Assembly: GCA_014871385.1 (NCBI GenBank)
Contig: CM026422.1
Location: 17,921,199-17,985,198, forward strand
Direction of reading: 5' to 3'
DNA: 64,000 nucleotides
DNA from: Ceratodon purpureus
Lineage: Eukaryota; Streptophyta; Bryopsida; Pseudoditrichales; Ditrichaceae
The position numbers and the translations under genes are program-made. Positions within the stretch are counted from its first letter, which is position 1. Each line of letters starts with the position of its first letter. This document shows, piece after piece, positions 1 to 64,000 of the stretch. The notes beneath the pieces are model-generated. The model ran no database searches, was not told the DNA's origin, and worked only from the letters and a program-made list of their open reading frames with translations.

Positions 1-840
1 TGCATTGATTAAGGATGAATTAGTTCATATTCATGTTTCACTGAAACTTCATTTTTCATTCATCTATTTTTCACCCACCCATAAAAGATAAGTTCACTTC
101 AATGTTTCAAGATTCCAAGCCTCAAGTTTGAAAGAACTATGTCGGGCACCAAATTGAGGAAGGTGGTTTAGTCAAGTTCCAGGCGAATCAGGCTTCATTA
201 ATCATAACAAAGTGGACCCTAGGCTTAAGCAACTGAGCCTGCATCCATTTCAAATTACACATGCAATTCAAGGTCTGGAAACATAGAAGTTTATGGACAT
301 AACCAATTAATTGCATAACTTTTACACAACTAGTTAACAGTTGCGTAACTAATTAGCATATCTAATCAGGCTTGCAGCTAATACAGAGTAGACACTGGGC
401 TTAAGCAATTGAGCCTGCAGGTTTAGGGTCTAAATGCACGTGCAACATAACTAATTCGTTGCATGACTGGTTTGCATCGACAGCTTTGCATAACTAATTA
501 GCATAAGTGGATATGGCTTCAAGCGAAAACGAGGACACAAATCTTAAGCAACTGAACGAGGATCAAATTGAAATTACTCATGCAATTGGGAGTATGTAGA
601 AGAAGAAGTTTTCCAACACATACATAACTTGCCATTTAAACGGGTGCAAACTTAAAAGCCTTGTTTTAAACATAGGAAGTTAGGTTCGAAAGTTCCTAGT
701 GTAATAACCGTGGGGTTCAAAATGGAGCTTCAAGAAGTTCAAAGGACGGAAACTAGCGGTCTAGCTTGATTATAAGGCAAAAGACAGTATCAACAGAATG
801 TGCTACCTACACCCCAAGCAAGTGCACATTGACAGTCACA
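1..840. repeat. Intergenic DNA with degenerate repeats
   Basis: No gene is supported here. The stretch 200-600 contains three imperfect copies, about 160-170 bp apart, of a block built around CTTAAGCAACTGA (near 223, 397 and 542) and a second motif, CATAACTAATTAGCAT. In reverse complement the block (TTGCATGTGTAATTT followed by TTGCTTAAGC) resembles the DNA just downstream of the second RING-like gene (about 12120-12170). This is therefore probably the 3' flank that accompanied the family when it duplicated. The 3' UTR of the minus-strand gene ending at 841 must lie within this stretch; no clear polyadenylation signal was assigned. Confidence 0.5.
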
Positions 841-2295
841 CTATATCTGCATGTACTGGCTACACAAGACCGCAATGTCCTTCAGCTTCTGGTGAGTGGC
901 TTCGATCTCAGGATCTTGAAATACATGGACTTTGCCGTTAAATTGTGCAACCCACGCTGGATCCATGGTCAGGTTACAGGAAGGGCAGACATATGCGGGA
1001 GCAGCGTCGACCATCTCCGCAACGCAGACAGGATGGAAGAGGCAATTGCAAGCTCCGAGGATGGCTGCTTTGGCAACGAATCCTTTGCTGCAAAGGGGGC
1101 ACGTTTCCGGGAGGGGTGGCACTTCAATGTCGGGAACAGATTGGTCGGAAGGATACTTGAACACCGGTCGCGGACGCAAAATCAGGTTCTGGCGCTGTGC
1201 ATTCCACAACTCCATCACTGCTTCCCCGAGCACATCTTGGGCCTTGCCGTGAGCTTCTTTCGCATGGTCCAGGGGTCCATTTGCTTGCGTGAGTGAGTTG
1301 AGAGTGTCGCGTCCAAGCATGTGCTCCTCATGCATCTGTGTCAGCTTCACCGACAGGACTCTTGCAGCTTCAGCCTGTTCCTTGTATTGGTTTGGCGTCC
1401 CGCTACGGAAGACACGCTGAAGCTCCCTCATCGCGTCTCCGTGCTCTGCTTCAACTCTCCCGATGTCGTGGACAGTGGTCTTCATCAAGGTCCTCTCTGC
1501 CTCAGCATGTCGGCGTTTGATTGCCTGAAGTGCGGCCGATGCTTTTGCCTCAGATTCCACGGCGTCGTCAACCAACTGCTGCGCTGCACGGACAGAAGCA
1601 GGCATACTTCGGTGTGCTGGAGCATCGTCTGTCAACTCTTTGATGATCAAGCACAGGCCCTCGATCTGTCGACGCAAAGCAACGGGTCCGAGCTTCAAGG
1701 GGTTCTTGGGAGCCATGGCGAGGCGCTTCGATCGGCGACATGAGGCTTCAGCAACCCAGTTCACTTGGAACCCGTGGACAAAGGTCGCGAAAGCTGCTTT
1801 CAAAAACCGCATAGCAAAGTAGAAGTTGTCGGGACGATTTCCGTAAACCTTGTAGTTAAACTGTAGAAACTTCTGTGCTTGTTCCTTGTCGGTGCAGTTC
1901 GCCACCTCGAATCTATTTGGCTGCGCACCGACTCTCCACACTTGCTTGACTGCTGCCTCCGTGATCTGCGGGTAGGCTTTGCAGACATCGTCCACCATTG
2001 GACCCTGGTCGCAGAGGCCCACAACGTCGCGGAAGAAGACATGGTCGTATTCTGCAAAGCGGCCGCGTAGTACAGGCGCAGCTGCAACCAACCTATCCTG
2101 CAACGCATCCGGGATTCCCGCGAGGTCGAATGGAGAATCGAACTCGGAGCTGGCCCAAGCATGCGCCGCAGCAAGTTGGGTCACGTCATCGTCGCCGCAG
2201 CTGACATCTCCGTCGTCTTCGGGCGTGGGCGTGCTTCGGGGTTTCGGCGTGGACGGGCTGCCGGGCCCGGACTTGCGGCGCTTCTGACTCACCAT
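841..2295 (-). CDS. RING-like coiled-coil protein, copy 1 (unrecognised family)
   Basis: This is an intronless gene for 484 aa. I start it at the ATG at 2295 because the open frame continues to 2337 only through a non-ATG codon, and because MVSQKRRK matches the MVQEKKRK start of the second copy. Seen in order: a basic, Ser/Pro/Thr-rich head and an acidic stretch (about 1-50); a helical domain (about 55-190) with WRVG and VNWVAEA motifs shared with copy 2; an Ala/Glu/Lys/Arg-rich, probably coiled-coil middle (about 225-350); and a RING-like finger (399-440) starting CPLC and containing CNCLFHPVC. The finger is followed by W-x-x-Q-F. Zinc binding and E3-ligase or chromatin roles are inferred only from the Cys/His pattern. 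The basic head could be a nuclear signal. Lack of introns contrasts with copies 2 and 3. Confidence 0.8.
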   Translation of the reverse strand: MVSQKRRKSGPGSPSTPKPRSTPTPEDDGDVSCGDDDVTQLAAAHAWASSEFDSPFDLAGIPDALQDRLVAAAPVLRGRFAEYDHVFFRDVVGLCDQGPMVDDVCKAYPQITEAAVKQVWRVGAQPNRFEVANCTDKEQAQKFLQFNYKVYGNRPDNFYFAMRFLKAAFATFVHGFQVNWVAEASCRRSKRLAMAPKNPLKLGPVALRRQIEGLCLIIKELTDDAPAHRSMPASVRAAQQLVDDAVESEAKASAALQAIKRRHAEAERTLMKTTVHDIGRVEAEHGDAMRELQRVFRSGTPNQYKEQAEAARVLSVKLTQMHEEHMLGRDTLNSLTQANGPLDHAKEAHGKAQDVLGEAVMELWNAQRQNLILRPRPVFKYPSDQSVPDIEVPPLPETCPLCSKGFVAKAAILGACNCLFHPVCVAEMVDAAPAYVCPSCNLTMDPAWVAQFNGKVHVFQDPEIEATHQKLKDIAVLCSQYMQI

Positions 2296-4640
2296 GTTGC
2301 TTGAGGTTTCCTCTGACCTTTCCTGAACAAAGTCCACGCAGAGTGTTAAAAGAAACTAAGGAAACCGAACCTCGACACGCAGTAGCAACACTTTGTGGCA
2401 GCACAAATGTCGACGGCAGGAAGAATGAGCACAACGCAAACCTGAAGCTCCAACAAGCTGCAACAATCGCGAGAGCAAACAAGAGGTGCACGCAACATCG
2501 TCTGCCAAGTTCCAGAGGTTTGAAAGTGGTTCTCTAAGTTGCAAAGGTACGATTCATCCTCGCAAATTGATACGGTAGCTTGGCCTGAATCGATAGTTCA
2601 GGCGTGAGATGCTTTAGTCGTAAAATCCGATGGAGCCATTAAGTGGTTAAACAAAACAGAAGCATGTCACATTTCATTAATTAGTTTGGGTGGTTTGTAT
2701 TCGAGATGTTGATGTTGCGGGGTACATGAGTTGGACACAGGGACAGTAGACTTCTATGAGGAGTAGCTATTGAGGATCTAATGCTCAAAATATGTGCCCA
2801 CCAGCCTGATCCCTTATTTCAAGAATTGAAAACATATAAATTTAGAGAACCCTAAGAGGGTGTAAGAGAAAAACATAAAAAGAAGGGAAAAAATTGAAGA
2901 TATATATAAAATATATTAAGAGAAGAGATAGTATTAAAAAACCGGAAAACAAAAGCTTAGAGGAAGCCAAAAACTGAACTACTTTCCCCTTAAAAGAGAC
3001 TCAAAAAAAAGAAATCGGAAAAGTAAGATTGGAGAGAAAAGTGAAGCAGAGAAAATAAATCCAATTAAAAGAAAGGACTGAATGGATGGATGGTGTATAT
3101 AAGAAATAACCGAAGAAACTTTAGAGTGGACTAATCATTCCTTTAAACAAAAGTCAAGTTAAAGCTTCTAATAGTTTGTAATAGTTGAAGATATTAGTTC
3201 AGACGTTTCAATGTTTTACAAAGTAAGGTCATTCTTCATCCTTTCCCAAATCATTGGTTGTTGGTATTCATAATGATTTATTCGTTTTTTTAAAGGAGAG
3301 ATGACCATTTAATTGTTAGCATATATGAGTTGCGAGTTCTCTTTGGGTTGGGTTTACAGCACTTTGACAAAATGATTCCAATTTCGTTAAAGAAGTTAGT
3401 TTAGAACTCATTTGAAAATAATTCTTCCCAAGAATCCAACAATCGACGGTTTGCTTTTGCAGAGGTGCTAAAATGTTTGAAGAATGATTATAGATTACAT
3501 GAATAAGACGTGATCAAAGATCCATATTGGATGTATAGAAACCTGTAAAAATTCTCTGATATTAAAAACCGCCTCAATTTAAAAATGTTGTTTAAATATA
3601 AAGAACTGCATAGTAAATTATCTTATCCAATGCCTAAATTTGGTGTGAAAAGTGGATAATATACTAAGATTAGTATAAATAGAGTATGTAAAATTCTACC
3701 CATGCAAAACTTGCATTCACTGTAGTTCATGAATCATAGTTGATCTTGCAAAAATAGAGTCAGAAATTGAATAATGAGAAAAAAAATAAAAATAAAATAA
3801 AATGACCACCTTAAAATTATCTTCGTCTTTGTTTCCACTTCAATAAATTTTGATAACAAAATATTCAAATTTTGACCATAATCTAGTAGCATTGAAGAGT
3901 TCAGCTTCTAAAACATACATTATTTATTGATCATTTCTAAATCCAACAAGTTTCGGTAGAATCTCATATTCAAAGACTATAATTTTTATTCTATAACCCT
4001 CATTTGATTACCCAAAGCCTACGGCCTTCAACCTGCATCAAGTAACAGAACAATGACATGCCTATCCACACTTGTGCATCACTGTTTGGATATTAGATGA
4101 TGTAGACAGTTTGCTTTGCAACATAACAAGTGATGAGAGCAGGTACTTGGCGCAGGCTTCCCTACTCTCCACACGTCCATTGGTGTAGAGGTTGAATCTG
4201 AACCTGTACAGTTTGTGATCATGATCTAGGTTTGAAAAGAATCTGTAGAGAATTTTTGGGGACTTTTTGTATTTACCTTCTAAGCTATGCAGCCCTGTAA
4301 GGCCCTTTTATGGCTTGTGAACTTGTTTTTGTTTATTTAATCTCAACATATTTTTTGTGTCGTAAGTGACACCTTCAAGGAATGTACAACCACTTGCTTA
4401 GGAAGTTTTTCTTAAGAAAAAGTTGTAATTTTCAATTCTGATAAAAACACAAGGTATCTTCTAGCTTAAAGCACAAAGTTCCTCTATTCTTTGCTTCAAC
4501 TACACTTTTAGCTACCGCTTAACTGGAACCTATTCCCCGACATCTCTGCCAAAATGTAATTGGTAAAATTTACAAATAGTGGCAAGTCATGGAAAAATGT
4601 GGTTTTCGTAAAACCTTTCTCATGTATTTTTCCCTTCCTT
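2296..4640. other. AT-rich intergenic region
   Basis: The first ~300 bp should hold the promoter and 5' UTR of the minus-strand gene ending at 2295. The rest is AT-rich and stop-dense in all frames; I see no gene, RNA gene or recognisable transposon. A purine-rich A/G tract covers about 2820-3080. Confidence 0.5.
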
Positions 4641-4651
4641 ATTATGCAAAT

Positions 4652-4741
4652 ACCCCTAGTAATTACTTGGGGTACTTGGGCACCCCTAGTAATTACTTGG
4701 GGTACTTGGGCACCCCTAGTAATTACTTGGGGTACTTGAGC
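4652..4741. repeat. 30-bp tandem repeat x3, each unit near-palindromic
   Basis: There are three head-to-tail 30-bp units (4652-4681, 4682-4711, 4712-4741), identical except for one base near the end of the third, followed by a partial fourth (ACCCCT). Each unit contains CCCCTAGTAATTACTTGGGG, which is almost its own reverse complement, so every unit can fold into a small hairpin. The peptides encoded across it are artefacts of the repeat. Confidence 0.95.
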
Positions 4742-4984
4742 ACCCCTCCTCCGACTACAAGCCTTCACTTACAAAGCACCGAACCAACAAGAAGAACCAG
4801 GGGTCCCCTACGAATACAAATCCAAAGTTAGTTTTAGGAGTAATTAACTCTCAGTTAAGTAATTCTCCACCTTAAAATCAGTCATCCACCACTTGGATGA
4901 AAAAACAATCATCCCAATAAACTAGAAGCCACATTCATCTGCAATAGCCGTTGTGTATATCTGTCTTCACCTAATTTTGTTATG

Positions 4985-5305
4985 TCTTCACCTAATTTTG
5001 TTTTACTTTTTTTTTATCTTTCTTCTTCCTTTCCTATATATATTCATTCAATTTTTTTTGTTTATCTTGTTTTGTTAATTCCTTTTTATGTTTTATCTTT
5101 TATTTTGTTTATCTCTATTACATTTTTTTGTTTGTTTTCATCTTTTGTTGTTTTCTTTTTTTTCTTTTTTTTCTTCTTATTTTCCTTAATTTTTCAATTT
5201 GTTTTCCCTATATTCCTTTTCATTACTTATTTTTAATCTTTTTTCTTTCTTTCATTTTTTTTTTTTCTTTTTTTTTCTTTTTCCCTTTTTTTTTTTCCTC
5301 TTGGT
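4985..5305. repeat. T-rich low-complexity tract
   Basis: About 320 bp are almost entirely T with scattered C, A and G, ending in near-pure T runs (5250-5300). Long Phe/Leu/Ser reading frames across it come from composition and are not genes. Confidence 0.9.
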
Positions 5306-5518
5306 CTTCATGGCGTGGAATTGATAGGATATATGAAAAAATAATCACAATTTATTCGGGTATGAATAGGTGTAAATTTCTACATTTATCAATTTAGAAG
5401 CCATTATTTTTGGAATATACCGTAAAACACCTTCCACGGTCATAGGTCCCATATATGCCATGTCATGCAAAATCATTTCAAAATATCAAATAAATAGTCC
5501 AAAAATTGAAAATTTAGT

Positions 5519-5553
5519 GCTCACCGCTCACTGCTCACCGCTCACCGCTCACA
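5519..5553. repeat. Short GCTCACC-type tandem repeat
   Basis: Several head-to-tail copies of a 7-10 bp motif (GCTCACC / GCTCACT) occupy about 35 bp. The lengths suggest replication slippage. Confidence 0.8.
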
Positions 5554-5699
5554 AGATAGCATTCCTGGGAATAGGTCTTGTCGTTTAGCTTTTAACGTAA
5601 CTAAAGGTCACTGTAGTAAGTAAAGAATTATAGAATGCACTCTAAACCCTTTAAAGAACTTCTTTATAACTCTAATGTCTTAATTACCCTAAGTATCAC

Positions 5700-7130
5700 A
5701 TTACCCAAGTAATCCATACTCTCAATTGGTTTAAAGGTCATGGGAGTTTAATTTGACCCGTACCATCTCGAAGTTTATTGCCATCACTCCCTTCCAAGTT
5801 CAATTAGACAATGCATTTACTATACATATGCAAGTTCATTCATTACTAGGTTAGAATCTAGTGTTCTACCTATTTATGCCTATGAATGATGCTTTGGGAT
5901 ATGTTATGATAGATTAACTTATCTCAAGCAACTCCTTCCGTGTCTTCGTCTTTTTCCTTCCATCCATCACATTTCAATTAGACATAGTAATTACTCATTC
6001 ACATTCAATCTTATTCCAAGTCTACCATTCATTTCAATTAAACTCCTCAATTGCATTACTCAATTTCACTACAATGACTGTACTATTTCCCCAAATGAAT
6101 ACTTTTAAGTTTTATTATAATGAAAACTAATAATCACCAAGATTGATCACTCCTTAATAATTAATTCCACTTTTGTCCATCAATGTACTCAATATATCTA
6201 TCATGCTTCAAGTCATTCTCAGTCTTCCATTTCAGATGGCCAATCTAATTTAAAAGACTATCAAGTAATACTCAATTCATTGTTCCAGTACTCACATGGA
6301 ATTCTTACTCTTCCATAATTCTCATTCACAACAATGCAATGTCAATTGGACAAACTGCTGTATTAGTATTATCTGGAATTTCTATTTTCCAATACACTTA
6401 GTAAATCTCCATTCACCCTGAGTTCAATTAGACAAATTCTCCCACCATGCACTTTGCTCCATTGTCTTCAATTTTCAAACAGACAGTATCCAGTGTGAGT
6501 CACCACATTCACTGTGTAACTCTCACCCACTCTCCACTGTGTCAATTAGACATGATCCATGCGAGTCAGAAGTTGACAATGTATGTATGCACATGGACGC
6601 ATGCTGGACCACCATCCTCTCCATTTGACCAGTATCAACTAGACATTATGAAGCAGGTAATCGAATTCAATTGTCAATTAGACAGTAGCCAGGTAATCGA
6701 ATTCAATTGTCAATTAGACAGTAGCCAGTTTAATCAAATCCTCCATTCTGGTTTCTACTGTTGTTCAGATGAATTCACTGTGCAGCAAATTGACTGTTTC
6801 AATTTGACAAAGAACATTGCAGAGTCAGTTAAACAGTAAGCTACTCATAGTCAAGTTGCCAATCAATCAGACAATGGAATTCTATATCTATATTTTTTAC
6901 ATAATGTGACTATCACTCACACTGTGTTGTGTGGTGTGGTGAAGTAATTCCTTCTTCTTCCTTGTTTCCTAGTTATGCCTTAATTCCCAAAAGGTGTCCC
7001 TGTAGGTAGAGTCAATTTGACAAGTCGTGTCTCCTGAATTCTACAATACGTCCATTTCACTCTCAATCAGATTTCTACAGTCACCAACTATGATGGAATT
7101 CAAAATAGACTTGGTAACTCAGTACTATTT
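5700..7130. repeat. Region with recurring CAATTAGACA motif
   Basis: The ten-base word CAATTAGACA occurs exactly at 5801, 5975, 6425, 6543, 6675 and 6711. At least eight one- or two-base variants lie between 6028 and 7094 (for example CAATTGGACA near 6343 and CAATTTGACA near 6802 and 7015). DNA between the motifs is not obviously repeated and spacing is irregular. No coding frame is convincing. The region could be a highly decayed satellite or a cluster of protein-binding sites; the sequence does not decide. Confidence 0.6.
6656..6727. repeat. 36-bp perfect tandem duplication
   Basis: Two perfect 36-bp units (6656-6691 and 6692-6727) each contain GAATTC and one CAATTAGACA motif. This is a recent local duplication inside the motif-rich region. 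Confidence 0.95.
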
Positions 7131-7370
7131 ACACTGTGTTTCTGAAAAGGAACTTTTCTCAAAAAAAGTCAGCTCACAATATTATTAAATAGTCATAGTC
7201 TGACTCATGGATGTATTACTTCTTCCAACATTATACCAATATTACATTGGAATGAATAATAGAAACTCAGATTTTTTATTTTTTATTTTTTAAACAAATG
7301 GAGCAATTTTATTCCACTGTGAAGTAAGAACAAAATGGCGCCGCTGCAAGACCGAGGGGGCCCATGTATG

Positions 7371-8930
7371 AGAAAACTGGCGAAAGAATAACCACCCTAG
7401 CCGGAAACTTGGATTCTTTGGAACTTTGTGCAAATGAAGAGAATATCTTTTAAAGGTACCATGCATATGGATATTGAAAACCAACCTATAAGATATGTGG
7501 CTCAAAACCCACGCAAGGGCCTCAAATCGTAGGGTAGACCTCTCCAAGCAGAAGGTACATTATAGCTTGCAATTTCAAATTTCCATGTACTTATGGTGTA
7601 CGTTTTAGGCCGAGCAGTTCTTGAGCCACCTACAAGTTCCCCTTCCAAAATTCATAACTAATTCAGTATTAATCCAAACTTAATTATGCCAATTGGTCCA
7701 CTTTTCTGTACACTTTATCCATCTTCCAAAATTGAATTCTTTTTATAGATCCCCACCGAGCCTACCAATCTAAAATTGGTACGGTTTCCGAGCCACCCAC
7801 TATAGGTGTCGGATTGAATAAAGTGGGATTGTTTACTATGGTGATTTTCATTTATTAGGTTCATAAACATTCATTCTTCCTTGCAAGTTTCCATCCAATT
7901 TGGTAATTTTCATCCCTTTCCATTCGTTTCACCTACAAAAAATCATATGAATACATTAGTCCAAACCACATTATCTTGTGACTTTATAGTCCATTATTAT
8001 AATAGGGTAGTAGGTTTATTTACAAATAAATCTAAGAATAAAAATAAAAATAAAATTCTATCAATAAAAAATAGAAACATGAAAAGTTTTTTTAATTAAT
8101 ATTTATCAAGCTTAAATCAAGCCATGCAAGGTTATTTAGGAGAGAATTTTTTTAAATACTCAAATACCAAAAACTTATTTTTTGCAAAGACAAATCTTAT
8201 TTTCTCAGAAAATATAAACAAGTATTTGTTCACACGTGGACGAACCTGCAAACTTTCATATGGTGATAGTAATATCTTCATATCCAGTAAAAGAACACCT
8301 CAGTGAAAATCATTTATAAAAGAAAAAACTAAAATAAAAAAATATTTTTTGCACCGACAACTGGGCACCCGAAAGCGTGGTGGGGTGGGTGTCGGAGGGT
8401 GGATTCGAACCCGGCACTAGCGCCCTGGGGCTGCCACGGCAGTTCAAATCCCGAAGCCTCGGAACACCAAGCCACCAAGGCTTTGACGAGATGGTGAATG
8501 TTCCGAGCATACTTATATCAAAACCTCCATTCTGGAAATTAAAAAATTAAAAAAAAAAGATTTATTTTTGCACCGTCAACTGGCGAACCGAAAGCGTGGT
8601 GGGGTGGGTGTCGGAGGGTGGATTCGAACCCGGCACCAGCACCCTGGGGCTGCCACGTCAGTTCGGTCCGAAGCCTCGGAACACCAAGCCACCAAGGCTT
8701 TGACGAGATGGTGAATGTTTCGAGCATACTTATATCAAATCTGAGATGCTAAAAATTTAAAAAAATAAAAAAATGAAAAATTTCTAATGGCTTTAAGTGG
8801 ACGCCAAATTAGGCAAGGGCGTTAAATCATTGCCCAAGCATATCAGGCTTCAAGGCTTATCTTACGTCTGCATAACTAATAAGCATCTCCATATTCCAAA
8901 CCCGGGATTGCATAAAAACTGAAATTCTAA
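7371..8930. repeat. Left arm of large inverted repeat 1
   Basis: This arm is the reverse complement of 12255-14031 at roughly 98-99 percent by eye. Outer positions pair so that coordinates sum to 21402; inner positions sum to 21185, because the right arm has one extra ~217-bp unit. Substitutions are visible, for example in the stretches pairing near 7480-7500 and at 7788. Match ends abruptly at both edges (inner edge after GAAATTCTAA at 8930). The arms enclose 3.3 kb holding a RING-like gene. Confidence 0.9.
8342..8739 (-). repeat. Two tandem ~217-bp tRNA-like units in left arm
   Basis: The two units (about 8342-8522 and 8560-8739) are on the minus strand. Each contains GGGTTCGAATCCACCCTCC, an exact match to the pol III B box GGTTCGANNCC, preceded by a GC-rich segment with a TGGTGGCTTGGTG motif. 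They end next to A-rich runs. This looks like a tRNA-derived SINE or tRNA-related repeat. I did not find an intact tRNA cloverleaf, so parentage is unresolved. Confidence 0.6.
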
Positions 8931-9362
8931 TAATTATTCAAACTTGAAAGAAACATGAAATTGAATTAAATGTATGAGTAATAAATAAATGTATGAGTTA
9001 TAACTGGGAAAAAGATCAATCTGAAATAGAGAACAGTGTGAAGCAGATAGCATTACCAAATTAAAAAATTAAAAGTTAAATTGAAGCAACGGTGGGTCAA
9101 AAAGTATATCTATAAGCTGAAAATTTATAAAAGAGATATCAAAGGGAACCAATCTTCCTTCATGAGTGTGCACAGAACTTGTGAAAATTAAAGGAGAGAA
9201 AACGTTTGCTAAAGCAAAGGGGAAGATGTAGTTCTTACCAATAACAGATAATTTCAATGCGGAAACTCCGCCAAGAAAACATGATTTGATTTTCGGTTAC
9301 AAATGGTTACAACAGATTTGCAAGGATGATACACTGCCCATCCCCTTTTCATCCAGCGCTGG

Positions 9363-9695
9363 TTATCCTCTTCGTATGTCCAAATATTCATCGACTGAAG
9401 GTGGATGAAAATCGGATGTCATCGTGGTCAGCAGCCTTTTCTTTAGTGGTTCCATCATCCATGTACTCGGATTAGACAACCTGGAACAAGCATCTTGATG
9501 GAGCTGACCCAAGAGTCTCCCATCGTAGTATTTAACGGGTTGCTTCAGCAATTGCTTGTACTCCCCATCAATCAATTTTATTCCGGCTGCTTCTCCAAGG
9601 AGTCCCTTTCTCATTAAATTTTGCACGATGATGGGAGACAAAGGACGCTGGATATTTGAAGAAGAGAAGCCAATGCAGTGGCAGAATTTTCCCAT
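9363..9695 (-). CDS. Hypothetical ORF divergent from RING-like copy 2
   Basis: The ORF encodes 110 codons from the ATG at 9695 (the frame opens slightly upstream without an ATG). No family is recognised. It is Leu/Lys-rich with a short Cys/His motif near the N-terminus (CHC at residues 5-7) and no clear membrane segment. It lies head-to-head with the RING-like gene starting at 9899, about 200 bp apart, and both are inside inverted repeat 1, so the two could share a promoter. It may be a real small gene, an exon or a chance frame. Codon use is less biased than in the RING-like genes. Confidence 0.3.
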   Translation of the reverse strand: MGKFCHCIGFSSSNIQRPLSPIIVQNLMRKGLLGEAAGIKLIDGEYKQLLKQPVKYYDGRLLGQLHQDACSRLSNPSTWMMEPLKKRLLTTMTSDFHPPSVDEYLDIRRG

Positions 9696-9898
9696 GCGCC
9701 CGACAATCGTCACCTCCGCCACTCAGAACTGTAGATCTGCTACAGCACGCACCTCGCTCCCGCCCACTGCAAAGGTTGACTCTGATCCCATTTGCAATTT
9801 GCTGTAGAAGCTCTTGATATTTTATTAACCTTCTTCTTCACTTGAAATCAGTGCCTAACATGTTGCGGTTGTTTGCCTCTCAGATTGATTGTGTCGCC

Positions 9899-11830
9899 AT
9901 GGTGCAAGAGAAGAAGCGGAAATCCAGGGTTCCTCATACACCAACCAGGAGATTGAGCCGCAATGTGGTGATCGACTCCGACTACAGTGACGAAGGCGAA
10001 GGATCCGGGACACCAACCTCACATGCCGAAGCAGATTTGGAAAGCATTGCCCAAGCGTTTGACGTGGGAAACTATGAGTGGGATGTCCCACTGGATCTCA
10101 CGGGAATCCCGGGACCATTGCAAGCTTCCATGGTTAAGGTTGCTCCAGCGATCGTTGGCCGCGAAGCCGAGTACGATGCGGCGTTCTTCAGTGAGCAGGT
10201 TGGTAATCACTTTCTTTGATTCGCATAAGCTTGCTTCCTCCCCACTATGTTTCAATTTAATTCTTCTTCGTTTCCTAAAGACTTCGGCCCATACTGTTTC
10301 TCAGCTTGCTGCATAAGTTTGAATTGGACAATTGGAAGTTCATGCTTGCGGTCCAGTTTCTGCTTGCGGTCCAGTTTCATGCTTGCGGTCCAGTTTCATG
10401 CTTGCGGTCCAGTTTCATGCTTGCGGTCCAGTTTCATGCTTGCGGTCCAGTTTCATGCTTGCGGTCCAGTTGGAAGTTCATGCTTGCGGTCCAGTTTCAT
10501 GCTTGCGGTCCAGTTTGAAGTTCATGCTTGCGGTCCCATACTGTTTCTAGTTTCTTTCAGCTTACTCTCCATTTTGTTTGAATTTGATTTTACTCTAAAT
10601 TGCGGAATCTTGCGGTCCAGCTTGTTTCAATAAGACTTCTTTATTTTTCAGGTTGGCTTGTGCAACAAAGGTGCCATGGTCGACGACGTTGGAATTGTTT
10701 ACCCGCACATTTTGGACAGTGACATCACCAAGATCTGGAGGGTTGGAAATCAAGCAAACCGCTTTGAGATTATCAACTGCACCGACAAGGAGCAGGCTCG
10801 GTTATTCAGCAAACACTGCTACGAAGTCTATGGACACAGCCCCGACAACAAGTACTACTCCATGCGGTTTTTGAAGGGTGCCTTTGCAACATTCGTGCAC
10901 GGATTGGAGGTCAACTGGGTGGCTGAAGCACTGCATTGTCGGAGCAGACGCATTGCCACGGCATTGAAGAATCCCCGCAAGCTTGGCCCCATCGCACTCC
11001 GCCGCCAAGTTGAGGGCCTATGCGGCATCATTCGAAGCATGTCCACAGCATCTCCATCTCCACCGACAGTGGAAACCTTGGTCGATGCAGCGGAAAAGGC
11101 GGCGCAACTTGCGGCAGCAGATGAGATATCCGCAGCGGAGGGGCTTCGTGCACTTCAGAAGGAGAAGGATGACGCTGAGGCAGTTCTGAGAAGATACTCC
11201 ACCAAGGATGTAGGAGATGCCGAAGCAGCGAGTGCCGCAGCCGTGTTGGAGCAGAAAAGGCTCTTCCAATCGGGGACTCCAGCGGATTACAAGGCCCAGA
11301 TGGAAGTGGTCCGGTCCACCGCCGAAAAATTCGCTGATTTGCAGGAGGCCGTGATGACCGCTCGATTTACCATCGACCGTCTTGCTCAGGAGAATGGGCC
11401 ACTCTCCATGGCTGCTGCGGTTTTCAAGCAATCCCAGGTGGCACGTGCTGTAGCTGATGCGGCATTCAAGAAGGCACGGATGGATAATTTGGTGTTGCGT
11501 CCCAAGTCTTTGTTCCAGTACCTGCATCGACAGTCGGTACCACCGGTTGGAGTCGCAAGTTTGAAGGATTGGTGCTCGATGTGCTCAAAGGGATTCGTGG
11601 CTGGGGCTGCTGTGCTCGGATCATGTGGTTGCCTTTTCCATAACACTTGTGTTGCAGAGATGATTGAATCCAAGTGTCACCGTTGCCTCTTTTGCGACAC
11701 AGATCTTGACGCATCGTGGGTTGCACAGTGGGGCGGGCAGTTGACTCCTGAGCAGGATCGTTGGATGGAGCAAACAGTGGACCTTGTCAAGCGTGTTGGA
11801 GAACCGTACCCCCCAGCTGCAAGGAACTAG
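9899..11830 (+). CDS. RING-like coiled-coil protein, copy 2 (unrecognised family)
   Basis: Two exons, 9899-10198 and 10652-11830, give 492 aa. The ATG at 9899 has a good plant context (GCCATGG). The intron (CAG|GTTGGT ... TTTTTCAG|GTTGGC) falls between FFSEQ and VGLCNKG, where copy 1 reads straight through FFRDVVGLCDQG. Layout matches copy 1: basic head, acidic patch, helical domain with WRVG and VNWVAEA, coiled-coil middle, then a RING-like finger at 408-448 (CSMC, CGCLFHNTC, CLFC) and W-x-x-Q-W. The intron is swollen by a 19-bp minisatellite. The gene sits between the arms of inverted repeat 1. Function is unknown; zinc binding is inferred from the Cys/His pattern. Confidence 0.85.
10340..10537. 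repeat. 19-bp minisatellite inside intron of RING-like copy 2
   Basis: About ten copies of a 19-bp unit, CATGCTTGCGGTCCAGTTT, lie head to tail, with a few units extended by GGAAGTT/GAAGTT. A lone CTTGCGGTCCAG recurs at about 10611, just before the 3' splice site. The array accounts for nearly half of the 453-bp intron. Open frames through it (HACGPVS-type repeats) are artefacts. Confidence 0.95.
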
Positions 11831-12254
11831 ATGAAAGTTGTGGTTCACTTTATATGCTGAAGCCTAGATTAGAACTCTAAGTTACTTCTAGAGCCCGTTT
11901 ATCCCGGAACTTACTTTCTATCTCCTACTGTCTGTACGTAGAATGAAGCCCCTCAAACATTGAACATGCACATTTTGAGTCTTAATTGGTTGTTGCTAAT
12001 TTTTCTGTGGAAATTGGTGACAAGTGATTCGGTAATCCCATTGAGTGAGTGGAGCTTACCTCTCCCGGGACTTCAAAGAGTATGATGTGTTTAAAAACTT
12101 ATAAGGTTCTAAATATTAAAATTGCATGTGTAATTTCAGTTTAATTTGTTTGATTTGCTTAAGCTTGCTATCCACTTTGTTCCAATTTGATTTGATTTGA
12201 TTTGCTCAAGCTTACTTTCCAGATTGTTCAATATGGTGTCGGCTACTGCTTAAT
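11831..12254. other. 3' flank of RING-like copy 2
   Basis: This contains the presumed 3' UTR. At 12120-12230 it has repeated GATTTGCTTAAGCTTGC / TTTGATTTGATTTG motifs that also appear, diverged, at the start of the gene's own intron (about 10215-10260) and, reversed, in the 3' flank of copy 1. No additional gene is seen. Confidence 0.5.
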
Positions 12255-14031
12255 TTAGAATTTCAGTTTTTATGCAATCCCGGGTTTGGAATATGGAGAT
12301 GCTTATTAGTTATGTAGACGTAAGATAAGCCTTGAAGCCTGATATGCTTGGGCAATGATTTAACGCCCTTGCCTAATTTGGCGTCCACTTAAAGCCATTA
12401 GAAATTTTTCATTTTTTTATTTTTTTAAATTTTTAGCATCTCAGATTTGATATAAGTATGCTCGAAACGTTCACCATCTCGTCAAAGCCTTGGTGGCTTG
12501 GTGTTCCGAGGCTTCGGACCGAACTGACGTGGCAGCCCCAGGGTGCTGGTGCCGGGTTCGAATCCACCCTCCGACACCCACCCCACCACGCTTTCGGTTC
12601 GCCAGTAGACGGTGCAAAAATAAATCTTTTTTTTTAATTTTTTAATTTCCAGAATGAAGGTTTTGATATAAGTATGCTCGGAACATTCACCATCTCGTCA
12701 AAGCCTTGGTGGCTTGGTGTTCCGAGGCTTCGGGATTTGAACTGCCGTGGCAGCCCCAGGGCGCTGGTGCCGGGTTCGAATCCACCCTCCGACACCCACC
12801 CCACCACGCTTTCGGTGCCCAGTTGTCGGTGCAAAAATAAATCTTTTTTTTTTAATTTTTTAATTTCCAGAATGGAGGTTTTGATATAAGTATGCTCGGA
12901 ACATTCACCATCTCGTCAAAGCCTTGGTGGCTTGGTGTTCCGAGGCTTCGGGATTTGAACTGCCGTGGCAGCCCCAGGGCGCTAGTGCCGGGTTCGAATC
13001 CACCCTCCGACACCCACCCCACCACGCTTTCGGGTGCCCAGTTGTCGGTGCAAAAAATATTTTTTTATTTTAGTTTTTTCTTTTATAAATGATTTTCACT
13101 GAGGTGTTCTTTTACTGGATATGAAGATATTACTATCACCATATGAAAGTTTGCAGGTTCGTCCACGTGTGAACAAATACTTGTTTATATTTTCTGAGAA
13201 AATAAGATTTGTCTTTGCAAAAAATAAGTTTTTGGTATTTGAGTATTTAAAAAAATTCTCTCCTAAATAACCTTGCATGGCTTGATTTAAGCTTGATAAA
13301 TATTAATTAAAAAAACTTTTCATGTTTCTATTTTTTATTGATAGAATTTTATTTTTATTTTTATTCTTAGATTTATTTGTAAATAAACCTACTACCCTAT
13401 TATAATAATGGACTATAAAGTCACAAGATAATGTGGTTTGGACTAATGTATTCATATGATTTTTTGTAGGTGAAACGAATGGAAAGGGATGAAAATTACC
13501 AAATTGGATGGAAACTTGCAAGGAAGAATGAATGTTTATGAACCTAATAAATGAAAATCACCATAGTAAACAATCCCACTTTATTCAATCCGACACCTAT
13601 AGTGGGTGGCTTGGAAACCGTACCAATTTTAGATTGGTAGGCTCGGTGGGGATCTATAAAAAGAATTCAATTTTGGAAGATGGATAAAGTGTACAGAAAA
13701 GTGGACCAATTGGCATAATTAAGTTTGGATTAATACTGAATTAGTTATGAATTTTGGAAGGGGAACTTGTAGGTGGCTCAAGAACTGCTCGGCCTAAAAT
13801 GTACACCATAAGTACATAGAAATTTGAAATTGCAAGCTATAATGTACCTTCTGCTTGGAGAGGTCTACCCTACGATTTGAGGCCCTTGCGTGGGTTTTGA
13901 GCTACATATCCTATAGGTTGGTTTTCAATATCCATATGCATGGTACCTTTAAAAGATATTCTCTTCATTTGCACAAAGTTCCAAAGAATCCAAGTTCCCG
14001 GCTAGGGTGGTCATTCTTTCGCCAGTTTGCT
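12255..14031. repeat. Right arm of large inverted repeat 1
   Basis: Reverse complement of 7371-8930. It differs by scattered substitutions and by three rather than two ~217-bp tRNA-like units. Outside 14031 the similarity stops and unique DNA with GGATGGAT-rich sequence follows. I saw no target-site duplication next to either arm. Confidence 0.9.
12447..13052 (+). repeat. Three tandem ~217-bp tRNA-like units in right arm
   Basis: Units begin at TTGATATAAG (12447, 12663 and 12881), giving periods of 216 and 218 bp. Each has an exact B box (GGTTCGAATCC) and a T-rich end. The second and third units are closer to each other than to the first. Copy-number change by unequal exchange explains the length difference between the two arms. 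Confidence 0.8.
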
Positions 14032-14129
14032 CGTGGGTTAGTTCTTGGGGCAATGGGGGCAGGAAATCAAAATCCAGATTTGGGATTAGCTAGAATAACG
14101 GCACTAGGGTGAACATGAAGTAATCATAG

Positions 14130-14510
14130 ATTTTGGGTTCTTGTGTGTTGACGGTTGGGAATTTTCAAGACGGTTGATCGTTGTCTGCAGGTTTTTCTTG
14201 GATAGAAACTTAAAATTTTGGATGAAAAATGGATGGATAGAAAATGGATGGATGAGAAATGGATGGATCAAATATAGATGGAGGAGAAATGGATGGATCA
14301 ATTATGAATGGATGGAAGTTTGTCAAGGAACTGGAGAACTTTGACATAGGAATTTGCAATATTGGCAATGCATGACAATTATGCAATTTTTTATTTTTCA
14401 ATATGTTGCTAATTCAATGTCATCAAAGGAAAGGGACATGATATAAGATAGAATAAGAAAATGAGGTTGAAGTGGGTCAGAACAATTACTTGATTTATTC
14501 AAATTTAAAA
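14130..14510 (+). repeat. Dispersed ~370-bp repeat, copy A
   Basis: Similar to 19384-19760 in the same orientation (about 80-85 percent by eye, with indels). It includes a shared TTGGGTTCTT start, a block of GGATGGATGAAAAATGG-type repeats of different length in the two copies, and a shared tail with GCATGACAATTATGC and ATATGTTGCTAATTC. A fragment of the same family recurs near 14745-14810. No coding capacity; probably an unclassified non-autonomous element. Confidence 0.7.
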
Positions 14511-15866
14511 GAATTTTAATTGTGAACTCATCCTACGGTGGATAGTTTCAGTGAAACATGGATGAAAAATAAAGTTTCAATGAAACATCAAAGTGAACTA
14601 ATCTTTCTGTGCAGTACTGTGCATAGAAATAAATCCAATAAAAATCAAATGGAAAAAAAGGATCGAAGGTAGGCAAGCTGAGAAAAAGAATCCATATTTG
14701 CTGAAATTTAAATGAAACATCGATTTTTCTTAATTCATGCAGTAGATGGATGAAAATTGGATGGATGGAAGTTTGTCAAGCAAATGACATAGGAATTTGC
14801 AGCATTTACAGTGCAATCCAATTGAGAATACCAATTCTGCAAGGAATGAGTATTTGAACTTTGGATGCATCTCATCTGTACATCAATGGCAATGTCACTT
14901 TTAAACCGTAAACCTCCGACATTCCAAGCTCAAAACGATGCTTATTACCCTAAAAATTACCATTGTGTACAACAACTTCCCCAATACATAATCTGCTACC
15001 ACCAGAGAATTATAAAATACAACCTCAAAGGACGTTGTCAAATTTTACTAAACGTTAGCGCTTTCTAGTGTCAGCATCATAAAGGCGGCTTTAAGATTGA
15101 GGTGATCATGGTTGCAAATTATCCACTATGCTTCTTTGAGTCAGATTCCTTCAATCACGTACTACAAGGGTTGACTACTGTGATAAGCATGAACTGGAGA
15201 ATTTGGGTAGGAGATCAGGTTCAGGGACACATGAGATCGATTGATCGGGGCGTTCCCATCAAGCAGCAATACTCCATGTCCTTTCCAAGGTGAGAGCCGA
15301 CTTTTGAAACCGGATTTGCAAATCAGTCCAAAAAAATTAAAAGGTTTAATAATGCTGGAGCCGAACTACCAAAGGCAGAATTCACATTTTGATCGCATTT
15401 TCTAGGCTCCACTGACTAGGACCTTCTCAATCAACTTGTACATGTTGCATGGGCTGGGCGGCGTTGACACACTCCGTCATGATGGTTGAAGGATGTGTAC
15501 CGAAAACAGTGACTGGGCGGGAGAATTTATGAAATTCACCACTCTAATTCATCGTTTGAACTTACAACATCAAGGGTACAGTCCAGGACCCTCCATCATC
15601 GATCCTCACCCCATTAGAGCCACGCGATTAATCCACCCCACTTCATTGATTAAACAGACCACATCACGAATACGTAAGTTGACTTATTCCAATGTTCATA
15701 CAATGATAATACATCTGACTAAGAAGGACAGGGACTTCAGGATATTAGACTCACACCTCCAGGAAGATGTTCTCTCATTCTCTACGCCCTGCAACCAACT
15801 TTCTCATTCAACCCCGCATCTTCTCTCCCAAACTCCTCCTTAATTCTGCTGTAGCAATCTAGCTCG
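14511..15866. other. Intergenic region upstream of RING-like copy 3
   Basis: Moderately AT-rich. Reading frames at 14865-15068, 15102-15293 and 15493-15843 show no domain, no plausible splice sites and no good start context, so I do not call them. The promoter of the gene starting at 15867 must lie in the last few hundred bases. Confidence 0.4.
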
Positions 15867-18092
15867 ATGAGGAAAAGCAAGAAGCCACAGCGAGTGCTTG
15901 TGCCAGCAGTTCAGGCGAGTTCTAGTGAGACTAGCTCCTTCGAAACACCTCTGAGTTCTGATTTCATCAATCCATCGATTTGGGCTGAGGCATTCGACTT
16001 GAGCGGAGTAGGTGAGAATATGAGGAAGCACCTCACAACCGTGGCTCCGTTTCTACTAGGAGATGCCGCAGTCTATAGTTCTGAGTTTTTCGCTGACGTG
16101 GGAGGGTTGTGTAGCAACGGCGTCCCATTCAAGAAGTTGAGAGATGAGCACAAGCTCCCTTTGGAAGCCATTGTGGGCACCTATCCGCTCAACAAGAATG
16201 AAAATCGGCACCCTCTCCGCCACATGACTGATGATGTAGCCGCAAGAGCTCTTCGGATGTACCAGCGTGTCTATGGCGGGACTGCTCCAGACAACGGAGA
16301 ATTCGGGACTGCCTTCGTCAGGGGCTTGATGCTTGACGCAAAACGGTGGAAGATCAACTGGGCCGAAGGTGCGGCAGAGATCGCGAAGGTATGTTTCTTG
16401 CATACAGTTTCCTACCCCATTCTACTGTCAATGCACGTTCATGATTTTCGTCTTGTTCCTCAACTGTCGATGCGTTCCCACGATTTTTGTCTTGTTCATT
16501 ACTAACTGCGAGTTTGGATGAAGCAGAGCCGCCTCAAGACCCCTGTCTTGAATCCAGGGAAGCTCACCCCACCGTGCTTGCGCGAGCAGATCCAAGCCAT
16601 GTTGAAGTTGTTCAGGGCAGTGGTCGACAAGATGGTCCGCGAGAAGAATGCGGCAGCGAAGCCCTTGCAAGCCGAGGGAGCTGTGTCGCGACCAGTGGGC
16701 ATACATCGACAGCCACGTAGTGCAGTGACGTCGGAGGAAGCACGTCGCAAGTCCCCGCTTGGCAAGCTAAATGTGGTGGTGAAGGGTCCCACCGAAGCAG
16801 TGCCTCAGACTCCCCCAACCTCACCAACGCAGCCACGTGAGAGGAAGCCCACGGAGAGGAGTGTAGTTGCTTCGCTGGAGATCAAGCCTTCAGCCCAAGG
16901 TTCTGAACAACTGCGTAAGCAGCGTTTCATAAAGGAGGCCGCATTAGTCAAGGTGAAAGACGAGTTAGAGCGTGCTGAAATCGCGCTCGCTATGCGGGAG
17001 ACCAACCGCCAGGAGCTGTTGCGCTTGGAGCAATCAAAATGGGAGGAATTCGCCGGGATCCAGCAATCCAAGCAAGGCATGGTACTGGACGACGCCTCGA
17101 AGAAGGTGGTTGATACACGCCTGCGATCTCTCATGGAGGATGCGGTTGCCATCTCCACAAAGCTCGCGGCCTTGGTCCCCGAGATATCGCACTGGACTTT
17201 GGAAGCTGCAAACTTGCGATTGCAGTTGACCCCGCTTCAGGAGTCTGTTAACGAACTGAGCGCCAGAATTGACGTCCTCGTGGTGGCAGAGAGCTGCATA
17301 CGCCCACGACAATTCTATTCGACATTCCCAGTAAAACTTGATGAAATGGTCCCGCTGAAGATGGACCTCCCATGTGCAGAATGCGGTCGTTATTGGGCGG
17401 ATATGGCTCTGGTGAACCTACCTTGCGGCTGCCTTTTTCACCCGAGCTGCCTGTTCCAAGTTGCTTTATCCTCCAAACCTTGTTGTCCTGGATGCAACAC
17501 TAAGCCTTCTGTAGGCTGGATGGGCCAATGGGGCTTTAAATCAAACTTTGCTACAGCTGAGGCAGCATCATTGGCCGTTAATAGATCAGGCTGGGCGCCT
17601 CCTTTGACTCGCATCGAGGCCATGGCTATCAGTACTAAGCGCAAGATCGTTGACGCATCGCCCAGCAAACTTTCCTCCCCCAAACGACTCTGCCATGCAA
17701 GCATGTTCACAAAGCAGCCCGACGTTGAAGACAACGCGCACATCGCTTTGGCACCTGATATCCCTCCACGTGCTGCCGTGGGAGGTGTCGACGCTGATGC
17801 TTTGACATGCGCTCTTACCCTTCACAGCAAGTCACAGGTTGAAGTGGGAGAGGAAGTAGCAAGTGCCAGCCCGCACCATGCACAGTGCGCAACTACAGCA
17901 AAGGGAGTAGAAAGTGACACTGTCATGCACCCAAGCCAATACGCTGTATCATCTGGCCCCACTGAACCCACGGATGCACAGGAAACCTCGCGGGACGGAA
18001 CTGTAGGTGAAACAACTCGTACAGAGTATGGGGATATTCTCAACATCGCAAGTGAGGCGGCAGCAGAAGCAATTCCAACTACACCATCATGA
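15867..18092 (+). CDS. RING-like coiled-coil protein, copy 3 with long C-terminal tail
   Basis: Two exons, 15867-16388 and 16527-18092, give 695 aa. The 138-bp intron has AAG|GTATGT and AAGCAG|AGC ends and keeps frame. The helical domain is recognisable (FDLSGV, FFADVGGLC, KINWAEGA; compare FDLAGI, FFRDVVGLC, QVNWVAEA in copy 1) but diverged. Then come a Pro/Ser/Thr/Lys-rich linker (about 215-295), a coiled coil (about 300-430) and the RING-like finger at 457-497 (CAEC, CGCLFHPSC, CPGC) followed by WMGQW. About 190 aa of low-complexity tail follow, absent from copies 1 and 2. The intron position differs from copy 2. Function is unknown. Confidence 0.85.
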
Positions 18093-18321
18093 TCATAAGA
18101 GTGAGCGTAGTTTAGTACAACGTAGAGGGGCAGTCTTAACAAACCTAGGGGGTTTGGTGCAGCCAGAAGATGAAAAAAAACCAGAGTCGGTGGCTCCTTA
18201 TAACACCACCGTGTGATAAGTATCTATCCGCTCCACTTCAATGGAACTTGAAACGCTGCTTTTTTCACAACATTCCAAAACTTCGTGAATGCTGTTTATC
18301 TAGAAGTCGATGGTATGAATG
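18093..18321. other. 3' flank of RING-like copy 3
   Basis: Short downstream region, presumably 3' UTR. Nothing else recognised. Confidence 0.4.
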
Positions 18322-18590
18322 GTACAATAATCAATCCATGGTAATAGGCCGCTGCTTACGTGACTTCTGATTCCTGTTTTAAAGACACATATGCATTAAT
18401 CGTTTTCTTTCTTTATTGCTTGCTGAAGCAAGCAAGAGAAACTACATTAACCCAAAGTTCTATTTTCAAGTTATTGGAGAAGTTCTATGCACACTTTTGA
18501 AGAAAGGATTAGCCTACTTTCTGGTACCTTCAAGTTTTATTTTGTGGATGTTGCTTGAATCCGCCCTTAATTAAATTCTTTTTGTTTTTT
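18322..18590 (+). repeat. ~270-bp repeat family, unit 1 (isolated)
   Basis: First of five diverged units (others near 19762, 20098, 20515 and 20782). Shared landmarks in order: CCATGGTA, GCCGCTGCTT, CATATGCAT, the self-complementary CTTGCTGAAGCAAG, AAGTTCTATGC, GAAGAAAGGATTAG, then a T/C-rich end. No coding frame is conserved between units. Confidence 0.7.
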
Positions 18591-19254
18591 CCTTTTTTTT
18601 TGGTTTTTATATTTTTTGAGTGTGTTGTGGAGTTTTACAACCTCTGGTTTTAGAATCATAAATTAACTCTAAAATATATTGAGGTTCTATGAAGTTAAGA
18701 GCGGTGACTTATGCAATTCTACGCTTTTTGGCTTCATGAATTACAAGCTCAGCCATCTTGCTATAAAATAAATGACTATAGACAACTGAGGTATAAAGCA
18801 ATAGAGTGTAAGGCAATAGATATTTATATATACATTGTAATGAATAAAAATAATAATACAATTACTTGAACTAGCTTTTGCTTTACCTTTCAAAATAAAA
18901 GTAATTTCAAAAGTATTAAGTATGTAGTAAATTCAAAAAAAATAAAAACATGCATTAAATTTAAAAGTATAAAAATGCATATAATATTCCAAAAATGTAA
19001 AAGTATGTACTCCCTCCATCTCACTAAAAGAGCACGGTTTGATAAAATAATATGTCTCAAAAAAAAAAGTGGTTTTTAAATTTGGCCAACTTATTTCTAA
19101 ATTTGGCAGCCTATTTCTAAATTTGTTATCACTTATTTCTAAATTTGTCCAACTTGTTTCTAAATTCAGAATTGTCCTTAAATCTGCTATTATTACCAAA
19201 CCATGATCTTTTATGTATTAAAACAAGGTGAAAACTTTATGTTCTAAAACTGTA
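18591..19254. other. AT-rich spacer
   Basis: AT-rich DNA with A/T homopolymer runs. Near 19075-19165 it has four diverged ~23-bp copies of a TATTTCTAAATTTG-containing word. No gene is seen. Confidence 0.4.
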
Positions 19255-19357
19255 GATGGTGCCCCAACTAGTGCAGTTGGGGGCCCCAACTAATGCAGTT
19301 GGGACCTCCAACTAATGCAGTTGGGACCTCCAACTAATGCAGCTGGGGGCCCCCACT
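19255..19357. repeat. 22-bp tandem repeat with self-complementary ends
   Basis: About four to five head-to-tail units built on CCAACTAATGCAGTTGGGAC. The CCAACT and AGTTGG ends of each unit are complementary, so each can form a hairpin. Units differ by a few bases (GCCCC versus ACCTCC joins). Confidence 0.9.
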
Positions 19358-19383
19358 TCCACATTGTATTCATTAAATTGGCA

Positions 19384-19760
19384 AATCTTGTTTATATTTG
19401 CCGTGGTCTCTGGGTTCTTATCTGTTGATGGTTAGGAATTTTCTAGAGGGTTGATTGTTGTCTACAGGTTTTTTTTGGGGTACAATTTTAATTTCTTGGA
19501 TGAAAAATGGATGGATAAAAAATGTATGAATGGATGAAAAATAGATGGATGAAAAATGGTTGGATGCAAGGGGTTCAGGCACTGAAGAACTCTCACATTA
19601 GGAATTTGCAGTATTGACAATGCATGACAATTATGCGATATTTTATTTTTCAATATGTTGCTAATTCCATGTCATCAAGGGAAAGGGAGATGATATAAGA
19701 CAGAATAAAAAATGAGGTCGGAGTGGGTCAGAACAATTACTTGATTTATTGAAATTTAAT
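19384..19760 (+). repeat. Dispersed ~370-bp repeat, copy B
   Basis: Partner of 14130-14510, same orientation. Its internal GGATGGATGAAAAATGG block differs in copy number. It directly abuts unit 2 of the ~340-bp repeat array. Confidence 0.7.
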
Positions 19761-19761
19761 A

Positions 19762-21040
19762 GTACAATAATCAATCCATGGTACTAGGCCGCTGCTTTCG
19801 TGATTTTGGACTCCTGTTTTAAACACACATATGCATCAATCGTTCTCTTTCAATTATTACTTGCTCAAGCAAGCAAGACACGCTACATGAACCCAAGGTT
19901 CTGTTTTCAAGTTCCTGGGGAAGTTCTATGCAACCTCTTGAAGAAAGGATTAAAGCTTACTCTGTTCTAGTGTCTTCAATTTTTATTCAGTGGATTTCGC
20001 TTGAACCCACCCTCAATTGAATTCTTTTTATTTTCCCTTTCTTCTTAGTTTTTCAATTTTCACTACTGCGAGCATTTTTAATATATTTTATATATCTCAA
20101 ACCGCTGCTTTGGTGGTTTGTGTCTTTTAACATAACTCGTATATGCATGACTCTTTTTCTTGATTTATTACTTGCTGAAGCAAGGAAAAGAAGCTACATT
20201 AATACATAGCTATGTTTTGAAGTTCTTAGGGAAGTTCTGTGCTCACTTTTGAAGAATGGATTAGTTTACTTTCTGATATCTTCAAGATTTATTCTTCGGA
20301 TCTTGATTGAATCCACCCTTAGTTGAATCCTTTTTATTTTTCCTTTCTTCTTTGTTTCTCGGTTTTTTACCACTACCTCTCCTCTTAATATGTCTTATAT
20401 ATCGTCAATTTTTTCAATACAGGATCAGGCTACTGGCTCAAGATCTCAAGCACTGTCGACTGAGTAGCTCCTTCCTCCCAAACTTTGCTTCCGTAATTTT
20501 CAGTGGCATTATGCATTATTTATTTCAATCCATGATCAAATTCATGGAAGAAGTATTGTTTCCTGAGTTTTGTGCACACTCTCTACGGAAGGAATAGTCC
20601 ACTTCTCGGTTATGTTTTAATTTTATATTCCATGGATTCTGTTTTAATTCTAAACCCAATCCCTTTCTTTCCACTTTTTGTTTTAATTATCTGCTTGACC
20701 GTCTTCTCTAATTTAAACTCCTCTTTTTTAAATTTTCGAATGAAATCGTGAAATCCAATATTTAATATTTTTTTATCCCAGACAGCTTAAGTGGTGATTT
20801 CAGACTCCTGACAAAACCCATACATGCATAACTCGTTTACGTGATCCCTCTCCCTGCTGAAGCAGAGGAGCGAATCTCAATTAACCGTATCATTATGCTT
20901 TGATTTCTACCCTAATTTCTCTGCAATCTTTAGAAGAAAGGATTAGTCAACTCTCTGGCTCGTTCAAGTTAAATTTTGAGGATTTTGTGTTTTTCCACCC
21001 TTGACTGAACCCTTTTTCGATTTCCCTTTCCCTAAATTGG
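19762..21040 (+). repeat. Tandem array of four diverged ~340-bp units
   Basis: Units start near 19762, 20098, about 20440 (weak; best matched from 20515) and 20782, so the period is close to 340 bp. Each strong unit has GCTGCTT or its variant, an ATGCAT-type word, a hairpin-forming CTTGCTGAAGCAAG-like word (CTTGCTCAAGCAAG in unit 2, CTGCTGAAGCAG in unit 5), GAAGAAAGGATTAG and a pyrimidine-rich end. Divergence is high, so the array is old. Conservation of the hairpin word despite the drift is notable. Confidence 0.65.
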
Positions 21041-21788
21041 TATTCTGCCACACTCTTATTTGCTTCTTAATTTTATATATTTTCATAATTTCTCTTGCTT
21101 CTGCAAAACTAGTGAACACTTTAACCAACCAATGAAGCCATAAACACAAATGATAACTCTCGATGGTAAGTGATAAATTCATCCTTATCCATATCGCTAC
21201 ATCCCTGCAACTAGAACTAGCTAATTTTGAACCAAGTGCTTATTCTTCACGTGCATTAAGCTTCGGAGCTGAAATTGCATGAGTCTTCAGAAGATTGCCA
21301 GCTTGGTCGATGTTTGTCAAATGAGAAAAGAATTTGCTGACATGGTCCTTTTTGAAGGTGCAGACGTTACAGCGTTCAAATGCTGCTACTGATTCAGCAA
21401 AACATATAATTAGGAAAAAACATTTTTTTTAGTTACAAATCATGCTCACATTGTTTGCTGACACCATCCTGCACAAAACTTGCTGGACTGATTCAACATT
21501 GCTACATCTGCACTCTGTATGGGGCTACAGCCGACTAATATTTCCAAAACATGGTTCGACATATGAGGTACAACTAAACCTTCTCATATGTCACAAAACT
21601 ACTTGTATTATGCCGAAATCATTCTCATAATCCCATCTGCCGGTAGCACTTGCTGTATTTCCATAATTCGCTCGCTCCTTGCATTAATCTGAAAGAAACA
21701 CAAGTAGGTTCATCGATGTCAGTATACACCCATCGCCACTTCAAAGACAATATTCGCTAAACTCGATTGCCATCAGGGTGCTAGAGTT
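21041..21788. other. Intergenic region
   Basis: No gene supported. The last ~100 bp probably belong to the 3' UTR of the minus-strand ORF ending at 21789. Confidence 0.4.
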
Positions 21789-22958
21789 CTACGGAGTCAT
21801 TACCTTGACACTTGGAATACCTGGTCGCTCAACAAAGAGATCGTACTCATCTGGAACTCGATCTCTGCCCAATACAATTGCAATTTCGTATCGAATGTGA
21901 CTCACTGGCCACGACTTCCCAACCTCGAACGACGGCAACTCCATATCACCGAACTTGACCGTCATGTTGATCATGTCTGGGACCTCCGCTTGATCTATGG
22001 CAATCCATGTCTGACTTGGACCAGACCTGAACCTTGCGTACTGGAAATTGGCGTACAGAACCTGTCTACCAACGTGATACCTGAACACAATGGATTCTCG
22101 ATTGACCACGCATTTTGTAATGTCCTGGCCAATCACAACCTTCTCGTCCCAACCAGGGTTCATGAGATCGCTTAACAGTGTTTGGCTGGGATCCTTAAAC
22201 ACGTACATGGTTGTTGTCCGCCGCACATTCTCTCCTGCTGTTGCAAAGAGGTCGACCATAACATGCATGGGCAAGAACCACTGGATATGAGCCGCCTTGC
22301 TTCCAGTGGTGGGTTTCATTGCGGCAGCAAAATCATTAGTCAGTCTAGAACGGAATGCCTCCGAGGTTAGCATGTCGGGTACTGGCCAAGCAGGGTCATC
22401 GAAGGTTGGCAACGGGATTGGCTCCAGATGTCCATAGAGTTCAATTCCTGCTGGTGGCACGTACACCGCTCTCAAATAAAAGGTGCCATTCTCCATCAAA
22501 TCCCGATGTGCCCAGTGGTTTCTAGTAGCCTCCCCTACTTCGTGATGCACCACTAGAATAATGTCCAGTATCGAAGAGGGATGTACCCAGTCTTCCCAAA
22601 ACGATGCATACAAATAGTTAGCACAACGCGGCTCATTGTGTGCAACCTCGGGATCTAAGTGGATTTGCCGACGAAGGTAAGCATGCCTAACTAAGACTGC
22701 TTCCAGCTTAGGTGTGCGGGTACTGCTAGCATTCTGAGTGCTCCAACGAAACTGTTTAATCTGTGCCTTCCACGCACCCGCGGCAGAGTCCTCGCCATGT
22801 GCCCGAGCATCCCTTCCCCAATGGCCTCTGGTTGCGGCTCGAAGAGTCACCCACGAATCCATCTCCAGCCGCATAGGTATCCACCTCCCCTCAACATCCT
22901 GGTCATTGTAAACGACCACTGCAATAACTTCGGGCCTTGGCTTACGTTGGCGCAACAT
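21789..22958 (-). CDS. Hypothetical 389-aa protein
   Basis: A single open frame from an ATG at 22958 to a stop at 21789, with base composition clearly more GC-rich than its surroundings, which supports a real or recently real gene. I do not recognise a family. The N-terminal ~100 residues are basic; the middle is rich in Trp, His and Pro. The last ~60 residues alternate beta-like segments (MTVKFGDMELPSFEVGKSWP, then YEIAIVLGR and YDLFVERPG) in a way that could be a ubiquitin-like fold, but this is only a pattern impression. The LINE remnant begins about 250 bp upstream on the same strand. I found no sequence shared with the other LINE in this window, so I keep it separate. Confidence 0.55.
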   Translation of the reverse strand: MLRQRKPRPEVIAVVVYNDQDVEGRWIPMRLEMDSWVTLRAATRGHWGRDARAHGEDSAAGAWKAQIKQFRWSTQNASSTRTPKLEAVLVRHAYLRRQIHLDPEVAHNEPRCANYLYASFWEDWVHPSSILDIILVVHHEVGEATRNHWAHRDLMENGTFYLRAVYVPPAGIELYGHLEPIPLPTFDDPAWPVPDMLTSEAFRSRLTNDFAAAMKPTTGSKAAHIQWFLPMHVMVDLFATAGENVRRTTTMYVFKDPSQTLLSDLMNPGWDEKVVIGQDITKCVVNRESIVFRYHVGRQVLYANFQYARFRSGPSQTWIAIDQAEVPDMINMTVKFGDMELPSFEVGKSWPVSHIRYEIAIVLGRDRVPDEYDLFVERPGIPSVKVMTP

Positions 22959-23215
22959 CTTACTAACTGTTCTATCAATGATGTGTCACAACACTGGATA
23001 TCATTCACTCTAAACGCGGAATCAGGTTGCTTCTCAAAAACTCACCCCCGAAAAAGCAATGAACCAACACCGGCTTACTTGCACATAACGTCCATGCTGC
23101 CGCATCCACAACTCCCCAACTGTAACCGCCCCCCAACGTCACTTTGTTCTACGATGCCACGAAGTCAACCTTCCCGCCGTTTATTATGCTGCGGTGTCGC
23201 CCTCGTCCCCGCGCC
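22959..23215. other. Spacer between hypothetical gene and LINE remnant
   Basis: Possible promoter of the minus-strand ORF starting at 22958. No other feature seen. Confidence 0.3.
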
Positions 23216-23689
23216 CCATCCACCGTGGCCAAATTTTTGAAGGTTTTATATACCTTGCAATAACATGTCATCTGCCGTGGCCGGGTTGAACAACATTTAG
23301 AATTCTAGTCTCTGATTAAACAAATGGAACGTTGGTACTAGGTACCAAGTGCCGTGACATAACCAGGGACACTCAAAAACATTTCTATACTCCCACCACT
23401 CTTCTAAATAGGATTCTTTAGACTTCCCAAGCCGGTACACAATGTACCGAGCATCTCAGCTCACTTCCACGTATACTGCACAGCGGACTTGGTGATTGGC
23501 CGCAGCCCCATATTTCTGATGTAGCAGTCCATCTTGGCACCATTAGTGCCACCTCCCACTGTACCCCAATTCGACCCGGGCAATGTCCTTGCTTCCACAG
23601 TAGATCAAATTCAAAGGGCCCTCCCAAGACCCGAAACTGGTTCTAATGCAAATGAACACTTTCCAAGGCTCTTCCCCTGGCTTCATACC

Positions 23690-24780
23690 TCAAATGAGAG
23701 TTTTTGCAAGAAGTCCCTGGATCTGGGTAGCCGGGTCCAGGGCTTGCATACCACCCCGTTGGATCGGAAGTATCGCAGTTGCCCATCTGATACGTGCTCG
23801 AGTCTTGTGCTCAAAGCGCCCGCTCAACGTGTAGTCCCGAATTAAAGCAATGACTTTCGAAATTGCTGATGTAGACGTAGTAGCGCAAGCAGCCATGTAC
23901 CAAATGGAGCCGAGAATAACCTGGTTAACGACAAGAATTCTTCCTGCCAAGGAGAGGAGATGAGTGCTCCATCGTTTGATACCCTCTCTAACTTTGTTGA
24001 CCATGGTGTTGTCGATGTCTTCTTGATGTATCTTATATCCGATTAGATAGCCAAGATGTTTTGTGGATTGACCTTGCTGAAGCCAGATCAAACCAAGCTC
24101 CAAGCCCCATTACTAGAGACAAATATAGAATCACTGGCCCATATGGCTCGGGTCTTTGGCCAATTAATCTTCAAACCAGATGCCTCGCAATAGAGATCTA
24201 GAACCACCACGGTTCTGTCTAAATTATCAGGTGTTTCTTGGAGTAGCAGGTTGGTGTCGTCCGCAAACTGACTTGAACAAGTTGAAGAACCATCTGCTAA
24301 GATCAATCCTTGAACTCCATACACAAGGTCTTTCAGCATCAGAGGTAGAACGTTTGCCGCAATAAGAAATAAAAAGGGCCCCAGTGGGCATCCTTGGCGG
24401 ACCGACCTTTGTAAAGGAAAGGGTTCTCCAGGATGGCCATTGACTAGGACCGAAGATTCTGCTGTTGAGTATAAACAGCAAATCCAGAAAATCCAAAGAT
24501 CATTGAAGCCCATCTGTGACATAGTTTGATCTAAAAATGTCCAGCTAAGAGGGTCATAAGCCTTTTCAAAATCTAGTAAGAGCATTACTAGATCTTGTTT
24601 GCTCTCTGGTGCCCATTGCAGGGCTTCAAAGGCAAGGAAAAGATTATCAAAAATGCATTTCCCGGGCACGAAACCGTTTTGAGATGGATTGATTCATAGA
24701 ACAAGGAACTTTGACTTCCTGAGAGCTAATAACTTGGCCAGAATCTTATACAACGAGGTAAGTAAAGTAATAGGCCGGAA
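23690..24780 (-). pseudogene. LINE A reverse transcriptase, broken
   Basis: Visible RT landmarks in order on the minus strand: NFRPITLLTSLYKILAKLL (about 24,780-24,720), QNGFVPGKCIFDN (about 24,685), DFEKAYDPLSW, the S-x-x-QGCPLGP loop (here SVRQGCPLGPFL), the catalytic QFADDTN (about 24,285) and GLKINWPK. The thumb region LGYLIGYKI and ILVVNQVILGS follow in another frame after a shift near 24,100. A stop or shift separates the first motif from QNGFVPGK. The catalytic FADD is intact but the frame breaks make the protein non-functional as it stands. Confidence 0.85.
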
Positions 24781-27034
24781 GTTTGTCAAATAAGCGAGAG
24801 GAACATTTGATGAAGGAAACGAGTTCGGAACTCGTTGATCACCGCCGTCCAAACGTTGAGCGGAAGCCTGCTTGGGAGAAGACGAAAGAGGGATAAAGGT
24901 TTCCTTAGAGACTTGAGCCAAAAGAGGAAGGGAGTGGGATTTACTCCCAGTGGGTGCCGAAGGATGAGATATTCCTGGAGGTGCGCATTTTGTAATATGG
25001 TCTTGAATAGAAGGTGCAGTGGTCTTCCTTGGAGATGTTGGAGAGGTGTCGATACACTGAGTAGGAGATCGGGAAGCCTCTTGTACATTTTGTTTTGAAG
25101 GAACCGGGGCTGATTCAGGGATCTGCTGTGTAGGAGATGCTAGAGGAGTAGGACTAGGTCCTGGGCTTGAGACCTTAAGGGCCGTCGGTAAATCTCGTTT
25201 AGGGGCCGAGGCTTTAGATCGAGGGCGGTTCGGATTCCCACGCACAGGGCGTGCAGGAGGATTCTGAGGTGTCGGTGTAGGTTGTCGATTGTCCTCAGTA
25301 GGGGCTTTATATCGTCGATGACGAGATTCTGTCCAGGGAGTCTGGTCGGGGTCGTTAACATCGGCTGGAGTGACGTTAGGAGATTTCTGATATGGATGAG
25401 CCTGCTGCCGAGCTTGAGTTGAAGGCCGTGCTTTATGTTGAGGTTTTTGCAATTTGGTACAGTTTCTCACCATATGTTCCATCGAACGGCAACGGGTGCA
25501 TTGATCAGGAAGTCCACTATATTCAATGGTGAACGTTTCTTGATCGGACCCATCCCATCGAGGCAGGTTGATTTTGCGGGGAAGAGCGTCGACGTTGTTG
25601 GTGAGAATTCTCACCCTAGGTCCCATAAAACGAGCTCTATATTCGTTGGAATCTTCAACCATAATTACCTAGGCGAATTGGCTAACTAGTGCTTCAAGAT
25701 AATCAGCGGTTCGAAAAACCATGGATAATTCATTAATTTGGGCCCAGACTAGAAACTTCAATTGGGGCACTTCAACTTCTTCATCCGGTTTGAAATGAGG
25801 GGTCCAAACTTTGAAAGTAACGGAACGGCCCTGGAAGGAGTGAGAGGTTTTGGAGAGTGTTTCTCTACGACCATCCTCTGAAGAGAATTGAATTTCAAAG
25901 AAACTTCTCCCTTCAACCACCAACTTTTCAAAAGAACGATGAAGATGATCTTCAACCCATTGTTGAAGATCTCGTTGAGCGGGGTTAGGTCCTTGAATCT
26001 GACCAATCTAAGCATGCTTAGCTGTAACCTCAACTCTGGCCTTGACCTGGTCGATAATATCTTGTGAGAGAGTCACCGTGAAAACCAAGGGATTCGCTGA
26101 CGTTCCAGTTTGTTGAGGGCTACTGTACTTATGAGTAGGCGCAGGCTGTGATGATGCAGAAGGAACAGGTGGACGTGAGGACTGGGGAGGATTGACATGC
26201 ACACCGGTAAGCAGAGGTTGACTTGGAGAAGACCGTCGGACGGAATTCTCGAGGTTGCCTGGAGGTGAGGCCCTTGATTCTGTCGCCACAAGATTTGCAA
26301 GTTGTTCAAGGACAGAGTCCAGGACCTGTTAGCTGTGCAAATTAACCATCCGAGCACACGTGGTGATGTAATCATTAGGCCAAAGAGGATTACTGTCAGG
26401 CGAATAACCCCCTTTGGGATCCAAATGAACCTGGTATTCATGCAAGTATTTGTTATACATTGCATCATAGCGTGGAGAACGCTTGGGAGTTGGCGTCGGA
26501 ATCCCATAGGAGTCTGGAAGGGTATGCAGAAAGCAAATAACTTCATCAAAATCCTCTGGATTGTATCGTCTCCCCTAGCTTGGCACACCTAACCGCTTCA
26601 CCAAATGAATGTGATATTTTTTGAGGTTTTGCAGATAGATGATGCCTTGCCAGACAGGAGGCATACTTGTACGCGGAAGATGTTCCACAAGGCGGCGACC
26701 AATGGTATGAGCAATCAGTTCATGCACCGGCAGTTGACTAGCTAGTGTAGGATCCCAGTCAGCCTTGATGAGAAGGTTCATCGTGTTCACCCCTACTACT
26801 TCATCAGAGATGTAGTCATGACTCATAGAGGTCTTCGACCTGTGGAACAAAACGTTCCTCCTTCATTTGAACCTCCGCACAAATAATTTCGAGAAGCTCC
26901 ACATCGGAAAGACCGTCCTCGTGGAAACCGACAACAGCATTACCAGATGGTCGCTCCGGGACACGAACACAAGGAGGTCGCTGAGGTTGATCAACTTCCA
27001 TAGCGCCAAGGTTCTGCATGATTAGAAAATACAC
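24781..27034 (-). pseudogene. LINE A ORF1 (gag-like, CCHC), broken
   Basis: Read from about 27,016 down. It has an N-terminal segment, a Pro/Ser-rich linker and a domain with FKVWTPHFKPDEEVEVPQLK that resembles the DUF4283-type ORF1 domain of plant LINEs. A CCHC zinc knuckle follows (CTRCRSMEHMVRNC, C-x2-C-x4-H-x4-C, about 25,450-25,490), then a long Pro/Gln/Ser-rich tail. An in-frame TAG at 25,669-25,671 interrupts it and there are further frame breaks upstream. The knuckle is a nucleic-acid-binding module of retroelement ORF1 proteins. Confidence 0.75.
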
Positions 27035-27444
27035 ACAAAAACAACACAGAACAAAAGTGTTGATGTAACCAAGGTTAGTAATGCCAAAGAAACTACTAGG
27101 AGAGGGAAAATAATGAGGAACACACTGTAGACCTGCGGAAATATGCTAAGTAGAACTAGTCTCACCAAGATAAGAACTAGGAAATATTTAGCGAAACCTG
27201 TGCCGAAATAGCTATATAATGAAAACCAGATGAGCCAAATAAAGACCCCTAAGGCTAATTATAATAACTCAAAACAGTCACTGAGGGATCCTGCTTCTTG
27301 ATCTCGACGTCTAACAGTGTGCAGGGACAGCAGAAACAGTTAAAGAAGCATCTTGAAAACACCGCTTGCTTAGCGCCGCTCCGCCATCGTTGCGCCACTC
27401 CTCGTCCTCCGCCTCCGTAGCACAAGCAACCACTGCTCCGCGAG

Positions 27445-27512
27445 GGAGGCGACCTTCCAACCCACATTTCCCGGGTCTCAGAATCATACCACTAGACCAG
27501 ATACCCGTCAAA
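27445..27512 (-). pseudogene. tRNA-Pro-like 5' half with A box
   Basis: On the minus strand the segment reads GGGTATCTGGTCTAGTGG, then TATGATTCT, closely resembling the acceptor, D arm and anticodon 5' stem of plant tRNA-Pro and containing an exact pol III A box (TGGTCTAGTGG). After that it departs from a tRNA; I see no Pro anticodon stem-loop and no B box at the right distance. It is a tRNA fragment or the head of a tRNA-derived SINE beyond the 5' end of LINE A. Confidence 0.45.
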
Positions 27513-27600
27513 ATCTATATCCGTATGGACCCGAAGGTTCTCAACACAAGTTCTCGCCGGACATGTCAACTAGGAGAGTATAAAAATAATAAATAAATAA

Positions 27601-30600
27601 AAAGAAAAAAACGTCAAGCTATCAAAGGTTTGAGTTTTATTTATTTATTTTTAAATGGCATATTAAGGTACTAATATGGATTTTTGAATGTTTCCTTCAT
27701 AGATTGGTCACCTTTGACATTTAAACTCGAAATATCACACTCTACCTCGGCGGAGTAAGAAGCTTACTTCATGAAGTAGGTCAACGTTGTTTGACTCAAA
27801 ATCCCAAAAAAAAAAAAAAAAAAAAAAACAAAGAGAGGTCAAAGAATTAGGGTTCAATTGAAAACATGCTATCTCCACTTTCTGTAATTGCACTATTAGT
27901 TTGAGGGTTGAATGAATTATCAAGTAGATCACAGAAGCTATGATGGCCATCACTTCCTCAAAATGCATGTATTCTAAGGTTGATTGTCCTAATACCAACC
28001 ACTACCCGAAAACCATTAGGTTGACTTGTCTTGTAACCAACCATAGTGAGAATTGAATGTATTGATTTGTGGGACTCGCAGAAATTAAGGATCCATGTAT
28101 GGTTGGTTTTGGGTTGATGTGGAGTGGAGTATGGGGTGGCTGCACCTGAGCCACTAGTTTTCATTTTCAACATGATTGATTAGAGCCAAGAGCAGTTTTC
28201 GATTCATGCATTTTGTAGTGGTTGGTTTTAGGTTTGATCATCAACAAAAAATAGGACCACCACAGTTCGATCATAAAAGAATAGTATATCAAGTATGGGT
28301 CACAAGTTACTTTGCACTTTGGGATTTTGTATAAATTGAGAAATACAAATTATATGTTGCAATTTTTTACAATCCCCATGAAATCCTATTTCAAATGCGG
28401 TCATATTATTTTTTTGGATTTACCACTGCCAAATATAGGTCAGATTGCTTAAGTGGTTGGTTATAGGACAGCCTACCTTCCAACATTGTGGCCTCGAGAA
28501 ATGCAAACAGCGTCTGTAAATTTTAGTGTGTGCACTGTGCACTGTGGTCATGACATCATCCAGTGGTATGACATCATCCGGTGGTGAATGTTGTGTTGAC
28601 CAAAGTGGAGTGCGGAGAAAGAACAAGGGCAGCATCTCGGTGGAGCCAAGAAGTTTCCAACTTCCTAAAGCCCCTCCTTCTTTGACTCAAGTCTCACACA
28701 GTTCCAGGGACCAGGATCTTTGATTCTTGCACCTTGCTTGCGCCCCAGGCCAACTCAAAAGCCCATGGCCCCATCATCCATGGATGCCTACAGCCCAACA
28801 GTCATCATATAATTTAGTATACCATATTCCAACACTTTGTCTGGTTTGGGGTTTCTGACTCAGCAACCCCATGTCATCCTGAGGCAGGGTCTTCAACATC
28901 ACTGGGATTGCATTCATGTTACACTTTGAGTCTTTTACACTCTACATAAGGTGGAGAATCAGTAACCAACAAGGGACCAGAAATTGCAGGATTCTAAATC
29001 CCAATTCAGAAATGAATAGTTGAGGTAGATTTTGTGGTTTTTGGTCCCAGAATGGTTGTTGAAAATCTTGTAAAAATAAAAATGCATGAATGATATTAGA
29101 TTGAAAATCAAACTGAACATTTATCCCTTAAGTGATCATTTGTACATTTTATATCTTATAATACCTTGAATGGATTGTTAAATTTTATTATAAAAATCAT
29201 AGTATACATTTTACACTCATGGAAAGAAGAGTGCTTCTTTTGGAACATTCAATAGTTTAAATATACACACTGAGTTTTAATTTTTACTTATATATTCCTG
29301 AAGTATATTCTTTTTCATACAACATGTTATGTAGATATATTAAAAAAAAAGTAAAATAAAAAATAGTAAAATAAAAAATGGCATAGGATTCTGAGATATA
29401 TAAGTAATGAAATATAAAATACTTTCAATACAAAAAAAGGCTTAGAAATCGTTACTTCCAACTTTGTAACCTTAAATCTAAATTTTATAAGATTGAAAAG
29501 TAAAAATGAATCAAGATTAGTAAAATGATATGTAATAATTATTTACTTTGAAAAATAATTGCATAAGTTTTTATTTAATAATATTATTCAAATTAAGATT
29601 CAATAAATTTCAATATGTAATGGAATAACCATATTTCTTTACTTTATTGTCAATCCAGATATTAAATGGATTATTTATAAATTTCTAAAAGAAAATTTTG
29701 AAAATTTGGAATTGAGTTATTGGCCATTATGATGATATAGGTCGGCATCACTAAGTGTTAGGGGTTGGAAGCATACTTTTAGTTAACACTTGGACAATAA
29801 TAACACATATTACTTTTAGAGAGTAATGCCGATGATCTGTAACACTTATTAAAAAAAAAAAAAATAGAAGAATAAAAAAGGTTAATATATAATATTTATA
29901 GAAAAAAATCCAATGAAATTATAGTCACTTTGCAACTGAAAATGATTACTTTACATCAAAATTATCTCCTCCCAAGCAATAATCTTGCAAAATGCCTTTT
30001 TTTGAAAACTTATCACTTACCGAGGTAAAATAATAAAGTCGAGAGTGCGACATTGCACAACACTTATTAGTCTTAATTTTAAGGGAGTAGAAATCTCCAC
30101 AACACATATAGAGTTTTATCACTTATCGGGATTTGATTGTAGCTACTTGACATTATGTACTTACGCCTAGTTTTTTAGGATTTTTTCTATATACAAAATT
30201 TATCATATATTGTTAAAATTTATAAAATTTCAAAATTCCATCAAATTTGGTGGTAAGAAAAAAAAAATCTACAAATAAAAATCTCATTCTGAAAATATCA
30301 AAATATTTATATATCACTATATATCACTATATAAACAATAAGAATGGAATTTCAGACCTTTAAAAATGTTATTTAACCCCTAAAGGTCCAGAGTATTTTG
30401 GGACCTCCAAGTCCAAAACCTGCAGATTTTGACCACCTTGTGGAAATTGATGTATGTTTCCAATAAAATTTCTTTTTTTGGTATTTTCAACCATAAGATC
30501 TTCAACCTATCTACTTGTACTAACACCGTGTCAAATTTCAACTGTTGGATCTTTACCATTTGTGAGATTATAACATTCAAAGTTTACTGTTTTTATTTGG

Positions 30601-32510
30601 AGGGGGGGGGGGGGGGGGGCTTTGCTCGAAAGGCATAGTCCAAATGGTGCCAATGGAGACTTGATGATTGTTTTTCCAAACATTATGCTCATATTTTTTT
30701 CCATGTAGGTAACTAAATTGGGCACCTCCATGCAAAATTTTGAAGACTTATTTTGATTTTTTGGCCTTCATGCAAATTATTTTCCAAAAACAAGTTCAAA
30801 ATCGTCAATATGGTAAAACTTAAATAACATTAAATGTTTGGAAAAAAAGTGAACGATGAAAAGTTACATCTATGATTTTGTAAATTTTTGAAGAAAAAAA
30901 AAATTGAAAAATTCCAAGATCTCAAATTTTGACAATTTTTGAAAGGTAAAAATGTAAAATTACAAAAAACTTTGACGCTTGCAAAATTGGAGGCTGCCCT
31001 TGTAAAATTGGTAAACTTTTTGGCTTCGTTCACTTTGGATTTTGAGTAATGATTTGGTTAGGAACATACTTTTTAAAAAAAATTGAAAAGAAACCTGATT
31101 TTAAACTGCCCTATTTCGACTTGAAACCTAAAATTTCTAGATGAAGGTTCTAAAATTGGATTTTGACTTTGAATTTTTTACCACGTGTACCTTGCGGTAA
31201 AGGGAGCATCCAATAAAAAGTTTAAGCAAAAATATTACTTTTAACCTCTTCAATTAGGCTGCCTAAAATAGCAAAAACCCAAATCGGGTTTCTTGGACGT
31301 TTAGAAGTTAACCAAAATTAAATTGTGAAAAATCATTATTCTTATAAATTTTCATCATTTAAAGAACATTAACCCCCTAAAGTTGAAAGGCCTCAAAACT
31401 GCCAAAAACCCTCAAAATTAGACTCTTTCAATACAAGATGTAAGTTTTCAAGTTTTGATGTATTTTGGGGGAAATAATCGTATGATCTAATACCTTACTT
31501 GTACATGTATATCTATCCCAAATCTTAGATTCAAAATCTTTATTGTTTGTGAGATCATAATGTTCTAAGTTGAAAGAAAAGTTTATTTCCTTTGTTGCAA
31601 AATGGGTTTCAAGTATTTCAAGAGTAAAGAAGAATCCATTTCAAAAGTAAATTTGATGTGAGGCTCTTCAAATTCTTGTTTTTAGATGAGTTATGAATAT
31701 GTCCATGGAAATTTTCCCCTCATACGACCTACAAAACCTAAAGAAATGCTTGATTTTTCACATGGAGGTATGCTAAAATTCAAATGCAAAGGCTGGTGTA
31801 TGATTGTAGAAAAGGTGTATGGAGAAATATTGGATTGAAAATCCGAGCAGTGAGATCATGCCTTCCAATTGTATTTACATGTAGAAAAACAAAACTTGAA
31901 ATAAAGCAAAATCTCGATTTTTGGTGAATTTTTGAAGTTTCTATGATCCGATTAATTTTGGGCACGTTTTGAGCATATACTGCAGTTTTGGGCAGATTTC
32001 AGCATGCGTAAATAGTGTTTTCAAATTTTAACTGTGAATATCTTCTAAAGTATGAGAAATTTTGAAGCATGAATGGTCTTGTTACAAAGATATGAAAATT
32101 TCCCATATTGTGCCAAAGTTAAAGTCATTTCCGGTAAAATTTGACTCATAGGAAGCCTGACCGTACCCTAAATCATACCAAAACTGCTAAGTTGATGCTT
32201 TAGGGGTTAAGATTTGACACCAAAGAAAATGGAAAGTCTTAATTACGGAAAGAAATAAGTTTACATATTATAAAGCATTTACAAACTTAGCCTTGCAATA
32301 TTTTAATAAAAATGTATTAAAAAATGTTTACAGGTTTAGAATTTACATTCAAGTAAAGTAGATTGAAACTTGCTAAGGATGACAATATATATTAAATTTG
32401 TGGCATCAAGTCCAAGTTTCAGATTGAGGTGTTATTCAATTTTGAAGTGTTATGTTAATATGAGATTGCTAGTCATTGAAACCTAGGACTAGTATTCTAT
32501 TTGTTTACAG
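27601..32510. other. Long AT-rich intergenic region
   Basis: About 4.9 kb without a supportable gene. Landmarks: a poly(A) run at about 27,808-27,828; two copies of TGACATCATCC (about 28,548 and 28,569); a run of about 19 G at 30,601-30,619; many A/T homopolymers. Reading frames here are short and have no domain or splice support. Confidence 0.5.
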
Positions 32511-32910
32511 TCAAATGCTTGACCCAGTCTATGGCTAGAGGAAAGACAAGACATGTCCCATTTGACTACAATGATTTGTGAATTGTCTGCCTCTTTCCAC
32601 ACATTAAGGACCAATAATATGTCCTCTTTGACTGTAGTCAAATGTCTGTTCCTATCTATAGTTACTTACACATTGGGAACTAATAACATGTCCCACTTTA
32701 CTCTAGTCAAATGTCTGTCCCTATCTACAATTATTGGAAAGATAAAATCTATGTCAATTGATTGCAATGGAATGTCTGCCCGTGTCTGACCCTATCTACA
32801 AGCTCCAATAGAATGTCTGCTCATATCCACATGACTCCAATCGAATGTTTGCCCCTATCTGCAGTCAAATGTCTGTCCTTGTCCACTGTCATTGTCCAAA
32901 GATAAAACAT
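32511..32910. repeat. Degenerate repeat around AAATGTCTGTCCCTATCTA
   Basis: At least eight imperfect copies of a roughly 20-60 bp phrase (CAAATGTCTGTCCCTATCTA and variants such as GAATGTCTGCTCATATCCAC) are spread over 400 bp at irregular distances. It is an old minisatellite. Frames through it are repeat artefacts. Confidence 0.65.
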
Positions 32911-32927
32911 GCCCAACTTGACTGCAC

Positions 32928-33081
32928 TGAACCTATCCAAAGTCTTTAGGTACATAGGACCCATTCCACTTCACTTCAATATAATACTCGCCGCTATCGA
33001 CAACTGAACCTATCCACAGTCTTTAGGTACATAGGACCTATTCCACTTCACTTCAATACAATACTCGCCGCTATCGACAAT
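32928..33081. repeat. 77-bp tandem duplication
   Basis: Units 32928-33004 and 33005-33081 start TGAACCTATCCA and contain TTTAGGTACATAGGACC and CTCGCCGCTATCGACAA. They differ at about three positions. A partial third unit follows (ATAGGACCCGTTCCACTT near 33090). Confidence 0.95.
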
Positions 33082-33369
33082 CGCTCAGAACATAGGACCC
33101 GTTCCACTTAACCTCAACAAAACACACCAGTACTCTTCAATCTCAACTTCTCTAAACCAAACCTACAAATTTCAACTCGAAAAATTCATCTGACAACATC
33201 TTCAAAATTACATGCACAACTCCTTTTACAATAAAAAACCATCCTACTAAAAAACAAAGAATCATTCCATTAAGTGAAGGAGCAACACCGAACGTGCTCC
33301 GACCGCATAGTGAATGAGCAAAGTGAAGTCACGGAGGCAGTAAGTGACGAAAGCCAATTGCCTTGGGGA

Positions 33370-33830
33370 CGCCTTGCCTTCCGCGTTCCCCAACTCCCCC
33401 CATCCGTCGCTCCGCACGACAATTCCTCTGCCGCATGAGCAAATCCTGCCTCCATTGCCTTGCCTTGCAGCCCACTCCAAGCCGTGAAGTGCACGTCAAG
33501 CACGCTCTCCGTCGCCCCCCGTCGCCCCCCGTCGTTCCCCGTCCTCCCCGCCGCCGACTCCGTCCGCCTCGTCCACGCGGCAAGCGCTGTCCGTCGGCGT
33601 CCGTCGGGCTCCCTGCGATCGATGGGCTTCTTCTTCACCTTCATGAGAGCGCATGGCTTGCCTCACGAATGATGTGTGCCAGAGTTGCCGGCTCCGCATC
33701 GTCATCGCCAACGACGCACCTTCTTCTCCGCAATTGAGTTGAGAGTGCTGCTCAAGAATCCGGACTGGACTGGACTGGACTCAGGCGCCGTTTTGCGTGT
33801 AACTCGCGCCTGGAGCTTCCGTGTCGGTAC
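33370..33830. promoter_or_regulatory. CpG-rich upstream region of the SRO-type gene
   Basis: An abrupt GC- and CpG-rich stretch in otherwise AT-rich DNA, with a short CGTCGCCCCC repeat at about 33,508-33,545. Overlapping open frames occur on both strands here, which is what high GC alone produces, so I do not call them as genes. The position, about 450-900 bp upstream of the first SRO exon, suggests promoter or 5' UTR sequence. Confidence 0.4.
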
Positions 33831-34273
33831 AGTGGAATGTCGATGGATTTGAGCATGGCGGGCGTTCGGGAGATGATGACTCTGCGTGCTGTTGTTGCTG
33901 TTGTTATGCCTCCTGTTGTTGATGTCGTTGTTCCTCTCGTGGTTCCGTTTTTGTTGAACGGTGTGTTGTTCGGCGGAGTGAGCGGGTCGATGTAGGTCGG
34001 TTTCCGCCGTTTTGGAAGAATCAGTGTTTTGTTTGGTGTTTGGGGTTTGGTGTTTGAGAGAGGCGTGGAGGATACTCCATGTCGTCGTGCGTGTGCGTTG
34101 TCTTGTTCTGCACGCATCGTTTCTATGCCTAGGGCGTGGCGGGTTTAGTGCTCGGCCGGGGTTCGCTCCTAGCGTGTTCTCTCGTCTTTGGTGCAACAGT
34201 AGCGTCGTCGGCGTCTGTTTGTGTCATATTTGTGTCATTCTGCGGCTCTCTGTTCGCCGGTTGGTTGCCTAAC

Positions 34274-37200
34274 ATGGCGTGTCGTTGGTCTCAACAGGTG
34301 AGAGGCATTATCTCTTGTTTTTTTTTTTTTCCTTCTCCTTCTGAGTTCTTAGTGCCTGCTTCTGGTTTGGATTCATGTGCTAGGGTTTCCTATGCGCTGT
34401 TTTGGAATAGAACTACTGCATCTGGTGCATGCTTATGAGATACTCATGGTAAAGGATATGTGAGGTGAGTTGTGGTGATGTTTTTTTTAAAGTGATAGCA
34501 AGGGCGGTTTTGAGTGAATAGTAGTTTGAGAGATGATTAGGAGGGGAAGACTTGAGCTTAGGGTTACTGCTTGGCTGAATTATTATGATTAAATGCAGAG
34601 TGATAACGAGAGTGAGGTTTCCGACCTCGAGTCTGACGTCCCCGTTGGCGGCGGAGCGAAACGTGCTCCTGCCTTCGAGTGCGATGGTCGGAGGACCGAC
34701 GGAGCGGTGAAACTGGAGGACAAGGGTGTGCGGCCAGAACTCTGTCAGCATACAGATGTAGAAGTTGACCAGTCCCTGAAAAACAGATGCGTGATTCGTG
34801 ACAGGCTCCGTCGTGATGATGCCAAGCGTTCAAGGCTCACTTCCACGCAGGACGCGTGGACGCGTCAATGCCGAGGGCGAGCTGAGAGGCCTGATGTGGT
34901 ATGTTGAGAATTCTGGATTTGTTTACATGCGATGTTTTGTATTTGCCTGATCTGAGTCATATGTGGTATTTGGTTCCTTACTTAGAATGATCTTCGGGCG
35001 ATTCGTCAATAGCTGTGGTCAGCTTTTACCGTCGTCAGGTTTTGCCCTTGAAGACGTGGATATCTGAAAGTCTTCGAGCTGTCTTGGTTTCTTCATATAG
35101 TATTATGTCTATTTTGTGGCTCTTCTGCTGTAACTCTCTCGAGATCACTGTGTAAGGTCGGGTTATATCCTAATTATAACGCAAACGCCGCAGGTTAATA
35201 TGCAAGCAGCATATGTGCGTCCAAATCCCTATGTCGACGACGTCGAAGTTACTCCACGACAAGCTCCTTGTGAAGCCTCCCGTTTCTATTCGTCCATATC
35301 TCACAAGGACACATCTGGTTTCGGATCTTTGGTCAACCAGCATCGAACATCGTGGCGCGATGGTGCTACCGATTCTATGACAAATTGTATGTTGAGTTCT
35401 GGTGAGAGACCAGAGCTTGATATGCGGCGTCTGGAGATGGCGGCGGCACGTGGTGTCCATTTTGAAACTGGCAATGCGTTGGTTCATGTTCCCGACGAAA
35501 GAGGGGATGTGGAGTGTATCGTGGACATTTGCAGTGAACGTGAGTCAGGTCTGCCACACCAGATTGACGTGCCTGCGAATGATTCTATTACTAAGACCAA
35601 CAGTTTTCAGCGTTCTCCAACCTATCCACTGCTTGAGAAATTGGTTCGCCCTTTGGAGAAAGGAGATGAGGAGTATCAGGACGTTGAAAAGAAGTTTCTT
35701 GGAGGACTTGGTTCTTTTTCTTCTGGTACTGTTGTCACGGGTATTTCTCGAGATACTAGTTCACGAGGACAGGAACGACTGCAGGCATTTGAGAAGTTGA
35801 AAGATTTAACGAGAAAGGCTCGTGGGGACGAGAACGAACGCTTCGCTTGGCATGGGACGAGTAAGACAGGAGTCTCTGGGATTTTTCTCCATGGTTTTGG
35901 ACAGCCCAGGACACCGAAGAATGGGTCTGCGTATGGCGTAGGGGTCTATCTTGCGCCTGAAGGCTTATCGCACATAAGGTAATACTTCGTGATATTCGAT
36001 TCTAAATTCTGAAGTCTACCATCCGTTGTAGTGCATACTGGTATTTTAGAACGAGTTGTAGCGTAGGATGCGTATTATGTTATACGGCAACCTTAAGTGT
36101 ACTTTCTATGGCAGCAAGGATCAAGTTTGCTTGGTTACTGTATTTTGCTCAGAAATTTGAAAACGTCCGTGGGAATGCAGTGCGGTATATGCAGATAATG
36201 ATGAAAAAGGCGAGCAGCATGTAGTTTTATGCAAGGTGATTCTAGGGGCTTCTGAGCTGGTAGCGTACGGCTCGGACCAATTTCACCCAAGCAGTGAGCT
36301 GTTCGATACTGGAGTAGATGACTTGGCTAATCCCAAGAGGTTGATTGTGTGGTCGACTCACATGAACACACACATCCTCCCGTTATATGTTGTCAGCTTC
36401 AAGCTTCCTCCCCGTTGGCACCGTAAGTATTAATACTCTTCTGATCTCACTGTGTTCGTCGCTAATATGCTTCTGGTTCAACATATCCGTCAGACCTAAC
36501 TTGACAAAGGTTGTGCCAAGTGCTCCAAGGTAATCCAAAGGAGAGGCCTTACGGACTTTTTACATCCGCTCGAGTGGCTCTGAACCCAGGACGTTGTATA
36601 AGCAGACCTGTGGACATACCACTCAAGCTTTCGCCAGAAGGGCTATGGTACATTTTTTTTGAGTCTTCGGTTTTTAAGACCTCTTTGTGAATTGGAATTA
36701 AATTGGTGGATATGTGGTCAGAAATGATGGCAGCGCACCCTGGAAAGACAGCTTCAGTCCCTCCCGGAGCTCCAACGAACCGGTTTTGTACAGCAAGGCA
36801 GGTCGGTATATTAATTGTTTAGATCTCTCAATCATATAGATTGAGTTCGATGATGGAGATGATTGGCTTGTTTGGTGTCTTTGGTTTCCTTCTACGGGTT
36901 GAGAATTTAGTGCGTTATGGTCTCCTATGCATAGTTGCGCTGGAAACCCTTGCGAATATCCAACTAGGTGTTGTATAGGTTATAAAGTGTTGGATTATGT
37001 TGGCTCTAGTGCCTCCGGTAAAGTAGGGGGAACATAAAATCTAATTCCTACAGTATGCAGAAATCTCAGGAGGCAAGGAATGAACTCGGCACGGGATCAT
37101 TCTGTCAGCGGGGTCCGACGTCACCGTTCATTTCTTTTCCACACCTCTTCCTTCTCCTTTCACCGCTTCTGTCTCCGGAGAGGCTTCTACACCTGAAAAG

Positions 37201-37992
37201 TTGCCACCGAGAATTCAAGGTAGCAATAGACGTCCAACATATACCTCTTCATTGATGAGTTTAATTTTGTTCTAGTTGAATCGAATGTAGTCTTGTACCA
37301 ACCGGTGAGGAGGTTGTTCTGTAGGCTAGGAGACTCACTCGCCAACAACTTATACAGCACTTACGAAGTGAGGTCGGAGATCACCGTCTACTTCATGCCA
37401 TCAAATTGCTACAGGGTTCACAGGTAACTCTACTACTTATTTGCCTTTAATACTTGTTTGTTGTTGCGAAGGCTTTAAGGTAATGAATCTCATTTTTTGT
37501 GTTACCGATCCTTCATAACTTCAGTTTTTTCATTTTGGGGATGTATGAAAGTTCCCTGCATGCCTAGAAATGGCCTCGAATTAGGTATTTTCCCATCTTG
37601 AAAGCGTTGAGTGATCTGTGTTTGGTTAATTTTCTTGGTCAGTGTTGAACATTTCTTCGCCATACACATATTGACTCACTCCTTTTTACTCCATGTAAGT
37701 TTCTGAATCTGTAATATAGTCTGATTAAGGGAAGCTTTTTCTTCAGATGTCTAAGGGGCAAGAGCAGGCCAAGTATGAGTCTCCGATCTCCTTCTCTGCA
37801 AGTGAGGAGTTAAGGCGTGAGGCTCCGCTATCCTTCACTGCTGCAGAGAAGTTTAAGAGTGGGACTCCGCTACCCTTCACTTCGATAGAGAAGACGAAGT
37901 GTGAGACTCCGCTGCCCTTTAGTGCAGTCAATCTAAGCTCTACGGACTCGCTAGTCAATGTTCAAGCAAGGACAGTTTATGAAGCAAGGTGA
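34274..37992 (+). CDS. SRO-like: PARP-RST protein, SRO/RCD1-like (without visible WWE domain)
   Basis: Multi-exon gene. Exons I can place with matching phases are 34274-34297, 34599-34898, 35194-35978, 36181-36422, 37054-37219, 37325-37423 and 37747-37992. One or two small exons between 36423 and 37053 are unresolved (candidates 36511-36530 and about 36732-36799 keep phase). The PARP-like domain starts at FAWHGTSKTGVSGIF in exon 3 and continues through YADNDEKGEQHVVLCKVILG in exon 4. The RST domain is SPFISFPHLF in the 37054 exon plus RRLTRQQLIQHLRSEVGDHR in the next. Plant SROs are stress and developmental regulators that bind transcription factors through RST. The His of WHG and a Tyr are present, but no catalytic Glu is evident near RLIVW, so ADP-ribosylation activity is doubtful. 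The last exon encodes four imperfect ~15-residue repeats. Confidence 0.8.
37747..37989 (+). repeat. Four ~15-codon repeats in the last SRO exon
   Basis: Within 37747-37992 the peptide repeats the phrase E-(S/A/T)-P-(I/L)-(S/P)-F-(S/T)-(A/S), seen as ESPISFSA, EAPLSFTA, GTPLPFTS and ETPLPFSA, spaced 14-16 residues. Matching DNA shows the same period. It could be a short linear-motif array in the C-terminal tail. The stop at 37990 overlaps an AAG|GTGAAG that could also be a splice donor, so a further exon is possible. Confidence 0.7.
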
Positions 37993-40900
37993 AGCCCGAA
38001 TTTTTATGAAAATAATGCTTGACTTCGCTGACTATTGTTTTGGGGTTTGCCTTTAAGAACTTAAAATCATTCACGCGTACTGAACCTCTTACCCCCGGTT
38101 ATATTACTTATTATTATGCAAAGAATGGTTGAAGGGTCTAATTACTGCATGAGGATCACACTAATGATTGGTTCATATTTTGTTGTTTGGGTCTTGTGCA
38201 GGTAAGTTGGGATATCTTAGTATAGGCTTGAAGTTACGATAGCCAAAGAGTCTTGTATCCAGCTTTCTCTGCCTATCGCTGAAGACCTGTTTGGAGAGTA
38301 GCTAACATCTACTTTTTACACCAAAAACCTTATTTGATCAGGGAATAGCTAGGGCTGATGTTGTCTTTGTCCAAGTTAGGACTTGTCCAGAGGATTTCTT
38401 TTTCAGCGGGTAGTGTGCTTCACCTTTGAGTGGATGGCTGCTTTGGCTTAGGTTCTAATCTGTCGACTAGAATTTATGCCATGTACACTTGTCTTATATA
38501 GAATCTTTTTTCTACTTTCTGTGTGAGTAGAAAATTCTCTGACTGACGTTATTTACTAGGCATTTTTAACCAGCCAATTTTTATGTTTTTATTTATATAT
38601 TTTATGTAGATTTTAGCCAATGGAGTTTGTGTATCTTCTATAGCAAGTGCAAGTGCTTAGTCGAAGTTATTATTACGCACTTTTCCCAGGCTTTGTTTTT
38701 CTCCTCTTTAGGGTCTTGGAACCTCTCTTCAATTTGCTTCTGTTGACACTATTTCAGTTCCATGTCTCTCTTTGTAAAATTTTCTCAGTGTGACTATTGC
38801 CAGAATGTTCGTACACGTTTCGTTTGTTCTGTGTTGAAATTAACGTTCATGAACTAACAAGCGACTTTGATAGCAGTCTATTGTGGTCAACTTGAATCCT
38901 TCCAATTCTATGGGCTGTCTGGGATGAGATAGTAGTTCTGGAGTCCGTATCACCTGATAATGCCGATTTGAATGCCGCCAGCCGATATGACAACTTTCTT
39001 CTGAACTATAGCTTTCAGTTATTGGTTTCGTGAACTTTAGTTTACGACCTTCATATCTCCCTTGATCATGCGTCAAGGCAGATGCAGAACGGTAGCATTT
39101 GGGTCGGTGAATTTCTTGCAGATATTTATTCCAAGGAAGTTTCAGTGCCCTGTGAGCTTTGCGATTGTCAGGTATGCTTACATTCATAACCGACTCTTTT
39201 GAACAACTTGACAAGGCTCATGAGTGCTTGGCGCTACAGGTAAGGATTCACGCTTATTTAGCAGTTAAATTGGACGTATTCTCATCCGATCCACCTAAGA
39301 TTTTTCCTGGGTTGGTTACTATCTTGCTGGAAGTACGAGCTGAGATCTTGTGACTCTTTCAGCGATGTCCCCGTACTGTCCATCCTGCTAATGCCACATG
39401 ATAATAAAATTGCCTTTCCATGACTAAAACATGGGTTCTAAGTATGAATTTCGCCTTGTGTCTCAAATGATTCCGAATGATTAAAACAGGGCCTACTTGT
39501 AGTATTGCCTTGTTGCCTGTATGCCACATGGCTATTTTCTATCTCAAACAAGTTGTGTCATTTGTATATCTATTCTGAAGGCAGCCATTAGAGTATGTCT
39601 ACCAGAATCACTGCAAGGCTTAGCATTTCTAAGTGTGCTCAAATCTTGTGTTACTGTGTGTTTATCTATCCTTTAGATTCACTTAATTATAGAATAGATT
39701 GTGAAGAGTTTCACCATCTTACAGAAATGTATGTTGCAAAAACACTGCTCTAGGAGCTTGAAGGTAGTCTGTAGTTAGAGAATACAATTTTGAATGCATT
39801 TCTGTGCATAAACGTCTCTCTTTTCACTTCTATTGTAGTGCAGTTCTTTTCTCTATGCACAGAGAATGCTGACCTCTTTAGTCATCAAAACGAGGGATAT
39901 GTGATTCTTCCTTCTTTTAAACTTCACTGTGGTGCATCTTCCTAGGCTTGGCTTTTGGAAGAAGTTCGAAGTATTTTGATATTCCATTCATCAATCCAAT
40001 CTTTATCCCGCTATTCTTAAATGTACTTAGTTCTTTCATGTAGTTAGTCAGCTTCATGGTCCGACATCCCTATGCACAGCAAGTTTTTGTTTCCATGTAA
40101 GAGCATAATCTTTAGACCAAATTTCAAGATGTTTATATTTTGAGGTCTGAATATTTTGCTCTGACGTGGGAATAAGCTGAAACATCCCTTTGATCATTGT
40201 TGCAATACATCAATCACTCCGTCGGAATGTGGAGGGTTGTCAACTACTCCAATTGCATGAGAAGACTGTCAACTATATCATCCCAGGTTTTAGCCTTCCC
40301 TTGTTCTTGTCTTGTTCATTTTGGTCCTTCAAAAGAACCAAAGTTCTTCATAATTTTTTTATTCCTGTAAGTAGTTATTAAATGTATTATTATATCTAGT
40401 GAAAAGTTCTATTGTTTAATATTGTATGGAATTTTATGATTTTCTAGTGATATTATAAGGAGATTTAATTGGAAAAGGAAAATTAAACATGAAATAATTC
40501 ATAAGTGACATCTCATTACCAATTTGTATACTTTTACAAACAAACTCTTAACGATATTATTGTGTGTTGTGTCTAATTTTTAATCCAATGAACGATGAAT
40601 GAAGTAGATTAATATCTAATTCATTTATCTATTTGCTATTGTATATTTACTACCAATGGCTAATTTTCTATTAAAATACCAAGAAATTTACATTTGTAGG
40701 AACCATTTTAATAAATGTAATTTTTAATTCAAATCTCACATAATTATCTCTATTTAGATAATACCAATTTTATTAAAATAACATATTGTAAAAACTATGG
40801 TTTTATGGTTTTAAAAATGCCTTCTATATCTATCAATAATATAGCTAAAAACCAGTTCATAAGAAATCAATTATAATTTTTTTAGTAAATCATTATTACA

Positions 40901-41718
40901 TGGATGAGAATCTATTTGTACGTTATACCAGGCTAGTGTTACTCTTATACATGTCCTCAATTGAAATTGATTCAATCTTTCAAGGAGGTAGTGAGGGGGT
41001 TGGAACTTCGAAGTTGTCACCAGTCATCTCCTCTTCATACCATTGAATAGCTTCTAGTGATGGTGTTATTGTTCAGTCAATGTTTCAGCCGGTTCGCCCA
41101 TCTAGTGATCCTTCAGCCGAGAGAGAAGAGAGGACAGTAAACCCCTGCTCAAATCCAAATCTGTTTTGAGGCTGACTCTAGGAACACTAAATTCAAAACC
41201 CTGGTACAAAAGTTCATAGTTGATGGCATGTATTCCTGGGCCACAGAGGGTCCGTATGACCAATTGTCTACGGCATTGCGGTGGCTTCACAATGCCCAAC
41301 CAGATGTTTCATTGGCAAACACACTCTCCTGAGCTCATCCAAACTCCAGAGATCCTGCTTACTTGGTGTCTGGAGGTCACAGCATTCAGAGGAGCCTGTC
41401 CGCTGGTCTGTAGGATTGAACCCATGTGACAGACATTTAGGTTAGGGACTGAAAGTACTATGTAGTGAGGACTAATAGAGAGTCTCAGCTGCTGTGGACT
41501 TGAAGGTGCTTCATGCGTTCCTCGATTTCACATATCAGTGACTAGGTAACTGCAATGACAAATTTGTAAGCTGACTGCCCTAAATGTATCAAGAACATTC
41601 TTGCTTGCTAAATTACTAGCGAGCATATTGTGATTGAGGGAGATGGTCGGAGGAAACCAACTAGCTGGGACTGCGCTGTCTGAAATGACTCACCTACACA
41701 TGCAAAATAAACTTGAAT
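37993..41718. other. Region downstream of the SRO-type gene
   Basis: 3.7 kb. The first ~1.5 kb are moderately GC and could be 3' UTR or further SRO exons, but I found no frame with both domain and splice support. About 40,380-40,950 is strongly AT-rich. Frames at 38,840-39,214 and 41,220-41,429 are unsupported. Confidence 0.4.
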
Positions 41719-42245
41719 GATTGAGCCTTCTGAGAATGTGATCCCTTCGCAGCTTACTGTAGACGCTTTTCAGATTTCTCCTGGAAGAGAATTTCGTGTA
41801 TTTTGGATCGAACTTGAGTTGAACGGAACATGGTATTCAACAAAGAACACGCATACCATTTTCTTTTCAAGATGACCTCACAACTCTTCGAATTCATCTT
41901 GTAAACTGTGTGGTTTCATTTACCGTTTTGCAAGGAAGTCAATGGCATTGAGGCAATGATGTTGGAACTTGAAATTTCCAACACATTCTAAAACCACCAT
42001 CCCGTGTTCCACTGCAGCTCCTGGTCACTCTGGGAGTCGGGTGCAGCGTGGAGGTCGATGATGATTCCAAGAGCGCTGCAATCTTAGGTGTCAAAAACTC
42101 TGAAGTGCGGGATGGCAACCGAGTGTACAGGAACGGTCAACAGAAAATCTATGAAATGCGTTCCAGCTCGATGGAAAGAGCCTCCGCAGAATTTACCTGG
42201 TACAAATCAGTTAGTTCCGTATCCAGTGTTGAATTGACAAAATAA
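41719..42245 (+). pseudogene. Truncated 3' part of an unrecognised two-exon gene (left copy)
   Basis: Mirror copy of 49932-50517, minus its first ~20 codons, which lie outside the arm. Two coding-like segments: 41719-41875 (begins IEPSENVIPSQ) and 42018-42245 (after a CACTGCAG acceptor; LLVTLGVGCSVEVDDDSK, ending in a stop). An in-frame stop lies just upstream of 41719, so this copy has no 5' end. No family recognised. Confidence 0.4.
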
Positions 42246-43102
42246 ACATATTGACAGTTTAAAAGGTGATCGTGATAAGTATATGATGAGATTCGGAACC
42301 CACTGGCCCCATTTCAACGCGTCCTAAAAGACAACACAGAGATCCACACACAAACGGTGCTAAAAGAATTGGATCTTCCGCTACCCACCAGCCAACAGGG
42401 ATGCGAGCTGCATTTTTACGGACAATTTTCTTAAACCTGACAAAGCCACGCTCCCGAATTAAATTGCCTCTGTGATGTCGCGCATAAAACAGACACCGTT
42501 CACTTGTCCAAGACGTTTATTTACGAGGCGAGCGAAGTGCACCTCCACCATCACTGTTGAAATTGGGAGACCTTGTGTTCTAAATGTACACAGGAGACGC
42601 TGTGGGGTCTTTGGAATTGATGCCTTGGTATTAGTGGATCCCCTCCAGCGCTGATAATGGACAGGGTATACGCAATATTTGAGCGAGCGCAGTGAATTAC
42701 TAATCACAACTTATAAAAATTCTGAACTTTGGTATTTGTGACTCGTGAATTTCATTTCATAAACGTACACTCATTTTGGCTTCAACAGCTTGTTATTGCC
42801 ACACGGAATTCATTCTAAAACCTTTAAGACATCAAGAATATGGATACTGAACCAGGTGATGAGCACCAGAGACCCTAAATTGAATTCACACAGAGTAGAG
42901 TCGAATTTGGGAGACCTTGTGACTTTAAAGTGAACACACCCGACTCTGCAGTGGTGCAAATTACAACGGACGAGGGGGTTTCTGCATTGTTTGAGCGCAT
43001 AATTCTACGATGGCGGCGTGGATGGAGACCTCGGAGATGATACGCCAGAGGTAGGACGACATGTCATTCGGTCCTGAAATCGAGGTGCCGTCCGTACGCA
43101 CA

Positions 43103-43178
43103 GCGTCTGTAGTCCAACGGTTGGGATATTAGAGGTTTATCACAACCTTCAATATCCTAACCGTTGGACTACAGATGC
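43103..43178. repeat. Hairpin of two opposed tRNA-Gly(UCC) 5' halves
   Basis: 43103-43130 is the 5' half of a plant tRNA-Gly(UCC) (GCGTCTGTAGTCCAACGG, then a GG-to-GATATT end). 43151-43178 is the same half in reverse complement. They can pair over 28 bp (two visible mismatches), with a 20-nt loop that can itself pair AGGTT with AACCT. Neither half is followed by its 3' half. The mirror copy is at 48999-49074. Confidence 0.8.
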
Positions 43179-43281
43179 CTTTGTGGTCTGCTGGCCAGTA
43201 GGTGGCTGGGGTGGTCCCCTTCGGGGTTGTTGCGAGGACATTGCCTCGTTGTTATTTTCATATTCCTTTAAGCCGGACAGG

Positions 43282-43353
43282 CCCTTAACAATCCAACGGT
43301 TAGGATAATTGCCTTCCAAGCAATGGACCCGGGTTCGACTCCCGGCAGACACA
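43282..43353 (+). pseudogene. tRNA-Gly(UCC) pseudogene lacking its 5' acceptor strand
   Basis: From 43292 the sequence follows tRNA-Gly(UCC): D arm TCCAACGGTTAGGATAA, anticodon loop CTTCCAA with TCC, T arm GGGTTCGACTCCC with a perfect B box, and 3' acceptor CAGACAC. The ten bases where GCGTCTGTAG should be read CCCTTAACAA, so the acceptor stem cannot close. The missing 5' piece exists intact 180 bp upstream. Mirror copy at 48824-48895. Confidence 0.85.
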
Positions 43354-43380
43354 GCCACGTGTGCCAATGGCACACTGCCA

Positions 43381-43405
43381 GCTGGAATAGCTCAGTTGGT
43401 TAGAG
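43381..43405 (+). pseudogene. tRNA-Asn 5' fragment
   Basis: GCTGGAATAGCTCAGTTGG followed by TTAGAG is the acceptor and D arm of plant tRNA-Asn. The sequence then leaves the tRNA at the anticodon stem and becomes GC-rich DNA. The rest of a tRNA-Asn appears 340 bp downstream (43747-43819). Mirror copy at 48772-48796. Confidence 0.8.
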
Positions 43406-43591
43406 TTGGCGTGACCTTGGGTTCCGGTCCTCGACCTGTTCCGTCCCCCTCTGTTACCCGGACCCTCAGGGTTTGTTGTTGGCTTCGGCCGTGGGTCCCC
43501 TCGTGGGGGCCCCGGTCACCCGCTGGGTGCCTATCCCCGCACTAGGGCTTTGTCCTGGTTACTTTTTTAATTGCAGCCCAGAAAGGGATCT

Positions 43592-43650
43592 TTAAGCCCG
43601 GGCGCGGTTAGAGCCCGGGCGCGGTTAGAGCCCGGGCGCGGGGACCCCGG
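43592..43650. repeat. GC-rich 18-bp tandem repeat carrying a tRNA D-arm word
   Basis: Three head-to-tail copies of CCCGGGCGCGGTTAGAG. The GGTTAGAG part is identical to the D arm of the adjacent tRNA-Asn pieces. Following DNA to about 43,715 is rich in CCCGGG and GCGC words. Mirror copy at 48527-48585. Confidence 0.85.
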
Positions 43651-43746
43651 GCAAGCCCGGGGGTCCGCCCGCGCTTGATACGGGCTCCGCCCGTTCTCCC
43701 GCGCTTGTCGCGTTGTAATTTTACTTGGTTTCGTTTAACCCCGGGG

Positions 43747-43819
43747 GGGTATTTTGCTCAGGTGGTTAGAGCGTGTGGCCTTAACCACAAGGCCGGAGGT
43801 TCGACCCCTCCTTCTAGCG
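43747..43819 (+). pseudogene. tRNA-Asn pseudogene
   Basis: From GCTCAG (43756) to CTTCTAGCG (43819) it follows plant tRNA-Asn, including GGTTAGAGCGTGTGG and T arm GGAGGTTCGACCCCTCC with a perfect B box. The 5' acceptor strand is replaced by a T/G run, and the anticodon loop is one base short (CCTTAA instead of CTGTTAA), which destroys the GUU anticodon. Mirror copy at 48358-48430. Confidence 0.85.
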
Positions 43820-45096
43820 GCTAACCTTTTCCTCCTTAGCAAACATTTTGGCGAGATGGAAAAAGACGATAGGGGTGTTCAGAGTGGAGTTGAACCCCAT
43901 TTGAACCGCCACTTGATTACAGGCGGCGGACTCTCCTCGTTTCGTGTCACTGGAAAGGTTTCAAGTACTGGAAAGTCTTCGAGGAAGGTGGAGGCCTCCT
44001 CGATGAGTTTCCAGTGACCCTTTCTGACCTCGTCAGTGCCCTTTCTGAGAGTTCACTGGTGAAGTTTATCCACTCACCGGGTCCACCAAAATGAAGTCAA
44101 TTAATCTAGTGAGCAAAATCCAATGGAGCCAAAATAGTAGCTCATACTTCAAGTGGTTTCCTCGATTCCTATTGGATGCAAGTTTCTATTTGAGTGGCTC
44201 CTTCAAGTGGTCTCCTCTGCGACTCTGAACACCCTTGATGTCTACTCCTTTTATAAAACGCTCTATGATTCAAATCTCACATTCTTTGTAACTTCCATGA
44301 CTAATTACTTACAACTTCTATTTGTTTGCATTATTAGCTTCAAAGATAATATCTATTTGATATAGGCCGCCACCGTACTCACAAGTGTTGGCTTTTGTAG
44401 AACAAACAATCCACAAAAACGCACACCAACATTTCAATATTGAATTCAAGCCAAGAAGTGACAATGTCTTTCTTCCACCACAACCACCCTTGCTACCTAA
44501 AATCCTCCTTTTTTTTGGCAGTGTATAGGAACAAATACAAGCACCCAACATGCACCAACCAAGTGTTGCGTATTCTAACAAAATTGGCCATAGACATGGC
44601 ACCTCAAAAGCCAACCTCCAAGGTCAAACAACCATAGCAATTTTCATTTGTTGTATATTGGTAAAACACCCATATAACAAATGAAACTAGTCCATTGATT
44701 CTCTGAACATTTATTATTGTAAATAGAGAAGTAGCGGAGGAGTTTGAGATGGGCCGAGGGGTTCGTCATGGATGCCCTATGGCATCATACTTATATCTGT
44801 TTGTGGCGGACACCCTAGCTCGCATGTTCAACGACATGGTGAACGACATCGAGGGGCTCCAGCTACCAAACGGAGACACATTGAGGGAAGCTCTTTTTGC
44901 TGACGATTCGAACCTTTACCTCCAGGGCACTCCTGAGAATATGGATAGAGTGTACTCGGTACTTTAGTCTTTCTGCGGGGGCACAGGCTGAAATATCAAC
45001 TGGCCGAAGAGTGCTGCTATATGGGCCTCGGTTCGCCTCCAAACATGGACATGGAGTGCTGACAAAGGCTTACGGTGGATTCCAGAGGAGAGCTTG

Positions 45097-45496
45097 CATT
45101 ACGTGCAAAATGGGGTCATGAAAAGGCCGTGTAAGCCTGCCCTTTCTAGGTGAACCCCCTGCTACCCCCCGCACTGTCGCTGGCAGCGGGTGCCAGAGTT
45201 GCTGCCTGCACAGAACTGCGTGGCGCACTGTGAACAATCCTCCGAGGAATAATTCTTGAGACATGAATGACTTGTCTCGGGGTTTGGTCCCAAGTGGGCA
45301 GATGGTGTCAGCCCAACACTGTAGATTGTGCCCTCCACACGCCTCGCTCGGAGGTCATTGGTTGAGCCCCCGTGGCGGTTGCTGGCACCACGGTGGCACA
45401 TCACATGCCATGTCAAAAAGTACGCGGGCAGCGCCCGTTTTTTTCTCTCACGTGCCGCTTACACGGCCTTTTCTTGACCTCTTTTTGCACGTAATG
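45097..45496. mobile_element. ~400-bp TIR element (MITE-like) inside LINE B
   Basis: Terminal inverted repeats of 40 bp, 45097-45136 and 45457-45496 (coordinates sum to 90593), starting CATTACGTGCAAAA and ending AAAAGGCCGTGTAAGC, with about four mismatches. The interior is GC-rich and non-coding. LINE coding sequence stops at SLHYV on the left and resumes at FPIEFNMGEHEKK on the right. I see no clear target-site duplication, so superfamily is not assigned. Confidence 0.75.
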
Positions 45497-45857
45497 GTAA
45501 TCAGCTTAGGTTTCCTATTGAATTCAACATGGGTGAGCATGAGAAGAAGACCAAGGTGCTGACGCAAATAAGGAACAAGCTTAGCCAGTGGAAGAACAAG
45601 CCTTTATCCATGGTAGCACGGATTTTGGTTACAAACCAGGTCGTGCTGGCCTCTATTTGGTATATAGCCAGCTGTGCCGACTTCTCTCGGAGCATACTTG
45701 CCAAAGCTTGCACTATGGTGCGGAATTTTTTCTGGAGTGGTTCTCCTGACGGCCAGCCCCGAGCACGCGTAGCCTGGAATTCTGCGATCTTACCAACAAC
45801 TTTTGGGGGATCAAAGTTTTTGACCCGTATGCCCAGGCTTCAGCCCTGCTTGCCAAA

Positions 45858-46748
45858 ATGATCACTCATGGGATGGAGCCGGGAGCAGAGCCGTGGAAAA
45901 TTTTTCTACGACATAGAGTAAGTCAGCTCCAACTGAAACGTGAAGGCACTTGGCCCAAGAATCCGGAGTGGCTTCTCATAGGGAAGAAGATCAGTGACCA
46001 AGCCAGCCCCCTATGGCATAGGATATGGGCTGCCTGGTTAGAGGTTCGTCCTGGCACCATGAAGACCATACCCGCAACCAGAGAAGAGCTGCATCGCCAA
46101 GCGATTTTCTTTAATCCGCATTTGAAGAACGAGCAGGAGGTCATGTTTGGAGATGACCGCCCCGGGGTCTTTAGAAGATGGGCTGAGAAAGGAATCTCAC
46201 GGCTACACCATCTATGGGACCCTACTCGTCATCAGTGGTGGAGTGTGCAAGATACGCGATACGCTACTAGAATAGTTAATCTGGAAACCATACTCCCCCA
46301 GATCCACCAAGCTGTACTCTGGAGTATGGACACAAATTATATCAAACTCAAAGGAGACTTGCTCATGTTTGATGAGCCGAATAGTAATCTCCCTGAGGAA
46401 TTTTTCCATATCCAAAAGGTGTACTTGGAGGGGGACATGGACGCTATAGTGTACAGAAGAGTCAATCAGACCGAAAAACTGATGCGCGTCTCGGGACCCT
46501 ACCCCCTCCGGTTGCCTAAATGGAATTTCCAGCAGGCAAGAACAGTCCTCAAGAATCCTGAGGGGAAGATTGAATGCTTCAACCATCGTTATGTACCCCA
46601 TGTCCTCAAGCACTGGGAGGTCTTTGCGGTTTCTCATAGACGAGTCAAAGATTTGGAATTGGACTTAAAGGAATGGCCCTGGAAACGATCGGCCACCTTA
46701 AGCAGGGACATTTTTTTGATTATCCAACCAAGCGGGGTTATAAAATAA
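45858..46748 (+). pseudogene. LINE B post-RT region
   Basis: An open segment of 296 codons downstream of the RT thumb, beginning MITHGMEPGAEPWKIFLRH. A similar phrase in LINE A (LIRGMKPGEEPWKVFI, about 23,660-23,700 on the minus strand) shows both belong to one family. It connects, after a frame break, to the zf-RVT finger at about 46,956. No separate enzymatic domain recognised. Confidence 0.7.
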
Positions 46749-46925
46749 TCAACACTCGGGATGGAGTCACAACCCCTTTTACTTGCCTCATGCGATACAA
46801 GGACTACAACCTGTAATAGTGTAAACAATTTTACAAGGATCTGTGGCATAAATGGATACCTCGAAAGATATCCACTATGATCTCTCTGACTTGTAAATGG
46901 TGGGCTCCCGCTAGCGGCCTGGCGA

Positions 46926-47437
46926 ATGAGACTTGGTCCAGACAACGATGGGTTGTGTAACCTCTGCAACCTGAATGCGTGGGAGACTCCGGAACATTCG
47001 TTCTATGAGTGCCCAGCGGTTGAGGGAGTATGGGACAAGCTACAAAGAATGCAAGAACAAAGAATGCCGGTGATAAGCTACAAAGAATGCAAGAACTGGC
47101 GGACTTATCACCGGCACCAAGTTCCAACTAACTGGTGGCAAGCAATCTCAGGATTGTTTGATCCCCCGGTGCAACCGACAGCACCTCAGAGACCGCAAGG
47201 CAAACAAGAGGAGGCAGAGGACCAAGCACAACAACGCACAGATGAAACACCCTCGTCCATACTCAGAATGAGTATGATATGGTTCCTGTGTAGTGAAAAA
47301 TGTGCTTATGACCTGCGAGATGGGGATTTCCATGTAGGATTAGCACTTTTCCGGGCATGGCAGACAACGGTACAATTGAGGATGGGAGCATGGCAGGAAC
47401 TTGCAAAGAACAAAAAGCGCTCCAAATCCCGGAACCA
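46926..47437 (+). pseudogene. LINE B zf-RVT C-terminal segment
   Basis: Open segment with CNLCNLNAWETPEHSFYEC, the Cys-His finger typical of the C-terminus of plant non-LTR reverse transcriptases, followed by VEGVWDKL. A 33-bp phrase encoding YKECKNWRTY-like text is partly duplicated at 47,040-47,100. Frame continues to about 47,573 across the element boundary, which is not meaningful. Confidence 0.75.
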
Positions 47438-47451
47438 GGTTGCCTTATTAT

Positions 47452-50400
47452 TATTTATAATAATAAACGTTCAGAGAATCAATGGACTAGTTTCATTTGT
47501 TATATGGGTGTTTTACCAATATACAACAAATGAAAATTGCTATGGTTGTTTGACCTTGGAGGTTGGCTTTTGAGGTGCCATGTCTATGGCCAATTTTGTT
47601 AGAATACGCAACACTTGGTTGGTGCATGTTGGGTGCTTGTATTTGTTCCTATACACTGCCAAAAAAAAGGAGGATTTTAGGTAGCAAGGGTGGTTGTGGT
47701 GGAAGAAAGACATTGTCACTTCTTGGCTTGAATTCAATATTGAAATGTTGGTGTGCGTTTTTGTGGATTGTTTGTTCTACAAAAGCCAACACTTGTGAGT
47801 ACGGTGGCGGCCTATATCAAATAGATATTATCTTTGAAGCTAATAATGCAAACAAATAGAAGTTGTAAGTAATTAGTCATGGAAGTTACAAAGAATGTGA
47901 GATTTGAATCATAGAGCGTTTTATAAAAGGAGTAGACATCAAGGGTGTTCAGAGTCGCAGAGGAGACCACTTGAAGGAGCCACTCAAATAGAAACTTGCA
48001 TCCAATAGGAATCGAGGAAACCACTTGAAGTATGAGCTACTATTTTGGCTCCATTGGATTTTGCTCACTAGATTAATTGACTTCATTTTGGTGGACCCGG
48101 TGAGTGGATAAACTTCACCAGTGAACTCTCAGAAAGGGCACTGACGAGGTCAGAAAGGGTCACTGGAAACTCATCGAGGAGGCCTCCACCTTCCTCGAAG
48201 ACTTTCCAGTACTTGAAACCTTTCCAGTGACACGAAACGAGGAGAGTCCGCCGCCTGTAATCAAGTGGCGGTTCAAATGGGGTTCAACTCCACTCTGAAC
48301 ACCCCTATCGTCTTTTTCCATCTCGCCAAAATGTTTGCTAAGGAGGAAAAGGTTAGCCGCTAGAAGGAGGGGTCGAACCTCCGGCCTTGTGGTTAAGGCC
48401 ACACGCTCTAACCACCTGAGCAAAATACCCCCCCGGGGTTAAACGAAACCAAGTAAAATTACAACGCGACAAGCGCGGGAGAACGGGCGGAGCCCGTATC
48501 AAGCGCGGGCGGACCCCCGGGCTTGCCCGGGGTCCCCGCGCCCGGGCTCTAACCGCGCCCGGGCTCTAACCGCGCCCGGGCTTAAAGATCCCTTTCTGGG
48601 CTGCAATTAAAAAAGTAACCAGGACAAAGCCCTAGTGCGGGGATAGGCACCCAGCGGGTGACCGGGGCCCCCACGAGGGGACCCACGGCCGAAGCCAACA
48701 ACAAACCCAGAGGGTCCGGGTAACAGAGGGGGACGGAACAGGTCGAGGACCGGAACCCAAGGTCACGCCAACTCTAACCAACTGAGCTATTCCAGCTGGC
48801 AGTGTGCCATTGGCACACGTGGCTGTGTCTGCCGGGAGTCGAACCCGGGTCCATTGCTTGGAAGGCAATTATCCTAACCGTTGGATTGTTAAGGGCCTGT
48901 CCGGCTTAAAGGAATATGAAAATAACAACGAGGCAATGTCCTCGCAACAACCCCGAAGGGGACCACCCCAGCCACCTACTGGCCAGCAGACCACAAAGGC
49001 ATCTGTAGTCCAACGGTTAGGATATTGAAGGTTGTGATAAACCTCTAATATCCCAACCGTTGGACTACAGACGCTGTGCGTACGGACGGCACCTCGATTT
49101 CAGGACCGAATGACATGTCGTCCTACCTCTGGCGTATCATCTCCGAGGTCTCCATCCACGCCGCCATCGTAGAATTATGCGCTCAAACAATGCAGAAACC
49201 CCCTCGTCCGTTGTAATTTGCACCACTGCAGAGTCGGGTGTGTTCACTTTAAAGTCACAAGGTCTCCCAAATTCGACTCTACTCTGTGTGAATTCAATTT
49301 AGGGTCTCTGGTGCTCATCACCTGGTTCAGTATCCATATTCTTGATGTCTTAAAGGTTTTAGAATGAATTCCGTGTGGCAATAACAAGCTGTTGAAGCCA
49401 AAATGAGTGTACGTTTATGAAATGAAATTCACGAGTCACAAATACCAAAGTTCAGAATTTTTATAAGTTGTGATTAGTAATTCACTGCGCTCGCTCAAAT
49501 ATTGCGTATACCCTGTCCATTATCAGCGCTGGAGGGGATCCACTAATACCAAGGCATCAATTCCAAAGACCCCACAGCGTCTCCTGTGTACATTTAGAAC
49601 ACAAGGTCTCCCAATTTCAACAGTGATGGTGGAGGTGCACTTCGCTCGCCTCGTAAATAAACGTCTTGGACAAGTGAACGGTGTCTGTTTTATGCGCGAC
49701 ATCACAGAGGCAATTTAATTCGGGAGCGTGGCTTTGTCAGGTTTAAGAAAATTGTCCGTAAAAATGCAGCTCGCATCCCTGTTGGCTGGTGGGTAGCGGA
49801 AGATCCAATTCTTTTAGCACCGTTTGTGTGTGGATCTCTGTGTTGTCTTTTAGGACGCGTTGAAATGGGGCCAGTGGGTTCCGAATCTCATCATATACTT
49901 ATCACGATCACCTTTTAAACTGTCAATATGTTTATTTTGTCAATTCAACACTGGATACGGAACTAACTGATTTGTACCAGGTAAATTCTGCGGAGGCTCT
50001 TTCCATCGAGCTGGAACGCATTTCATAGATTTTCTGTTGACCGTTCCTGTACACTCGGTTGCCATCCCGCACTTCAGAGTTTTTGACACCTAAGATTGCA
50101 GCGCTCTTGGAATCATCATCGACCTCCACGCTGCACCCGACTCCCAGAGTGACCAGGAGCTGCAGTGGAACACGGGATGGTGGTTTTAGAATGTGTTGGA
50201 AATTTCAAGTTCCAACATCATTGCCTCAATGCCATTGACTTCCTTGCAAAACGGTAAATGAAACCACACAGTTTACAAGATGAATTCGAAGAGTTGTGAG
50301 GTCATCTTGAAAAGAAAATGGTATGCGTGTTCTTTGTTGAATACCATGTTCCGTTCAACTCAAGTTCGATCCAAAATACACGAAATTCTCTTCCAGGAGA

Positions 50401-50458
50401 AATCTGAAAAGCGTCTACAGTAAGCTGCGAAGGGATCACATTCTCAGAAGGCTCAATC
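47452..50458. repeat. Right arm of inverted repeat 2 (3,007 bp)
   Basis: Mirror of 41719-44725. All tRNA-derived pieces, GC repeats and candidate exons recur in opposite orientation. The outer edge at 50458 lies about 180 bp beyond the stop of the short conserved gene (50639) and cuts through a candidate exon that continues to 50517. That makes the right arm the more likely original locus, if the exon is real. Confidence 0.97.
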
Positions 50459-50517
50459 CATATAGACTGATCGGCGTTTTTAGGTTTGATATTTCTGCTG
50501 AAGAGTTTGAGCACTCT
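49932..50517 (-). CDS. Candidate two-exon gene 3' part, unrecognised (right copy)
   Basis: On the minus strand, a segment at 50517-50302 opens after a TTTGTAG acceptor (RVLKLFSRNIKPKN ... IEPSENVIPSQ). A second segment at 50159-49932 opens after CACTGCAG (LLVTLGVGCSVEVDDDSK ... SSVELTK, stop). A possible in-phase donor is GTATTT after GREFR. Composition looks coding, but I recognise no family and cannot place a 5' end. It could instead be non-coding 3' sequence of the gene at 50639-51982. Confidence 0.35.
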
Positions 50518-50638
50518 CTACAAAGAAAATCAGTGTCAAATCGGTGTAGATAATCTCCGAATTTCACAAGCCTACAAGCCTTGAATTAACATCTATATGT
50601 AAAGGTACGAAGCCTAAATGTAATTTTGGAAGCTACAG

Positions 50639-51982
50639 CTATCGCTCGCTGAAGGGTGCTTGCATCAGGTCAAACGCCTTGTCAAGAAGCTGCATTCAAC
50701 AAACCAAATCCTGTCGTTAGACATACTCGACGATATCTTGTGACTGACGTGATAGTTCGTAAACAACTAAGCTGACTACGAATTAGGGAGTGAGCAAAGT
50801 TTCTCGAAATGTGGAGTTACTTCAAATCAACATAGAAAATTGGAAACTTATTGATGTACTGTTCCTCTATACAATCTAGGGTCATACACTGCTAACCAAC
50901 TTAGCATCAATGAAGTACATAACTTCCGATTCGCTCAGGAATTGGGGTTTTCAAAGGCAAATACAACATGAGTTATAAAGAGATAGAGGCACTACCCTTC
51001 CTACAGTTTTCAACTCACGGCCAATTGGCTCTAGAGCTTTTAGGTTGATAGTTGGTTTGAAAGGGACAGGCCAAACCTGCATCACAACCTCGTCAAGTTT
51101 AGAGACGCTTGTGGTAAAATAATAAGCATAATAAAGGATCGTCCCGATTACGTTACCCATCTGGAATTAATCAAAATTCGAACAGAAACAAGGAGAGGAT
51201 GCAACTCGCAAACAGACTACAATCTAGGCAGGAGAATCTCACTTGAAGACCAAGAACCCTGACAGGCTTCTGCAAACCCGGAATAATGCAATCCGGTCCA
51301 GCTGGTTCCACAAAAGCCTCACAAGCTAGACCATAACCGATTGGATCTGGATGCTGTATTCATGTACACAATTCGATAGTCAAAATTGCAATCCTAAAAG
51401 TTCCAAACAGAAATAAACAAGAAATATCAAGAGGTAATTCTCTATATATTATCACTCTAAAACTGTTCACAGAGAGCAGCTCCGTAATAAAAACGCCAAA
51501 TAGCTTTTCTAATCCTGAGTATGAGACGGAATGCAGGAACAGATGCACACATTTCACACAAACATAAATGAACGCCTCTTTTTTAATGACACAAAACGTC
51601 AATAGCTACACCATATTGATTACATATTTCTGCGGTGTATGCAATCAATATGAGCTACAACAATCTATCTACAGGTAAGTATATACCAGCAACAGAGATC
51701 CTTACCGGTAACTTCTAATTATTCCTTCCAGGAGAAATGAGCTCGCAATGTCATCACATCAAACCCTAAAAACTAGGCAACTTCAAAGCTGATTTGCTTT
51801 TCACATTTACAAACGACGGGCCGTACCTTCATGATGCTCATGGCATACTGGAAATTTGGCCCTTGCCGAACAGGGACAACGCCACCCTTCCCGACTAGCG
51901 GAACAGGTTTCTCTCCCTTGTGTGCACGCCAGGGCACATCCTCAGAAAACCTCGAACCCTTGCCATTCCTCTTCGAAGTCAT
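50639..51982 (-). CDS. Short conserved plant protein (129 aa), function unknown
   Basis: Four exons, all phase 0: 51982-51827 (52 codons), 51353-51243 (37), 51076-51005 (24) and 50689-50639 (16 plus stop). Splice ends are GAAG|GTACGG, ACAG|CAT, CAA|GTGAGA, GCAG|GTT, ACT|GTAGGA and GCAG|CTT; the GTAGGA donor is weak, and a nearby GTGAGT is out of phase. Landmarks: DVPWRAHKGEKPVP, HPDPIGYGLACEAFVEPAGP, VWPVPFKPTINLKALEPIGR and the tail LLDKAFDLMQAPFSER. From memory, similar short proteins with a WP...LEP-x-G-(R/K)-ELK motif exist in other plants without known function; I could not verify this. No signal peptide or membrane span. Confidence 0.7.
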
Positions 51983-53889
51983 GAGTAACAATGTACCTAA
52001 AACCCGTACAACACCCCTTCAAGTCTACCAGAAGACTGCAATCCCCTCGTGATCCATCTTCACTCTCTTCGCTCCTGCATCCTCTAATTTACCAGAACAT
52101 CCCGGAGAAATTCAACTTATCAAATTCCCAGCCCAAAATGCATTAAACCCTCAATTAGGGTTTCGACTCTGTTCCGGAACAATCCAAAACCCCTACGAAT
52201 TAAACAACCTAATTCCTCTACACTGAAAGTCTCCCACGTACCTCGACGCAATCCAGAAAATTCCGAACCGCCCTACCAAAACAACTCCAGAAATCCAACA
52301 CTCTGTACTCACCTCCTTAAATACAAACTCGGCGACAACAAAAACTCCGAATCTCATATACCGAATTCACAAACATCAAGATCCAACAAACGAATCAACC
52401 TCTTGGTTGAAAGAACAGTAATCACTCACTCAAACCAGAGAAACTTAGTAACACACTCGCACCTATCCCAGGCCACAGAGACTAATTGCCAGAACCAAAA
52501 TCGCCGGCAAAACACTGAATCGAAAGCGCCAGACAGAGAGATTCGGGGTGAGCAATTACCGATTGAATGACGCCTCGATCGACGATGAAGGCGCAGCAGC
52601 AATCGCGTGGAGCGGTGTCGAGAGATGTGGAGGTTGTGAAGTGAGGTTGTTCTGGTTTCTTCTTAGTTTAGCTTTGTGCGGGTGTGGAGACTGTGCTCCA
52701 CTCATTTGGAGTGTGGAGTGGATGAGTGTGGATAGATTTGGGATAGATTTCTGCTCATTACCCAACGTCGTTAGCATAAATTATTCATAGAAAATTCTTA
52801 ACAAATAATCCTAAGAAAAGAAAGTCAACAAATTTTAGGGATGGAAAAACCAAAATATGAGAAATTATTTTATGTGATATTTTTTTACTTTTAGTTCATC
52901 TAGGGTTGTTTTTAGTGATTTTAAAAATTAAAAAAAAAAAAAGCTGAAAATTTATTTTTTTGGGTTGACATTTTTTTTTTAAAACAAAGAAATACTTGTT
53001 CATTATCTGTTGTAAACATACGGGATATAGCGCAATTGGTGTGGAAAACAATACACTAAGGTTTAGAGAATATGGATGAAAGTTTTGTTTTTTTTTTTTG
53101 TTTTTTTTTTTTTGGGAGTTGTATGGAATTTTTGGTGATTTTTTGATGTCTAAAAGCTAAGTTTTTAGTGTCGGAAAGGTTGTGTTCTTAGAATCAAACA
53201 CAAGAAGTTGTCAATAACAAATACTACCTGATTAATAAGTGGATTAATGACACTACCATTTAAGAATGTCAATGGAGGTGTCCTAAAAATGCTTTACATT
53301 CTCCAAATTTTTAACTAGCAAAATGGTAATCTAAATGTGTCCAATTGGAAATCCAAATCGTAAATATGTTATTTTCAATGAGGTAAAGAACCACCAAAAA
53401 TTTCAATGAAATTGGAGTAAAACTTGAATTTATGGAAATTTTTGAAGTATACATGATATAATTCCTTGTAGTTTCTAAGGGTAATTTTGGTAATAGTGGA
53501 TTTCTATGGATGAACTTGTTGTCATGTTACAAAAATCGGAATGAAATATGTTAAATTTGGGATGAAAACATGATATTGGCTATAAAGTTTTATATAGATG
53601 GAAAATATATTTTGGATGCAATTTGGGTTATGGATTATAATTGTCATTTGGATGAAAACTATGACAAAATGAAGACAATGTTTCTAGATGAAATCGTTGA
53701 TTAAATAAAAATTGTTTATTGGATGAAAAATGTCATCAATGAGCATGGATGAAAAAACATTGGACCTATTATATTGCAAGTGCCGATTTTTTGAAATTTA
53801 GTCTTATTACTTTTGTCCTTTGTCAATGACGAGGAGCCCGGGCAGAAAACGGGAGATTGTGATCAGTTAATGGCTACACAAATTTAAAA
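51983..53889. other. 5' region of the short conserved gene, then AT-rich spacer
   Basis: 51,983-52,560 is C/A-rich on the plus strand and probably the 5' UTR, possible upstream introns and promoter of the minus-strand gene starting at 51982. 52,800-53,890 is AT-rich with A and T runs and many GGATGAAAA words. No gene seen; the frames at 52,548-52,790 overlap on both strands and have no support. Confidence 0.45.
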
Positions 53890-55637
53890 GAGATTCTTCT
53901 AAAATCCATAATTTTTATATTGTAACTTCAAAATTATGCTTTTCAGAAATTGTGCCACTAGAAAGCTATTAGTGAAAGCTATTTGTACTAAACATATTAG
54001 AAGATTTCAAAAATCTATGACCCTCAAATAGCCTATCTCGAAGGTTTGCAACCACGATGCAATCGCAAAGTACTTTAGCGGTTAATATTCAAATACCAAC
54101 AACCTTTATCAAATTCAAACAAATGTTCGAGTAGTGGCATTTTTGTTGCTTGAGGATACAAAACTCTTTATTGAAAAAATAGAGACTTTTTTTTATAGAA
54201 TTATTCAAAAAGAATATGCCGCATGTTAAAAATCAAACATATTTCCATCTTACATGTAACAACTCTATATCTATAAGCTTCGATGCATCCGTGTAGGATG
54301 TTCATGAAGTATTGTATAACTTGAGATTGTATTCTGAACGTAAGAGTTAATTGTCAAATTGTTGTCTGACAATTAACTTGGGATTTAATTTGTGCCAAAA
54401 AGAGAAAGAAAAAGTATTGTATGATTGTAATAGTTTAGCTATTATATTTTGAAGCAAAAAGACGAAATAAACTTAAACATAAAAGAGTACAAAAATAGTA
54501 TAACTTGTGATTCATGGAAGCTTCACATGGCTACAGTCCATGGCCAAAGATACCTTCTTCATGTTCTTTAATTTAAAAGGTATCTTTATTTTAATGCGTA
54601 AGGTAGTTTATTCCAATGCGATAGATAGTTTATTTCAGATGAACTCCTCACCGGCAAAAAATACGAAGGCCAAAGATATCTATTTAGACCTTCAACGACA
54701 ACTTTGGAAGGCGTACCAATTTCAATTCTGAGGACTAAAGAATGTGCAAGCAACTCCTGTCGATCACTACTTACCAAATTTGCGAAGTTCGATCACCGTT
54801 TCATTGCCCCGAAACAACGTATTCTGAAGACAAGGCTCGCATGTTCTAATTAAGGACTACGTGCTGAAATTTCTTATCTGCTCGCGCAAGACTCAAATTC
54901 ACTTTGGAAGAAAAATGCGTACACAAATGTCAGTCTTCGAACATGCCCATCTCAATCTATGAGATGGACAATGGAGAGTGATAACTTGAGTCAGTCGAGG
55001 CTCTCTTGAGTCTCTTCCACCCTGGCGGTGGCACATACCGGCATAATCCGTTACTGTCTGCTTATATATAACATGACCTCTTTGAACAATAATGAAAGAA
55101 AGAATGAGTCCGTCGAGAACGTCGATGACATACTTACAAAACTATTCAGTTTCCTAAACCTAGATACACAAAATTACTGGTACACTATAATTTGCCTGTG
55201 AAACTAACCATTTGAAATCCGCCACTACGGAGACCAGGTATTTCACAGCTTCTACAAAGATTCATACATATCAATTTGAACTTCATCATTCGTAAGGCGG
55301 TGTATTAGATATTTTCGAAATGGAGCAAGTGCAGTATGCAGTAATCTGCAGATGGTGCTAAATTTTTCCATATTTATGTTTCGACATTTGATCCCCAGAA
55401 AAAGGGTTATAAGGATTGTGTATCACTAATTACCTTTGAAGTACAGGATATTGAACCCACTAAACCTTGGTAATATAGGATCCAGCTTTAATAAATCTTC
55501 TCATCAACAACCTAAAAGCCTGACTTCTAAGATCTCTAATTATCGTATGACCTACAGATGATTCGGTCGATCACAAACGAGGGAGGTGGAAAATTGTTTC
55601 GTTTTTGCCAAGAATATTTGAAAAATAATCATCCAAT

Positions 55638-56780
55638 CTACTTGTTAACAGCTCTGCAGTTCGTGCGAATCTGGCCGTCAGTGTCCGTGAGCACTCGAAT
55701 ATTGCCCATCTTCACCATCGCCTTAGCGAATGCATCGAAAAACGCTGCCGTCTTGCGGTACTTCTCTACCATGACCCGAGTCGATGCATCAGTATACAAC
55801 GCCTGATCCGACACGAGCATACCCTTCTTAACCGCTAGATTGTTGTAATACTCGGTGTCGAATTGCAGGTCCGTCGTGAAGTCCAGGTCGAACGTCCTCG
55901 TCTTGAGCCCGCGATCGCGGCACTTCTTCTTCAGCTTCTTCGCGTAGTCTGCCGGGATGTTGGGGTCCACTCCATCCTTGCTCGGATAGTTATATATCCT
56001 ACTATCCACGTGGTGGCATGCGGCATCACCGATCGTGTGAGCACCCGAGAGTATCACCATCTCTTCCTTCGACAGCCCCTGATTTGCGAAGTTAGCCACA
56101 AGCTGCGTCACATTTGACTGCGCGTCGGGTAAGAACTTGGAGGCATCGTCAGCCATCGAGACGTTCCCGTCGCGCCGACCCGCGGGGACCGCGTAATTTG
56201 GTCCAAGAGTGATCGACACACTGTCGCGCGCGGCGAATGCCAGAATGTCAGCGCATGAGACCACTCCAGGGCATTTCTCCTCCAGCGCAGATTTGATCGC
56301 GTCCACCGCTTCGAAGCCCAGTAGACGAGCATTGGGCGGAGCGGTCTTCTCCGACTTTGGAACGTCCAGAAGCACGGATGCATCACAGCCCTGCACAAGC
56401 CAACCAGTTGCACTTTCGGCTTCATATAGGCAGCGAATTGTAGCAAGCGAAGGTGACATCATGAGTCAAAATTCATTGATTATAACGCATGAAAGATTCA
56501 TGATGTGCCGTCATCTTGAAGATCGAGTGCTTACCCTGACGAAACAGTCGTGGAAGTGGAGACGGAGGAGGGTAGCGGGAATGCCTGGACCCTCCTCTGG
56601 GTCTGCGTCTATGAGTGTCTGGAGCGTTTGCAAGACGATGGTCTCCGCATCTGGGCAGCTATTGCTGTAGTAGCCTACTTGCAGAGGAACTGCACTCTCC
56701 ACTCCATGGCAACTCAACACTGCCACTACCACCAAAGCTACGAAACAGAAAGAGACCCTCGCATTCACCATCTTTGCCAA
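55638..56780 (-). CDS. Class III peroxidase, copy 1
   Basis: Two exons, 56780-56535 and 56390-55638 (intron 144 bp, AGG|GTAAGC and GTGCAG|GGC), give 332 aa. A signal peptide (about 1-29, hydrophobic core FCFVALVVVAVLSC) predicts secretion to the cell wall or vacuole. Distal haem-side motif is RLHFHDCFVR (Arg73, His77); proximal His200 is in LSGAHTIGDAAC. All eight conserved Cys are present, ending in TNCRAVNK. These enzymes oxidise phenolics with H2O2 in wall cross-linking, defence and ROS control. A TATATAAATA box lies about 130 bp upstream. It differs from copy 2 at 13 residues. Confidence 0.95.
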
Positions 56781-56903
56781 TCAGTACTCACCGAACCACG
56801 TCACTAACTCAGGGCCACCCCTGCACCGGTGATCAACTAGAAATGCAATCCTACATGCATGTGCTCTGCGATGTACTACGATATTGTACTCTCGCAGATT
56901 GGG

Positions 56904-56913
56904 TATTTATATA
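56904..56913 (-). promoter_or_regulatory. TATA box of peroxidase copy 1
   Basis: On the minus strand TATATAAATA, about 125-135 bp upstream of the ATG at 56780. The aligned position in copy 2 is TATATATA, so the box is conserved in place but not in exact sequence. Confidence 0.65.
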
Positions 56914-58436
56914 ATCGTATTGAGAGCACGTTTGATCGCAATTAGCCGACGTTGTGCATGCACAGCTCAGTCTAGCCTACAACCAGCTGAGTCGGTTGCA
57001 AGTTGCGAATCTAGTGCATGCAGCCTTTACAGATTCAAGGCTGGCACTGTGGCACGGGACGCACACTCCGTACTCTAAATGTGGTACGATATCATACGTG
57101 AGGACAGCTGAAAAGGCAGTAACTAAAAGCGAACTTGTAAAACTACCGCCTCCTCGAAGTTATGATCCCGAATGTCAACTCCGGAGTTCCCTTGCGAAAG
57201 TTCGTTGTCTGATTCGCTTCACCCAGTCTTGGCATTTCCAAAAGCCTACTTTACAGGTCTAGTGCCTACATTCGAGTCTGTGAAATCTTCATTATGTATA
57301 TAATGTAAGTTATGTGTAAGCTCTCTGCATTTGATCTGATTTTTCTCTTTGAAAAGTCATCAAAGATAGGCAAAGTAAAATTGCAGTTTCGTCGTGATCC
57401 GCTGCAAGGGAAGGGCTATCTTGCATCATCATCTGCATCTGGAGGGTCGCTCCCACTGTGTCTGTGACGTAGCGTCTGCCACTACGAGCGGATTCATTAC
57501 GTTGGACCTTAGGATTCAAATAGGTCGAGAGTAAAACATAGTTGACCCTCCATTTCTGCATTTCTAAAGCTGACCATTCTTGGCATGTGTTTTAAAGCAG
57601 GTGCTGGACTTGGTGGCTTCTGCTACCCACACTCCCTACTTAGAACAGGACGCTATGAAACATGTTTTTTGCTTGACATTCATGTCTAAATTCAGGGCGA
57701 AAGTAATGGCAACTCCTTCAAATGCTATAAATAATATTCTGGAGTTAACTTATTCTAAAAGGTCTCGCAGATTTTCCCATAGGATTGGATCTTATGACTA
57801 CCGAATTTTTTGAAAGGATGGTAAAATATTTCAGACATTAAAAACTTGCAAAAGGCCCAAGTGTTGCAACACATTCTCCCACACCCAGAGTTGCTGGGTT
57901 GACTCTTCGAGTGTATCTGCGTGGTGGAGGGCATTTTTCATGGCTAGCAACGATGAGATTGGCGTCCACATGACAAGGACTATACCAGCATCTACGTGAT
58001 GGTGTGATTGACCACAGATAGGCTGTCATGTGGTACTGGGTGATGAAAATCCATGCAAAACGAACTGGACTAAAGAGTCAAGACTAGAGTGATAGTTTGT
58101 TTGCAAATCATGCTCTGTATGCTAAGACAAATCATTAACAGATTGGACTGATGCTGAACGAAGAGCTTGTAAGATCTGGCCAATTTCTCAGCATTAAAAA
58201 TATTCTTCAAGAATTCAGTTTGTAACAGTTGTATATTTAGTACTGTAGCATCTCACTGTTTCTGTAAGTTACTGCCTTCTTCAAATTCTCCTCTGCTCCA
58301 AACGGCTTTGCTTAGGTCAAAGGATCACATTTCTAAGTAGAACAGCACATTTCATTTAATGACGGCCATTCAAGGGTTAACTCTGTCTAAGGTTATAGCA
58401 TGCATCCGTTTGTGTTGCACCAAAAAAGACACATTA
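56914..58436. other. Peroxidase 1 upstream region and spacer to kinase fragment
   Basis: Matches 61,881-63,411 of the second unit with substitutions and indels. It contains CAGCTCAGTCTAGCCTACAA and TGGTACGATATCATACG conserved in both, which may be promoter elements. No gene supported. Confidence 0.5.
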
Positions 58437-58501
58437 TCAGGCTGGGCAAAAGATTGTTGCCAAGCCTCGATCAACTGTGACATCTACTGGAGGTCCATAA
58501 G
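58437..58501 (-). pseudogene. Sphingosine kinase 3' fragment (last ~21 codons)
   Basis: Reads YGPPVDVTVDRGLATIFCPA and stop on the minus strand, the same peptide as the end of the intact exon at 63412-63606. The match stops at 58,501 in mid-exon. The next bases (AGCATCCCCAATCG...) are unrelated to the kinase. This is a by-product of the tandem duplication breakpoint. Confidence 0.9.
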
Positions 58502-58735
58502 AGCATCCCCAATCGTACACTATACATCGTCCCTCTAAACCAAATCTATCTTTTGTCTGACCTAAAATTAGACATTGAAATTACCATCATTAGAAGCGCA
58601 TTAAAATAAACGTGAGATATAATATATTTCTCAAGAAAAAAAAATTGTAAAAATTAGACTAAGGTGAAATGTTCTATTGAAAATACCACGTTTTCAAATT
58701 TTAGAGGGAGTACACCAAATCTTGCTTAAAAACGG
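58502..58735. other. Junction sequence between duplication units
   Basis: About 235 bp with no counterpart in the other unit, sitting exactly at the duplication junction. It starts AGCATCCCCAATCG, reminiscent of the GAGCATCYCCAA ends of some plant DNA transposons, but I found no matching second terminus. Confidence 0.4.
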
Positions 58736-60602
58736 AAAGATTCTTCCAACTCCCTTTAGATTTTTTGAAAATTATGCTTTGAAAATTGTATCACTGGAAA
58801 GCTATTAGTAAAAGCTATATATACTAAATATATTAGAAAATTTCAAAATTCTATCAACTTCAAATAGCCTACCTCGAAGTCTTGCAACCACAATGCGGTT
58901 GGTATGTTGCAAAGAACTTTAGGGGTTAATATTTAAATGCCAACAACATTTATCAATTTCAAGCAAATGTTTTAGTATTGGCATTTTTGTTGCTTGAGGA
59001 CACAAAACTCTTTATTGAAAAAATAGAGATCTTTTTGTATAGAATTATTAAAAAAAATATATGCCGCATTTTAAAAAACAAATATATTTCTATCTTACAT
59101 GTATCAATTCTATATCTATAAGCTTTGATGCATCCGTGTAGGATGATTCTGCAATATTGTATAATTTGAGATTGTATTCTAAACGTGAGAGTGCAAATCT
59201 AATGAAATGTGGCTCTCTCTTCCTTCCCACATTCAAATTGTTGTCTGACAACTAACTTAGCGTATATTTGTACCCTTTACAACTAAACGGCATTTAATTT
59301 GTGCCAAAAAGAGAAAGAAAAACTATTGTTCGATTGTAATGGTTTATCTATTATTTTTTGAGGCAAAAGGACGAAATAAACTTAAACTTAAAAGAATACA
59401 AAAATAGTGTAACCCAACCACGGTTGTGATTCATGGAAGCTTCACATGGCTACAGTCTATGGCCAAAGTCCCTGTTCTCCAATTTAAAAGGTAACTTTGT
59501 TTTAATGCAAAAGGTAGTTTGTTCCAATGCGATAGGTAGTTTATTTCAGGTGAATACCTCACCGGCAAAAAATACGCCAAAGGTATCTATTTAGACCCTT
59601 CAACGACAATATTGGAACCTCACGAGAAGCGTACTGGATTCGATTCTGAATACTGAAGAACGTGCAAGCAACTCCTGTCGATCACAGCTTTCCAAATTTC
59701 CGAAGTTCGATCACCGTTTCCTTGCCCCGAAACAACGTATTCTGAAGACAAGGCTTCCATGTTCTAAGGCCTACGTGCTGAAATTTTGTCTCTGCTCGCG
59801 CAAGACTCAAATTCCCTTTGGAAGAAAAATGCGTACACAATTATGTCAGCGTTTTAACATGCCATTCTTAATCTGTGAGATGAGAAAATTATAGACAGTG
59901 AAAATTTAAGTCAGTCGAGGCTCTCGTCTGATCCGGCGGTATCACATGCCGAGCATGATCCGTTACGTATCGTGTGCTGATACATGGCCTCTTTGAATAT
60001 TGAATATGAAAGAAAGATTGAGTCAGTTGAGGATGATGTTGTCACGAAATATTTCAGTTTCCTGAATCTGAATTCAGACACAAAATGACTGGTACACCAG
60101 AACCGGCTATGAAACTAACCATTTGAAACCCGCCACTATTTACAGCAGATATTTCACTTGTACAAAAATTCGTATATATCAATGAACGAGGTTTGAACTT
60201 CAGCATTTGTAAGGAGGTTATATGTTAATGTTTCCAAAACGGAGCAATTAGTGCAGTACTGTATGCAGTAATCTGCTTCGTAAGAGATTTTTCCATCTTT
60301 ATGTTCCGAAATCTCATCCAGCACAAGGGTAAGAATAGAGTATCATTCTCCGATCACATAATCGGAACTTACTGATCTAGATACCAATTACCGTTGAAGT
60401 AATCAGCGCTTGTTGAACCCACTATACCTTGGATACGTATGATCCAGCTTCAATAAATCTTCTCATCAACAACCTAAAAGCCTGACTTCTAAGATCTCTA
60501 ATTATCGTATGATCAACTCCAGATGATTCGGTCGATCACAAACGAGGGAGGTGGAAAATTGTTTCGTTTTTGCCAAGAATATTTGAAAAATAATCATCCA
60601 AT

Positions 60603-61745
60603 CTACTTGTTAACAGCTCTGCAGTTCGTGCGAATCTGGCCGTCAGTGTCCGTGAGCACTCGAATATTGCCCATCTTCACCATCGCCTTAGCGAATGCAT
60701 CGAAAAACGCTGCCGTCTTGCGGTACTTCTCTACCATGACCCGAGTCGATGCATCAGTATACAACGCCTGATCCGACACGAGCATACCCTTCTTGACCGC
60801 TAGATTGTTGTAATACTCGGTGTCGAATTGCAGGTCCGTCGTGAAGTCCAGGTCGAACGTCCTCGTCTTGAGCCCGCGCTCGCGACACTTCTTCTTCAGC
60901 TTCTTCGCGTAGTCTGCCGGGATGTTGGGGTCCACTCCATCCTTGCTCGGATAGTTATATATCCTACTATCCACGTGGTGGCATGCGGCATCACCGATCG
61001 TGTGAGCACCCGAGAGTACCACCATCTCTTCCTTCGACAGCCCCTGATTTGCGAAGTTAGCCACAAGCTGCGTCACATTTGACTGCGCGTCGGGTAAGAA
61101 CTTCGATGCTTCGGAAGCGATCGAGACGTTCCCATCGCGTCTACCCGAGGGGACCGCATAATCTGGTCCGAAAGTAATCGATACACTGTCGCGCGCGGCG
61201 AATGCCAGAATGTCAGCGCATGAGACCACTCCAGGGCATTTCTCCTCCAGCGCAGATTTGATCGCGTCCACCGCTTCGAAGCCCAGTAGACGAGCATTGG
61301 GCGGAGCGGTCTTCTCCGACTTTGGAACGTCCAGAAGCACGGATGCATCACAGCCCTGCACAAGCCAACCAGTTGCACTTTCAGCTTCATATAGGCAGCG
61401 AATTGTAGCAAGCGAAGGTGACATCATGAGTCAAAATTCATTGATTATAACGCATGAAAGATTCATGATGTGCCGTCATCTTGAAGATCGAGTGCTTACC
61501 CTGACGAAACAGTCGTGGAAGTGGAGACGGAGGAGGGTAGCGGGAATGCCTGGACCCTCCTCTGGGTCTTCGTCTATGAGCCTCTGGAGCGTCTCCAAGA
61601 CGATGGTCTCCGCATCTGGGCAGCTATTGCTGTAGTAGCCTACTTGCAGAGGAACTGCACTCTCCACTCCTTGGCAACTCAACACTGCCACTACCACCAA
61701 AGCTACGAAACAGAAAGAGACCCTCGCATTCACCATCCTTGCCAA
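60603..61745 (-). CDS. Class III peroxidase, copy 2
   Basis: Same structure as copy 1: exons 61745-61500 and 61355-60603, 144-bp intron, 332 aa, signal peptide, RLHFHDCFVR, LSGAHTIGDAAC and eight Cys. The intron differs from copy 1 by one base. Protein differences cluster: five in exon 1 (residues 3-60) and six at 144, 147, 152, 161, 163 and 164, with only two conservative changes further on (Ile/Val195 and one Asp/Glu). Residues 144-164 lie in the stretch ahead of the GRRDG motif and just after it. Both copies look functional. Confidence 0.95.
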
Positions 61746-61872
61746 TCAGTACTAACCAGGCTACCACATAAACCCCAGGGCCACCCCCACACCGGTGATC
61801 AACTAGATATGCAATTGAGAAAGAAAATACTATGCGATGTAGTGCACTCTTGTCCTGTTGCAGACCGTCGGG

Positions 61873-61880
61873 TATATATA
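61873..61880 (-). promoter_or_regulatory. TATA box of peroxidase copy 2
   Basis: TATATATA about 130 bp upstream of the ATG at 61745, at the position aligned with the TATATAAATA of copy 1. Confidence 0.6.
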
Positions 61881-63411
61881 TGATCGTTTTCAGAGCACGC
61901 TTGATCGCAATTAGCCGACGTTGAGTAGCACAGCTCAGTCTAGCCTACAAGCAGCTGAATCGGGTGCAACTTGCGAATCTATTGCAGGCTTTACAGATTC
62001 AAGGCTGGCACTGTGGCACGAAACGCACACTCCGTACCTAAATGTGGTACGATATCATACGAGGACAGCTGAAAAGGCAGTAACTTATACTTAACTTGTA
62101 AAACTACCGCATCCTCGAAGTTATGATCCCGAATGTCAACTCCGGAGTTCCCTTGCACTTCCATTGTCTCATTCGCTTCACCCATTGTTGGCATTTCCAA
62201 TAGCCGTCGCTGTACCGGAAATTTTTACTTTCCACGTACTTTCGAGTCTGTGGATGGTGTAAGTTTTGTGTAAGCTTTCTGCATTTGACCTAATTTTTTT
62301 CTTTGATGAGTCACCGAACTAAGGCAAGGTAAATTGCAGTTTCATCGTGATCCGCTGTAAGGGAAGGGTGACTAGATCTTATTTCCCCTTCATTGCATCA
62401 TCATCTGCATCTGGAGTGTCGGTCCCACTGTGTCTGTGACGTAGCGTCTGCCATTCCGAGTGGATTCAAATAGGACGATGGTAGCCTAAAATATTATAGT
62501 TGTACCCTCCATTTCTTCATTTCTGAAGCTGACCATTCTTGGCATGTGTTTTAAAGCAGGAGCTGGACTTGGTGGCTTCTGCTAACCACACTCCCTACTT
62601 AGAACAGGGCGCTATGAAACATGTTTTTTGCTTGGTATTCGTGTCTAAATTCAGGGTAGAATGGAATGGCTCCCCATCAAATTGCTATATATAATATTCA
62701 GGAATATTCATTTAAAAAGGTCTTACACTTTTTCCCATAGGATTGGATCTTATGACTACCGAATTTTTTGAAAGGATGGTAGTATAATATTATAAACACT
62801 TAAGACTTGTAGAAGGGCCAAATGTTGTAACACATTCTCCCATACCCTGCTATGAAAAACACCCACTCCGAGAGTTGCTTGACTCGTCGAGTGTATCTGC
62901 GTGGTAGAGGGGGGCATTTTGCATGGCTAGCAACGATGAGATTGGCGTCCACATGACAAGGACTATACCTGCATCTACGTGATGGTGTGATTGACCACAG
63001 ATAGGCTGTCACGGGGTGGTGGGGTGATGAAAATCCATGCAAAACGAACTGGACTAAAGACCAGTTTGCAAATCATGCTTTGTATGTTAAGACAAATCAT
63101 TAACAGGTTGAACTGATACTGAACGAAGAGCTTGAAAGGTCTAACCAATTTCTCAGCATTAAAAATATCTTCAAAAATTCAATTTGTAACAGTTGTATAT
63201 ATAAGATTGTAGCATCTCACTGTTTCTATAAGTTAATGCCTTCTTCAAATTCACCTCTGCTCCAAACGACTTTGCTTAGGTCAAAGGATCACATTTCTAA
63301 GTAGAACAGCACATTTCATTTAATGACGGCCATTCAAGGGTTAACTCTGTCTAAAGTTATAGCATGCATCCGTTTGTGAAGCACTGGGAACGCACCAAAC
63401 AAGACACATAA

Positions 63412-63971
63412 TCAGGCAGGGCAAAAGATTGTTGCCAAGCCTCGATCAACTGTGACATCTACTGGAGGTCCATAAGTCATGATATCGCTGCTTCCATCAC
63501 CTACAGTACCCCTGCCCCTTGCAAGGATCTCACCATCTAAATCGATGTAGCCACCTTGAATGTCACTTCCGTAACGGCCAGCAGGATCAAGTCGAAATGC
63601 CTTCACCTGTTGTACCAATAACAACATAAGTCTATATCATCCTCAACACAAACCCGTATTGTAACGTACAACAGCATTTCACCCGTTATAAATCCATTCT
63701 ATCAAAAGTAGAACTGCTCGCCACCAGTAATTATTTTCCTACTTCTGAAACTCAATGTGACTGCTACAGTACACAGCTAGACAGGAGCATGGTAAAAAAT
63801 ACAATTGAAATATAACTAAGAACTTCCAAACCGTGGGGTTATGGATACCTTGAGATATTCCACGTATTTAGATTTGATGTGTCCTCCGGTTTGAAGTTTA
63901 AGAAGTAAATTTAGTAACGTCCAACGAGGACAATCCTTCATAATAATCAAGTCCAAACACCCATCTGAGAA
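63412..63971 (-). CDS. SPHK: Sphingosine kinase, last two exons (gene continues beyond window)
   Basis: Exon 63971-63849 (41 codons: FSDGCLDLIIMKDCPRW ... TGGHIKSKYVEYLK) and last exon 63606-63412 (64 codons plus stop: VKAFRLDPAGRYG ... YGPPVDVTVDRGLATIFCPA), both phase 0, joined by AAG|GTATCC and ACAG|GTG. The DGCLDLIIMK and TGGHIKS phrases and the final GPP-x4-VD-x-GLATIF correspond to the C-terminal part of plant sphingosine / long-chain-base kinases, which phosphorylate long-chain bases to signalling lipids. The ATP-binding N-terminal domain lies to the right of the window. Its last exon was the breakpoint of the tandem duplication. Confidence 0.9.
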
Positions 63972-64000
63972 CTGCAGTCATGGGTAAGCAAAAAGATAAG

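Follow-up and report, generated by a model that had tools for sequence, protein, structure and literature searches.

The window (the whole stretch of DNA analysed here, 64,000 nucleotides long) contains two nearly identical arms of about 3 kb in inverted orientation, and the spacer between them is a decayed LINE fragment. Our preferred explanation, which we hold tentatively and give close to an even chance, is an inverted duplication produced by fold-back (template-switch) break repair, with the LINE fragment as a passenger trapped at the tip. The observations behind it are the identity of the arms, a decayed LINE apparently cut on both sides, a 15/16 repeat at the left inner junction, a hairpin at the right inner junction and the lack of an outer target-site duplication.

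The inverted arms, their outer ends and their contents

BLAST self-comparison of the window aligned positions 41719-44725 with 50458-47452 over 3,007 bp at 99.90% identity, with three mismatches and no gaps. Base-by-base comparison placed the mismatches at 43468/48709, 44709/47468 and 44719/47458. Both analyses bear out the sequence-only reading, which had described an inverted repeat with 3,007-bp arms, zero indels and about three mismatches. Chance is not an issue for a match of this length. Two of the three mismatches fall within the innermost 17 bp (P about 1e-4), and outside 44709-44725 there is a single arm difference in 2,990 bp. The plain part of the left arm covers 41719..44708 on the + strand (2,990 bp, one mismatch at 43468), and the right arm, the reverse complement of the left, covers 47452..50458 on the - strand. 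Two inverted copies with a spacer, here 3,007-bp arms and 2,726 bp between them, are what a fold-back inverted duplication is expected to leave.

Fold-back chimeras also yield mirror arms at 99.9%, and the mirror image might have been made during assembly, by a fold-back or chimeric read or by a mis-joined contig. A simple fold-back read, however, would continue into the mirrored right flank, and the left flank showed no similarity to that sequence by self-BLAST or word comparison. An artefact would therefore need two false joins, and it would also have to accommodate the interior arm difference at 43468/48709. We consider an artefact improbable, but worth keeping in mind.

At the outer ends, no direct or inverted 6-bp words are shared within 60 bp, and no adjacent duplication of 3-10 bp was found with shifts of up to 2. 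An outer end of the copy without a target-site duplication is what a fold-back inverted duplication requires. One 6-base word, GTTTGA, which occurs both on the LINE side of the left inner junction and in the right outer flank, was taken as chance. A MULE- or Foldback-like mobile DNA element that had captured a LINE fragment between terminal inverted repeats of 3 kb would share the long inverted termini enclosing cargo. The outer ends here, however, lack the direct repeat that a TIR DNA transposon leaves as its target-site duplication, and five of the six left-arm ORFs of at least 80 aa were scanned and gave no transposase or other Pfam family above the cut-off. We regard such an element as barely credible here.

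The left arm also carries two split tRNA genes, both mirrored in the right arm. The first, a tRNA-Gly(TCC) gene at 43103..43353 (+ strand), is interrupted by 163 bp of inserted sequence flanked by 16-bp direct repeats (43113-43128 and 43292-43307); it has an Rfam tRNA match at 43290-43345, and when its flanks are joined ARAGORN reports tRNA-Gly(tcc). The second, at 43381..43819 (+ strand), which we take to be a tRNA-Asn gene, is likewise split, here by an insert of 350 bp with 16-bp direct repeats on either side (43390-43405 and 43756-43771). Its Rfam tRNA match at 43756-43811 lies exactly at the gathering score, and after joining ARAGORN reports a tRNA of no assigned type. On the unaltered window ARAGORN found no tRNA. 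The similarity between the two inserts is not significant (61 of 500 shuffles scored equally high), and microRNA/sRNA matches at 43099-43185, which lie on the inverted tRNA half and far below gathering scores, were taken as chance. A peroxidase of the window, when compared with bacterial and archaeal genomes, gave 109 pattern-matching stretches and no true relatives.

The LINE fragment and the inner junctions

The spacer holds an L1-like LINE fragment (44713..47444, + strand; Pfam, tblastn and open frames) that extends from the VN..RGVRHGCP region of the reverse transcriptase (RT) to the zf-RVT domain and a C-terminal frame. Both the RT and the zf-RVT domain of an L1-like non-LTR retrotransposon were recognised, at scores under the gathering score in each case (RVT_1, E=0.0049; zf-RVT, E=0.00031). 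The spacer RT is 45% identical over 106 aa to the window's second RT at 24450-24133 on the minus strand, which itself matches RVT_1 at E=6.7e-21. LINE similarity spans about 44713-45030, 45502-45923 and 46896-47033, and the remainder is open frame except for a nested element. No close relatives of the LINE were matched among viral contigs.

From its sequence, the LINE looks older than the arm identity, because it has accumulated five stops (44965, 44989, 46746, 46878 and 46887), one frame change, where the frame of 45478 gives way to that of 45750, and a nested TIR element of about 400 bp. This element, found by repeat search at 45097..45496 with no strand assigned, has 40-bp terminal inverted repeats of 93% identity with 320 bp between them. 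One open frame in the LINE covers 45478-45861. The LINE also seems to be truncated on both its 5' and 3' sides. One end is cut inside the reverse transcriptase; towards the other, a frame open from 46890 crosses the right junction without a stop, which argues for 3' truncation, and no stop codon, 3' UTR or visible poly(A) occurs up to the right arm. The earlier description of the spacer as exactly a 5'-truncated LINE therefore stands as far as LINE identity goes, by similarity and open frames, but has to be amended for the apparently cut 3' end, the nested TIR element and an overlap of LINE coding with the arm tip. Repair "during LINE integration", also proposed from the sequence, fits neither this 3' side nor the contrast between decayed frames with a nested element and one arm difference in 2,990 bp.

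The overlap lies at the AT-rich left inner junction (44709..44725, + strand; tblastn and 16-mer scan), where the LINE coding reads ..IIVNR.. and homology to the window's other LINE RT begins inside the left arm, at 44713 (IIVN.. against VLVN.. by tblastn). The 16-mer at 44710-44725, TTTATTATTGTAAATA, matches the reverse complement of the right arm tip at 15 of 16 positions, against a best of 13 in 300 mononucleotide shuffles and a next best of 13 on the window's + strand. Because it combines this match with LINE coding, the 44710-44725 segment looks more like junction microhomology than plain arm. Its evidential weight is reduced by its low complexity, as 12- and 13-base matches occur elsewhere on both window strands, the two junctions aside. 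At the left tip, GTAAATA and ATAAATA agree at six of seven positions, and one of 2,694 LINE 7-mers is equally good.

The right inner junction carries the hairpin TTATTATTAT-TT-ATAATAATAA (47445..47466, + strand; perfect-hairpin scan); no other perfect hairpin in the window combines a stem of at least 10 bp with a loop of at most 4 nt. In 30 dinucleotide shuffles of the 64 kb, hairpins of this kind numbered 0.63 on average (range 0 to 5), and none of 1000 local shuffles placed one within 30 bp of the right junction. This makes the hairpin a candidate for a former palindrome centre or a fold-back nucleus. Short inverted homology is present at both spacer/arm boundaries, as the 15/16 match on the left and the 10-bp stem on the right.

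Neither of these features is predicted if the LINE segment was inverted through staggered breaks and fill-in synthesis left a copy of the 3-kb arm on each side. Staggered-break inversions can indeed leave inverted duplications flanking a segment, but two break sites with a 3-kb stagger would be needed, and we regard this origin as very unlikely. A Drosophila inversion is a possible parallel (PMC7584159).

A shared-word scan found the 8-bp word TTATTATT as a direct repeat flanking the LINE at both ends, with the left copy at 44711..44718 (+ strand) and right copies at 47445-47452 and 47448-47455. This repeat could be the target-site duplication of a LINE that inserted by retrotransposition at the centre of a palindrome already in place. 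Gene conversion would then have maintained the identity of the arms, and the hairpin would mark the former centre. Some LINEs terminate in short tandem repeats, and TTATTATTAT could be such a tail, the LINE 3' end having been judged without a second copy of the family. Target-primed insertion retains the LINE 3' end, however, and a complete 3' end with a tail was not found: the 3' side lacks a 3' UTR, poly(A) and stop codon, and only the tandem repeat could serve as a tail. Furthermore, TTATTATT is a low-complexity word, and conversion would have had to erase nearly all arm differences while the LINE decayed. Gene conversion is well known in palindromes (PMC3723533), but we consider this origin quite improbable, a little less so than the staggered inversion.

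Proposed fold-back repair and the order of its steps

In the fold-back repair that we favour, the right arm would have suffered a double-strand break at its inner end, where the AT-rich hairpin lies, and the resected 3' end would have folded back on short inverted homology. A polymerase, with that same strand as its template, would then have synthesised outward for about 3 kb to give the left arm. After release, the new end would have been ligated to the opposite side of the break, leaving no target-site duplication. A patch of about 2.7 kb at the fragile tip may have been copied or captured from a LINE copy that was already old and degenerate. This may have followed the formation and renewed breakage of a palindrome with almost no spacer (centre TTATTATTAT-TT-ATAATAATAA), or it may have belonged to the same chain of template switches. 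We infer the break, the polymerase path, the step order and the identity of the original arm from the junctions described above.

A LINE fragment that fills a gap at the fold-back tip, with its junctions at AT-rich short inverted repeats, better explains why the LINE ends coincide with the arm edges, and the LINE was probably not the driver of the duplication. The sequence alone had already suggested an origin by template switching or repair, and arms that are either young or homogenised; the junction anatomy agrees with both ideas. Gene conversion between the arms is possible, but not needed.

More specifically, fold-back may have started on the 10-bp AT hairpin, with the LINE fragment then copied into the tip via the 15/16 microhomology, stabilising an unstable palindrome. 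We think this particular sequence of events unlikely, though well within reach; if true, it would be a natural plant case of an inverted duplication coupled to a distant templated insertion. A palindrome formed first and patched later leaves the 6/7 match at the left tip to chance, and fold-back on the 15/16 repeat alone does the same for the right-edge hairpin. Every single step order needs one such coincidence, except the more complex one-chain version.

Alternatively, a truncated LINE may already have lain beside the right arm. If it broke internally, its 3' strand could have folded back over a distance of 2.7 kb, annealed at the 15/16 repeat and gone on to copy the arm. The LINE would then simply be the loop (a "disomic spacer"), and the 5' half of the LINE would have been lost. 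One event suffices for this, the 15/16 inverted repeat sits precisely at the left junction with its mismatches explained as LINE letters, and human cases usually have spacers a few kb long (PMC3907307). It does not explain why the arm edge lies within about 10 bp of the LINE 3' edge, why the window's only strong hairpin is found there, or why the LINE 3' end is apparently lost. The 5' half, whose loss is possible, was not found in the left flank either. No RT or endonuclease domain was detected (Pfam, E up to 0.1) in 10 of the 23 left-flank and 10 of the 24 right-flank ORFs of at least 55 aa; the window's other RT had zero matches in the left flank, and the other LINE's ORF1 had one weak match there (37955-37752, E=0.18). 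We judge this wide-loop origin unlikely, though a serious rival. The locus is probably inert now, and a 3-kb dsRNA, proposed from the sequence as a small-RNA source, would form only if it were transcribed.

Comparison with known systems

A close likeness to fold-back repair as proposed here is with yeast inverted duplications at double-strand breaks (PMC11724301, PMC10622511), which are described as sharing short imperfect inverted microhomology, own-strand copying, release and joining to the other end. In one yeast assay, fold-back occurs on an imperfect 10-nt inverted microhomology, followed by Pol delta synthesis, release and NHEJ to the other end, and distant templated insertions arise in the same assay (PMC11724301). 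The local copies in yeast are mostly 5-34 bp with a 41-nt loop, whereas here about 2,990 bp is copied around 2.7 kb and the event is one we infer. Human nonrecurrent inverted duplications with a disomic spacer (PMC3907307) are alike in their few-kb spacer and inverted microhomology at the boundary, and LINE or SINE repeats are reported there at 3 of 21 sequenced junctions; those duplications are large, with a terminal deletion, translocation or ring as the outcome, unlike the 3-kb, interstitial structure here. Filler DNA made by SDSA at plant breaks (PMC4423477) similarly brings in a foreign segment during break repair, although here the putative patch would lie at a palindrome tip.

Near-identical inverted arms are also found in the gene-converting sex-chromosome palindromes of human (PMC3723533) and willow (PMC7023750), with arm identity above 99.9% on the human Y (PMC3723533), but both are described as large or complex, unlike the present case. 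The willow sex chromosome (PMC7023750) is a plant case of palindromes, and the literature matches listed (titles and abstract starts) showed no small inverted duplication from a plant that has a LINE as its spacer. Fold-back inverted duplication is a known kind of event, and the examples found in the literature come from yeast and human patients. A plant case this young, its junctions still legible, would show that route acting in a germline and a long palindrome surviving through spacer gain. It also cautions that a LINE sited exactly between the arms of an inverted repeat is not necessarily what gave rise to it.

Arms of the inverted repeat and their surroundings

The sequence-only reading had described a near-perfect inverted repeat of about 3 kb without indels, and this was borne out. 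Positions 41719-44725 mirror 50458-47452 over 3,007 bp with no gaps and three mismatches (left-arm positions 43468, 44709 and 44719), and the given sequence does contain the repeat. The single difference in the 2,990 bp outside the innermost 17 bp would date the arms to about 24,000 years if 7e-9 substitutions per site and year are assumed, or to 8,000 to 167,000 years for rates from 2e-8 to 1e-9. Counting all three mismatches gives an age about three times greater, and homogenisation, if at work, would make the arms older than any of these mismatch-based ages.

A fold-back chimera of sequencing or assembly could also produce mirrored arms. A plain chimera would, however, mirror the right flank, and as the left flank bears no similarity to the right, this explanation becomes less likely. 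The outer ends share no 6-base word, direct or inverted, within 60 bp, and carry no adjacent duplication of 3-10 bp. Without an outer target-site duplication, a transposon with long terminal inverted repeats (TIRs) is unsupported; the outer junctions are consistent with end joining. One 6-base word, GTTTGA, recurs in the right outer flank and at the left inner junction on its LINE side, which we take as chance.

Five of the six left-arm ORFs of at least 80 aa were scanned, and none gave a Pfam match above cut-off (top matches DUF6703, E=0.06, and PAS_9, E=0.18). If transcribed through, the arms could yield a long hairpin RNA. Both arms also contain two split tRNA genes: tRNA-Gly(TCC) at 43103-43353 (mirrored at 48824-49074), with a 163-bp insert, and a second, presumably Asn, at 43381-43819 (mirrored at 48358-48796), with a 350-bp insert. 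Each insert follows tRNA position 25-26 and is flanked by 16-bp direct repeats (15/16). With the flanks joined, ARAGORN called tRNA-Gly at the first gene and a tRNA without type at the second. The arrangement suggests an element targeting tRNA genes; tRNA-specific non-LTR elements are reported from other systems (PMC4640811). Similarity between the two inserts was not significant. At 43103-43178 the 5' half of the split tRNA-Gly, together with the insert start, recurs in inverted orientation (35-nt arms, 89%, 6-nt loop), forming a small fold-back duplication within the arm.

Elsewhere in the window, a second inverted repeat (7370-8773 and 12629-14032; 1.4 kb, 98%), with roughly 219-bp tandem units, encloses an ORF at 10634-11830 with a weak RING-like match (E=0.19). 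This ORF and the regions 841-2355 and 15855-18092 all show a weak RING-type match at the C-terminus (zf-RING_2, under the Pfam cut-off; E=0.0054 for 841-2355 and 0.23 for 15855-18092) and, by eye, look like one gene family. The gene content gives the window the appearance of nuclear DNA from a plant. PARP and plant RST domains lie at 35-37 kb. A tandem duplication (55425-58501 and 60383-63476, 89%) bears two peroxidase ORFs, near 55.6 and 60.6 kb, that are nearly identical; the first, which we take to be class III (Pfam peroxidase, E=2.9e-73), has royal palm peroxidase as its best solved match.

The LINE fragment between the arms

The spacer, 2,726 bp long, is a fragment of an L1-like LINE, with reverse transcriptase (RT; RVT_1, E=0.0049) and zf-RVT (E=0.00031) pieces, both under the Pfam gathering score. 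Its RT is 45% identical over 106 residues to the window's second RT (24450-24133, minus strand; E=6.7e-21). LINE similarity covers about 44713-45030, 45502-45923 and 46896-47033, the remainder being open frame. Homology-bearing frames contain stops at 44965, 44989, 46746, 46878 and 46887, the frame changes once between those of 45478 and 45750, and a TIR element of about 400 bp (45097-45496; 40-bp TIRs, 93%) is nested within. The LINE looks far older than arm identity implies.

The spacer had been read as a 5'-truncated LINE. It does begin inside the RT, but the other side also seems incomplete, running into the right arm in open frame without a stop and with no visible 3' UTR or poly(A). Target-primed insertion retains the LINE 3' end. 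As none is visible here, arrival by ordinary retrotransposition is unlikely, with the caveat that short tandem repeats terminate some LINEs and TTATTATTAT may represent a tail of this kind. Given the lack of a visible 3' end, the decay and the apparent age, the earlier proposal of repair during LINE integration is not supported.

Inner junctions and the order of events

Two of the three arm mismatches fall within the last 17 bp of the left arm (P about 1e-4 if mismatches were evenly spread), and LINE homology begins at 44713, already inside it. The 16-mer at 44710-44725 (TTTATTATTGTAAATA) matches the right arm tip, once reverse-complemented, at 15/16 positions; 300 shuffled LINE sequences reached 13 at best (2/300), and the runner-up on the window's plus strand also scored 13. 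Such a junction is the expected trace when a fold-back or template switch uses a short, imperfect inverted repeat.

The sequence TTATTATTAT-TT-ATAATAATAA (47445-47466) separates the LINE from the right arm and is the window's only perfect hairpin with a stem of at least 10 and a loop of at most 4 nt. Dinucleotide-shuffled whole windows contained a mean of 0.63 (30 shuffles), and when the local 600 bp were shuffled 1000 times, no shuffle placed one 30 bp or less from the junction. It reads naturally as a former palindrome centre with a 2-nt spacer, or as a fragile site and fold-back nucleus. TTATTATT occurs on both sides of the LINE.

The 15/16 repeat and the hairpin fit the suggested origin by template switching or repair, and all orders of events considered are break repair by template switching. 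We give roughly even chances to the LINE being a patch at the tip. If a palindrome first formed on the hairpin and the LINE then filled its tip, the additional 6/7 match of the left tip, equalled by one of 2,694 LINE 7-mers, is left to coincidence. A wide fold-back, with the LINE only its loop, is distinctly less probable, and would make coincidences of both the hairpin and the agreement of the LINE 3' edge. In a single chain, a break at the hairpin would come first, a LINE piece would be copied, the end would fold back on the 15/16 repeat and copy the arm, and joining to the other end would follow; this route is free of both coincidences, yet more complex. The LINE was probably a passenger, not the cause.

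Most likely, the locus is a fold-back repair duplication, a known kind with unusually legible joints here. Fold-back insertions in yeast (PMC11724301; PMC10622511) are a precedent. In a yeast telomere-capping mutant with long single-stranded DNA, inverted Alu repeats were about equally unstable whether 12 bp or 30 kb lay between them (PMC10164571), and human inverted duplications are described as carrying spacers of a few kb (PMC3907307).
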